Part shown: positions 1 through 64,000 of the stretch, in pieces
How the letters are laid out: every line of letters starts with the position of its first letter
Numbering within the stretch: the first letter of the stretch is position 1
Source of the DNA: Limonium bicolor
Taxonomy: Eukaryota > Streptophyta > Magnoliopsida > Caryophyllales > Plumbaginaceae
Direction of reading: 5' to 3'
DNA: 64,000 bases
NCBI GenBank assembly: GCA_023374045.1
Contig: CM041776.1
Span: 41,422,171-41,486,170, forward strand
Notes under the pieces: generated by a model
The model's input: the letters and a program-made list of their open reading frames with translations, nothing else
What the model was told of the DNA's origin: nothing
The model's database searches: none
Translations under genes and position numbers: made by a program

Positions 1-521
1 AAGAGTAATGATGGACATTTAGCCATTCAAAACTCATTTACAAGACAATTTTTCAAAAACGTGCTTTAAGACTCCTTAAAGCACATTTTGCGTTTTAACT
101 TGTTTTCAAGCTTGGTTTTCTTTAGTAATTGATTTAATATGTTCATTAACATATAAATAAGGCATAGGTATGACCATTAGGTCTTATACACATTTATCCC
201 AAGCTTAGAGCACATTTTAGCCCATATTGACCTTAAGGTATTTATTTGTGTTTTGTTTGGTTTCATTGTCTACCAAAGTTTCATAAGGACTTAGTTAGCC
301 TTATAAAGTCATAATTAAACATTATAAAGTCTTGGTAGGCTCTTTGGGTCCTAGCCAAGTTCACACCAAGCTTAGAGCATGTTTTTGCTCAAACCGTGTC
401 TTAGTGTTTTATTGTGTTTTACCATGGTTTAAATGGTTCATTTATATTTCCAAGGCACTTTTTAGCCTTTAAATACCATAGTTTAACATTTACACAACAT
501 ACCAAGGTTTGGGGTATTTCA
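1..521 (-). mobile_element. 3' LTR (partial) of non-autonomous LTR element 1
   Basis: On the minus strand this LTR starts with TGAAATACCCC at 521 and runs off the left edge of the window. It aligns base for base, without any indel, to 9445-9965, the matching part of the 5' LTR. I count only three substitutions over 521 bp, so the insertion is young. Immediately inside it (522-538) lies the purine tract TTTTAAGGGGGGTAGAT expected at the start of a 3' LTR. The family matches the solo LTR at 12866-17447 and, more distantly, the LTRs of the chromovirus at 22027-50188. Confidence 0.9.
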
Positions 522-3500
522 ATCTACCCCCCTTAAAAGAACTTCGTCCTCGAAGTTCACACTTCCTCGCATCATTGGATTAGAATACGGGAATTACTTA
601 TAGCCATAAAACTTCCATTACCAACCACCCTTTACATCCTACCTCGGACTTTATGGTCCGGGTACCTTCACCACACTTGCACCTATACAATATCCCTCAG
701 ACTCTTAGGTCTGGGTGACATAACCACATTTAGACACCTAGGTCTATGTAACACAACACATTTAGACTCATAGGTCTTGATAGCATACACTTTAGGAGAT
801 CAAAGTCAAAATAACCTTTATCACACATACCAAACAACATGTCATAGCATGTATATCAAACAGAAATACCTTTTCCATCTCTCCATGGGTTCGAATCCCA
901 CGTTGAGTACATATACACTGTGATCCCGCAGAACCCGGTCGCGATGGACACCTTCTGGTCCCCGTTCCTTTGGGAGATCAAAACATTCACTTAATTTTTT
1001 TAACATATATACTTCTCATGTCACCGGTCCGAAGACAAAGGCTCATACGTCCTCAGCTCGTGAGCAAGTACTACGAAAATATTCTTTACTAGGTTAAGTA
1101 TATAAGAGAATCCTTTATTCAAAATATTAATCGTCTGTTTTGGAAATACTCATTGAAAATCCTTTTTGAAAACACAACGCAACTCCAAGTCCAATCCTTG
1201 TATTTTTCTTAACATGGTTGTTTGTGACCACTTACAGGGAGCTTCAAGAGTCATCTAACCCTGATGTGATCAGCATCAGTGTTGAACTATCCTTCCACCC
1301 CAATTTGTGTTCGGCTTCCCTTGATCTCATGATAATCAAGTTTCACCTCCCACTTCTTTTTCAACCAACAACTAATTCAAGCATATTCCATTTTCTATCT
1401 TTCAATCCTTCTAGTCATAATCATTACATCTCCAAGGGATAGAACTCCGTCTATCAATCATCACCCAAATCCAACTTAATTCAAGTTACCTAGGGAATTT
1501 AATTCTCACTAGGTTCTATGTCGGTCTCATATCCCTTCATAATTCACAACACTGTATATATATACATATATTTTTTTATCAAAATACAATACATGGCTTA
1601 CATTTATGCACCATCGGGGTTTTAGATCCCCGGGAGTTTCTTTACTCCCTTCCACTTGTACTCTCACACACCACTGTTAACAAAATAAACACACTTCCCA
1701 CAATGGTATTCGCCTCTTCTGTGCGCAATTACCACAATTTACCCACAATCAAATGCGTATGTTTATATAGCACACGCGCCAACCATCATAACAAATCATT
1801 TTGTGCTATGCACACCTAGTTCGCGTACACTTGTACGGTAAAACACACTAAGTGGTTTTGCGCTCTACCCCCCTTAAAAGGGATTACGCCCACGTAATCA
1901 ATCACTAAACCTTGGCTTAAAATGTTCTGCCGTCGTGGAGTGTTTTGACTTCCACGCGGTCTATTACACAATGGATTCTGATTAGAGGATCTTAACCATA
2001 TTGGCGGTTTAGTCCCTAAACCAAGAATTCGCATTGGAGTTGTAACTCATAACCGGTTTCGGTCCTGGCCTGTGAGGCTTTCAGGCATTGATAACTAGCC
2101 ATCCATTCATATTCACAATGTATACCCGGTACCTGACGCATGGGCTCACTGGCCTCTGTTGCGCAACCCTGATAATTATAGAGCTAGTTTGCCCCATTCG
2201 TTACTTACTGTATTGTACATCTCCAATGTATTACCCTTATCTTGGGAAGAATGGTTTCTCAACCGACGCATGGTATCTCTTACCCTGAGCGAATTCGGTG
2301 AGTTTCACGATTTTCCATCCACTTCTCCAATAGCTTACAGCGTAAACTACTATGTAATTCACAATGATTGACTTGCTTCTACCGACTTACTGTCGGTTGA
2401 GATTGAGCTACTACCTAGTGTGTAGTGCCCTCTCAGCTAATTACAACATTTGGGGTATATTCCATACCGATATTTGGCAGTTAGTGCTACTGTAGTCACT
2501 TACTGTTAATCATGTTTCCACATTTGGTTTTATACAAGTACTCTTTTATTGGTGCGGCCTTGCATTTCCTATGCATCGGCCATTATAACATTATTCCTCC
2601 ACAATTACCATGCTTCTGATTCCTAGCTATCCCACTCGATCATTACTGCGCAAGTGCAATACCAAAACACTCAGTCATACAGAGTGCAGAGGCGTAAACT
2701 CCTGACAGTAAATCTCTCATGCGATTGCGATAGGAATTTACACTGTGTTTTACTAAAATTCTTACCACATGATACTTGTCACCGGCTTACTGCTCGGTTC
2801 GTTTGCTACCATTTACTGTTGTGCCTCCACTGGGTTTAACTCATAACTCTGCTCCCTCCCCATTTTATCATCTAACAATACTCACCCAACGGTCGCTTAT
2901 TGCGCACCGTATCCTTACTCATTATACCACATCAACTTATACTGCATCCGCTATTACGCTGGGTTTATCTGGCCACTTATTTGGCTGATTTTTTTTGAAT
3001 ATACTACTATTTTTCTTGAGCCTTTACGTTTCTTGAGCGTTGTTCGCTACACATTTAGCTTCACACACCTATGGTGATTGCTATCAGACTTATTACTCTT
3101 CCTGTGTACACAACTGGTACGAGCACTACTTTTCGTAATATTTTATTCAAATCATCCTGGGGTAATAACAACATGGTCTATCCTCCACATACTTCTTGAA
3201 CTTGGTCCACACAACTACCGCTCTCGCGGTTTCACAATATCGAGAGGTATCCCCACTCTTAGAGCAGTGGTTCGTTCTCCGCTCTATTTCCTTGTGTAAC
3301 ATATACTTCTGCAACCGATCAAATTTACATATCACAAGTTGTTGTGGCTCATAAGCCTTACCGTCATGATTCCTTCCAAGTTATCTCTCTGGCAACTTAG
3401 GGTCCTACTTTTAAGTGGGTTTACCTTCAGTGTTTAATCCGGGTAATTGTTCCAAATCTTGTGTTTCTGTTATATTGCTCCATCTAACAATGTTTAATCC

Positions 3501-5377
3501 AAATACCCCTCAAGGATTGCTCCTGAGTGTTATTAAAATATGCCATTACATCTGGCTTGCACTCATGGGTACATTCCGTTAGCCACGCCTTTTGCGTTCT
3601 TCACTGGTTATTATCTTCTTCTGTAAAGATCAACATTTCCAGATAGTGTAGGTACTGATTCTGGGAGTTTCATCCCGTTCATTGCACATTAATGTGTCCA
3701 CATTAGGCATCTGCCTTTCCCTGCTTTCCAGCTATCATGTTTATCCCTGAGGATCCTTAAGACATATGCTATGTCTTTACTTAACAGTTTGTGCACTTCG
3801 CACTTCCTAACTCTTAAACATTTCCTTGAAAGGAATTCACTAATCCTTTTAATCTCGTTAACTTAACTGGGTTCCTTAACTTCAACCATTCATGGTAATC
3901 CTTAGCTCTTGATTGACTTATACTGCTGACCGTAGTACGGAGTCGACTACTTCCCGTGTTTCGGACTCTACTTGTATACATATATGGGGCATCATACTGA
4001 TACATTACCACTTACCCGACTAACCCATAAGTAGGTCTGTCAGGCCCACAAGCTCCTATCGGAGTGCGGTCGTCCCACAACACAGTTGGTACACTCGTAG
4101 TGTCCGTCACACGCCTAGGTGAAGTATTCTGTTGTCAACTCCCTTATATTGTCCGGTGACAATATTCATTCCTTGCTTCCCGAACTTAATCGAGGGAAAG
4201 TTTATCCACTGTTGTATCCTTGTCAACTGTCCTTGGTTTTACTGGTTTGGTGTAAAAGAAGGTTAGAAAGAAGTGTTGGTTTGAAAGAAAATCTGGTTTT
4301 GAAAAGAAAAGGGTTGAGTAAATCTGAGTTTGAAAGAAAATTTCCATGGTTCCACAACATCTTCTTACCTTAACCAAGTCTAGCTTCTTGCTGAGTGGTG
4401 TATTTACAATTACGGGGGTTAGGCTAACAAGCCTTTCCACTGTTATGACGATTACAGTTAACTTTATGGTACTTCACCAAGTACTTTGTAGTGGTTATAA
4501 ATTTTCCGAATAGCCCTGTTATAGCAGCACTTGCTATGGCAAGTGCGCCATGCTAACTGGCTATCGGTTCAACACATACCGGTTGTGGTATTGTTTTTAT
4601 CCGCACTGTCATCAGTGGCCTTGTTGGCCCTCACTGATGTTACTGTCTTGATAATAACTTCTCTAGGTGACTTCTCACTGTATTCCCATCATAATTATCA
4701 ACTGGGGTGTCTCCCATTCTTGGAGTCCCCTTTTTACTTAGCATTATTTTCTCTTTGTAGCCCGTTCCACGCATTGTCGTGGTTACTGAGACTTGTCTCT
4801 TGCTTGGGCACTACGTTATAGTTCCCTTGTCGGTTGATATACCGTTGGTGTATTATTTATCAACTGTGGTCCCGTAGACATTCGTCTCGGGTTTCACTAA
4901 TCCACTTCTTGCCTGTTGCACGGTCAGTGCGTTGCAAGCTGGTTATTCTCGACTGCTCTGCATGTCGACCCAGGTTGCCGGAAATTCCATTCTTCTGTAC
5001 ACTGATTCTTCGCTCTTCGCTATGAAATGCGGTTAACACTGTTTAGATAGGAACCGTCTCCGGGATTCCCAGTTTTCGGGATCTTCCGTATGACAGGTTC
5101 TCCCGTACTCTGAAGGTATTTAATAACAGCCAGATCGGGTATTCCCGAGTAAGAGTGGACTTCCATCTCTCTGGCGTCCTTTCCCAAGTTATAAAACAGG
5201 GATTGTGGAGGGTGGGAAGGATACTATAGGTTTCCAGTATTCACTGATAGTTCCTATCTAGCGTATCTCTCACGCTATCACTCAACCCTTAACCCAAAGT
5301 ACTTAAATCCTAACTCGGTATTTCCTAAGCTCGGTAATTTAGTCATCAGAGCGATACTTCGCTCTGATACCACTTTT
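522..5377 (-). mobile_element. Coding-free interior of LTR element 1
   Basis: The interior is bounded by a primer-binding site TGGTATCAGAGC (initiator-Met tRNA type, rc of 5361-5372), five bases inside the 5' LTR, and by a polypurine tract beside the 3' LTR. The leader after the primer site resembles the leader of the chromovirus at 26064 and that of the short element at 36230. No gag, protease, reverse transcriptase or integrase motif is visible in any frame, and no open frame exceeds about 100 codons. A second copy of the purine tract lies at 1864-1880. The middle, about 2.1-5.0 kb, contains many short perfect hairpins. I infer a LARD-like non-autonomous element moved in trans; a very old, unrecognisable coding region is the alternative, but the near-identical LTRs argue against age. 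Confidence 0.8.
5361..5372 (-). promoter_or_regulatory. Primer-binding site of element 1
   Basis: The reverse complement reads TGGTATCAGAGC, the usual plant primer site complementary to initiator-Met tRNA. It lies five bases inside the LTR, the same spacing as in the chromovirus and in the nested element at 36 kb. Confidence 0.9.
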
Positions 5378-8300
5378 TGTAACACCTCAACCACCACCGT
5401 ACACTTAACATCAAACTGCAGCGGAAACCTCAACTCATCGCATTACTTAATTCAATGGTGTTACACGCCGTTAACCACCCACGTGGCTAACAAGGCTAAT
5501 ACATATACATTTATATCGGTCTGATGGACTAGATTCCCGAGCAACTACACAATACGATCCTTATTCCATTTTCAACATTTATTATGTACATACATTCCTA
5601 CTGTACCGAGTATCTAAAAACTAATGCCGATAACAATTTCGGTCTTACTACGCTTACAATGCTTACGCCATTTAAATGGCTACCCATGTATAACATCTAC
5701 CCCGTCCTACTCTCGAACGGCTTCCAGCTCCTTGTACCTGAAATAGAAAAGGAGAGAAAGGGTGGCCCCCGAGGGGCTCAGCACCTTTGCTGGTATGGTA
5801 ATCCCGCAGCCCACATGCTACCGGGCCACGCACAACTAATTGTCGTCTTAACATGCAGTTGATTATATTTAAATCATGCATACAAGCCATAAACATACAA
5901 CACATAACATTTCGCCTCAATGGGCTCAACCTAACCAACACATCCACACTTAACAAACCATCCAATGGTTCCTTAAACCCTAGAGTGGCTCCTCTAAACG
6001 GAGCTACTTCCTTAATGAACGACACGTACCCATTAATCGGGTTATCTTAAACGCCTCTTGTCACAAACTGGGATTCATTTCCATGATCCACACACTCCAT
6101 ATCCTACAACATACCTCATTCCTCACACAACAATACATAACAACACCTTTCTTGTTTCGACGTACACATGATAACATCGCATTCATTTTAAACACCTAAT
6201 GTATACATCCATAGCATAGCAAGGGAAATTGCCTAGCACAATATCAACACAAGACACCATAAGATCGGTTCACACAAGGAACCTTCCACCATAGTTAGTA
6301 TATATATAGTGAGCCTAGAGATTATTGTCAATCTCATGCTAAGCTCGTTACCAACCTCGTTACCGTCCAGTTATATCGAACGGTTAACTTAAACCAAGGT
6401 GTGTCGGATATAGTAATCCCAAGCACACCGAAATAACATTCGTATGCCCCTGTGGCCCGACGTGAGTCAGTAATTAGCTTTGGATAAGCTAAGGGAAGGT
6501 GGAAACCAAATTGGAATACAACCTATACATACACCAAGAGAGCCGAACCGGATATGACATCGACTCCCGTCCATTACACGCGTGGCCGGAACAACCGGAC
6601 TCCTCACCCCCCATTAGTACATATACACTTAATAATAAGTAGTTAGAGATCCATTATGGAGCCTACCACATCCACACACCATACGGTATCATAACCGAGT
6701 TAAGCACACAAGGGAGGTTCACACACTTGCATACAACAACAATGTCCAACTAACTCACACATAGCCGGGGTTAGCACGTTCCCAAGGTTTGGGCCGCCAA
6801 CTCCGAATACCGATCACTCATGTGTTCCTAGATTTGGTTAGCTAAGGTTTAACACATATTTGAGGTTAAATGGTATCGGAGGCCAATTTCGCCACATAAA
6901 TGAATTACTATAAACTCATTACATGTTTTATCCTACAAGGTGGCAAACACTCAGTAAAACATATTGGCATACAAGCCGGTGTAATCCGGTAGGACACAGG
7001 TTGCAAGAAAACCATACCTGTCACCGGAGTCCACTTTACCACGTCCACTTATGTTCCTCGAGCAATTCTCGAACAACTGATAACATTACATGTACTTTTA
7101 TTAACATCAGGGTAGCATGATTATTTAATGTCTAATGCTTATAACTTTTTCCCCTTTAACTTAGTTACATAACTTCATTCTTTAACTTGTTTTACTTTTA
7201 CATTTCAACACAACTTTTTACCCACTTCATTGTCATTATAACTCACCTAACATGTCCTTAACAACTTTATAACTTCATTACTAATCAATCCCCATCATTA
7301 CATATCATTTCATAACCTTAACCCATGTTTTTGGTCCGACCGGACTTACCGACCGGACTTGTCCATGTCCGGTCGATTCCAGAACACATTTCCGCCAAAA
7401 TATTTCTACTCCGACCGACCTTGTAAGTCCGGTCCTATGTCCGGTCCATTCCAGAAACTAATTCTCGCAGGGTAAACTAGGCCCGACCGAACTTGCAAGT
7501 CTGGTCGCAAGTCCGGTCTGCCCCAGATCTTTGTTTTCCTTTTTACATTCAACCCCAAACTTCACCCCATATATCCTAGTATACCCTAACCTCATTTGGG
7601 CACTTCAAACACACCTTAAGATATCCTTAAACTCACAAAACTCTTTTTCTAATTCCTTTAACCTTTACTTATATCTTCACAAAATTTCTAACACTTACAA
7701 TGTTTTCTCCTAGTTTTTCAAGTGGTGTTTCATCCTTAATAACCTTTATACCAAAGTGTTTCCTCACCATCATAACATCATCTCCCAAGCATCTTCTCTT
7801 ACTAACCAAATCTTCTCTTTCACAACTCCTTAAAGTTCCTTTCTCAAAACCTTATCTATACATTATTCCCACCTTGCACATCACATAACCTAAACCTTAA
7901 ACAAACTTCTTCAAGACTTTAATACATTCTCAGAACACACATTGAATTCCTAGAACTTCCAAGATAACACCTAAATCCTTGCATCACTCTAAATCACCTT
8001 AATACTTGTTTTCTTCTCAAGTAAACATTTATTCACCTTTAACACTTCCTAGTTCATCAAAACCATTTAAAACACTTAGATCTTCTTACACATTTTCCCA
8101 AATTTGGCCATAGCTTCTCTTGTATATACTCACATCCAACCACTTAGGTTTTTACCTTATTTCATTCAAGAACACCTAAAATCCATCAAACACATTTTTA
8201 TACACAAGACTTCACACATTTAGCACTACATCACAATATAGTGCATAACTTAAATTGCTTGGCACTTAGGCCCTTAAACAACATGGCTCTTAGGCCCTTA

Positions 8301-9965
8301 AACTGCATAAACCTTAAACACTGAATCTCCACAATATATAAGCCTTTGACCTGCAATTACACACACCAAGACATATGTTCCTTTACTAGTCTCCTTGAGA
8401 AACACCTTACTAAGTCATTCACCATTTGCTCTTTAGGTAGTTTTAGCAAGCATTATAAGCTCATTTCTCCTAAGGCATTAAACCACATTGAGATAGCATG
8501 TTTACCTCTTTTCCACACAAACTTCTTTCTTGTTTCCTCTTAAAACCGGTAAGGCATTTCTTTCCTTGTCAACTACTAAACAATATACCAACATTGAAAT
8601 GAGTATATAAGCTTTATGCTTCATCTCATTGTAAACCCTAGGTTTACATTATTTCAAAACATTAATGTAGTTGTTTTACCTTGATCTTTGAAGGGTGTTT
8701 GAATATCTATGAAGAGAGGACTCCACCTAGTCCTTGAAAGATTCAAATGGAGCTAGAACAAAGCAACACAAGGAGCTCCATCAATGAATATTTTCGGTTA
8801 ATGACAAAACATGGAGGAAACTTGATTTTTCTTTGAGATTCCTTACCTAGAAGCAAAGGAGATCAATAATATGTGGAAAGACAAGCTCAAGCTCCATCAA
8901 TGGTGGAACTCCATGGCACCGAAATGGTGATCTTGAAATTTTGAGAAGATAGGAATGAAGAGCTTGATGAGAGGAAGAGAATGGTGGTGTTTTTTTGATT
9001 TGGTTAAGTGAGCTATGTTTTACAAGGGTTCAAAGGTGGACTTCCATGGTGGTGGTGCTGTATGAACGTGAGAACAGAGAGAAGAGAGGTAGAAGAGAGC
9101 TTGGATACGTGGGGAAATGAAGAAGGAAATGAAAGAATGAGATAAGTTTTGCTTTTTGGAAGATATTTGTACTTAAAAAGCAAATAGTACTTAAGTTAGT
9201 CATTCTTTATTTCCTTAGCATGTTAACAAGGGTGGTGAGTCACCACACCTTAAAACCGGCCCCCAATAGTACCTAGGGGTATTTTAGACTTTATTAATCA
9301 ATTGTCTCACTTATAGTAACATATGTTACAAACTAGCTTATAAAAATCACTATTCACAAAAACAAGGCACATAGAAGTGAAATTTTTGATTTCCCATTGA
9401 TATAGACTTCCAAATGTGATACTATATAGTACACATGTTAATTAAAGAGTAATGATGGACATTTAGCCATTCAAAACTCATTTACAAGACAATTTTTCAA
9501 AAACGTGCTTTAAGACTCCTTAAAGCACATTTTGCGTTTTAACTTGTTTTCAAGCTTGGTTTTCTTTAGTAATTGATTTAATATGTTCATTAACATATAA
9601 ATAAGGCATAGGTATGACCATTAGGTCTTATACACATCTATCCCAAGCTTAGAGCACATTTTAGCCCATATTGACCTTAAGGTATTTATTTGTGTTTTGT
9701 TTGGTTTCATTGTCTACCAAAGTTTCATAAGGACTTAATTAGCCTTATAAAGTCATAATTAAACATTATAAAGTCTTGGTAGGCTCTTTGGGTCCTAGCC
9801 AAGTTCACACCAAGCTTAGAGCATGTTTTTGCTCAAACCGTGTCTTAGTGTTTTATTGTGTTTTACCATGGTTTAAATGGTTCATTTATATTTCCAAGGC
9901 ACTTTTTAGCCTTTAAATACCATAGTTTAACATTTACATAACATACCAAGGTTTGGGGTATTTCA
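5378..9965 (-). mobile_element. 5' LTR of element 1 (4588 bp)
   Basis: On the minus strand it runs from TGAAATACCCC at 9965 to GTGTTACA at 5378. It is homologous along its length to the solo LTR at 12866-17447. Recognisable parts are a tandem hairpin array (7334-7522), a conserved stem-loop (6359-6388), a conserved segment of GC-rich hairpins followed by a pyrimidine-rich CAG acceptor-like site (rc of about 5735-5850), and a CACGTG-containing stem-loop (5474-5495) 102 bp from the LTR end. The frames of up to 117 codons here are not conserved in the chromovirus LTR and I do not call them genes. The right-hand target duplication would be 9966-9970 (AACTC), but its partner lies outside the window. 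Confidence 0.9.
7334..7522 (-). repeat. Tandem hairpin array in element 1 LTR
   Basis: About three 60-70 bp units carry inverted GGTC/GACC words, for example CCGACCGGACTT facing GTCCGGTCGATTCC. Units are separated by linkers ending in CCAGAA. The same kind of array sits at the comparable place in the solo LTR (15289-15542) and the chromovirus LTRs. Confidence 0.75.
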
Positions 9966-12365
9966 AACTCTCTCTTATCCCACTTTAGATGCATTTTCGA
10001 GGTAAGGTTGACATTTTTAAGAAAATAACAATTCAGATTAAGTAGTGTTTTTTGTCCAATATGACATTATTAATGTGATTAAGCTGATTGGTCAACACGT
10101 AGTTAACTTCCTAATAACATACTTATAGTTCAGGGGCTCATAGTCAAAGATACCTTAACCTCGAGGTGGTTACCAGTAATTATGAAAAACACAAGGGGGT
10201 TAACTGTAATATCCTAAATCCTCAAGAGGGTTTTGAGTAATTTACTCAATTTTAAAATGTATGTGGCCACAGGCCTAATGTCCATACCCACGGACCTTAA
10301 GAGTCTGGGGCCATGGATAAGGTGTCCGTGGGTCCAGACATACATGAAAAATCCAAAATTTTCAAAAAAATATGAAGTCATGCCACCGTCCGGGGGCGTC
10401 CGCGGCTTCGAACGGGGCGTATGTGACCCTGGATGGGACGTCCGTGGGTGCAGACCCCCCTCAGACGGCGGCGTTTCAGGCGTATGCCAGCGGTGTTTTT
10501 CTGTCAAATTTTATGGGTAGATTCCTTGAAAGATTTTAAACATGTTAGTAATCAAAACATTTCAATTTGAAGTGAAATTAAACACAAAACTTAACTCACA
10601 AGTTATTAAACGGAAACCAAACTAAACCCTCATTAAGACGTCTGGAAAATTTAATTCGACTGGAAAATTAAACCTAGAGCATATTAAAACCGAGGGTGTT
10701 AGAAAATTGAGTTTCTAACCTGTTTTGACCTCGATAAGCAGATGTTCCTTCACTTCAGGATTTTTCGATGGCTTCATTGATGGCCAATCGGTGGAATATG
10801 AGCCCGAGCTTCTAAGTACTTGATCTGGGTGGTTCCCTTTACGTTTTGATGATGATTTCTATGACTTTTGGTGGTTAGATTGTCGGTTGAAGTTCAAAGA
10901 ATTCGTTTTTATGGTTTCAGGAAGATTTTGGTATGATTCGGTGGTTAGGAGTGTGAAAAACGTGGGAGGTAGGTTTGTGGCCATGTTTTTTTTACTTTGT
11001 AGGGTCTAGGAATGTCATTTGAGTTAGAAGGAAGGGTTCCTTATATAGACAATGAAAGAGATAGAAAAACTTCGGTAAAAGATCTAAGTTTACCGAAACT
11101 GGTCAGGTAACTTATGGGTGAAATCTGACTATGAAAATTTACTAGCATCTAAAGGAAGATGTTTATGATTTTTACAATGCAAAATTATTTTACTTTCATA
11201 AAAGAATAATTTTAAAATTAATTTTCCATCAAATGAAACACAAACAAAACCTAATTCAGAAACCGGAAAAAGTCAGTTTAATCTCAAATTTGAACAGAGA
11301 ATATGTTTAACCCAATGGAGTTAGAAAATTTGATTTCCAGCCTATTTTACCTTCAGGATTTGGGAGTTCTTTCACGTCGATAATTATCAAAAGCTTCGTC
11401 AACGGCAGTCTCGGATTTATTTCTACCCGAGCTTCTGACCCTTGATTATTGGTGTGTTCTTCACGTTTTGATGGTGGTTTTGTGGGTGTTTGATGATTTG
11501 TGTGGCAATGGGAGATCAAAAACTAGTTTTCATGTGGATTTTGGTGGAATTTCGGTGTTGATTCAGAGGCTCGGTAATGCATAATGTGGGAGACTTGTGG
11601 ATGGCCGGGTATTGTGACTTGTTAGGGTTCTTGGGAGATAAAGTAAACTCGGTAAAAAAGCCAAGTTCACCGGGATTTGGTTGGGTAACTTCTGAAAGTA
11701 CAATGACCATGAGATTTTGCCAGCATGTAAAAGTGTATTTATGATTTTTCTAGTCAAAAAATGAAATTTTCGGATAAGGGAATATTTAAAAAAAACAATT
11801 TTTCATTAGATCTGTTCAGAAATTAATAGGAAATTATTGAATTTTCAAAAATTCCAAATCCCATAGCCATCATGCTCTAAATTTCATCATTTATCATGCG
11901 TTAAAATTTCAAACCATTTCGAGTTGATTTGAGTTAATATCGGAAGAGAGAGAAAGTTACGAGATGACTCGTTCGTTTTGGGCTTTGGGCTTCGAATTAA
12001 ACTTGTTGGGCTTTTGGTCGTGGATGGACTTAGTGACCAGATTGCAAAGTTTAATTTATTGTATGGAAGCCTTTTATTTTTTGAAAATTGAGAATTTGTA
12101 TTATAATAAAGGTTAGCTTATAATATGTAATAAAAACTAATTTTTCAAAATAAAAATTCCCCAAAAATTATGAAAAATGCCCCTCGTGATGATTAAGCTG
12201 TCTCAATTATCCAAAGATGTGTGAGTTAATCTGCAAGGATAGAAAAAATATTAAAATATTCTAATCAACTCGGTGTTCCATGCTCTTTGACCATGTTACC
12301 CTTTATGGCATTCGTGTCCTAAGAGACCCTTTTTGAGGGGTTAAAATTTTTGGTATAACACTTCA
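9966..12365. repeat. Unclassified repeat region with a diverged tandem duplication
   Basis: There is no convincing gene here. Two strongly diverged copies of one ~450-500 bp sequence follow each other at about 10690-11150 and 11290-11710, sharing phrases such as GTTAGAAAATT, CCCGAGCTTCT and ACGTTTTGATG. Upstream, 10265-10470 has GGTCC/GGACC inverted words like those of the LTR hairpin arrays, and the stretch around 10130-10250 looks like the end of an old LTR. I see no target duplication or primer site, so the class is open. Confidence 0.45.
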
Positions 12366-12865
12366 TTTTGTAGTTTTGGTTGCTTCTGGTGTCGTTCTTT
12401 TAAGATGAATTCTTCATGGCGATACTGCAACCAGGCTGCAACACTTGAGCAAAACTCAAGTGTGGGGTTGTTCTACGTATGGCGACAACAAAATCCAGGA
12501 GAGTTCTAGTTTTAATTTCTTTTAATTTTGGTTTTTGTTCCTGACTACTCTGTCATGTTTCCTTTGGACATAAATGTGTTTCTACGTGTTCTAAGTTTTC
12601 ACTCCTGCCTTGTCACATAATGAGGACATTGTTTGATTTTAAGTGTGGGGTAAGGTAGTGACTTCCAGTTATTACTTCAGACCACTAGTTTATGTTTGCT
12701 TTCAGGTGATAAATAATATGCTTATCTAATGCCAATGTTGAATTTTGGGTGATAATTTTTGTTGAAGTCTGAAATTGAGCCTAGTGACTACCTGAAAAAA
12801 AATTATGCTTAAAAGTTGTCTTCCCGGGTTTGTTTTTCTTATATTTAGTCTGTTTTCACTAAAAC
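12366..12865 (+). mobile_element. 3' interior of a Tat/Athila-like gypsy element (left part)
   Basis: The sequence has two copies of the word AAGTGTGGGG (about 12458 and 12641), one next to GAGGACATTGTTTGATTTT. Such words are typical of the non-coding tract between pol and the 3' LTR in plant Tat/Athila elements. The tract is interrupted at 12866 by the solo LTR and appears to continue at 17448. No coding remains are visible. The assignment rests on this word pattern and on the LTR at 18121. Confidence 0.5.
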
Positions 12866-15800
12866 TGAAATACCCCAAACCTTGGTATGTTGTATAAATG
12901 TTAAACTATGGTATTTAAAAAGGCTAAAAAGTGCCTTAGAAAAATCAATGAACCATTTAAACCATGGTAAAACACAATAAAACGCTAAGACACGGTTTGA
13001 GCAAAAACATGCTCTAAACTTGTGTGAACTTGGTTAGGACCCAAGGAGCCTACCAAGACTTAATAACATTTAATTATGATTTTATAAGGCTAATTAAGTC
13101 CTTAGGAAACCTTGGTAGACATTGGAACCAAACAAAACATAAATAAATACCTTAAGGTCAATATGGGCTAAAAAGTGCTCTAAGCTTGGGATAAATTTGT
13201 ATAAGACCTAATGGTCATACCTATACCTTATAAATATGTTAATGAACATATTAAATCAATTACCAAAGAAAACCAAGCTTGAAAACAAGTTAAAACACAA
13301 AAAAATGCTTTAAGGAGTCTTAAAGCGCATTTTTGAAAAATTGTCTTGTAAATGAGTTTTGAGTGGCTAAATGTCCATCATTACTCTTAAATATATATGT
13401 GTACTATATAGTATCACATTTGGATGTCTATATCAATAGGAAATCAAAATTTTCACTTCTATGTGCCTTGTTTTTGTGAATAGTGATTTTTATAAGCTAG
13501 TTTGTAACATATGTTATCATAAGTAATTAAATTGACAAATAAAGACTAAAGTACCCTTATGTAATAAAGGGGGCCGGTTTTCTTAAGTGTGACTCACCAC
13601 TCTCTTGTTAATTTACTAAGAAAAGAAAGAATGACTAATTAATGTACTATTTGCTTTATAAGAACAAATATCTTCAAAAAGCAAAGTTTATCTTCATTCT
13701 CTCATTTCTTTCTCATTTCACACGGTTCCACTCTTCTTCAACCTCTGTTCTTCTTGTTCTCTCACGGTAATACTCACCACCACCATTAAACTCTAGCTTT
13801 GACCTCTTGTAAAATCTAGCTCACTTAACCAAATCAAAAACAAACATCACCATTCTCTCCCTCTCATCAAGCTCTTCATTCCTATCTTCTCAAAATTCCA
13901 AGACCACCATTTGGGTGCCATGGAGTTCCACCATTGATGGAGCTTGAGCTTGTGTTTCTACATATTATTCTCCTTTGCTTCTAGGTAAGGAATCTCAAAA
14001 AAAATCAAGTTTCCTTCATTTTTTGCCTTGACCGAAATTGCACATTAATGGTGCTCTTGGTGTGACTTTGTTCTAGCTTCATTCCAACCTTTCATGGACT
14101 AGGTGGAGTCCTCTCTTCATAGATATTCAAACTCTCTTCAAAGATCAAGGTAAAACAACTACATTAATGTTGTTGAAACAATGTAAACCTAGGGTTTACA
14201 ATGAGATGAAGCTTAAAGCTTGTATACTCATTTCAATGTTTGTATATTGTGTAGTAGTTGACAAGGAATCAAATACCTTACCGGTTTTGTAAAAGAAACA
14301 AGAAAGAAGTTTGGGTGGAAAAGAGGTAAATATGCTATCTCAATGTGGTTTAATGCCTTAGGAGAAATGAGCTTATAATGCTTGTTAAAACTACCTAAGG
14401 AGCTAATGGTAAAGGACTTAGTGAAAAGTTCTCAAGGAGACTAGTAAAAGGACATATGTAATGTTGAGTGTATTTGCAGGTCAAAGGCATTATTTATGTG
14501 GGAAATTCAGTGTTTATGGTTTATGCAATTTAAGGGCCTAAGAGCCATGTTATTTAAGGGCCTAAGTGCCAAGCAATTTAAATTGTGCACTATATTGTGA
14601 TGTAGTGTAAATTTGGTGAAGTCTTGTGTGTGATGGTGTTCTTGATGGATTTAGGTGTTCTTGAGTGTTTAATGGTGAAAACTATGAGTTTTGGAATGAT
14701 GATGTGCTAAGAGAACCCATGGCAAAATTTGTAAAATGTATAAAGGAGTTTTAAGTGCTTAAATGAATTTTGGTGAACTAGGAATTGTTAGGAATGAGTA
14801 AATGTTTCACTAAGGAAGAAAACATGCATTAAGGGTTCTAGAGTGCTACAAGGATTTAGGCATTATCTTGGAATTTATAAATCCATTGGGTGTTCTTAGG
14901 ATGTATTAAGTCTTGGAGAAGTTTGTTTAAGGTTTAGGCAATGTGTTGCATAAGGAGGGAATGATGTTTGAATAAGGTTTTGAGTAAGGAATTTTAAGAA
15001 ATTGTGAAAAGAAGATTTGGTTAGTAAGAGGAGATGCTTGGGAGATGATGTTTGAAGGTGAGGAAGCATTTTAGTGTAGTGGTCATTTAAGGTGAAACAC
15101 CACTTGGAAAACCAAAAGGAAATGTTACAAGTGTTAAGAGATTTGATAAGAATTGAGTAACAAGTTGGATAATGTTTTAAGGTGAATCAAAGTGATATTT
15201 TAGTATTAGAATATGCCTAAGTTCATGTATGAAGCTTGGGTAATCAATGGATGAAGATAAGAGGTGAAACAAGACTTGGAAAGTGAAGTTCTGGCCCGTC
15301 CGAACTTGGACGTTCGGACGTGCTCTGTGTACGCGTAGGTTTTCTGATCTTCGACTGATGTCCGAACTACCGTCCGAATATGGGAAGTTCGGACATACTT
15401 ATTTTATTCTCTGGTTTGGCTTCGAACGGCGTCCGAACTTGGGAAGTCCGGACGCAAGTTCGGACGTTCACCAGTTTGTTCCCTTAGAGTCTCGAACGGT
15501 GTCCGAACTTGAGAAGTCCGGACACAAGTTCGGACAAGGTGCTGTTTTGACCAAAGAGGGTGTTTAAGGTATGGAAATGATGTGTAATGATGGGGATTGA
15601 TGATTAATGATGTCATGAGGTTGTTAAGGACATGTTAAGTGAGTTATAATGATGATTGAGTGGGTGAAAGTAAAAGAAGATAAATGTGAAGTAATTTAAT
15701 TAATTTATGGGGTTAATCATGGTTATTCGATGTTACACAAACATGTTACCCCCAACGCTAATGAACAACTTGAATTACCAGTTGTTCGAGAATTGTTCGA

Positions 15801-17447
15801 GGAACGTAAATGGACATGATAGAGTGGACTCCGGTGACAGGTATGGTTTTCTTGCAACCTGTGTCCTACCGGATTACACCGGCTTGTATGCCAATGTGTT
15901 TTTCTGAGTGTTTGTCACCTTGTAAGATTAAAACATGTAATGAGTTTATAGTAATTCATTTATGTGGCGCATCTGGTCTCCGATACCGTTTAACCTCAAA
16001 TAAGTGTTAAACCTTAGCTAACTAGAACTAGGAACACGTGAGAGATCGGTATTCGGAGTTAACGACCCAAACCTTGGGAACGTTCTAACCACGGCTATGT
16101 GTGAGTTAGTTGGATATTGTTGTTGTATGCAAGTGTGTGAACCTCCCTTGTGTGCTTAACTCGGTTATGATACCGTATGGTGTGTGGATGTGGTAGGCTC
16201 CATAATGGATCTCTAACTACTTATTTATAAGTATATATGTACTAATGGGGGGTGAGGAGTCCGGTCATGTTCCGGCCACGCGTGTGAGGATGGGGGTCGT
16301 TGTCATTCCAGGTTCGACCCTCTTGTATGTAAAGATTGAGTTCCTTTCCCGGTCTTCAATCTCCCTCAAGCTTACTCCAAAGCTTTCCTATTCTGACTTA
16401 TGATTGGTCTAGGGGGAACATGTTTGTGTGGTGTGTTCGGGCCTCCAAACCCGAACCATCTTAACTTAAGTTACTCGTCCGACTATTAGGACGGTAATGA
16501 GTGTTGTTGTTGATTGTATAACGAGCTTACCATGAGGGTGACACCATTCTCTAGGCTCACCAGTGAATTAACTATGTTGGGTCGGTTCCTAAGAGGACCG
16601 TTTCCGTTATGTTATGTGATGTTGTTGTAATGCAATTCCTATTGCGATGTTATCATGTGCACGTCGAAACGTGAAAAGTGTTATTATGTTTGTTATGTGA
16701 GGAATGTGATATGTTGTAAGATATGGAGTGTGTGGATCATGGAAATAAATCCCAGTTTGTGATAAGAGGCGTTTAAGGATAACCCGATTTAAGGGTAAGT
16801 GTCGTCTATTAAGGAAGTAGCTCCATTAGAGGAGGAACACTCTAGGGATAACGAATACCATGAGTGACTTATCAAGTAAGGATGTATTATCCGTTTGTTG
16901 AGCCCATTGAGGCGAAATGTTTTGTGTTGTGTGTTTATAGTTGCATGCATGATTTAAATATAATCAATCGCATGCTAAGACGACAATTAGTTGTGCTTGG
17001 CCCGGTAGCATGCGGGCTGCGGGATTACCATACCAGCAAAGGTGCTGAGCCCCTTGGGGGCCACCCTTTTCTTCCTTTTCTATTTCAGGTACAAGGAGCT
17101 GGAAGCCGTTCGAGAGTAGGACGGGGTAGATGTTTATACATGGGTTGCCATTTAAATGGCGTAAGCATTGTAGGCGTAGTAAGACCGAAATTGTTATCGG
17201 CATTAGTTTGTAAATACTCGGTACGGTTGGAATGTATAAAGTATATGGGTTGTTGTTAAGGGAAGCAAATGTAACGTGTAGTTGCTCGGGAATTTAGACC
17301 ATCAGACCGATACAAAGTACATGTATTAGCCTTGTTAGCCACGTGGGTGGTTAACGGCGTGTAACACCATTAAAATAAGTAATGTGATGAGTTGAATTTT
17401 CCACTGCAGTTTGATGTTATGTGTACGGTGGTAGTTGGGGTGTTACA
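12866..17447 (+). mobile_element. Solo LTR (4582 bp), same family as element 1
   Basis: It starts with TGAAATACCCC and ends with GTGTTACA, and it aligns along its length to the 5378-9965 LTR in opposite orientation. There is no interior on either side: flanks are Tat-like sequence. The flanking five bases are AAAAC and AAAAG, a target duplication with one mismatch. This is the product expected from recombination between the two LTRs of a full element. A TATA-like word (TTTATAAG) lies near 13656. It carries a hairpin array (15289-15542), a conserved stem-loop (16471-16497) and the CACGTG stem-loop (17334-17355). Frames of up to 131 codons (16864-17259) are LTR sequence, not genes. Confidence 0.88.
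15289..15542 (+). repeat. Tandem hairpin array in solo LTR
   Basis: Four or so units pair GTCCGAACTTG with GTTCGGAC or AGTCCGGAC. The core word is TCCGAA/TTCGGA, while in the chromovirus LTR it is GACCGA/TCGGTC. The fold is alike but the stem sequence differs. Confidence 0.75.
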
Positions 17448-18120
17448 AAAAGGTGATGGATTGGCTATTTATGGAAACTGAACGAGTATTATCTTGAAAC
17501 CTTGGGAATGTAAGGAAAGAAAGGACAAAGGCAATGGACTCCACTAGTTTGTTTCTCCTGAACAAAAAAACAAGCCTCGTCCACTTGGTTATTAAGTCTT
17601 TAAGGGTGCTTTATCACCTAGTATCCTAAGGTCGTGCAACCTGGGACTATTGGCCCAATTCTGTTACAGGGGTGGAGATAAAAGTCTGGGGAAGGGAGGT
17701 GATCTCTTTGTGCCTAATTTGTTAAATGTTTATGAATTGCAAATTTGAAAGTATAAGTGCTTAAAAGTTTGAATGCAATAAAAGGGAATCATTACAGGCT
17801 ATGAGAATATGCCAATGAAAGGTATTGTGGAATACAACATTACTTCTTGCCCCTTGTCGTCCAAATGACAATGAAATTGATGAAAGGTCTTAAGCTAATC
17901 TGTGTTTTAGTTTCTGCAATATAGTCTATTCATGATTTATTAAAATTGTTCTTTATTCACTGTTTGCGAAAACTGAGAGCTCAGAGCAGATTGATTTTTC
18001 TAATTGCCATTTTGCTTATTTTCCTTCCGCTTATGTTGATCCTTGAGTTCAATGTTTCGGTTTGAAGTAGTTATATTCTTTATTTGCTTGAGGACAAACA
18101 AAAACTAAGTGTGGGGTAAT
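17448..18120 (+). mobile_element. 3' interior and polypurine tract of Tat-like element
   Basis: Non-coding sequence ends in TTTGCTTGAGGACAAACAAA, then CTAAGTGTGGGGTAAT directly before an LTR beginning TGATAA at 18121. That arrangement is characteristic of Tat-lineage Ty3/gypsy elements. A diverged copy of the last ~250 bp occurs at 52174-52436. Confidence 0.65.
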
Positions 18121-19560
18121 TGATAATTACAAAATTTATACACATTTCTATGTTTAACTTGATTATTTTAGTATATTATGTGATAAATTTCCTTACTGAT
18201 GTGTTAATGTATGTTATATGTGAAGAACTCCCTTTACTTGTGGTTTTATGTTTAGACAATTGAAAGCGCTAAAGGGAAGGTCTAGAAACACATGCCAAGA
18301 GCTTAACGATCAAGACGGGACTGAACGGGAGTCGAAACAAGGATTCGGGTGCATTTTGTTGTTGGTCCAGGTGTATGTCCTGCCCTATAGACCCGGACCA
18401 ACCATGGAGAAACATTTTGCTAAGATTTGGGTGTGGTCCGCTTATGTGTCCGATTAATAAACTCGGACCACACTAGAGAAAACCTTCTACCTTATTTTGC
18501 ACCTGGTCTAGGTTTGCGTCCTAGGAAAAGACCTGGACCAAGCTAATGTTCTTGCACGGACGAATTCTGTGAGTGGTCCGGGTATGGGAATCGAACGGAG
18601 ACTGGAACCACATTTATTCCGTCATGTGGTGCATTCTCATGTGAGACATATATAACCTAGACGCAAACCCGAACTAGCCCTCTACAGTAGCGCGTCGTTT
18701 TGATATATGATGAAGCATAATATATATATTTGAAATAGAATCATCCGAGCGAGGGCGCAAGAAGGGGGAACAATTTGCAAATCGTAGCAGGTGATGTGCA
18801 TCGATAGAAGAAGGGAGACAACAGTAGTTCATGGTAAATCAGAGATAACATAGATTATCGGGGTTTCAACTAAAGTTCTTCATCACAGATTTGATGGCGT
18901 TCTTCCTTTCTATTATTGTTGTTTCCGTTTCTCCCATGTATGAGTAGTTGTTAAATTTTTGGTTTACTCTGGAACAATAGTTCATTGTTTTTCTTCCTAA
19001 GTTGTTGAACACAAATTCTATACATTGTAGTGTTATTCCTTGTTTAATATTCTCTTGTGATTTATTATTTCTTGAGTTTATCTCGTATGAATTGCTTACA
19101 AGTGAGAACTGTGGTATTCATTAGACCATAGGAATACTACCTATGATACTAGAGATGGTAATTCCTTAAGATTAGCTGACTTAAAACCAGATGACCCTTG
19201 AACGCCACTAGTTAATTAGTAAATTTGTAACGAGAATTAGGATTAAGGAATTACTAGCAAGAATCTATTTTGTGGGAGACTGAGAATAGATTAATTTAGA
19301 TCTGAGTTTGTAATCTAGAATTAGGAAAACACTCAGGAAGGGAATTGATGAACTAGGAAGAAGTTGTAAACCAAGATTCCCTTTTTAGAATTGTTAGAAG
19401 ATCATGTTTTAATCACTTTTATTTTAATTATTCTTTTAGTTTAGGCAATAAAAACCCCCTAAATTAATATTGTTATTTTTCCTTAGTTTATTAGTTAGAT
19501 TAAAAAAGATACTCAAACTAGACACAGCCTCTGTTGGTTCGATAACATGAAAGGATACTT
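18121..19560 (+). mobile_element. LTR of Tat-like gypsy element (right end uncertain)
   Basis: It begins TGATAATTACAAAATTTATAC after the purine tract. It includes GGTCC/GGACC hairpin units (about 18355-18620) and an AT-rich end around 19400-19530. The right end is not clean: the sequence passes into a broken copia element at about 19.6 kb, so the boundary is set only to within some tens of bases. No frame here is protein-like. Confidence 0.55.
18355..18620 (+). repeat. Hairpin units in Tat-like LTR
   Basis: Four units pair GGTCC near their start with GGACC near their end (GGTCCAGGTGTATGTCC to GACCCGGACCAACC is the first). Spacing is about 70 bp. They resemble, but do not match, the arrays in the TGAAATACCCC family. 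Confidence 0.55.
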
Positions 19561-19599
19561 TAGGAAAATTGACTACGATAGACCGGAACACTTGTCGTA

Positions 19600-22021
19600 T
19601 TAGGTTTACCCCGTACAACAGCAAGACAAAAATTTTCATCATCAACACAGTCACCCGAATTGGCCGGCCAACTCATCAAAACGAAGACGAGGACTTTCTT
19701 TGAGGAAGTTGGTCCTCTTGTTGAATACTCAATAGACTCTACTTTGAGAGGAATACCCAAGAAAGAGTCCTTAATCACTTTTGACAGAGAATTTACCCAT
19801 ATTGTCTTTGCCATTATTATAAATATAGCAACGACATCCGAAGTGACGAAGATGACTCTGCCCGTCTGCCCTTGAGTAGTTTGCAAGGATACCAAGAAAA
19901 TGATGGACAGAAGCTCTAATGATGACATAACTAGCAGTGTTGATTGCTTCCGCCCAATAATTGGCGGGAAGGTAACTGTCAATCAACATTGTCCTTGCCA
20001 TTTTCACAAGTGTGTGATTCTTTATTTCAACAACACCATTCCATTATGGAGTTCAGGCAGAGTAAGTCTGATGGTCAATTTCATTAAGCCTACAAAACTC
20101 ATGAAAATTTTGATTACAGAATTCAGTGCCCTGGTTTGTCTCAGGGTTTTATCATAGTAGAAAAGTTATTAACAAGCATTTGAAATAGAGATGAGATTTC
20201 ATGGGATGTTTTATCCTTGTTTTGAAGAAATGCCACCCAAATCCAGCGGGAGTAGTCATCCACAATCACCAATATATATTTATTACCGCTCTTGCTTTAA
20301 TCATGCATTGGCCCACATAAATCTATGTGCAGTAGTTCTTAGGAGGCTAAGGTAGACATTTCGGGCTTTCTATAAAAGATAACCCTAGTATGTTTAAATT
20401 GGACGCATGCACTACAGAGTGACTCAGCTGAAAGATTGATGTGATGGAGTCCTAGAACCAACTCTTCATTCTCGAGCTTGTTTAACAATTTTCCATGGGC
20501 ATGACCTAGTCATGAGTGCCACAAGGTCTTATTTTTGTCCTGAATGAAGAGCATTAAGATCCAACTTATATAGATTATCAACACGTTATCCAATTGATTT
20601 TAAGTCACTAGTAATGGAATCAAATATTTTGTCATCAGAGGAAGATATTTACACCATATTAGAAAGATAACAAATTTGAGAGATGCTAAGCAAGCTATGA
20701 CCTAAACCAGCAACCAAATTGATACTATTAACTTGGTTTACCAACATATCCTATGCCTATTATTCACCATGAGCATTGTCTTCAAAGGTGACTTTACCTC
20801 TCTTATGATCGGAGGGAGTCGTGAACTTGTCAAGATCCCCGGTCATATGTCTTGAACACTTGTTGTCCGGGAACCAAGAGTCATGGTCCTTGAGTCTCTT
20901 TGCGAAGAAAAAGATTATTGGTTAGTATTGGAAACCCATACATACTTGGGTCCCCTCTTAAATGGTAGATAATTATGCATATTACAAGCTTTAAGAATTG
21001 CGTAAAGATGAGATATGTTAAATGACAAGTCACGATCAAATTTATTACAAGAAGTGTTCGTGTGACCGTCATAACCGCAATACCCGTAAATTTTCATTTG
21101 AGGTAGTCGAACATACTTTTTTTACCCCTAAATTTATTTGTAAATTTTCTCTTTGAGCCCTTTGACGATAAATATCATTGGGTTTAGAGACCATTTCAGC
21201 CAAATTTACACTAGTTTTTCTTTGAAGCCATGATGAAGGGGATGATGTTTTTAGAGAGTCCATATGCGCCTATTTATGGCAAGGGTGAGAGTTTCAACCA
21301 CCTTTGCAAGACTTATCTGAGTTGATTTTGACTCACTAAGCTTTTCTTCAAACCACTTGGTTTTTCAATGGTGGAGATCTCTCGAACAAAAGTAACTGAC
21401 TTGATGAAAGTTTTGTGGAGTGGCTTGGTCTTTTTGTTTTTATGCCTCTGATGTAGAGTGACTGCTTGAGTGTCTAAGATGTTAATGAGGGTTCTATCAT
21501 CACGCAACACTTTCTGAAGTGTGTTATCAGATTCATGGAGTTTGATTCGATCTCTTGTGACGTGCCTCTTTAGAACATAAATTTCTTCATAAATTAGGGA
21601 ATTCTTTCTTGTCCCTTGGTTAGATTAAAAGAAGGTAATTTTCACTAGAAGCAATATTAAATAAAACAAATGAAGAGTGAGTCTTAATTACAAGGTCTTT
21701 GTGAGCCATTAAACTAGTAAGACTTGCGGTGCCTGACTCGGATTCTCCAGACTCAGAGTCTCCCCAGGCTGCATTAGCAAGTAGTGATGGTTGAGAAGCT
21801 TGACCATGATTGTCTTCCTCTTAAGTGGGAATTTATTGGCGTAGTGGCCCGGCTCACACACTTGAATCATACTCACTCATTCATCCCATAATTTCCCTGA
21901 TAGTTATGGTTGTATGATTAATATGGATGACTTTGCCCTTTACTAGACCTGTTTGATTTTGATGATTTTTTCAGGTCGACCCTGCCCGAACCTTTTAAAA
22001 TTTGTAACAATCATTGTCATG
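19600..22021 (-). pseudogene. Ty1/copia remnant A: gag C-terminus, protease and integrase fragments
   Basis: On the minus strand, broken frames give a zinc-knuckle remnant (CGYDGHTNTSCNKF, about 21040-21090), a protease-like KCSRHMTGDLDKF segment (about 20830-20870), a GAG-pre-integrase segment (LWHS, about 20500), integrase-core pieces HIDLCGPM and VIVDDYSR (about 20240-20330), and MARTMLIDSYLPANYWAEA (about 19950-20005). Stops and frameshifts are frequent. Reverse transcriptase and RNase H are absent because the element is truncated at its left end. The five bases 22022-22026 (CTTTC) are the target duplication of the gypsy element inserted here; the copia gag continues at 50194. Confidence 0.82.
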
Positions 22022-22655
22022 CTTTCTGAAATACCCCAAACCTTAGTATGTTGTTTAAACATTTAAATATGGTATATTAAGACTAAAAAGAGTCTTAGAA
22101 ACATTAGTAAACAATTTAAACCATAGGAAACACATATAAATGCCTTAAGGTCAATTAGGGCTAAAATGTGCTCTAAGCTTGGGATAGGCTTGGGTAAGAC
22201 CTAATGAGCTTGCCAAGACCTTGTTTGTATACTAGTGAACATATTAAACCAATTACCAAAGAAAACCAAGCTTGAAAACAAGCTAAAACACAAAATGTGC
22301 TTTAAGGAGTCTTAAAGCACATTTTTGAACAATTGTCTTGTAAATGAGTTTTGAATGGCAAAATGTCCATCATTACTCTTTAATTAACATGTATACTATA
22401 TAGTATCACATTTGGAAGTCTATACCAATGGGAAATCAAAAATTTCACTTCTATGTGCCTTGTTTTTATGAATAGTGACTTTAATAAGCTAGTTTGTAAC
22501 ATATGTCATTATAAGTAATTAAATTGATCAATAAAGACTAAAATACCCCTAAGTAACTATTGGGGGCCGGTTTTTTTTAAGTGTGGTGACTCACCACTCT
22601 TGTTAACATGTTAAGTAAATAAAGATGACTACTTAAGTTATTATTTACTTTAAGG

Positions 22656-22663
22656 TATAAATA
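22656..22663 (+). promoter_or_regulatory. TATA box of the chromovirus LTR
   Basis: TATAAATA lies in the upstream half of the LTR before a CT-rich stretch at about 22690. The same word occurs in the 3' LTR at 46792-46799, and a weaker TTTATAAG occupies the equivalent place in the solo LTR. Transcription start is not visible from sequence. Confidence 0.6.
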
Positions 22664-24296
22664 TCTTCTAAAAGCAAAACTTATCTCATTCTCTCATTTC
22701 CTTCCTCATTTCCCACGGTGCCAAGCTCTATTCTACCTCTTCTTCATTCTCCATTTACGGTTTGCAATAGTACACACCAAAGCTCCATCTTTGACCACTT
22801 GTATCTCCTAGCTCACTTAACCAAATCAAAAACAAACACCACCATTCTCTTCCTCTCATCAAGCTCTTCATTCCTATCTTCTCAAAACTTCAAGACCACC
22901 ATTTCGGTGCCATGGAGTTCCACCATTGAAGGAGCTTGAGCTTATATTTCTACATATTATTGATCTCCTTTGCTTCTAGGTAAGGAATCTCAAAGAAAAA
23001 TGATGTTTCTTCCATGTTTTTATCTTGACCGAGAATCACCATTAATGGTGCTCATTATATTGCTTTGTTCTAGCTTCATTCCAACCTTTCAAGGACTAGG
23101 TGGAGTCCTCTCTTGATATATATTCAAACTCTCTTCAAGTTCTAAGGTAAAACAACTATCTTAATGTTTTTAAAACAATGTACAATCTAGGGTTTACAAT
23201 GAGATGAAGCATAAAGCTTGTATACTCATTTTATCATTTGTATAATGTTTAGAAGTTGACAAGCAACTAAAAGCCTTGCCGATTTAGTCAAGGAAACAAG
23301 AAAGAAGTTTGTGGGGAAAAGAGGTAAATGTGCTAACCTAATGTGGTTTAAGGTCTTAGGAGAAATGAGCTCATATTGCTTGTTAAAATGATCTAAGGAG
23401 CCAATGGTGAATGACTTAGTAAAATGTTCTCAAAGGCTTAGTAAAAGGCATATATATTGTTGAGTGTATTTGCAGGTCAAAGGCAAATATAATGTGGGAA
23501 ATTCAGTGTTTATGATTTATGCTTCTTAAGGGCCTAAGAGCCATGATATTTAAGGGCCTAAGTGCCATGCAATTTAATTATGCATTGTGATGTGGTGCTA
23601 AATGAGTGAAGCTTTGTGTATAAGAATGTGTTTGATGGATTTTAGTGTTCTTGGATGTTTAATGGTGAAAAAAATGTGTTTTAGCGTGGTAATGTTCTAG
23701 AAGAGTTCATGTTAAAATTTAGGTAATAAACAAGAAGTTCTAAGGGTTTTAAGTGAGTTTGATAAGTTAGGAAATGTTTAGGATGGATAAGTGCTTTCCT
23801 AGTGGAAGAAACATGCATTAAGGGGTTTAAAGATGTAAAAAGGGCTTAAGCAATGTTCTAGAGGATTTAGAATGCAAAACAATGTTTTAGGGACATTTCA
23901 AGATCATGGTGAGATTGTGTTAAGGACTTATGCAATGTTGGTGAATAAGGATGAAGTGATTTGTTGCATGGGGAGCTATAAACTTGTAAAGATGTTCAAG
24001 GAGTTGTTTAGGAAGAAAAGATGCTTGGGAGATGATGTTGTAGTGGTGAGAAAACATTTGGGAATAGTGGGAGTTATAGGTATGAGACACCACATAGAAA
24101 CTTAGTGAAAAACATTATAAGTGTAAACCTTTTTATAAGAATTTGTGTAAATGCTTGAGGAGGATTTTAGTGAATGATTTATGGAGTTTTAAGGAGGTCT
24201 TAAGGTGTGTTTGAAGTGCCCAAATGAGGTTAGGATATACTAGGATATATGAGGTGAAGTTTGGAGTTAAATGGGCAATGGAAAATAAGGGTCTGG

Positions 24297-24712
24297 AGCA
24301 GACCGATCTTACGACCGAACTTGCCAAGATCGGTCGAGCCCAGTTTACCCTGCGAGAATTGGTTTCTGGAATGGACCGACCTTGGGGACCGGACTTGCAA
24401 GGTCGGTCGGGCATGGATTTTTAGTACGGATTGAGTCTCTGGAATAGACCGAGCTTGGGACCGGACTTACAAGTTCGGTCATGCCTGAATTTTTGTACGT
24501 GAGTGAGTCTCGGGAATCGACCGATCTTGCGACCGATCTTGCGACCGGACTTGCCAAGATCGGTCGGGCCTGAATTTTCAAAGGGAAGAAACTCTCGGGA
24601 ATTGACCGAACTTACAAGGTCGGTCGGAGTAGAAAATTTTGACGGTAATATGTTCTGGAATGGACCGACCTTGTGTAAGGTCGGTCGGTAAGTTCGGTCG
24701 GACCTAAACTTG
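24297..24712 (+). repeat. Tandem hairpin array, chromovirus 5' LTR
   Basis: Six units of about 60-80 bp each contain a stem such as GACCGACCTTG facing CAAGGTCGGTC and a linker starting CTGGAAT or CGGGAAT. Relative to the 3' LTR copy there is an extra GACCGATCTTGC within one unit. Confidence 0.82.
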
Positions 24713-26063
24713 TAAAAAAAAACAAACAAGAATGGCTTAAGTAATAAACCCTAGGGGGTATAATGAAGGTAATCAAGTATAAGTTAAGACATTAAAACAT
24801 GTCATATAAACATGTTAAACACTTAATAAATTTGAAGTTAAGTAAGTAATTAACCGACATTCTTAAACATGTATAGGAGTGACCTACGGTGGAAATCAAT
24901 CGAAGCAAGGACCAAGGTATGGTTTTCTTGCAGTCTGTTGCCTACCGGTTTACACCGGCTTGTGTGTTGTTTGTTTTTCTGTGAGTTTATGACGTTGTAA
25001 GACTTAATCATGTAATGATTTACAGTTGTTCATATTATTGTGATGTTATGATGTGACTCTTTTCCTTGTGTGTCTAACATGACTTATCACTTGTTGTGAA
25101 TTGTTTTTAAGTTCCACTGTTGAACTTCTAACAAGTGCTAACTGGGAAGTGAGGAATCCGGTTTTCCGGTCATGCATGTAAGTTAAGAGTAGATATCTGA
25201 ATCAGATTCGACTCTTATGTTGTTAAGATTGTCCTCCTTAATTTGGCGTTCGATCTCCCGCTAGCTTCCTCCAAAGCTTACCTATTCTGACTTATGATCG
25301 GTTTAGTGGGAACATGTGTTTGTTGGTGGTGTTTCGGGTCACTATATCCGAACCATCTGTGACTTAAGTTACTCGTTCGAATAACAGAACGGTAATGAGT
25401 GTGTGTAACGAGCTTAACATAGAGAACCATTCTCTAGGCTCTTATGTTATTAACCTTCTTGGTTGTTATTGTGGAAAGAGTATCCACTGTGTATGTGATG
25501 TTGTGCTATGCAATAATAATGCTATGCCACATGTTATGTTATGTTATGTTATGTTTAAATGAATGCCATGTTATCATGACAATTAGTTGCGCGTATCCCG
25601 GTAGCCGATGGGCTGCGCGTTAACCATACCAGCCAAGGGTTGCTGACCCCCTCGGGGGCTTCATATTTCTTTTACTGCAGGATGAGGATCGAAGAAGCAG
25701 AATGGCTCTAGATTCTAGGATGCAGGATTACTTTTGGGTTATTTTGGATGTTGAGCCCGGGATGCGCCTGTGCTCCCGTGGCATTATACTTTGATTCCGT
25801 TGATACTACTGTGGCGGTAAATTGGCGGTTTACAATAAAGGAATGTAATTAAATACTCGGTATTGTATATGAGGTATTTATGGTTTTAGTTCTATGCTCG
25901 AGAGTCTGATCATCAGACCGGTACACTTGTATTTATTCTGCCTTGTTAACCACGTGGGTGGTTGACGGCGTTGTAGCACCAATCGTTTAGTTATTGTTTA
26001 GTTGTTTATTCTCCGCTGCGACTCCAGTTAATAGTAAGTGTGTAGTAGGGGTGTTACAAAAAG

Positions 26064-26075
26064 TGGTATCAGAGC
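26064..26075 (+). promoter_or_regulatory. Primer-binding site of the chromovirus
   Basis: TGGTATCAGAGC lies five bases after the LTR end, as expected for priming by initiator-Met tRNA. The next bases make an inverted repeat with it (AGAGCGAAG facing GCTCTGATG), a structure also present in element 1. Confidence 0.92.
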
Positions 26076-26275
26076 GAAGTATCGCTCTGATGACTAGAAT
26101 ACCGAGCTTAGGAGTATACCGAGTTAGGAAACCTAACTACAGTTACCTAAGTGAGCAGTTATGGAAAGGTTAACCACTAACTAAGTGTGGAGATACCTTA
26201 TTGTCGGGAGACGTTACAACCGTTGGAACCGATATGTGTGTAAGCATAATGCTAATAATGTTCGTGTGAATTCAG

Positions 26276-27741
26276 ATGTCAGGTAGACCGCGAGGTCGAG
26301 GCCGCGGAAGCGGTGTTGGTGACACTGGGAACCAGGGAGAGAACCCTACGGCACAAGCCATGGCCGAAGCTGTAGCGGCTGCCGTAGCCCAAATGGTCCC
26401 ACAACTTGTAGCTGCGATTCAGCAGGGGCAACAGCCCGAAGTTCAACCACCACCGCCACCGCCACGAGAGACTAACTGGGTCAAGGCATTGGCAGACTTG
26501 AGACCCCCGTCGTTCCATGGGGATACCGACCCACGTAAGCTGGAGGCGTACATCTACGAGTTGGAGACCGCCTACGAGACCTTGGATGTGCCTGCTGGGG
26601 CCAAGGTCCGTCTTGCCGCTTACTATCTGAAGGGTTCGGCACAGAGTTGGTGGAAGTTTGTGAGAGAGGACCGCATGGCGGATCCTCAGTTTGGTTGGAG
26701 GGAGTACACGGCTCTGCTGCGAGCCAAGTATTACCCTGTGCATGTTCAAGAGGCTAAGCGCCTGGAGCTGGATAGTCTGAGGCAAGGGGACAAGATGTCG
26801 GTCGATGAGTACTACACTGCATTCACCGGTCTTATCCACCTGTTACCGGACCTGGGATACTCGAACCGGGTGCTGGTAAACCGTTTCTACAACGGTCTCA
26901 GCCACTGTCTTCGCTATGGGATGGGGCCAGCTGAGTATACTACCTTGCAGGTAATTAGAATACAGTGTGATGTGAATAAGTGTAATCCATAAGTGAGTAT
27001 TAATGTGAGTTTGTGAGTATGTTTTGCGGGGCATAACTGACATCCTAAATTCAGGAGTGCTATCATGCCGCTGCTAAGGTTGAGATTACTGTCCGTCTGA
27101 GGGACGAGGAGAACGCACACAAGCGCAAGGCCACGAGCGAGGGCCAGAGTCCGCAGGGGTACGGGGGAGGAAAGAAGAAGAAGAAGCCTTATCCCCAGCC
27201 CCAGAAGAGTCAGCACCAGGGTGATAAGGGCCAAGCCCAAACCACCACAGCTGAGGAGCCATTGAAGCTCACATATGCTTATGCGGCGAAACCCCTACGC
27301 TCTTACCCACCTAAGGGTAATTATTTAATCATGTGTGACAAGTTAAAGTATATGTTGTTAAGTTATGAAATAAGTATTGATTGTGTACTGTGATAGCAGC
27401 TAGCACGGGTTCTGGACCGGAGCGCCACTATTACTGTAAGTGGTGTAACGGAGACCACCCCGGCAAGGACTGCAAAGGAAACGACGTGCAGTGTCGTTAC
27501 TGCGAGAAATGGGGTCACCGTGACTACGAGTGTTACCGGAACCCCAACAGCAGAGTCAACAAGCCCAAGGGGCAGTGGAAGGGTAAGGCCACAACGACTA
27601 TTGATGGCCCGAAGATGGCTAACCAGCCACCCACAGATCAGAGGAGCACTGATTCCCTGAAGGGGAAGGGGTCGGGACCTAGCAAGGCCACCCTGCATGT
27701 GGTGGACCGGTCTGAGGCGCCAGGGCCCTCTTCTAGACCAG
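26276..27741 (+). CDS. gag: Gag of the chromovirus, in three exons
   Basis: Gag forms the particle shell that packages the element RNA. The start ATG at 26276 begins MSGRPRGRGRGSG. Exon 1 (26276-26950, 225 codons) has the retrotransposon Gag fold signature: LRPPSFHGDTDPRKLEAYI, then YLKGSAQSWWKF, then DEYYTAFTGLI. Exon 2 (27055-27316) carries a lysine-rich stretch. Exon 3 (27400-27741) has two zinc knuckles, CKWCNGDHPGKDC and CRYCEKWGHRDYEC. The introns 26951-27054 and 27317-27399 are GT-AG, and removing them keeps one frame; read straight through, the frame stops at 26992. The exon 3 end (phase 1) joins in frame to the protease exon at 28813. All three exons are free of stops and frameshifts. 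Splicing is inferred, not observed. Confidence 0.88.
26951..27054 (+). other. Putative gag intron 1
   Basis: It starts GTAATTAG after the codon CAG and ends CTAAATTCAG before GAGTGCTAT, phase 0. It contains in-frame stops. The residues on both sides (EYTTLQ and ECYHAAAK) read like continuous Gag sequence. Confidence 0.75.
27317..27399 (+). other. Putative gag intron 2
   Basis: It starts GTAATTATT and ends GTGATAGCAG, phase 1, restoring the frame into the zinc-knuckle exon. Two acceptors three bases apart (TAG at 27396 and CAG at 27399) are both in frame. Confidence 0.72.
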
Positions 27742-28812
27742 GTACCGCCTAAACTGTTGAGTGAAATAAGTGATTGCATACCGCATTTCATGCATATGTG
27801 TGTTAGTGAGTCCAAGTGTATTATCATGTGAGCAAAGAAGTAAAGTGTAATGTGAAAGTCACCTAATTAGGTAATTATAAACTTAAAGGAACCTTCAATA
27901 TATGTTATCCAATCCCACCCACACCAAACCCTGAAGAAACCACCATCAACATCACCGACTATCCAATGGAGCAATGTCAGGTCATCCAACCAGGTATGAT
28001 ACTCTTAAATGGATACCTGACACCGGAAGCACAAGTCCACATCATCAGACGATGCAATGAACTTGGAGCAACACCAGGAGGTTTCTACACACCCGAATAC
28101 CCGAATGGATCAAGAATGAAGTTGAAGATGATGTGCATGGGTAAGGACTGGAATCTTTACACCAAAACATATCAAGAAGTGTGAGCTGAAGATGGAGCAA
28201 CTGTACCGATGATACTTGAGGAATTCCTTGCGGTTGTTGATCACACCGTGGGGATTGCTCAGCAAGTTGAAACGGATTCAATTCCAAGTGTTAAAGCAGA
28301 TTTGTGTATTGTGAACTTCTACCAGAAAGGTGGACGGTTGGGTTTACACCAAGATAAGGACGAGTCACCCGAGTCTCTAAGTAAGGGAGTACCCGTGGTG
28401 TCTTGGTCCATTGGTGATACCGCAGTGTTTATATATGGCGAGCAAAAGCGTGCTGATCTCGCGAAGAAGTTAGTACTAAAATCAGGAGATGTGTTAATCA
28501 TGGGTGGGCAGTCAAGGATGCTATATCATGGCATCAGGAAGATCAAACTGAATACCGCACCATCGGCAGTGATCAACGCCACACACATGAAACTCGGACG
28601 TTTGAATTTGACCTTCAGACAGTTTTAAAACCTTGTATAATTATGTAATGTGTTAAGCCAGTGTATGTTAAGGATGTTATATATGTGTTAGTTATGTTAA
28701 CAATGTAAACCAACGTATGATGTAAGAAGAGTGTGTTAATGAATAAAGTGGAGTTGTTGAAGTATATCAACCGTGTTGTTACCCAATACTTATTAGTTTG
28801 CCAATGAATTAG
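27742..28812 (+). other. Putative intron 3, hosting the AlkB-like frame
   Basis: The donor GTACCG follows the codon CCA plus one base, and the acceptor TGAATTAG precedes GCTGTGCACTCGG. Joining them gives a Gly codon and continuous Gag-to-protease frame. Without splicing, the Gag frame ends at 27752. Inside the 1071 bp intron is an AlkB-like frame on the same strand (27966-28628), followed by ~180 bp of AT-rich sequence. Confidence 0.72.
27966..28628 (+). pseudogene. AlkB-family Fe(II)/2-oxoglutarate dioxygenase captured by the element
   Basis: AlkB enzymes oxidise methyl groups off nucleic-acid bases using Fe(II) and 2-oxoglutarate. The frame starts at ATG 27966 (MEQCQVIQPGMILLNGYLTP) and ends at TAA 28626. 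It has the metal triad His128 and Asp130 (GLHQDKDESP) and His188 (MLYHGI), and the 2-oxoglutarate arginines Arg212 and Arg218 (RLNLTFRQF). Between lie KGVPVVSWSIGDTAVFIYG and LKSGDVLIMGG, strongly like plant ALKBH1-type proteins. Codon 73 is TGA (28182-28184); the frame continues unshifted beyond it. The TGA is one transition from CGA, so decay, a sequencing error or a true two-part frame are all possible. Length, 220 codons, is about that of the catalytic domain. The frame is open upstream for some 20 codons, so a spliced fusion to Gag is conceivable. It lacks an N-terminal targeting extension. Confidence 0.85.
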
Positions 28813-28947
28813 GCTGTGCACTCGGAACGGGAGGTACACTGAGTGTCTGCAATGAGGCAGAAGCCGGCAAGAGCGGCACAATCCTCACCGGTACCTTTCC
28901 AGTCAATGGCGTGGACGCTTCGATCTTGTTCGACTCCGGAGCCTCAC
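28813..28947 (+). pseudogene. pro: Protease start of chromovirus, broken by insertion
   Basis: This exon follows intron 3 and reads through GTFPVNGVDASILFDSGAS, with the aspartic-protease active site DSGAS. The coding frame is cut at 28947 by the nested element and resumes at 42591 with HTFISLSFAKRLGL after the repeated CTCAC. The break separates the catalytic residues from the rest of the protease, so this copy cannot make Pol as it stands. Confidence 0.88.
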
Positions 28948-29968
28948 TGTAACACCCCCGAATCACGACCAACAATAATACTACGCGCCTAAGTTAGCGG
29001 GAGAAGTCTACGCAGCGGTTTCGAACTTTATTCGGGTGCTACAGACGCCAACCACCCACGTGGTTGACAGTCCTCATTACCAACTCCAAGTTACGGTCTG
29101 TATGACTGGAAGTCCAACTTAACGAAATCCAAATACAATATAAAGTACAACTCAAGTACCGAGCATCTACAGTTTAGTTAACAACTTAAACAACATAACT
29201 CATACATAAGAAAGCATACTACTTAAAGTCTTGCCATGTGGACTACCCCTATGATAGTCACCCTTGCCTACTCTCCGTTATCGTCTGGCACAAGACCTGA
29301 AAAAAATTGGGTGTAAAGGACTCAGCAAACTACGCTGAGTATGAACGTGTGAAGCCCGCATGTTACCGGGCCACACGACTACTTGGTCGAATATTATTAG
29401 GTCAATTTACATGCTATGTTAAAGCAGTAAAGCACACATCAGTACATCATAATATCATACACACTCATCGGTAGCATAGCAATATCAGCAAGCAACCAAG
29501 CACAACTTGCAAGTAGCATAGCAATGTCAATAAGCAACCAAGCACAAAAGCTGCTAATGTAGCAACAACAATCAAGTACATGATACAACGTGTGCGTAGG
29601 TATATTATACCGTCGATCCTCACTATGGGATCATTCAAGAGATTACGTATCGTTTTCTCGTTCTCATTACACAGGTTTTCTTTTCTTTTCTTGCACCGAG
29701 TCAGGGAATATAGGTTAGATCCCGAGACTTCATTATGTAGGTGCTATTCATTCCTTGTTTCTTAAAGGATCACATTTGTGACTTTCTCTTGTTTGCTTGG
29801 TCTCGTTACACAAGTTTCCCTTTATTCTCTGGCACCGAATCAGGGGATATAGATTAGATCCCGAGACTTCATTATGTAGGTGCTAATCGTTCCTTGTTTC
29901 TTTAAGGATTATTTGTGAATTCTTTTATCACCGCACGTTGGAGGACGTCTCCTCCATAGCTAGTCCCC

Positions 29969-30190
29969 CATTCCCGACACCCAGGGTCAAGGAAGCGGAA
30001 GTCACCTCTGGACTCCGGGATAAGCTTCACCAATTTGTCACTCCCCCATTCCCGACACCCAGGGTCAAGGAAGCGGAAGTCACCTCTGGACTCCGGGATG
30101 TGCTTCACCAACTTGTCACTCCCTCATTCCCGACACCCAGGGTCAAGGAAGCGGAAGTCACCTCTGGACTCCGGGATGTGCTTCACCAAA
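29969..30190 (+). repeat. 78 bp tandem repeats (about 2.9 copies)
   Basis: Units start TTCCCGACACCCAGGGTCAA at 29971, 30049 and 30127. Because 78 is divisible by three the array stays open in several frames, giving a false 130-codon frame. The other LTR has the same array at about 37428-37650 with small indels. Confidence 0.88.
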
Positions 30191-31279
30191 ATATATTCCA
30201 TCATAGACGGTCGAAGGATCTGATGCAGATACCAACTCCCGATCATCCATACCGCGCGGCCCGAGCTGTTGTCTTCCCGGGTTATTCTCATGTTTCACAG
30301 TTGATACTTTTCGTTTCATTATCATTATAATCTCGACACCATAGTGGGTGTCATTAGCGGTCCTCTAAAGTTAGAGAGGATTTGTCTCTTTGTATAATTC
30401 TTTTGTTTTGTCTACGTGGTTCGTCATGTCTCACCAAAGGAGACTTGCTCTTCATTATCATTAATGAATAGACACCATAGTGGGTGTCGTGGTAGTCCTC
30501 GATGGTTTAGAGAGGAGTTCCCCTTATAGAGTTTTCTTTATTTTCATAATTCGTAGTAGTTCATCTCAAGGTCCATAAACGAGAAAGGGACTAAACTACT
30601 GTGTGCGCGCAAGTAAAATGCCACAAGGATATATATAACACGCATAAAAGCAAGCCACAAGAAGCAATCCAATTTTCATGCTTTTAGTCTTAGAGTCATT
30701 GTCACACAAAGCACACAGCACACAAAGCAAACAAGCCGTGTAACACGGCAACATACGAACCACACATGTCCATACCTTATTCAGAAGCAAATGTCGTCTC
30801 ACGCACTGGGCCCCGGGTAGCATTCATTACGACCCTAGCGTTGATTAAAAATAATGTGTCAGTTTATAATTTCATGTGATGACCCTTGTGACATTCTCCT
30901 AGTTTATCACATTTTATCGGGGTTGTTCCCTAGGTGAATTCTTTGTTGAAGGTTCAACTGACATTAGCCCTTAGAAACTTCACAAGTAATAACCTTAGGT
31001 TTTATCTCACTCCTAGAACATTTACATCGTCAATTCACAAGTTAACTAGGTTATCAATGTTTTTAACCTAGCATCACAACAATATAGTCTTTAAAGTACC
31101 CCCGAAACCCATTGATACAGGAGTCCCAAAATTTATAAACTGCAACATAATTTCGGTATTGAATCACACTTAACCTCTCCTCTAATGTATCCACGGTGGT
31201 TTATTTTATCCCAAAATGTTCCTCCAACTAATTAGGTACAATAGTACCGGTTTGGGTTCATTATCAAACTAAAATCACC

Positions 31280-33500
31280 CTTATAATGCCCCAGTAATCT
31301 TGGTATACAGAAACTATAATACTAATGAGAATCTGAAACCACAATCTAAATGTTCCTTCTTGTTTCTTGTTTTTCTTGAGTTGAATCGATGTTTCACTCT
31401 CTCCCACAGTATTACCCAACTAGCTATAGGTGTTAATAATGTTTTAAACTCCAACCCAACTCAAAACAACATTGATAACAACTCTGGAAGTTCATTATAC
31501 AGAGGGCAGAAACTGAACAAACAAACTGAAACAACAGCTTGTATAATCTCTTTTTCACTTACTTCTTAATTGATCAAACTGACTTCCAACCCTTCCCCAT
31601 GCATAACAACCTAGACAAATGTATTAGCACTGATTTAGGTTGATTTTTAACCTAACACAACCCTCTTTAACCCTCTGTATCTCAGTTATACTGAACACTC
31701 GATCAGGGAAATCTGTTAAAAGACAACTGAAACAGGATCAGTTTATTCCTCTTTGATCCTTGCTGTTAGCTGATTAGATTAACTCCTAATTCAACCCAAG
31801 GGTGTCTGTAACTTCTCTCAAGTGTATTAGGTGTGTTTGGGTTCGTTAGTCACTCAATACACCCCTTACAAACCCTCTGTAATAAGTTGTACAGAAACAA
31901 ACTTTCAGAAACAAAACATAAAAACTGAAGTATTAAGTTCTGCTATCTTCTCTTTTATTCCTTTCTGTTAGCTCACGTCTTGGCACCCAATCTATCCTAT
32001 ATTACCCACTTGGTTAGTTAAGACTTTAATCAAGATTCTAACATCAAAGATAGGACCCAAGAAGTTAGACAGAGCTACTGAGATGTCCCAAACTGATTCG
32101 AAGAGAACCTGAAATCACAAATTGACGTAACTCATTTCTGTTGCTTGGTTTCCTGTTACCTAAACCATTTCTTAATTTTCCCCAACCTGCTCAGCTTCTT
32201 AGTTACGTGTATTAGGAAGATCTGAACTTAGAAACTACTCTACCCAAGGCTGCTAATACTACTGAAAGTTCATTTTACAGAACTAAAACACACCCTGAAA
32301 CCTGAAACCGAAAACTGGTGTGGCTTTACTTTTACCATTCTTTTCTGTCACATATCCTGTTTTCAAATTTCTCCCCCGACCTATCCACAGGTAGGCTTAT
32401 GGGTTAGTAGAATTTTTGAACCATTCTCAAGCCACTATAGCTTCCTTAACTCCTCTGAAAGTCATTCATACAGAGAGAAATCATCATAGAACCTGAAACA
32501 CCCTTTCGGTGTTCTACTTTATTTAGTTTCAGTTTTAGTTTTCTCCCACTGACTGTAACCTTCCCAAGGTGTATGCTAACTTAGGTGAGTGTAGTATCCA
32601 TGCTTTAGATCCATTATTACACCCACACGCCCTGTTAACAATTCAGTAACTTAATCCTCCAGAAAACTTGAGAACTGAAACACTGAGAAAGGAACAGTCT
32701 GATATTCTCCATTCCATTTCTTTTCTCTATTTACGAATGGATCTTCAATTCTTCCCTAATTACTGTCTTGGTTACTTAAGTGTTTTATCAAGCTTCCAAC
32801 CCCAAACAAAACCCAACGCTACTTGGGTAACGTTACTGGTATATCCAAACACTGAAACTGGCAAAGGAAAACGAAACTCTGAACCCAAAACTGGTAAAAA
32901 CGGAACCTCAACAGCTGATAAGCTCTCCTTGCATATCTTCAGTTATTTATTTCTGTCTTAATATGTTGGCTGGTTCTCGCTAGATTTTCTAGCCATCTAG
33001 CTACTTCCCTTAACATGATTTTAACTTCGTAACAGACCCCAACAACAAGGGCTATACCCCCGAGAACTAGTATACAGAAGAACACAACCTTTCAGAATTG
33101 AAAACCTGCGACACCAGAACTGATAAGTTCTTTTTATTTTCTATCTTCTGTTTTGCTTTTCATTCATGGATATGGTGTTTAATCCATTAATAATCATCAC
33201 CACTCCACGGTACACCCTAGCCAGCTAGAATACAGACACCACAGATTATAAGTTTCAGTAAATCCTCAGGTTGACAGGACGGCTCATCATTAAGTTGTTT
33301 TAAGTGTTCTTTTCTTTTTCTTTTCCCTTCCCAACCACTACCAGATCAGTTACTACTTTAGTTGAGGGTACTAACAAGCTTTAGGTAGATTTCTAATTCG
33401 ATAATGTATCAGATTCCCCTCTGGAGTTCCAGTTATACAGGAAGGTAATGGGTTTTAAAAGAAATTGTACAGAAGGCTGGATTCGATACCTTTGGTTTTT
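31280..33500. repeat. Degenerate ~150-250 bp repeat field in the nested LTR
   Basis: A motif of the form CTCTG..AGTTC/CAG-TTATACAG-A..ACTGAAAC..., then a CTTTTATTTCTTTTCTGTT-like tract and CCCA, recurs at least ten times with strong divergence (examples near 31485, 31675, 31870, 32265, 32455, 32650, 33060, 33235 and 33420). The same field occurs in the other LTR at about 38750-40880. Confidence 0.6.
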
Positions 33501-34212
33501 TCCTCTCTGTCTTTTGGAATGGGAATTTCCTCCTGGAGATTCTTGGCACGGTATAGGCTTCTAGATTCTTGAACTCACGACTCCTCTGGAAAATTTTTCC
33601 ATGTGTTAATCTTTAGCAACCCAGAAGTGAAAACGGATGAGAAGTTGGAGAAATGCAGCTTTATGCAAATGGAGGTTTTCCTTTTTTTTTACCTTCTGTT
33701 AATGTCCTAGCAGAGTATAAGTTGCAAGATCTCCAGTGCTCCTCTCCTTCTTAGCATGTATGGCTCTTACGTGATACAACAGGAAGGTTAGGAAGATTGA
33801 AGCTAGCATAGTTTTCAGGCAAACCAAACAGAGAAAGAGAGGGACTTTTTGCAGTCTCTTTACCTCGCTAGTTCCTTGGGTCTATTGTTTCAGATTCCTA
33901 AGAGCCTGGCACCGGCTCGAACAGACAGACAGGAGAGAGATCCAGCAGGTTGGAGATCACTGGTTAACAAGAGAAGGTGCAAGAATATTGTGTCAGTTTT
34001 TTTTTCTTCGAACTGCAACAACAAAACTGGAGGAGTTTGGGAGTGCCATGAAGGCTTGGGTCTACCCTTCTCGCATGAGCAACACACAGAAGCTTACCTG
34101 TGTTGTGGTTGGCACGGCATGCAGAGGAAAGAAGAATAGTCAAGCAAGGGTATAAATAAGAGGTTGGGTTGGAGGAAAAAGAAGAGCACTCGTGAGACAA
34201 TTGTTGGTGGGC

Positions 34213-34712
34213 NNNNNNNNNNNNNNNNNNNNNNNNNNNNNNNNNNNNNNNNNNNNNNNNNNNNNNNNNNNNNNNNNNNNNNNNNNNNNNNNNNNNNNNN
34301 NNNNNNNNNNNNNNNNNNNNNNNNNNNNNNNNNNNNNNNNNNNNNNNNNNNNNNNNNNNNNNNNNNNNNNNNNNNNNNNNNNNNNNNNNNNNNNNNNNNN
34401 NNNNNNNNNNNNNNNNNNNNNNNNNNNNNNNNNNNNNNNNNNNNNNNNNNNNNNNNNNNNNNNNNNNNNNNNNNNNNNNNNNNNNNNNNNNNNNNNNNNN
34501 NNNNNNNNNNNNNNNNNNNNNNNNNNNNNNNNNNNNNNNNNNNNNNNNNNNNNNNNNNNNNNNNNNNNNNNNNNNNNNNNNNNNNNNNNNNNNNNNNNNN
34601 NNNNNNNNNNNNNNNNNNNNNNNNNNNNNNNNNNNNNNNNNNNNNNNNNNNNNNNNNNNNNNNNNNNNNNNNNNNNNNNNNNNNNNNNNNNNNNNNNNNN
34701 NNNNNNNNNNNN
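34213..34712. other. Assembly gap of exactly 500 N
   Basis: The left flank ends GTTGGTGGGC and the right flank starts AGAAACTCTTG. In the other LTR (41627-41648) these two flanks are directly adjacent, with no bases between them. The Ns are thus probably a fixed-size placeholder at a contig join, and any reading frame crossing them is meaningless. Confidence 0.95.
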
Positions 34713-35252
34713 AGAAACTCTTGTTGTTTTCAATGCAGGGTTGGTGGAATTTTGCAAAAGGGATGGTCTCTGATGCGTGAGAGTTAGAACAGGATCGAAC
34801 TTTGATGTGTATGTCAATGTTCTGCTCATTTTTGCTGAACCCAAGGAGGTGCAGTGGGTGTTTGTGGACTGGTAGAGATTATTGTACTTGTGTCTCGATG
34901 CTGCAGAGAATAGAAGTGGGGAGCGGAAAATAATACTGGGTATTGAAGTGCTGGTTCTGATTACAAGTTTTGGCGTGATGCCTATTGTCATTCCTCCATT
35001 TTTTTTTGATCCGGGGCGTGACATTCAGGAGGGAATGGTGCTGGGTGATCTCAGGTTACAAGGAGAACATGGGCATTGGAATAAAATAGGGACTGTCGCC
35101 CAAGATTCCTCTGATTTCCATTGTTTTTGGTCGATCTGGTTATAGTGAGGAAGAAGAAGAACTTGTCGTTGCCACAGGGATACGTTTGGTACTTCTTTTT
35201 GTAGTTGGCTTACTAGACTCGACACTAGTATTAAACGGTTGGTATAGATTAC

Positions 35253-35361
35253 TGAAATCGAGCATAGCTCAAATGGTTAAGCATTTGGGGACAGGTACGG
35301 GAGGTCTCGGGTTCGAGCCTCAACAGGAGTGTTTTTGTCCCTTTTTCTTTCTTTTTTTTTT
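35253..35361 (+). ncRNA. tRNA/SINE-like Pol III module (copy in 3' LTR)
   Basis: An A-box-like TAGCTCAAATGG (35265-35276) is followed 33 bp later by a B-box GGTTCGAGCC (35310-35319), then T-rich tracts ending in ten Ts (35352-35361). This is the layout of a tRNA-derived SINE head or a tRNA pseudogene. It lies on the strand opposite to the host LTR. I cannot complete a cloverleaf. Expression is not known. Confidence 0.5.
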
Positions 35362-35468
35362 GTATAAGTTAAACTTGCTTATTTATATATGTAAGACTAT
35401 ATAATATACCGCGTTATATTTATTTATTTAGTTGTCACAAAGTTATGCGACGTTATCATTTATATTAC

Positions 35469-35490
35469 AACGTTACGATATCGTAACGTT
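35469..35490. promoter_or_regulatory. 22 bp perfect palindrome in LTR U3
   Basis: Each half is AACGTTACGAT or its complement, centred on ATAT-free AT|AT at 35479/35480. It lies 175 bp inside the LTR start and is conserved at 42390-42411 in the other LTR. AACGTT is an ACGT-core word of the kind bound by plant bZIP factors; a role as enhancer is only a guess. Confidence 0.55.
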
Positions 35491-35665
35491 ACGCCCATGT
35501 AGTTTTCGTATTAGTACATATTTAAGTACGCGACTTTATTAGTATGTAGCGTCGTCACGCGTTCGGACATATGTATATACTAGATTTAATTTTTTGTACG
35601 TTATTTTATGTCCGAATTATAAAACGCGTTATGATTTTATGCGTTTAATGTTCAGGGGTATTTCA

Positions 35666-36421
35666 ACTTACCCCCCTTAAAAGAGACTTCGTCCGAAGTC
35701 CTTACGTCCTTAACTTATATTCACTCTCCTGTAACCTTAGGATCCAGTCCCCGCATCATTATCGTACCCATCAAAGATTAAGTCCCATAATATAATGTTC
35801 GGTTGCTTTTAAGTACCGTGCCACATCAGTGGCTTACACCTAGTTCTCATAGTAGCCAAGAAGCTAGCAATGTGTATTAACATGCTAAAGTGCAAACCAA
35901 GGCACCCGACATTCATTCATCCATTGCGTACATAACATTTTGCAACACCCAATCCAAACCCATAAACATACCAACCACCACGACTTATTGGTGTTTTGTA
36001 GGAAATCACATCCTAATAAATCAACACACCCTCCACAAAACAAAACGCGCGTTACCCGAACCACGAGTGGTTGTAGGAAACATCATAATAAATCAACACA
36101 CTACAAAACAAAACGCGCTTACCCCCCTTAAAAGAGGGGTACGCCCCCGTACCCTACACTAAACCAAACATCGATGAAAGGTTGGGGTACCTTGTTTTCC
36201 TTACCGGATTGATATATGCCATTGTGTAACCGCCAGATCGGGTTTTCCCGAGTGTGAGGAGGCTTTCTACCTCTCCAGCATTTCCCTATGGATTGAAATT
36301 GACCCTAACTAACGAGCCTCACAAACTAACCCGTAACCCCGTTTCTCAAATTTAGGTTTTCCTATACTCGGTACTCCTCTGTTCCGTCATCAGAGCGCAA
36401 CTACACTCTGATACCACTTTC
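35666..36421 (-). mobile_element. 756 bp interior of the nested element
   Basis: Read on the minus strand it contains the primer site, a short leader with CGGGAAAACCCGATCTGG (also found, diverged, in element 1 at about 5135), a purine tract CTTTTAAGGGGGGTAAG (about 36121-36137), some 3' UTR-like sequence and the LTR-adjacent tract CTTTTAAGGGGGGTAAGT (35666-35683). There is no gag or pol trace. Confidence 0.87.
36406..36416 (-). promoter_or_regulatory. Primer-binding site of the nested element
   Basis: The reverse complement reads TGGTATCAGAG, eleven bases of the initiator-Met type; the twelfth base is T in place of C. It lies five bases from the LTR. Confidence 0.85.
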
Positions 36422-39400
36422 TGTAACACCCCCGAATCACGACCAACAATACTACGCGCCTAAGTTAGCGGGAGAAGTCTACGCAGCGGTTTCAAACTCT
36501 ATTCGGTGCTACAGACGCCAACCACCCACGTGGTTGACAGTCTCATTACCAACTCCAAGTTACGGTCTGTATGACTGGAAGTCCACTTAACGAAATCCAA
36601 ATACAAATATAAGTACAACTCAAGTCCGAGCATCTACAGTTTAGTTAACAACTTAAACAACATAACTCATACATAAGAAAGCATACTACTTAAAGTCTTG
36701 CCATGTGGACTACCCCTATGATAGTCACCCTTGCCTACTCTTCGTTATCGTCTGGCACAAAGACCTGAAAAAAATTGGGTGTCAAGGACTCAGCAAACTA
36801 CGCTGAGTATGAACGTGTGAAGCCCGCATGTTACCGGGCCCACACGACTCTTGGTCGAATATTTTAAGTCAATTTTACATGCTATGTTAAAGCTAAAGCA
36901 CACATCAGTACATCATAATATCATCACCTCATCGGTAGCATAGCATATCAGTAAGCAACCAAGCACAACTTGCAAGTAGCATAGCAATGTCAATAAGCAA
37001 CCAAGCACAAAAGCTGCTAATGTAGCAACAACAATCAAGTACAGATACAACGTGTGCGTAGGTATATTATACCGTCGATCCTCACTATGGGATCATTCAA
37101 GGATTACGTATCTTTTTCTTCGTTCTCATTACACAGTTTTTCTTTTCTTTTCTTGCACCGAGTCAGGGAATATAGGTTAGATCCCGAGACTTCATTATGT
37201 AGGTGCTATTCATTCCTTGTTTTCTTAAAGGATCACATTTGTGACTTTCTCTTGTTTGCTTGGTCTCGTTACACAGTTTCCCTTTATTCTCTGGCACCGA
37301 ATCAGGGGATATAGATTAGATCCGAGACTTCATTATGTAGGTGCTAATCGTTCCTTGTTTCTTAAGGATTATTTAGAATTCTTTTATCACCGCACGTTGG
37401 AGGACGTCTCCTCCATAGCTAGTCCCCATTCCCGACACCCAGGGTCAAGGAAGCGGAAGTCCCCTCTGGACTCCGGATAAGCTTCACAATTTGTCACTCC
37501 CCCATCCCCGACACCCAGGGTCAAGGAAGCGGAAGTCACCTCTGGACTCCGGGATGTGCTTCACCAACTTGTCACTCCCCCATTCCCGACACCCAGGTCA
37601 AGGAAAGCGGAAGTCACCTCTGGACTCCGGGATGTGCTTCACCAAAATATATTTCCATCATAGACGTCGAAGGATCTGATACAGATACCACTCCCGATCA
37701 TCCATACCGCGCGCCGAGCTTTGTCTCCCGGGTTATCTCTCATGTTTCACAGTTGATACTTTTCGTTTATTATCATTATAATCTCGACACCATAGTGGGT
37801 GTCATTAGTGGTCCTCTAAAGTTAGAGAGGATTTGTCTCTTTGTATATTCTTTTGTTTTGTCTACGTGGTTCGTCATGTCTCACCAAGGAGACTTGCTCT
37901 TCATTATCATTAATGAATAGACACCATAGTGGGTGTCGTGGTAGTCCTCGATGGTTAGAGAGGAGTCCCCTTATAGAGTTTTTCTTTATTTTCCATAATT
38001 CGTATTGTTCTCTCAAGGTCCATAAACGAGAAAGGAACTAAACTACTGTTGCGCGCAAGTAAAATGCCACAAGGATTATAATAACACGCTAAACGCAAGC
38101 CACAAGAAGCAATCCATTTTCATGCTTTTAGTCTTAGAGTCATTGTCACACAACGGTCAACAAGCACAGCACACAAAGCAAACAAGCCGTGTAACACGGC
38201 AACATACGAACCACACATGTCCATACCTGGATCAGAAGCAAATGTCGTCTCACACACTGGGCCCCGGGTCATTCGTTACGGCCCTAGCGTTGATTAAAAA
38301 CAATGTGTCAGTTTATGATTTCATGTGATGACCCTTGTGACATTCTCCTAGTTTATCACATTTCATCGGGTTTGTTCCCTAGGTGAATTCTTTGTTGAAG
38401 GTTCAACTGATTAGCCCTTAGAAACTTCCCAAGTAATAACCTTAGGTTTTATCTCACTCCTAGAACATTTACATCGTCAATTCACAAGTTAACTAGGTTA
38501 TCAATGTTTTTAACTAACCTAGCATCACAACAATATAGTCTTTAAAGTACCCCCGAAACCCATTGTACAGAGTCCAAAATTTATAAACTGCAACATAATT
38601 TCGGTATTGAATCACACTTAACCTCTCCTCTAATGTTCCACGGTGGTTTATTTTATCCCAATTGTTCCTCCAACTAATTAGGTACAATAGTACCGGTTTG
38701 GGTTCATTATCAAACTAAATCACCCTTATAATGCCCCATAATCTTGGTATACAGAAACTATAATACTAATGAGAATCTGAACCACAATCTAATTTCCTTC
38801 TTGTTTCTTGTTTTTCTTGAGTTGAATCGATGTTTCACTCTCTCCCACAGTATTACCCACTAGCTATAGGTGTTAATAATGTTTTAAACTCAACCCAACT
38901 CAAAACAACATTGATAACAACTCTGGAAGTTCATTATACAGAGGGCAGAAACTGAACAAACAAACTGAAACAACAGCTTGTATAATCTCTTTTTCACTTA
39001 CTTCTTATTGATCAAACTGACTTCCACCCTTCCTGCATATACCAACCTAGACAAATGTATTAGCACTGATTTAGGTTGATTTTACCTAACACAACCCTCT
39101 TTAACCCTCTGTATCTCAGTTATACTGAACACCGATCAGGGAATCTGTTAAAAGACAACTGAAACAGGATCAGTTTATTCCTCTTTGATCCTTGCTGTTA
39201 GCTGATTAGATTAACTCCTAATTCAACCCAAGGTGTTGTAACTTCTCTCAAGTGTATTAGGTGTGTTTGGGTTCGTTAGTCACTCAATACACCCCTTACA
39301 AACCCTCTGTAATAAGTTGTACAGAAAAAACAACTTTCAGAAACAAACATAAAACTGAAGTATTAAGTCTGCTATCTTCTCTTTTATTCTTTCTGTTAGC

Positions 39401-42400
39401 TCACGTCTTGGCACCAATCTATCCTATATTACCACTTGGTTGTTAAGACTTAAATCAAGATTCTAACATCAAAGATAGGACCCAAGAAGTTAGACAGAGC
39501 TACTGAGATGTCCCAAACTGATTCGAAGAGAACCTGAAATCACAAATGACGTAACTCTTTCTGTTGTGCTTGGTTTCCTGTTACCTAAACCATTTCTTAA
39601 TTTTCCCCAACCTGCTCAGCTTCTTAGTTACGTGTATTAGGAAGATCTGAACTTAGAAACTACTCTACCCAAGGCTGCTAATACTACTGAAAGTTCATTT
39701 TACAGAACTAAAACACACAAACCTGAAACCGAAAACTGGTGTGGCTTTACTTTTACCATTCTTTTCTGTCACATATCCTGTTTTCAAATTTCTCCCCCGA
39801 CCTATCCACACGTAGGCTTATGGGTTAGTAGAATTTTTGAACCATTCTCGAGCCACTATAGCTTCCTTAACTCCTCTGAAAGTCATTCATACAGAGAGAA
39901 ATCATCATAGAACCTGAAACACCCTTTCGGTGTTCTACTTTATTTAGTTTCAGTTTTAGTTTTCTCCCACTGACTGTAACCTTCCCAAGGTGTATGCTAA
40001 CTTAGGTGAGTGTAGTATCCATGCTTTAGATCCATTATTACACCTACACGCCCTGTTAACAATTCAGTAACTTAATCCTCCAAAGAAACTTGAGAACTGA
40101 AACACTGAGAAAGGAACAGTCTGATATTCTCCATTCCATTTCTTTTCTCTATTTACGAATGGATCTTCAATTCTTCCCTAATTACTGTCTTGGTTACTTA
40201 AGTGTTTTATCAAGCTTCCAACCCCAAACAAAACCCAACGCTACTTGGGTAACGTTACTGGTATATCCAAACACTGAAACTGGCAAAGGAAAACGAAACT
40301 CTGAACCCAAAACTGGTAAAAACGGAACCTCAACAGCTGATAAGCTCTCCTTGCATATCTTCAGTTATTTATTTCTGTCTTAATATGTTGGCTGGTTCTC
40401 GCTAGATTTTCTAGCCATCTAGCTACTTCCCTTAACATGATTTTAACTTCGTAACAGACCCCAACAACAAGGGCTATACCCCCGAGAACTAGTATACAGA
40501 AGAACACAACCTTTCAGAATTGAAAACCTGCGACACCAGAACTGATAAGTTCTTTTTATTTTCTATCTTCTGTTTTGCTTTTCATTCATGGATATGGTGT
40601 TTAATCCATTAATAATCATCACCACTCCACGGTACACCCTAGCCAGCTAGAATACAGACACCACAGATTATAAGTTTCAGTAAATCCTCAGGTTGACAGG
40701 ACGGCTCATCATTAAGTTGTTTTAAGTGTTCTTTTCTTTTTCTTTTCCCTTCCCAACCACTACCAGATCAGTTACTACTTTAGTTGAGGGTACTAACAAG
40801 CTTTAGGTAGATTTCTAATTCGATAATGTATCAGATTCCCCTCTGGAGTTCCAGTTATACAGGAAGGTAATGGGTTTTAAAAGAAATTGTACAGAAGGCT
40901 GGATTCGATACCTTTGGTTTTTTCCTCTCTGTCTTTTGGAATGGGAATTTCCTCCTGGAGATTCTTGGCACGGTATAGGCTTCTAGATTCTTGAACTCAC
41001 GACTCCTCTGGAAAATTTTTCCATGTGTTAATCTTTAGCAACCCAGAAGTGAAAACGGATGAGAAGTTGGAGAAATGCAGCTTTATGCAAATGGAGGTTT
41101 TCCTTTTTTTTTACCTTCTGTTAATGTCCTAGCAGAGTATAAGTTGCAAGATCTCCAGTGCTCCTCTCCTTCTTAGCATGTATGGCTCTTACGTGATACA
41201 ACAGGAAGGTTAGGAAGATTGAAGCTAGCATAGTTTTCAGGCAAACCAAACAGAGAAAGAGAGGGACTTTTTGCAGTCTCTTTACCTCGCTAGTTCCTTG
41301 GGTCTATTGTTTCAGATTCCTAAGAGCCTGGCACCGGCTCGAACAGACAGACAGGAGAGAGATCCAGCAGGTTGGAGATCACTGGTTAACAAGAGAAGGT
41401 GCAAGAATATTGTGTCAGTTTTTTTTTTCTTCGAACTGCAACAACAAAACTGGAGGAGTTTGGGAGTGCCATGAAGGCTTGGGTCTACCCTTCTCGCATG
41501 AGCAACACACAGAAGCTTACCTGTGTTGTGGTTGGCACGGCATGCAGAGGAAAGAAGAATAGAATCAAGCAAGGGTATAAATCAGAGGTTGGGTTGGAGG
41601 AAAAAGAAGAGCACTCGTGAGACAATTGTTGGTGGGCAGAAACTCTTGTTGTTTTCAATGCAGGGTTGGTGGAATTTTGCAAAAGGGATGGTCTCTGATG
41701 CGTGAGAGTTAGAACAGGATCGAACTTTGATGTGTATGTCAATGTTCTGCTCATTTTTGCTGAACCCAAGGAGGTGCAGTGGGTGTTTGTGGACTGGTAG
41801 AGATTATTGTACTTGTGTCTCGATGCTGCAGAGAATAGAAGTGGGGAGCGGAAAATAATACTGGGTATTGAAGTGCTGGTTCTGATTACAAGTTTTGGCG
41901 TGATGCCTATTGTCATTCCTCCATTTTTTTTGATCCGGGGCGTGACATTCAGGAGGGAATGGTGCTGGGTGATCTCAGGTTACAAGGAGAACATGGGCAT
42001 TGGAATAAAATAGGGACTGTCGCCCAAGATTCCTCTGATTTCCATTGTTTTTGGTCGATCTGGTTATAGTGAGGAAGAAGAAACTTGTCGTTGCCACAGG
42101 GATACGTTTGGTACTTCTTTTTGTAGTTGGCTTACTAGACTCGACACTAGTATTAAACGGTTGGTATAGATTACTGAAATCGAGCATAGCTCAAATGGTT
42201 AAGCATTTGGGGACAGGTACGGGAGGTCTCGGGTTCGAGCCTCAGCGGGAGCGTTTTTGTCCCTTTTTCTTTCTTTTTTTTTGTATAAGTTAAACTTGCT
42301 TATTTATATATGTAAGACTATATAATATACCGCGTTATATTTATTTATTTAGTTGTCACAAAGTTATGCGACGTTATCATTTATATTACAACGTTACGAT

Positions 42401-42585
42401 ATCGTAACGTTACGCCCATGTAGTTTTTCGTATTAGTACATATTTAAGTACGCGACTTTATTAGTATGTAGCGTCGTCACGCGTTCGGACATATGTATAT
42501 CTAGATTTAATTTTTTGTACGTTATTTTATGTCCGAATTATAAACGCGTTATGATTTTATGCGTTTAATGTTCAGGGGTATTTCA
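36422..42585 (-). mobile_element. 5' LTR of the nested element (6164 bp)
   Basis: It is homologous throughout to 28948-35665. The right part (from about 40.0 kb) is almost identical to its partner, while the left part (36.4-39.8 kb) differs mostly by one- or two-base indels. In its first ~470 bp I count roughly a dozen indels and four to six substitutions. It repeats the 78 bp array, the repeat field, a tRNA-like module (42175-42282; A-box 42187-42198, B-box 42232-42241) and the palindrome (42390-42411). Confidence 0.9.
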
Positions 42586-42590
42586 CTCAC

Positions 42591-45500
42591 ATACATTTAT
42601 TTCGCTATCCTTTGCGAAGAGGCTGGGGTTAGACGGTGATGAGATGCCAGACTTCCTAGTCACTCTCCCGTCGAAAGAGCGGATCAGGTGTACCCACTAC
42701 CACCGGATGTATTGTACGAATCAGAGGTGAAGAGTTTCCGATCGACTTGATAGAGTTCACGGACTTGGTTTTGATGTGATTGTCGGGATGAACTGGTTGG
42801 AGCGGTACAGGGCAGAATCATGTGTGCCGAGCATCGTCTGCTTCTTCGGAGTCCGTCTGGGGTTACCATATCTTACCGCCAGAGGCCCAGGGAGCCTTCG
42901 ACTCAGATCATCACCGCCATGGCTATGTGTCGTGAACTACGACGAGGGAGTGATGTATACCTCTGCTATGTCCAGGAAATAGAGAGAGATCCAGAGTTTA
43001 GCCCAGATGTGCCGGTAGTGTCGGAGTTTCCTGATGTATTTCCTAAGGAACTGTCGGGCATGCCGCCAGCACGGGAAGTAGAGTTTGAAATTGATTTGGT
43101 TCCGGGCACCGGACCAATTGCGAAGGCGCCCTATCGTATGGCTCCAGCAGAAATGACAGAGCTCAAGGAGCAGCTGAGAGACCTACTCGACAAGGGGTTT
43201 ATTCGCCCTAGCGTTTCACCCATGGGAGCGCCGGTCCTCTTCGTGAAGAAGAATGATGGTAGTTTCCGCTGTGTATTGACTATCGAGAGCTGAATGCAGT
43301 TACGGTGAAGAACCGTTACCCTTTACCACACACGATCGACTTATTTGATCAGTTGAGGGAGCATCAGTATTCTCCAAGATAGATCTACGATCCGGATACC
43401 ATCAGATTGCTATTCGTGACAGTGATATTGAGAAGAGAGCATTCAGAACAAGGTATGGACATTATGAGTTTACGGTTATGCCGTTTGGTTTATCTAATGC
43501 ACCAGCGAAGTTCATGGACTAATGAACTGCTTGTTCTAAGATCAGTTGGACAAGTCAGTGGTAGTCTCATCGACGATATTCTTGTGTACTCAAAGTCGAG
43601 AGGTGAGCATGAAAGCCACCTGAGGAATGTGTTACAAACATTGAGGAAGAATCAGTTGTATGCTAAATTTTTCGAAATATGAGTTTTGGCTGAACCAAGT
43701 ATCCTTTCTTGGTCATGTGATTTCTGAGGTCGGGATCGCTGTTGATCGGGCAAAGATTGATGCAGTGCGCACCTGGCCTAGGCCGAAGACAGTTACCGAT
43801 ATCAGGAGCTTCCTCTCGGTCTGGCAGGTTATTATAGGAGGTTTGTGAAGGACTTCTCCAGTGTCTCGAAGCCGATGACTTCCTTGATGAAAAAGGATGC
43901 ACCATTCGAGTGGACAGTCGACTGTGAGAGTTCTTTCCAGAGTCTCAAGGATGCTCTGACATCTGCACCAGTCCTGACTATACTAGACGGTTCAGATGGT
44001 TTTTGAGGTCTATTTGCGACGCATCAGGCAGAGGTATGGGTTGTGTGTTGATGCAACACGGGAAGGTCGTAGCTTACGCCTCCCAACAGCTGAAGAAGCA
44101 TGAAGAGAACTACCCTACCCACGATCTAGAACTGGGTGCCATTGTCTTCGCATTGAAGATATGGCGACATTATTTGTATGGGGTAAGCGTGACAATTTAT
44201 TCTGACCACAAGAGTTTAAAGTACTTATTCACTCAGAAGGAGCTGAACATGAGACAAAGAAGGTGGGGTTGAATTTCTAAACGACTACGACATTAATCTG
44301 CAGTATAAGGAGGGTAAGGCAAATGTGGTAGCTGACGCATTGAGTCGCCGAGCACACTCTCTCCATTCGCTAGTCTCTCATACTAGCTTGGTTGAAAGAG
44401 GTGCGGAGTGCTCAGATGACATTATCAGTATATGTTGGAGATCCGGCAGAAGCTTTTGATGGCACATTCGAGGGTCGCAAGTACGACTTCCGACTCCTCG
44501 ATGATGACCTGATTAGGCTTAATGGTTTTCGACTGTGTATTCCGAGGAGTAGCGCTGAGCTGAAGAAGCGCATACTGAGTGAATCCCACTGTTCTACGAC
44601 TTCGATTCACCCCGGAGCTTCAAAGATGTATAAGGGTATGAAACGTTACTTTGGTGGACTGGAATGAAAAAGGATGTAAATGATTATGTGTTGAGGTGTC
44701 TCACTTGTCAGAAGGTCAAGTTTGAGCACCGACGGCCTGGTGGTATGGTACAGCCAATGCCAGTGCCTGAGTGGAAGTTCCATGATATTCTATGGACTTC
44801 GTAGGGGCTTCCGCCTACAAGGGGAGGTCTGAATATGATTTGGGTTGTTGTTGACCGACTGACCAAGGTGGCTCGATTCATACCGATGAAGGACACCTGG
44901 AAAGTGGCAAAACTAGCAGAACTCTTCGACAGAGAGATTGTAAGACATCATGGGGTACCAAGGACAATTGTGTCTGATAGGGATACCAGATTCCTCTCTA
45001 GGTATTGGAAATCCACGCGGGAAGCGCTTGGTACCGAGCTGAAGCTAAGTACAGCGTTCCACCCACAGGCAGATGGTCAGAGTGAGCGCACCATCCAGAC
45101 ACATGAGGATATGTTACGTGCATGTGCACTTGATTTTTAGACCAGCTGGATTGATAAGTTACATCTGATCGAGTTTAGTTACAACAACAGTTACCATGCT
45201 TCGATCAAGATGTCTCCCTTCCAGGCTTTGTACGGTAGACCGTGCCGCACGCCATTATGCTGGGATGAGTCGAGTGAGACGGTCATTATAGGACCAGAGT
45301 ATCTTGAACAAGTTCAGGCAGAAGTTCGCCAGATCCGGGCTAACATGAAGGCACTCAGGATAGACAGAAGTCGTACGCAGATGTGCGCAGACGTGACCTG
45401 GAGTTCGCCGTGGGCGATCAGTATTTCTCAGAGTATCCCCCATGAAGGGGTATTTCGTTTTGGCCAGAAAGGCAAGTTGAGCCCAAAATATGTGGGGCCT

Positions 45501-45830
45501 TATGTTGTGACGGAGCGGATCGGCCCGGTAGCTTACAGACTTGATCTACCCGCCGAGCTGGGCAAGGTACATGATGTATTTCATGTGTCCCAGTTGAAGA
45601 AGTATATGTCTCATCTGTCTCATGTGCTTCAGCCTGAAAGGCTAACCTTAGAGTCGACCATGCGATCAGTGGAGACTCCGGTACGGATTCTGGATACTAA
45701 GACTCGAGACACTCGCCATAAGTCTGTGAGACTGGTGAAGGTTCTTTGGTCTAACCAGGACGTTGAGGAGGCCACTTGGGAGCTGGAAGATAAGATGAAG
45801 GCGAAGTACCCGTCATTGTTTACTTCTTAG
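42591..45830 (+). pseudogene. pol: Pol of the chromovirus: protease, RT, RNase H, integrase, chromodomain-like tail
   Basis: After the insertion the protease continues (HTFISLSFAKRLGL). Reverse transcriptase includes FPKELSGMPPAREVEF, DLLDKGFIRPSVSPMGAPVL (from 43030) and [10 protein letters not shown] with the catalytic Asp pair at 43572-43577. RNase H has [13 protein letters not shown] and DHKSLKYLF (44018-44230). Integrase has a zinc-binding CLTCQKVKFEH and core acidic residues at 44795, 44976 and 45084, then YGRPCRTPLCWDE. The tail KVLWSNQDVEEATWELE (45741-45791) resembles chromovirus chromodomains. The frame shifts many times between 42.69 and 44.83 kb, and a TAG lies at 45138. Integrase from 45210 to the TAG at 45828 is open. 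Most lesions are single-base, so assembly error is a real alternative to decay. Confidence 0.9.
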
Positions 45831-46164
45831 TGTTTATGTGTATAGGGTACGGGGCATACCCCTTTTAAGGGGGGTAGAGCCGTTTCGGTTATGTGTGTAC
45901 GACGTGTATTTAAATACATCATCTATGTTATGTTGTTATGTTACAGACCGTTGTGTCTGAATGATGTTGTATGGACCTTGTGTCCGATGTTATGTTGTAT
46001 GGACCTTGTGTCTGATGTTATGTTGTATGGACATTGTGTCCAATGTTATGTGAGATATTGTTAATGTCGTTATGGAAGTATTGTTGATATGCGTTTCCGT
46101 GTCTATATTTAGGATATGTGGAAGTATGAACTTTGGGGACAAAGTTCTTTTAAGGGGGGTAGAT
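45831..46164 (+). repeat. 3' non-coding tract with 28 bp repeats and two polypurine tracts
   Basis: Three to four 28 bp units built on TTGTATGGACCTTGTGTCCG lie at about 45940-46050. TTTTAAGGGGGGTAGA occurs at 45863-45878 and again at 46148-46163, directly before the 3' LTR. The second is the expected plus-strand primer; the first may be an additional one. Confidence 0.8.
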
Positions 46165-49100
46165 TGAAATACCCCAAACCTTAGTATGTTGTTTAAACAT
46201 TTAAATATGGTATATTAAGACTAAAAAGAGTCTTAGAAACATTAGTAAACAATTTAAACCATAGGAAACACATATAAATGCCTTTAGGTCAATTAGGGCT
46301 AAAATGTTCTCTAAGCTTGGGATAGGCTTGGGTAAGACCTAATGAGCTTGCCAAGACCTTGTTTGTATACTAGTGAACATATTAAACCAATTACCAAAGA
46401 AAACCAAGCTTGAAAACAAGCTAAAACACAAAATGTGCTTTAAGGAGTCTTAAAGCACATTTTTGAAAGATTGTCTTGTAAATGAGTTTTGAATGGCTAA
46501 ATGTCCATCATTACTCTTTAATTAACATGTATACTATATAGTATCACATTTGTAAGTCTATACCAATGGGAAATCAAAATTTCACTTCTATGTGCCTTGT
46601 TTTTATGAATAGTGACTTTAATAAGCTAGTTTGTAACATATGTCATTATAAGTAATTAAATTGATCAATAAAGACTAAAATACCCCTAAGTAACTATTGG
46701 GGGCCGGTTTTTTTAAGTGTGGTGACTCACCACTCTTGTTAACATGTTAAGTAAATAAAGATGACTACTTAAGTTACTATTTACTTTAAGGTATAAATAT
46801 CTTCTAAAAGCAAAACTTATCTCTCTCTTCTTCCTTCCTCATTTCCCACGGTGCCAAGCTCTCTTCTACCTCTTCTTCATTCTCCATTTACGGTTTGAAA
46901 TAGTACACACCAAAGCTCCATCTTTGACCACTTGTATCTCCTAGCTCACTTAACCAAATCAAAAACAAACACCACCATTCTCTTCCTCTCATCAAGCTCT
47001 TCATTCCTATCTTCTCAAAACTTCAAGACCACCATTTCAGTGCCATGGAGTTCCACCATTGAAGGAGCTTGAGCTTATATTTCTACATATTATTGATCTC
47101 CTTTGCTTCTAGGTAAGGAATCTCAAAGAAAAATGATGTTTCTTCCATGTTTTTATCTTGACCGAGAATCACCATTAATGGTGCTCATTATATTGCTTTG
47201 TTCTAGCTTCATTCCAACCTTTCAAGGACTAGGTGGAGTCCTCTCTTGATATATATTCAAACTCTCTTCAAGTTCTAAGGTAAAACAACTATCTTAATGT
47301 TTTTAAAACAATGACAATCTAGGGTTTACAATGAGATGAAGCATAAAGCTTGTATACTCATTTTATCATTTGTATAATGTTTAGAAGTTGACAAGCAACT
47401 AAAAGCCTTGCCGATTTAGTCAAGGAAACAAGAAAGAAGTTTGTGGGGAAAAGAGGTAAATGTGTTAACCTAATGTGGTTTAAGGTCTTAGGAGAAATGA
47501 GCTTATATTGCTTGTTAAAATGATCTAAGGAGCCAATGGTGAATGACTTAGTGAAATGTTCTCAAAGGCTTAGTAAAAGGCATATATATTGTTGAGTGTA
47601 TTTGCAGGTCAAAGGCAAATATAATGTGGGAAATTCAGTGTTTATGATTTATGCATCTTAAGGGCCTAAGAGCCATGTTATTTAAGGGCCTAAGTGCCAT
47701 GCAATTTAATTATGCACTATATTGTGATGTGGTGCTAAATGAGTGAAGCTTTGTGTATAAGAATGTGTTTGATGGATTTTAGTGTTCTTGGATGTTTAAT
47801 GGTGAAAACAATGTGTTTTAGCTTGGTAATGTTCTAGAAGAGTTCATGTCAAAATTTAGGTAATAAACAAGAAGTTCTAAGGGTTTTAAGTGAGTTTGCT
47901 AAGTTAGGAAATGTTTAGGATGGATAAGTGCTTTCCTAGTGGAAGAAACATGCATTAAGGGGTTAAAGATGTAAAAAGGGCTTAAGCAATGTTCTAGAGG
48001 ATTTAGAATGCAAAACAATGTTTTGGGGACATTTCAAGATCATGGTGAGATTGTGTTAAGGACTTGTGCAATGTTGGTGAATAAGGATGAAGTGATTTGT
48101 TGCATGGGGAGCTATAAACTTGTAAAGATATTCAAGGAGTTGTTTAGGAAGAAAAGATGCTTGGAGGTGATGTTGTAGTGGTGAGAAAACATTTGGGAAT
48201 AGTGGGAGTTATAGGTATGAGACACCACATAGAAACTTAGTGAAAACATTATAAGTGTAAACCTTTTATAAGAATTTGTGTAAATGCTTGAGGAGGATTT
48301 TAGTGAATGATTTATGGAGTTTTAAGGAGGTCTTAAGGTGTGTTTGAAGTGCCCAAATGAGGTTAGGATATACTAGGATATATGAGGTGAAGTTTGGAGT
48401 TAAATGGGCAATGGAAAATAAGGGCCTGGAGCAGACCGATCTTACGACCGAACTTGCCAAGATCGGTCGAGCCCAGTTTACCCTGCGAGAATTGGTTTCT
48501 GGAATGGACCGACCTTGGGGACCGGACTTGCAAGGTCGGTCGGGCATGGATTTTTAGTACGGATTGAGTCTCTGGAATAGACCGAGCTTGGGACCGGACT
48601 TACAAGTTCGGTCATGCCTGAATTTTTGTACGTGAGTGAGTCTCGGGAATCGACCGATCTTGCGACCGGACTTGCCAAGATCGGTCGGGCCTGAATTTTC
48701 AAAGGGAAGAAACTCTCGGGAATTGATCGAATGTGACCGAACTTACAAGGTCGGTCGGAGTAGAAAATTTTGACGGTAATATGTTCTGGAATGGACCGAC
48801 CTTGTGTAAGGTCGGTCGGTAAGTTCGGTCGGACCTAAACTTGTAAAAAAAAACACAACAAGAATGGCTTAAGTAATAAACCCTAGGGGGTATAATGTAG
48901 GTAATCAAGTATAAGTTAAGACATTAAAACATGTCATATAAACATGTTAAACACTTAATAAATTTGAAGTTAAGTAAGTAATTAACCGACATTCTTAAAC
49001 ATGTATAGGAGTGACCTATGGTGGAAATCAATCGAAGCAAGGACCAAGGTATGGTTTTCTTGCAGTCTGTTGCCTACCGGTTTACACCGGCTTGTGTGTT

Positions 49101-50188
49101 GTTTGTTTTTCTGTGAGTTTATGACGTTGTAAGACTTAATCATGTAATGAGTTTACAGTTGTTCATATTATTGTGATGTTATGATGTGACTCTTTTTCCT
49201 TGTGTGTGTCTAACATGACTTACCACTTGTTGTGAATTGTTTGTTAAGTTCCACTGTTAAACTTCTAACAAGTGCTAACTGGGAAGTGAGGAATCCGGTT
49301 GTCCGGTCATGCACGTAAGTTAAGAGTAGATATCTGAATCAGATTCGACTCTTATGTTGTTAAGATTGTCCTCCTTAATTTGGCATTCGATCTCCCGCTA
49401 GCTTCCTCCAAAGCTTACCTATTCTGACTTATGATCGGTTTAGTGGGAACATGTGTTTGTGTGGTGTGTTCGGGTCACTATATCCGAACCATCTGTGACT
49501 TAAGTTACTCGTTCGAATAACAGAACGGTAATGAGTGTGTGTAACGAGCTTAACATGAGAGTGAACCATTCTCTAGGCTCTTATGTTATTTAACCTTCTT
49601 GGTTGTTATTGTGGAAAGAGTATCCATGTGTATGTGATGTTGTGCTATGCAATAATAATGCTATGCCACATGTGTTATGTTATGTTTAAAATGAAAGCCA
49701 TGTTATCATGACAATTAGTTGCGCTTATCCCGGTAGCCGATGGGATGCGCGTTAACCATACCAGCCAAGGGTTGCTGACCCCTCGGGGGCTCCATATTTC
49801 TTTTACTGCAGGATGAGGATCGAAGAAGCATAATGGCTCTAGATTCTAGGATGCAGGATTACTTTTGGGTTATTTTGGATGTTGAGCCCGGGATGCGCCT
49901 GTGCTCCCGTGGCATTATACTTTGATTCCGTTGATACTACTGTGGCGGTAAATTGGCGGTTTACTGTAAAGGAATGTAATTAAATACTCGGTATTGTATA
50001 TGAGGTATTTATGGTTTTAGTTCTATGCTCGGGAGTCTGATCATCAGACCGGTACACTTGTATTTATTCTGCCTTGTTAACCACGTGGGTGGTTGACGGC
50101 GTTGTAGCACCAATCGTTTAGTTATTGTTTAGTTGTTTATTCTCCGCTACGACTCCAGTTAATGTAAGTGTGTAGTAGGGGTGTTACA
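46165..50188 (+). mobile_element. 3' LTR of the chromovirus (4024 bp)
   Basis: It is homologous along its whole length to 22027-26058 with roughly 1-2% substitutions by eye. It has a TATA box at 46792-46799, the hairpin array at 48428-48843, and the CACGTG stem-loop near 50076-50097. It is followed by the target duplication CTTTC and then by copia gag sequence. Confidence 0.92.
48428..48843 (+). repeat. Tandem hairpin array, chromovirus 3' LTR
   Basis: This has the same unit order as 24297-24712, but one GACCGATCTTGC copy is missing and ATCGAATGT is gained around 48726. The array is the most length-variable part of the LTR pair. Confidence 0.82.
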
Positions 50189-50193
50189 CTTTC

Positions 50194-51078
50194 AAAGGTG
50201 GAGACAGATCCTTCCTCTATAATACCTACAAGTAATGAGTCACGCAAAAGTTCAATGTGATCACTTGTACAGGTGGAGAATTAAGGAACTCGGATTCGTG
50301 ATGAACCATCTGATACTAGTATTGAGACTGAACTTGTAGAGGTTAATTGGTATTAGTGTAAGGACCTATCAGACCAACAGTAGAATACTTACCTCTCATT
50401 TAGACATTACTTTTGTACTTGTGAATAGACCGCAAGTATGGCCCCAGATCAGTTAGAGTCCATTTTCTATACTTTTGAGCGCTCTAGCAGAAAGAACACT
50501 CTATACCCATTCTTCACCACGGCTAACAAGAAACTTGTTGTTGATGTTTTCACAAGGTTCACCAATCTAGAGTTCTTCCATAGTCGATGTGAGCTCGTTA
50601 AACCTCAAAAGCATGTCATCGAGGGACTCTCCCGGTTTTCCCACAAAGTTCTCATGATCCATCTTAAGCTCTTAAACCTTAGATTTTCTCAACTTCGTAT
50701 TACCCTCATGAATTGCACGGAAATGGTTCCAAATGCCTTTAGCAATCTTCATGTGATACACCCTTGTTCTTTCTTGTGGAGAGAGACTAGACTGTATATT
50801 ACACGAACTACCTTTGTGTTAAGTTCTACACACCGCCGTTCTTCAGTGGAGTATCTGCTTCATCTTTATCTTTAGAAAGCTTGAAGTCTCCTTTGAGAAC
50901 CACTATCCACAGTTGCTCATTCAATGATTTCAAGTGAGACTCCATCTTATTTTTTCACATGTAATAGCTCATGGAACAAACCTTAGGATTCTCGATTTGC
51001 ATTATGTTGTTGCTACTTGAAATGGTGATTTCTACCATCTTGAGAGATTTGTCAGCCAACACAGGCTCTGATACCATA
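50194..51078 (-). pseudogene. Ty1/copia remnant A: gag N-terminal half
   Basis: Read on the minus strand, broken frames give AKGIWNHFRAIHEGNTKLRK and NFVGKPGESLDDMLLRFNEL (about 50570-50760), the UBN2-type copia Gag pattern. The primer site TGGTATCAGAGCC lies at 51064-51076 (reverse complement). The open frame on the plus strand at 50438-50875 is only the complement of this gag. The other half of the element is at 19600-22021, on the far side of the inserted chromovirus. Confidence 0.8.
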
Positions 51079-51403
51079 AGTTAGTAGGATGAAGTTGCTG
51101 ACCGAGTAGGTCTGAGCTGTTAGATTGAAGCAAACTCAACTAGATCTGGACTTGTTGATGCGAAAGCTTTGATGAAATTTACAAGAGCATAAAACTTGTA
51201 TTGAAAACTCAAATGATTAATTTACAACCTAGTTCTCTACACTTAGGTTAGGCAAAATAACTCTGTCTAACTCCTACACTCAAGTCTCAAGATGTAGATC
51301 AATATGATGTGAGGAGTATTTGATTGCGAATGCTCTAATAGCTAAAGTGAATCTTTCTAAGCATAGACTAAAATATTCGAAGTAATCTTTCTAGTAAGTG
51401 AAA

Positions 51404-51444
<41 letters not shown>

Positions 51445-51804
51445 TCACTTTTTCCCTCTCCCTCTCACTAAGCATAACGGGAATGTCAGTATTTTCTGAA
51501 TGGTTGACTCCTAATAACTTAAATACCGACTCAAACTCTACATATATGTTGTTAGTAGTGCTCCACGACCTCCCATTAGTCTCTAGACGGGAGATATCTC
51601 AACTGCTATCAATCTTGTTCATGTGACTTGGTTAGCCCTGGCGGTAAATGTGCGTGCCTTTTTATTTGTTTGATCATGGTATGAGTTGGTGTTATAGTGC
51701 TACTCTGTTTGGTCATGATTACCCTCATCTTCAATGTGCTGCTTGAGTCGGTCACCAAAGTGAGTCATGTGTTGTCATGATCTTGCAAAACAAAGGTTCT
51801 AACA
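51079..51804 (-). mobile_element. 5' LTR of copia remnant A (726 bp)
   Basis: On the minus strand it starts TGTTAGAACC at 51804 and ends CCTACTAACT two bases before the primer site; the expected final CA has become CT. A CT/GA microsatellite lies at about 51409-51441. The partner LTR is missing because the element is truncated on the left. At 51805 it abuts AGAMOUS-like sequence directly. Confidence 0.8.
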
Positions 51805-52173
51805 CTTTCATTCTCAGCTATCTACATGAAACTTTCATGAACTGAAGGTCAAAAGGGTTAATTAATTACTTGAAAGATAAAATTCATTTATAATTACTTA
51901 TTAGTTCGAATTCTTTTGATTCCCTTCTCAAGCTTATCATCCATATTCTTGAGCTCAGTCATACGCAAAGAGGTAAGACTCTCGCCCATCAAGTGCCTAC
52001 TCATGTTTCTTTGAAGCAAATCAAGCTTCATCGGGCATAGATTTTACTAAAAATAATGATGGGTTTCGTAGGTACATATACATTCTGAGGCCATATGGTA
52101 AATTACATGTTATTGTTCTACAAAGTCCAGATTTGGTTCCTCAGTTTTCTAGATTCTTGTTGATAATACTACA
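51805..52173 (-). pseudogene. Fragment of an AGAMOUS-like MADS-box gene
   Basis: It aligns closely to the intact gene at 61.9-63.7 kb, introns included. It contains the first ~20 bp of the C-terminal exon (51805-51821), then jumps to the intron before the 100 bp K-box exon (about 51898-51997), the next intron, and the 62 bp exon (about 52107-52168), stopping just past its start. The exons for [10 protein letters not shown] and [10 protein letters not shown] are deleted. The 62 bp exon has a stop (CAG to TAG) and other changes. It is therefore a dead partial duplicate. One side abuts a copia LTR and the other Tat-like sequence. Confidence 0.9.
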
Positions 52174-52436
52174 AAGGGAAAATGAATGAAATTGCTGGAA
52201 GGTTCCAAGCTAATCTATGTTTAGTTTTTGCAATTTATCTTCTTTATGTTTCATTAAAATTATTCTCCTTTCACTATTTGCGAAAACTGATAGCTAAGAG
52301 AATGTTGATTTTTCTGATTGTCATTTTGCTTGTTTTCCTTCTACATTTGTTTGTCCATGAAGTTTGATACTACGGTTTGAATTTAGTTATATTCTTTATT
52401 TGCTTGAGGACAAAAAAATCTAAGTGTGATGAAGTT
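52174..52436 (+). mobile_element. Tat-like 3' interior fragment
   Basis: It matches 17870-18120 with divergence (AATGAAATTG, AAGCTAATC, TTTGCGAAAACTGA and TTTGCTTGAGGACAAA in order) and ends in a mutated purine tract CTAAGTGTGATGAAGTT. Confidence 0.7.
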
Positions 52437-53620
52437 TGATAAGTACAAAATTGATCTATAATCAAGGGTCTAATTCACCTATAATTGGCATTAGTTTGGG
52501 CTGGATTTCCCACTTATCAAGAGCTTTTCCTAAGTCTAATGATTTTATAAGAACTTATGCAATTGAAGAGTCAAATATAGGAAAAAGCCTTGGAAAAATA
52601 TTCTTCGTCACTCAAGGATTACGACGTAACAAACGGGGAATAAGTTGGAGATAAAAGTAAGAATTTATGCTTTGTACAAGTTGCGTCCGAATATCCATGC
52701 CCTGACAACTTCCGAGGGCAAGAGAACAAGTGTCCAATCCTCTATCCAGACTACACGTGTGGACAAGTCAAGAGAGATAGGAATATGTCTGATCTTGTGT
52801 CTGGATGTGTAAGCAAGACCAACGTTACACACATGCGCTCGTGCATGTCCAAACAAGGCTCGTGTGGACACACATTAAAGGTTTCGGGACATACGTCCGG
52901 ACATTGAATCCTGGACTACAGACCTAAACGAGGCAGAAAGTACAGAATCAGATCACAGCTTTGAATAAAAGATTGAAATATATTTGAAGAGTGAAGTGGC
53001 TAGGTTATAAGAGCAGAGGACCACATTCACGACAGGGTATTCATTATAGCTCTCTAATCAAAATGCGAGGTAGAGATAGGGAACCAGACGTAGGAAGTTA
53101 AACCGAATTAATAAGTAGAAGCATGACTTGTCTATCTTAATATTAGTTCAGTAGGAACTGGTTATAACACGATTACATTTAATTGACTTGGACATGATAC
53201 ACTACTTGTTGTCTCAAGCAATTAGGATCCATTGAACATGATTTGTAAACGGGTAAATTATAATTTCTAAGATTATTGCAGAATTAGGGGGTGTGTTTAT
53301 TAACTAAATTTAAATGACAAGGTTAGTAGAACAACCTGAGATACACCTTTTAACTATAAAGTTTGAACCTTTACTTCCTTCCTTGTTGATGTTTTATTGT
53401 TGTTTTTATTTTTCTTAATACATTTGTTCTTTAATTAGAACAATTGATTTCTTCTAAAAAGCATTATTTCCTATTTCATACTTTGTTTAGTTTCTTGATT
53501 ATTTACATGTCTATCATTAATTACAACGAGGACCCTTGTGTACGACAACCCTACTTTCCAATGATATTACGAAAACGATAGGTACTGACTAACTAGAGAT
53601 AGTCACATATTTCTACTACA
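52437..53620 (+). mobile_element. LTR of a second Tat-like element (ends approximate)
   Basis: It starts TGATAAGTACAAAATTGAT after the purine tract. GTCC/GGAC hairpin words occur at 52685-52910. The likely end is ACTACA near 53620, followed by a degenerate TTTGGAGGCACCGACTACC (about 53661) that could be an old Asp-type primer site. Homology to the LTR at 18121 is weak, so a different subfamily is likely. Confidence 0.5.
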
Positions 53621-53691
53621 CCGGATACCTGGGAAAGAACTCTGGAACTCTCTCGCTATTTGGAGGCACCGACTACCTTATAATGACGTAA

Positions 53692-54390
53692 ATGCGATGG
53701 AACTCGGGTGCTTCTAGGGACCAAAACCATCAGACTCAAGTGCTTCTGGGGACCGAAACGCATCCTATCCGAATGCTTCTTGGAACTGAAACCTATCATA
53801 TCCGGGTGCTTCTAGGGACCAGAACCTATCATTGCTTCTACGGATCGAACCCCATCTTATCCGAGTGCTTTTTAGGACCAAAGCCTATCATAATTGCTCC
53901 TAGTTGGTTTTCTAAAGGGACTTATTGCCTTCGCCTGCCAACTGGGTTGCTGAGATTAACTTCTTGTTTTCAAAAGGGACTTATTGTTTGTGCCGCTATT
54001 TGTTATCCTTAAAAGTTGTCATCGTCCCGCCAACTTGACCAGAATATTCCAAGGCATCGGTAACCTATATTTTGACCGAGTTATTCTAAGGTGTCAAGAA
54101 CCTAAATTATGACCAGGCTATTCTAAGATGTCGAGTACGTGGAGACTTCCTGAGGGTTTAAACTCTAGGTATAATAACGTGGGAAAGTTCCTTGCAACGA
54201 GCAAAACATGTTGTTATTTTTTGGATAAGTAGCACAACAAAGTCAGCTTAAGTGATGATTTACATCAGAGGCATAGCCTAAACATGCCAGCACGAAAACA
54301 AGAATATAACAGAGGAGCCAAATTAGAGGCAGAGACTGTATGCTCTTGGACTAACAAAAGATGACAACTAGAGAAGTTGGTTAAAACTGT
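53692..54390. repeat. Short tandem repeats after the Tat-like LTR
   Basis: About five units built on GTGCTTCTAGGGACCAAAAC lie at 53700-53900, followed by two diverged TTTTC(A)AAAGGGACTTATTG copies and three diverged units with TTCTAAGGTGTCAAGAACC (54040-54130). No gene is supported; the 106-codon frame at 53692 follows the repeat. Confidence 0.6.
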
Positions 54391-54393
54391 AGT

Positions 54394-55818
54394 CACGAGT
54401 ACAAACAAGTCTATTTTGGTGGTTGTTTTGGGCCTATTTCGGCGGTTCAGAACCGCCGAAATGAGGTGCGTTGAGATAGGTGTGCAACCCTATCTCGGCG
54501 GTTGAAAAACCGCCGAAATAGAGTACCTATTTTTGCGGTTCCTAGCTAGCAACCGCAGAGATAGGCACCCGTTAGAATAAAAAACACACCTATTTAGGCG
54601 GTTCCTAGTTCACAACCGCCGAAAAATAGTTTTTTTTTTAAATAATTCGTTTTCAGCCCCGCCTTCAACCTCGGGAGCAAGATGCAGCAGTTCCAGTGAT
54701 TCATCTCTGTAAAGCGCAGACACAAGATGAGAATGAATAGAGGCACATTGATAAAGTTTGCAACCATAATCGATTCTTGACATTTACAGCTTAAGGCAAA
54801 GATAAAAGAGGAAAAAAAACCAGTACACAAACCAGTATACAAACTAATAAACAAACCAGTACACACAAACCCGTACACAAACCACTACACACAAACCTGT
54901 ACACAAACCAGTGCACAAACCAGTACACAAATATTTGCTATACAAACCAGTACACTACACATATCAGTACACTACACAAACCAACCAATACATAAACCAA
55001 TACACAATCAAGTACACAAACCGGTACACAAACTGGAGTGAATATTCTGATCGCAAAATTACAGTGAGTGAAGAGATTGTAGAGGCATAGAGCATGTTCC
55101 TTGTTCGCCAGTTAGGGTTGCAATATTACTATGAGAGGCTCAGAGCATGAAGAGAGACGCGTAGAGCATGTTCCTTGTTCTCCAGTTGTAAAAATATGGT
55201 CAGCAAAGTGGATGAATAGAGGGAGCAGCAGACACAAAGAAGAGAATGAAAAGGCGCGAGCATGTATGTTCTGTTCGCTTGAGAGAGAGAGAAAAAGATA
55301 AGTTGAGTATATTATCGGTTCGGAATGAATTGCTTCAGCCCAGTCTTCAATTTGGTGAGAAAGATGCAGCAGTTCGACGGCGCATACAAGAAAGAAGAAT
55401 GAAGGTGGAGGTGTATATCTTAGGGTTGCAAATTTACGTGAGTGAAAAGAATGAACAGAGAGAGAGGTGAAGGGTTGGAAAAAAGAAGGCGGAGGCGCGT
55501 ATTTAAAAATTTCAACAAAAAAACCGGGGAAAACAACCTATTTCGGCGGTTCTTAGCTAGGTACCGCCGAAATAGTGCCCCAAAAATGTTGTGTCTAAAA
55601 AAAGACACCTGTTTCGGCAGTTGTTAGCAAGGAACCGCCAAAATAGGTGTCTTTTTCTATACACAGAATTTTCATTGACCCTATTTTGGCGGTTCCTAGC
55701 AAACAACCGCCGAAATATGTGCCTTTTCTATACACAAAAGTTTTCAGACTTTATTTCGGTGGTTGTTCTTACAACAGCCGAAATATGGGCGCCAAAATAG
55801 GCCATTTTTGTACTAGTA
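54394..55818 (+). mobile_element. Non-autonomous CACTA transposon (1425 bp)
   Basis: The left end is CACGAGTACAAACAAG and the right end is ATTTTTGTACTAGTA, whose complement TACTAGTACAAAAAT pairs with it. AGT is duplicated at 54391-54393 and 55819-55821. Near both ends lie repeated hairpins, CGGCGGTT facing AACCGCCG (54440-54625 and 55543-55790), the usual subterminal repeats of CACTA elements. The centre has ACAAACCAGTAC repeats (about 54830-55030) and no transposase. Terminal bases are mutated (CACGA, TACTA instead of CACTA), so it is probably inactive. Confidence 0.85.
54820..55035 (+). repeat. ACAAACCAGTAC short repeat inside the CACTA element
   Basis: About fifteen imperfect copies of a 10-12 bp word occur, with no protein-like frame. 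Confidence 0.8.
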
Positions 55819-55821
55819 AGT

Positions 55822-56020
55822 TTTGTTCTAAAGATGGAGTCCTTATTGACAACTATAATTCACGCTAGATGACAGCCATTGCAAAATTAGAAGCCGATGA
55901 GAGCCACTGCAATAGCACTTTGAGCAGCTCCATACGCCTGATCCATGAAAGAATTGTGGCGTAGTCCAACTCGATTTCTTTGGGATAGCTAGACTGTACT
56001 TTTTTTGAATTTCCAAGTCC
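55822..56020. other. Unassigned spacer between CACTA and copia elements
   Basis: There is no recognised gene or repeat. It continues on the far side of the copia element at 61270, which was inserted here. Confidence 0.6.
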
Positions 56021-56025
56021 TTGGA

Positions 56026-56277
56026 TGTTACGGTTATATTTGTTACCTATCTAATAAGCTGTTGCCAGCCTGTTCTTTGCTGAGCTGAATTCTGTTTTTA
56101 GCTTTCTCCTCTTCTATATAAGAGGATGTTTGTTACTTTACTCCTTTTATCAGACCTACAATAATAACAAGTTGAATTCTTTCTTTCCCGCTCTGCTCTC
56201 TCTCTCTGTTAGTCCACTATTACATTGAGTTCTTCAATGGCGTATGCCAGTTCACAAACACAAAGTCACGTTTAACA
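56026..56277 (+). mobile_element. 5' LTR of copia element B
   Basis: It starts TGTTACGG and ends TTTAACA. TATATAAG lies at 56115-56122. The primer site TGGTATCAGAGC starts immediately after the LTR at 56278. Confidence 0.95.
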
Positions 56278-56289
56278 TGGTATCAGAGC
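56278..56289 (+). promoter_or_regulatory. Primer-binding site of copia element B
   Basis: TGGTATCAGAGC, initiator-Met tRNA type, with no spacer to the LTR. Confidence 0.92.
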
Positions 56290-56372
56290 GTCGATCTTGA
56301 ACGCCTGATTCCGCTTTCCATTTTTAGTGCTTGCGCTAGTTGCTTTCCTCCTTGTTCCTTTCTTCAGTCGAG

Positions 56373-57452
56373 ATGACGACAGGAGAGACGCCGACAGGAG
56401 AGAGTCCAGATTCGAATGTTATGGAAAGATTGATACACAGTCTTGGCCAGAGTAGATCTTCGACAGATCTCACTTCCGATCCTATGTACGCTCACAACTC
56501 TGAGCATCCAGGAATGATTATAGCATCAAAGTTCAGTGGTTCAGGCTTCCAAACCTGGAAACGGACGGTGCTCATATCTCTGATGTCCAAAAACAAGCTA
56601 GGCTTCATCGATGGAAGTGTCGGGAGGCCTGAGGAAAGCGATCCTAAGAGAGGTGCCTGGGATCGCTGTAATGGATTAGTCATGGCCTGGATCCTCAATG
56701 CGCTGGAGAAAGACATTTGCGAAAGTTTGATTTTCCACTCTACGGCGAAGCATATGTGGAAGAGTCTTCTCTCGCGCTTCGATCAGGTTGACGGTGCTCG
56801 TAGGTTCAATCTGAAAAAAGACCTTTGCCGATTGGAACAAGGAGAAGATATGGTTAGTCTCTATTTCACCAAATTTAAGAGTATTTGGGACAAACTCTCC
56901 TCTGTCGTAACCCTAAGTACCTGCAATTGCTGCAAGTGTGGACATAATGAGAAAGTTGTTAAAATGCTTGAAGAAGATCAAGTTCTTGAGTTTATGATGG
57001 GATTAAATGAAAGATATGTGAATATAAGGGGAAATATTCTTATGATGAAGCCTCTTCCCAATCTGGAAACCGCGTACTCGTTGATTCTTTCTGAAGAAAC
57101 ACAGAGGGATAGTGGAAAGAATAGAAGAGGCGATTATGATGTAGAACGATTTGCTAATGTAGTCAGTGGTAATAAACCGCAACAATATCTTAAATGGCAA
57201 AATACTGGTGTAGGAAATAAGAAAGGAAAACAAGGGAAGGACATTTGCACTTACTGTGAGAAACCTGGACACAGTGAGGACAATTGTTATTCGAAGCATG
57301 GATTTCCTGGATCATCTAGGCCCTTTTGTCATCACTGTGAGAAGCATGGACACACAGAGGAATCATGCTATGTTAAGCATGGCTTTCCTGCTGGTTGGAA
57401 ATTTGGGAAGAATAAGAAAGTCATGGCTAATGCTGTTTCTGAGCCATCATGA
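56373..57452 (+). CDS. gag: Gag of copia element B
   Basis: Gag packages the element RNA. ATG 56373 gives MTTGETPTGESPDS; the open frame extends 11 codons upstream but only from a TTG. Residues ~55-240 follow the copia Gag (UBN2-like) pattern: SKFSGSGFQTWKRTVLISL, NKLGFIDGS, WDRCNGLVMAWILNALEKDI, then FTKFKSIWDKL. Two zinc knuckles, CTYCEKPGHSEDNC and CHHCEKHGHTEESC, are at the C-terminal end, each followed by the typical KHGFP. The frame ends at TGA 57450, but the same frame continues as sequence like copia linker (GITQEQLGLLISCLQ). The TGA is thus probably a lesion in what was one gag-pol frame. Confidence 0.93.
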   Translation: MTTGETPTGESPDSNVMERLIHSLGQSRSSTDLTSDPMYAHNSEHPGMIIASKFSGSGFQTWKRTVLISLMSKNKLGFIDGSVGRPEESDPKRGAWDRCNGLVMAWILNALEKDICESLIFHSTAKHMWKSLLSRFDQVDGARRFNLKKDLCRLEQGEDMVSLYFTKFKSIWDKLSSVVTLSTCNCCKCGHNEKVVKMLEEDQVLEFMMGLNERYVNIRGNILMMKPLPNLETAYSLILSEETQRDSGKNRRGDYDVERFANVVSGNKPQQYLKWQNTGVGNKKGKQGKDICTYCEKPGHSEDNCYSKHGFPGSSRPFCHHCEKHGHTEESCYVKHGFPAGWKFGKNKKVMANAVSEPS

Positions 57453-58989
57453 CGGTACGGTAGTATTAAAGGGAAGAATGATCCTGCTGTTGGAATCACT
57501 CAGGAGCAACTTGGTCTTCTTATCAGTTGCTTACAAAACATGAATGTTTCAGCTCCAGCTGTAATTTTGCAGGTAACTTCATTGATCGTTACTGTCATTG
57601 TCTTAGTGCTGCAAGTAAGACTATTGGTGAAAACTGGATAGTAGACACAGGAGCTACCGATCATTTAAGTGGAAGAAGGAACCTCTTTCATGATGTTGTT
57701 CCTCTCAGTGAAAACACACACAATTTTTCTACCAGACAGCCGAATTCAGGAAGTTCATTCCATGGGAAAGATTTTTCTTGACATACATTTCTTTATCAGT
57801 AATGTCCTCCTGGTTCCCAGTTTTAAATACAACTTGCTCTCTGTTAGCAAATTTGTTGCACAAACAGGATGTAAAATGTTGTTTGATAACAGATCTTGTG
57901 TGATACAGGACCCAGCATCGAATTTTGAGAAAGTTGTTGGACGAGAAGAGAAAGGATTATACATACTTGATTGTGCAGCTGTTGCAGAAATTTTTAGAGA
58001 AAAGGAGAATCTCAGCAGTCAAAGGAGTTTGGTCTGCGCTTTCTCTACTCAGAATAAGGCCATGTATTGGCACTGTCGACTTGCTCATGTACCTCAGAAC
58101 AAGTTAATAAGTATAGGAATTTTATAGCACTCTGATATTTCTTCAGATTTCATTGGTGATGCCTGTAATAAATCCAAGGGGCATAGGCTTTCCTTTCCTG
58201 ATTCAAGTACTAGAAGTCAGGACTGTTTTGATATCATACATATAGATGTCTGGGGGCCATGTTCTGTTGACACCTACGATGGCTACAGTTTTTTCTTGAG
58301 TATTGTTGATGATAAGAGTCGTTGTTTGTGGGTAAACTTCTGCGAAATAAATCTGATGCTTTTTCTCACATCAAAGATTTTATAGCTATGGTTGAAAGAC
58401 AGTTTCTAAGTGTGTCAAAATCATAAGGTCTGACAACGCTTATGAGTTGGGTGCATCTAAACAAGGCCTGTCTTTTCTTCTGTCCAAGGGCATTTTACAT
58501 CAGCGATCTTGTCCTTATACACCGCAGCAAAACGGTGTAGTTGAAAGAAAGCACCGGTATATCCTTGAGACAGCCCGTGCCATATATTTTCAGAGTGGGA
58601 TAGCTTTGAAATACTGCGGAGAAGCAGTTCTGTATGCTACTTCTGTTATCAACAGACTCCCTTCCACTGCCAATGATGGAAAGACGCCTTTTGAGGTTCT
58701 TTATGGTACTCCTCCATCCTTCGACCAACTTCGAACCTTTGGTTGTTTAGCTTATGCAGCTAATGTCAAGCCTCACAAAAAGAAATTTGAGGAACGGGCT
58801 GTGAAGTGTGCTTATTTGGGACCAAGTTTACAAAGCAAAGGTCACAAGTTGCTTCGACTTTCTGATGGCAAGGTTATACATAACAGAGATGTCAAATTCT
58901 ATGAATTTTCATTTCCCTTCCGCACTACTTCTTCAGATATCCCTACTTCTTTAGAACCACAGTTTGATGATTATATTCCACAACATTGA
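57453..58989 (+). pseudogene. pol: Protease and integrase of copia element B (frameshifted)
   Basis: Protease motif WIVDTGATDHLSG has its catalytic Asp at 57644. GAG-pre-integrase MYWHCRLAHVPQNKL is near 58062-58106. Integrase has acidic residues in HIDVWGP and IVDDKSR (about 58235-58320) and Glu in [16 protein letters not shown] (about 58535-58580), then [19 protein letters not shown]. At least four changes of frame or stops occur between 57.45 and 58.98 kb. The last part, 58447-58989, is one open stretch. Confidence 0.9.
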
Positions 58990-60957
58990 AGCCGACGATT
59001 TCATTACATCTCCTGTCATACCACAACCCACCTCACCCATTTATACCCCAGATTCTTCCGAGACCATTTCACCCGTTGCTTCTCATCAGAGTAACACCTC
59101 ATCTCCCTCCACAAATGATTCCAGCTCCACAAATGATTCTAGCTCCACTGAAAATACCTTTCTCCCATCACCCAACACTTCCCCAGATATTCCTATCCCA
59201 GTCAGGAGGTCATCTCGAATTCATAACCCACCCGCCAAACTCAAAGATTACTTTGTTGGTCTTTCTACAGACACACCATCAGAAGAGGAAACCTTTACTG
59301 ATCTTTTAACAGCCAGATTGATCTATTCACACACTCCACCTCCTAATACTTTGCTCGTTTCCACTCTCACAGACGTTTCTTCTCCTTCTTACTCTCTCAC
59401 AGTAAGAAGTACCTCAGATCCTATTTTACAGCTACCAGAACCATGGTCTTATACAGAAGCCAGTTCCAGTCCAGAATGGAGACAAGCCATGGCTCTTGAA
59501 CTTGATGCACTACAAAAGAATCACACATGGGACGTCGTCACTCTTCCTAAGGGGAAGAAACCCATAAGTTGCAAGTGGGTGTACAAAATAAAGCTTAAAT
59601 CTGATGGTTCTTTGGAACGATACAAAGCTCGGCTAGTTGTCTGTGGTTTTATACAGAAGTATGGAGTGGATTACTCTGAAACTTTCTCCCCTGTTGTCAA
59701 GATGACAACCATTCGAAGTCTGATTGCAGTTGCTATTAAGAAAGGATGGAGTCTCAGCCAGCTAGATGTTAATAACGCCTTTCTCCATGGCGATTTATAT
59801 GAGGATATATACATGAAGCTTCCTCCTGGTTTGCAGATCGACGGAAACAATAAGGTTTGTCATCTGAAACGTTCTCTTTATGGCCTCAAACAGGCCTCAA
59901 GGCAGTGGTATGCTCGACTTGCTACCTTTCTTAAAAACCATGGCTATCACAGTTCATACAACGATTACTCCTTGTTCTCTAAACAGAATGGTGATAAGGT
60001 GGTTCACATTGGCGTTTATGTTGATGATTTATTAATCTGCGGGGATGATTTTGAAGAAATTCGTCAACTAAAGCTTCTGCTTGATAGCGAGTTCAAAATT
60101 AAGGACCTTGGTGCCCTTCGGTATTTTTTGGGCATAGAATTTCTGCAAACAACAAAAGGATTTGTTGTTACCCAGCGGAAATATGTCCGCGAACTGTTAC
60201 AAGATTTTAATGTGGATGGTGCTCCTGTTTCCAGTCCTCTTGACTCAGCTATCAAATTACTGCCTGACCAGGGTGATTTGTTTGAAGATATTGAGCTTTA
60301 CCGACGTTTCATTGGCAAGCTTAATTACTTAACCAACAGTCGCCCAGATTTGTCTTTCAGTGTCCAGTTGCTCAGTCATTTTCTTAACAGTCCACGACAC
60401 CCACATTATCAGGCAGCAATTCATGTCCTTCGCTACATCAAAGGTACAGCTGATTTAGGAATTTTGATGAATAATAACCCCTCTTAAAGCTAGTTGCCTA
60501 TTGCGATTCAGATTGGGCTTCTTGCCCCATCTCTCGCAGGTCTGTCAGAGGCTATTATATACAGTTGGGTGGTTCTCCAGTATCGTGGAAGAGTAAGAAA
60601 CAGGCCTGTGTCTCCCTCTCGTCTGCGGAGGCGGAATATCGCGCAATGCGCAAAGTTACTGCGGAGCTTGCTTGGCTCAGTCGTCTCCTTCATGAATTGG
60701 GGATTACTGATAATGAAGCAATACCTCTCCATTGTGATAACAGATCAGCTGTCTTCATTGCTAAAAACCCTGTCCTCCATGAAAGAACTAAGCATATCGA
60801 AATTGATTGTCATTATGTTCGGGACCAGCTCCAGCAAGGTCTTATTTCAGTGTCCAACATCCCTAGTTCTCTCCAGTTGGCAGATATGCTCACTAAGAAC
60901 CTTTCTGGCAAAGCATATCGTTCTCGGTTTGTTCCCATGGGTTTATCTGCTCCCTGA
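58990..60957 (+). pseudogene. pol: Reverse transcriptase and RNase H of copia element B
   Basis: The open stretch ending at 60487 carries a Ser/Thr/Pro-rich linker, then RVT_2: NHTWDVVTLPKGKKPISCKW, ERYKARLVVCGF, SQLDVNNAFLHGDL and YVDDLLICGDD with the catalytic pair at 60023-60028. A one-base loss near 60484 moves the frame into RNase [42 protein letters not shown] and ADMLTK, ending at TGA 60955. Lengths and order are normal for copia. Confidence 0.93.
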
Positions 60958-60994
60958 TGTTCAAGACTTGTCTGGTTTTACCATCCCAGTCTGT

Positions 60995-61011
60995 GGGGGG
61001 GGGGGGGGGGG
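60995..61011 (+). promoter_or_regulatory. 17-G polypurine tract of copia element B
   Basis: Seventeen consecutive G residues stand directly before the 3' LTR at the position of the plus-strand primer. Such a pure run is unusual, and its length may be inexact. Confidence 0.75.
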
Positions 61012-61264
61012 TGTTACGGTTATATTTGTTACCTATCAAATAAGCTGTTGCCAGCCTGTTCTTTGCTGAGCTGGATTCTGTTTTTAGCTTTCTCCTCTTC
61101 TATATAAGAGGATGTTTGTTACTTTACTCCTTTTATCAGACCTACAATAATAACAAGTTGAATTCCTTTCTTTCCCGCTCTGCTCTCTCTCTCTGTTAGT
61201 CCACTGTTACATTGAGTTCTTCAATGGCGTATGCCAGTTCACAAACACAAAGTCACATTTAACA
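61012..61264 (+). mobile_element. 3' LTR of copia element B
   Basis: It matches the 5' LTR apart from a few changes (CTATCAAAT for CTATCTAAT, GCTGGATTC for GCTGAATTC, one inserted C, CACTGTTAC for CACTATTAC, CACATTTAA for CACGTTTAA). Confidence 0.95.
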
Positions 61265-61269
61265 TTGGA

Positions 61270-61882
61270 GCCAAAATTTAAAAAGTCATCGCGCGTTTGA
61301 TCCTTGGAGACGCTCCTAATTCAATGGGCAAGATACTTACTGCTACCCGCCACTTCGGCTTTCTTGAACCTCGGATGTCTTGTGGTTGTCAAGAATTTCC
61401 AAAACGAGTGAAATCTTGTTTAGTCTTCCATATCCATGCTTTTCCTGTTTAACAAACGGTGCCTGCCTAAGGCGTTCATACGGCCATTTTGAATCTATAA
61501 CGTTATCTTTGCTCTCTGATTCTCATTCACATCTAAAAGGCAAAAGACCAGACAGTTGAAAAGTGCTACTTAAAAAAATTGATTGCAAATAATAAGCATC
61601 TTCTTCCAATTAAGTTTATGAAACATTTAACCCCACATATAAATAGAGGGTTAATACAATCAAAGCTCTTGAGCAACTTTCCAAATAACAGCAACTACAA
61701 CAACAATAGGCGTTCATACTATTACAAGTGTTCTAAACGTCTTAAAGTACCTTCGCTTAGCGGTCAATAATAATACATTATGAATACGTGATTTTGAACT
61801 CATTTGCTACTGCAAACGAGATCGATCCAATCATCTCATCCAAGTAGAGCAGCTCTATCTTCATAGTTGTTTCCTGGGTTCG
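61270..61882. other. Spacer and 3' UTR side of the AGAMOUS-like gene
   Basis: No protein-coding frame is supported. The right part, just below 61882, is expected to be the 3' untranslated region of the minus-strand MADS-box gene; I could not place its polyadenylation site. The left part is the continuation of 55822-56020. Confidence 0.55.
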
Positions 61883-63694
61883 TCAACTGCAAAATTTATA
61901 GAACATTAGTTCTTCTGTACCTGAAAATTATTGATGTTGACTAATTTTGAGTGGCTTACACCAATTGGAGAGGGGTCTGGTTCTGACGAGGGTACTGATT
62001 GTTATTTGTGGGCTGAAGCGCATCGACTTGGAAGAAATTCCGAGAGTCAAAAGATTGTGATGGAGGAGGCATAAGGTCATAGTCAGCTCCACTCCCTGCA
62101 GGCATAAGGCTCATACTCTGCTGAGCTCTTTCATTCTCAGCTATCTACACATCAAGACCACACAAATCCCAAATTTATTTATAAAGATATCCAACATCTG
62201 AATTCTCAGGAGTTAACAGAATGAGAGATTGAGTTAAACCTTAGCTCGAAGAAATTGATTGTTGTTGTGCAGTTCTATTTCCTGCAAAACAAGTGTACTG
62301 GTATTACTCAATCTTTCATATGATGAAGGTGTCCTCCTCTATTTGGCTTATAAATAGTTTGGAGAAGCACATTATTTACGCAGTTAATTTTCATCTAAAA
62401 TTGACCATTGATTTTATAGTAGGCATCGGTTGATCAGTAATAAATAAACACAACTGAAATTAAAATTTCAGAAGATACGTACCCTCTTTTGCATGAACTC
62501 AATCTCAGCCAGAAGAAGCTCATTCTGTTCACACGTCAACATGAAACTTTTGTCATGTACCGAAGGTCACAAGGATTAAGTAATTAATTACCTCAAAAGA
62601 TAAAATTCACTTATAATTACCTTCTTAGTTCGAATTCTTTTGATTCCCTTCTCAAGCTTATCCTCTAGATTCTTGAGCTCCTTCATACGCATAGAGGTAA
62701 GACCCTCGCCCATCAAGTGCCTACTCATGTTTCTGAGAAGCAAATAAAGCTTAATCAAGCATATTTTACAAAAAAAAAAATGATGGGTTTTGTAGGTATA
62801 TAATCTGAAGCCATATGGTTATATTACCTGTTGTTGTTCTGCAAAGTCCGGATCTGGTTCCTCAGTTTTGCAGATTCTTGTTGATAATACTGCAATAAGC
62901 TTGCCTGTTAAGTTCTCAACCACATCATTCAAGCATTAAGGCCTAGTTTTTTCCTTCTTCATGTTTGGTTAGTGAAAAAATATACTACACAAATATAAAA
63001 ATAAATTACATGATGACCCTGCCCTACTCAAAATTATTGTAAACCCTTATTTAATAACATAACACAAATAACCCATGTTTTTGTACATTTTTTGAAACGT
63101 GACCACCATTCAGTGTTTAAGCAAGCTTGGGTAGGCTTACTGCTTCACTATTGACTGAGGGGCATCTTTGAAAAGTACAATTTGATAATGTAAGTATATA
63201 CCTTTATCTTACCTTTGCTTATATAATTTGACAAAAAAAAACAGCCTAAAATAAGTGATTGTCCATGATATAACTTTTTGTGCTCCAATCATATATATTA
63301 GACAGCAGCAATTCAGAGACTCACGTACAATTAGCTTGAGTTAGACAGCAGCTGCTATGAGATTTTCACTGTTTTTTGATTGGTTATGATGTGTGTGTTC
63401 TATGTGTTTCTGTCATTCCTGTTTGGCTTGGAACTCTCGGTCCAATGCTGTGTAAACCGCTGTTCGGTTATCTTGCTACGATTGTAGCCTAATTATAAAA
63501 AAAATATATACTACCTATATATCTCCTTGTGTGGTCATATATGGCTTGGTCCGACCTGTTCAAATTGAACAGCCAGCTGATCGATTACTTTTATAAACAA
63601 CTGATTTATTACCTGGGTGTTGGCCTCAGCAACTGAAGTAGTCCCAGTGCAATCTGAGCAGGCCTTCTTGTACCTATCAATTGTAGCCTTCACA
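61883..63694 (-). CDS. AG-like: AGAMOUS/PLENA-type MADS-box transcription factor, 3' exons (5' part outside window)
   Basis: C-class MADS proteins specify stamens and carpels and end floral meristem growth as nuclear DNA-binding tetramers. Seven exons are visible on the minus strand: 63694-63613 (82 bp), 62889-62828 (62), 62720-62621 (100), 62524-62483 (42), 62281-62240 (42), 62144-61960 (185) and 61886 onward. All introns are GT-AG and phases match, giving 171 residues. They cover the I region ([17 protein letters not shown]), the K box ([54 protein letters not shown]) and the C domain ending [15 protein letters not shown] and [11 protein letters not shown], the AG motifs. The last intron (61959-61887) splits the final Val codon; the stop TGA is 61885-61883. 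If that intron is retained, TAA at 61956 gives the same protein end. No lesion is seen. The MADS-domain exon lies beyond 64000, upstream of the intron starting at 63695. Confidence 0.96.
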
Positions 63695-64000
63695 CTGCAA
63701 AAAAAAAGAGGAGGAGAAATGAATGGAGAAGTGTGCTCGAGTCTATCTCTTAGCTAGATTGAATTTACCTGAATTATAAAATGTGTGAAAAGCACAACAT
63801 AATAGCTTTCAGCTTGCTTGAATTCGCTAAAGGTAAACCAATTCAATATAATAGATATTGTTGATCAGGGGGCTACAATGTAGATAACCATAAATGGTTT
63901 TTTCAGCCAAGTAAGACTCAGCCAGCACAAAAGAAGGAATGATGGATGAAAACTCAATTTTAAGAAAGGCTTGCACAAATTAGTTTTTGAATGTAATACA
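63695..64000 (-). other. 3' end of the intron after the MADS exon
   Basis: This is the acceptor side of the large intron that in Arabidopsis AG carries most regulatory sites. A pyrimidine tract and TTTTTTTGCAG precede the 82 bp exon. A perfect CArG box is at 63888-63897. Confidence 0.75.
63888..63897. promoter_or_regulatory. CArG box CCATAAATGG
   Basis: The ten bases match CC(A/T)6GG, the site bound by MADS proteins. It lies about 190 bp from the acceptor of the intron known in AG for autoregulatory CArG boxes. Binding here is inferred from position and sequence only. Confidence 0.5.

What the first reader, a model, noticed from the sequence alone, without database searches (positions are those of the whole stretch)
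27966..28628. A gypsy retrotransposon carries an AlkB-type nucleic-acid demethylase gene
Between the gag zinc knuckles and the protease of a chromovirus lies a same-strand frame with the full AlkB catalytic set: HQD (128-130), His188, Arg212 and Arg218. It resembles plant ALKBH1-type proteins. Chromovirus interiors normally hold only gag and pol. Host m6A removal has been reported to matter for a heat-activated copia element in Arabidopsis (ALKBH9B and Onsen, from memory), and some plant RNA viruses encode AlkB domains, so an element-borne eraser acting on its own RNA or DNA is a coherent hypothesis.
Basis: partly seen in the sequence, partly recalled or inferred. Interest (0 to 1): 0.93.

Follow-up and report, generated by a model that had tools for sequence, protein, structure and literature searches.

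The report
Jumping gene carrying spliced demethylase exon
A many-copy virus-like jumping element in a plant genome carries, inside an intron of its particle-protein gene, a conserved enzyme gene of the kind that removes methyl marks from RNA or DNA, and spliced traces left in the genome indicate that the element joins this enzyme to its particle protein.

Summary
The AlkB frame is real and family-wide. All 150 scored genomic copies (window included) match at 93% or more. Of 24 copies picked by gag alone, 23 carry it between the zinc-knuckle exon and protease. Shared variants are strongly constrained (relative N/S 0.12; singletons 0.54). The window's frame has one TGA, so this copy is broken. 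The element is chromovirus-like, with 4.0-kb LTRs and a nested insertion.
New here: gag is split by three introns, and AlkB is an alternative terminal exon inside the third. One donor joins in frame either to AlkB (Gag-AlkB) or to protease (Gag-Pol). Both exon junctions occur in the genome: 13 pattern matches each after removing one unspliced match, reversed controls 0. Five candidate loci were read, four true, among them L076 (spliced Gag-AlkB) and L077 (spliced Gag-Pol).
AlkB-bearing gypsy elements are known from Phalaenopsis (PMC9289625), but as a separate ALKBH5-type ORF in an Ogre-like element. This one is ALKBH1-type (OsALKBH1, TM about 0.92): apparently an independent capture with another expression strategy. 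Substrate and packaging are inferred. There are no RNA data, and the host species was not identified.

The parts
22027..26058 (+). 5' LTR of the host element (TGAAATACCCC...GGTGTTACA), preceded by target-site duplicate CTTTC 22022-22026
   Evidence: self-BLAST 97.4% to 46165-50188 over 4058 columns; ends read
26064..26075 (+). primer-binding site TGGTATCAGAGC (initiator-tRNA-Met type; name recalled)
   Evidence: read
26276..26950 (+). gag exon 1 (capsid)
   Evidence: Pfam Retrotrans_gag 4.1e-18; 150 of 150 scored genomic places matched, window included
26951..27054 (+). intron 1 (GT..AG, GC 0.35)
   Evidence: precisely absent in L025, L076, L077
27055..27316 (+). gag exon 2 (basic linker)
   Evidence: frame shared across 20 AlkB-picked copies, pN/pS 0.16; stops in 3 of 20
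27317..27399 (+). intron 2 (GT..AG, GC 0.27; tandem AG acceptor TAGCAG)
   Evidence: precisely absent in L022, L025, L077; in L076 the junction keeps CAG, as if spliced at the upstream AG
27400..27741 (+). gag exon 3 (two zinc-knuckle motifs, by eye); ends at the shared donor CCAG|GTACCG, phase 1
   Evidence: translations; junction searches
27742..28812 (+). intron 3, which holds the AlkB exon; absent as a whole in Gag-Pol copies
   Evidence: E3|protease pattern at 13 places, 0 for reversed control; 2 of the 13 read, L077 and L078, both true
27889..28628 (+). AlkB alternative terminal exon (acceptor AG|GAACCTTCAATAT, phase 1; FNICYP extension without in-frame ATG, then ATG at 27966; stop 28626-28628)
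   Evidence: E3|AlkB pattern at 14 places, 1 of them unspliced, 0 for reversed control; L074 and L076 read; constraint
28182..28184 (+). in-frame TGA of the window copy
   Evidence: CGA in L004, L006, L007, L008
28742..28747 (+). AATAAA after the AlkB stop, a possible poly(A) signal
   Evidence: present in 20 of 21 aligned sequences, window plus 20 AlkB-picked copies (L024 has AACAAA)
28813..28947 (+). start of the protease exon (acceptor TTAG|GC, phase 1), cut by the nested insertion
28948..42585 (.). nested LTR element inserted into the protease exon, 5-bp duplicate CTCAC at 28943-28947 and 42586-42590; LTRs about 28948-35665 and 36421-42585
42591..45830 (+). rest of pol: protease end and reverse transcriptase (by eye; 42820-43290 had no Pfam match), integrase C-terminus, SH3_Tf2-1, chromodomain (about 45681-45812)
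   Evidence: the pol pieces downstream of another copy (L031) match RVT_1, RT_RNaseH, Integrase_H2C2 and SH3_Tf2-1
46165..50188 (+). 3' LTR of the host element, followed by CTTTC 50189-50193

Best explanation
The finding is part of a many-copy Ty3/gypsy chromovirus-type element that captured a plant ALKBH1-type dioxygenase and kept it under selection. Supported by sequence here: AlkB sits inside the third of three spliceosomal introns in gag. One donor at the end of the zinc-knuckle exon is joined in frame either to AlkB (giving a Gag-AlkB protein of about 670 residues that ends with AlkB) or, skipping AlkB, to protease (giving Gag-Pol). Inferred: the Gag part carries AlkB into virus-like particles and its zinc knuckles hold the element's RNA. 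There AlkB removes methyl groups from the genomic RNA (m6A or m1A) or from single-stranded cDNA (6mA), shielding the element from host marks or repairing alkylation.
For: Presence: 150 of 150 scored copies; 23 of 24 gag-picked copies. Constraint in the gag-picked sample (23 copies plus window): pN/pS 0.17 against 1.07 and 1.47 in the two wrong frames. In the 23 copies, shared variants N21/S52 (ratio 0.12; wrong frames 1.30 and 2.44), singletons N77/S41 (0.54), Fisher p = 1.4e-6; stop-creating changes 10 single, 0 shared. Splicing: E3|AlkB junction at 14 pattern matches, 13 after removing one unspliced copy; E3|protease at 13; reversed controls 0 in both. L076 lacks introns 1, 2 and 3a and joins E3 to AlkB; L077 lacks introns 1, 2 and 3 and joins E3 to protease. 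L076's intron 2 junction fits the other AG of a tandem acceptor. Introns GC 0.27-0.35 against gag exons 0.57-0.58. The extension FNICYP has no ATG and resembles a [FY][DN]IC motif that 27 of 120 listed homologues contain. Fold and residues.
Against: No transcript, protein or activity data. One of five junction loci read was a false match of the shorter E3|AlkB pattern (L075). Eleven of the 13 E3|protease matches, found with a 25-base pattern, were not read. Matches are not all independent: pairs about 10.1 kb and 9.2 kb apart look like tandem copies. L074 lost only intron 3a and keeps introns 1 and 2; L078 lost intron 3, keeps intron 1 and has about 90 bases where intron 2 lies. L076 keeps the stretch between AlkB and protease, so in that RNA the AATAAA was not used. 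In the gag-picked sample the extension (pN/pS 0.36, 25 codons), the end of exon 3 (0.62) and the start of protease (0.71; shared N9/S3) look weakly or not constrained. In that sample 9 of 23 AlkB frames have a stop and 16 of 23 an indel. Packaging and substrate rest on inference.
Confidence: 0.75

Rival explanations
1. AlkB is made as a separate protein from its own ATG (27966) on unspliced or separately started RNA, as in the orchid element's ORF2; the E3-AlkB junctions are minor products.
For: The ATG is kept in 20 of 21 aligned sequences (L015 has ATA), and the published orchid case uses a separate ORF (PMC9289625). The extension upstream of the ATG is only weakly constrained in the gag-picked sample.
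Against: The reading frame and its likeness to homologues run upstream of that ATG, where there is no in-frame ATG. In-frame junctions to the upstream frame occur at 13 places, two of which were read.
Confidence: 0.2
2. The junction copies come from DNA deletions or from an ancestral intronless arrangement, not from splicing.
For: A deletion variant exists (L057/L073), and one pattern match was coincidental (L075). Several copies lack only one intron.
Against: In the copies read, losses fall at GT..AG ends, at three introns, in different combinations. Intron sites and the protease acceptor were written down before any junction search, and the AlkB acceptor was settled before its search (notes). 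L076 fits the tandem-AG alternative. Introns are AT-rich.
Confidence: 0.07
3. AlkB acts as an alkylation repair enzyme, or on host RNA, rather than as an eraser of host methyl marks on element nucleic acid. (This overlaps the main reading, which leaves the substrate open.)
For: E. coli AlkB, the next closest solved fold, is a repair enzyme; repair has been proposed for plant RNA-virus AlkBs (stated in PMC9289625).
Against: The closest structure is OsALKBH1; ALKBH1 is reported to act on 6mA in single-stranded DNA and R-loops (PMC10469495, passages). N. benthamiana ALKBH1L is reported as an m6A eraser (PMC12736721, abstract). Neither bears directly on this protein.
Confidence: 0.35
4. Chance capture in one copy, without function.
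For: The window copy itself has a stop codon and is split by a nested element.
Against:: present throughout the copies examined and constrained.
Confidence: 0.01

Closest known systems
Orchid Gypsy_Pa_2799 AlkB elements (Phalaenopsis; PMC9289625, parts 1-5 of 7 read)
   Same: A plant Ty3/gypsy family in many copies that carries an AlkB domain with intact cofactor residues.
   Different: Those have Tat/Ogre-type reverse transcriptase, 6.4-kb LTRs, a 25-kb element, gag-pol in a single ORF and a separate 565-aa ORF2 with an ALKBH5-type domain. Here: chromodomain element, 4.0-kb LTRs, ALKBH1-type, AlkB as an alternative exon of gag. Their m6A activity was shown in vitro; none was shown here.
Plant ALKBH1 (OsALKBH1, PDB 5xeg/5xoi)
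   Same: 49% identity and TM about 0.92, same catalytic residues.
   Different: A cellular gene; the element's AlkB falls outside a group of 42 sequences (39 named angiosperm proteins, 3 unnamed), in a clade with five metagenomic proteins.
Intron-bearing plant LTR elements: Ogre, EVADE, BARE1 (PMC12786077, passages)
   Same: Splicing adjusts which gag/pol products are made.
   Different: The passages seen describe no captured enzyme spliced onto Gag; EVADE splicing makes a short GAG.
AlkB domains of plant RNA viruses (Alphaflexiviridae, Betaflexiviridae, Closteroviridae; named in PMC9289625)
   Same: A parasite-borne AlkB.
   Different: RNA viruses; not compared by sequence here.

Membership tests
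Ty3/gypsy chromovirus | gag, protease, RT, RNase H, integrase in gypsy order between LTRs | tested here: met
   gag by Pfam; RT, RNase H and integrase zinc domain by Pfam in copy L031 (rve there E = 0.0039, under cut-off); protease by eye; LTRs
Ty3/gypsy chromovirus | chromodomain at the integrase C-terminus | tested here: met
   Chromo E = 1.2e-4, 22.3 bits, below the curated 25.1, at the expected place after SH3_Tf2-1
Tekay lineage | RT phylogeny | not tested
   PBS and LTR ends look Tekay-like from memory only
ALKBH1-type AlkB | HxD...H and RxxxxxR residues | tested here: met
   H128, D130, H188 invariant; R212, R218 at 90% or more of 40 sequences
ALKBH1-type AlkB | sequence and fold nearest to ALKBH1 | tested here: met
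   no ALKBH5-type rows were in the tree
ALKBH1-type AlkB | 2OG- and Fe(II)-dependent demethylase activity | not testable with these tools
   needs a bench assay
Orchid AlkB elements (Gypsy_Pa_2799) | ALKBH5-type AlkB in a separate ORF | tested here: not met
   nearest structures are ALKBH1 and E. coli AlkB; AlkB is joined to gag
Orchid AlkB elements (Gypsy_Pa_2799) | Tat/Ogre lineage by reverse transcriptase | tested here: inconclusive
   a chromodomain match speaks against it, but no RT tree was built

The most novel reading that the evidence does not exclude
A plant chromovirus uses alternative splicing to put a captured nucleic-acid eraser on its own Gag, so that the enzyme is packaged with the genome and wipes host methyl marks from the RNA or nascent cDNA inside the particle.
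Probability: 0.5. Interest if true: 0.92.

Novelty: new variant of a known kind. Interest (0 to 1): 0.82.

Why it matters
It is a second, apparently independent capture of an AlkB enzyme by a plant retroelement, from another AlkB subfamily and in what looks like another element lineage. If so, handling of nucleic-acid marks is a recurring need of plant retroelements rather than an orchid curiosity. The Gag-AlkB splice form says where the enzyme should go and makes the question testable. Three gag introns with an alternative terminal exon are also unusual for a plant LTR element (PMC12786077, passages).

Tried and rejected
Rejected: chance capture. Rejected as the AlkB acceptor: an AG about 18 bases upstream (27869-27870), because in some copies (for example L011, L015, L018, L021) the frame has a stop after it; the junction searches then fitted the later AG. 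The E2 and E3 dN/dS values were in a wrong frame and were replaced. In one search the L057 row distorted the AlkB counts; one search repeats them without it. One search stopped on a labelling error and was repeated.

Led nowhere: scan of viral contigs with P0001 (no relative confirmed); gag exon 1 against the protein database at threshold 1e-20 (none; weaker matches not looked at); ten 10-kb stretches at round coordinates (part) held no AlkB, and one of them, L044, ends inside a gag exon. Never answered: counting AlkB copies by pattern, the E1|E2 junction pattern, a longer E3|protease pattern, and the search for the host's own ALKBH1 gene. Literature: in the listings of eight searches (several listings show only the top 10-30 papers) I saw no AlkB-bearing chromovirus and no Gag-AlkB splice form; that library omits most subscription journals.

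Full report
What is there. The window holds one chromovirus-type LTR element at 22027-50188. Its LTRs are 97.4% identical (about 1-2 million years at plant rates that are recalled) and it has a 5-bp target duplicate. A second LTR element sits inside its protease exon (28948-42585, duplicate CTCAC). It has one in-frame TGA in this copy. The zinc knuckles, the protease and the window's reverse transcriptase piece are read by eye; Pfam was weak or silent there, while pol pieces of another copy match RVT_1, RNase H and integrase domains.

It is a family trait. A search of the 2.92-Gb genome scored 150 of 51,065 first-look candidates. All 150, the window among them, match over at least 219 of 220 residues at 93% identity or more; by my reading of that table 130 of the 150 have no stop. 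That list favours intact AlkB. I therefore searched with gag exon 1 alone (150 scored of 71,045 candidates) and fetched ranks 2-25 (24 of 150). AlkB is in the same place in 23 of 24. The exception, L057, lost it by a deletion from inside exon 3 to near the protease acceptor.

It is under selection. In those 23 copies plus the window, AlkB has pN/pS 0.17, against 1.07 and 1.47 in the other two frames. In the 23 copies, variants seen in two or more copies, taken as mostly inherited from active sources, are N21/S52. Variants in a single copy are N77/S41 (p = 1.4e-6). Stop-creating changes are 10 single and 0 shared. In the same sample 9 of 23 copies have an AlkB stop and 16 of 23 an indel against the window, as expected of dead copies. 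In the 20 AlkB-picked copies plus window pN/pS is 0.11, biased low by how they were chosen. Against a simple reading, the end of exon 3 (0.62), the AlkB extension (0.36) and the first part of the protease (0.71; shared N9/S3) are less constrained or unconstrained in the gag-picked sample. In the AlkB-picked sample exon 3, the extension and protease gave 0.25, 0.29 and 0.38.

It is an alternative exon. Reading the DNA gave three introns with consistent phases and a shared donor with two phase-1 acceptors, one before AlkB and one before protease. I noted this before the junction searches; the AlkB acceptor was first placed 18 bases too far upstream and corrected after seeing the copies, still before its search. 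Tests: L025 lacks introns 1 and 2 exactly, and L022 lacks intron 2. The E3|protease junction pattern (25 bases) occurs at 13 places, 5 exact, reversed control 0. The E3|AlkB junction pattern (33 bases) occurs at 14 places, 8 exact, reversed control 0. One of the 14, with 3 mismatches, is the unspliced L061, so 13 remain. Some matches in both lists are near-duplicates in tandem. Of five junction loci read, four are true: L074 (only intron 3a gone), L076 (introns 1, 2 and 3a gone), L077 (introns 1, 2 and 3 gone, joined to protease) and L078 (intron 3 gone; intron 1 kept and about 90 bases left where intron 2 lies). L075 was a false match of an earlier, shorter pattern (26 bases, 13 matches). L076's intron 2 junction fits the upstream AG of a tandem acceptor. 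The AlkB exon has a 25-codon extension without an ATG, which resembles a motif (FDIC-like) present in 27 of 120 listed homologues.

What the enzyme is. The nearest solved structure is rice ALKBH1 by sequence (6.5e-64) and by fold (AlphaFold mean pLDDT 95.7; TM 0.92-0.93). In a 63-protein tree, six element copies and five metagenomic proteins form one clade (99/93), separate from 42 sequences of which 39 are named angiosperm proteins (99/92). So the donor is not any sampled angiosperm gene. Whether the metagenomic proteins also sit in retroelements could not be tested.

How it probably works. Spliced Gag-AlkB would carry the enzyme to the particle and its RNA. [quoted passage not shown] benthamiana ALKBH1L to remove m6A and positively regulate a virus infection (PMC12736721, abstract and outline). 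Removal of ONSEN m6A by ALKBH9B is mentioned in PMC9289625. RNA or nascent cDNA of the element is therefore the likeliest target, but this is inference.

Prior art. Orchid gypsy elements with an ALKBH5-type m6A eraser active in vitro were published in 2022 (PMC9289625). A 2025 review says plant LTR elements generally lack introns, with Ogre and EVADE as exceptions (PMC12786077, passages). The present case is a new variant: another AlkB class, what looks like another element lineage, and fusion to Gag by alternative splicing.

Noticed in passing
28948-42585: Nested LTR element with very long LTRs (over 6 kb) and only about 0.75 kb between them; LTR identity is 97% on the left part and 99% on the right.
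   Followed up: partly
34213-34712: A run of exactly 500 N inside the nested element's first LTR; the other LTR suggests that hardly any sequence is missing there.
   Followed up: partly
G000 C1:497439439-497470359; L029, L031, L033: Several AlkB element copies stand head to tail about 10.0-10.6 kb apart, and gag matches follow downstream in L029, L031 and L033, as if copies share LTRs.
   Followed up: partly
L076:565-572: Tandem AG acceptor (TAGCAG) of intron 2 apparently used at its first AG in one spliced retrocopy, adding one in-frame codon.
   Followed up: yes
56340-60487: Fragments of a Ty1/copia element (copia gag and RVT_2 matches).
   Followed up: no
7370-9763 and 13065-15154: Stretches about 80% alike to the LTR of the AlkB element, in opposite orientations: older relatives or solo LTRs.
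   Followed up: no
29953-30275: Tandem 78-bp repeats in the nested element's LTR.
   Followed up: no
P0001-P0004, P0042: Five metagenomic proteins 61-70% identical to the element AlkB by the search listing; could be the same element family in other plants.
   Followed up: partly
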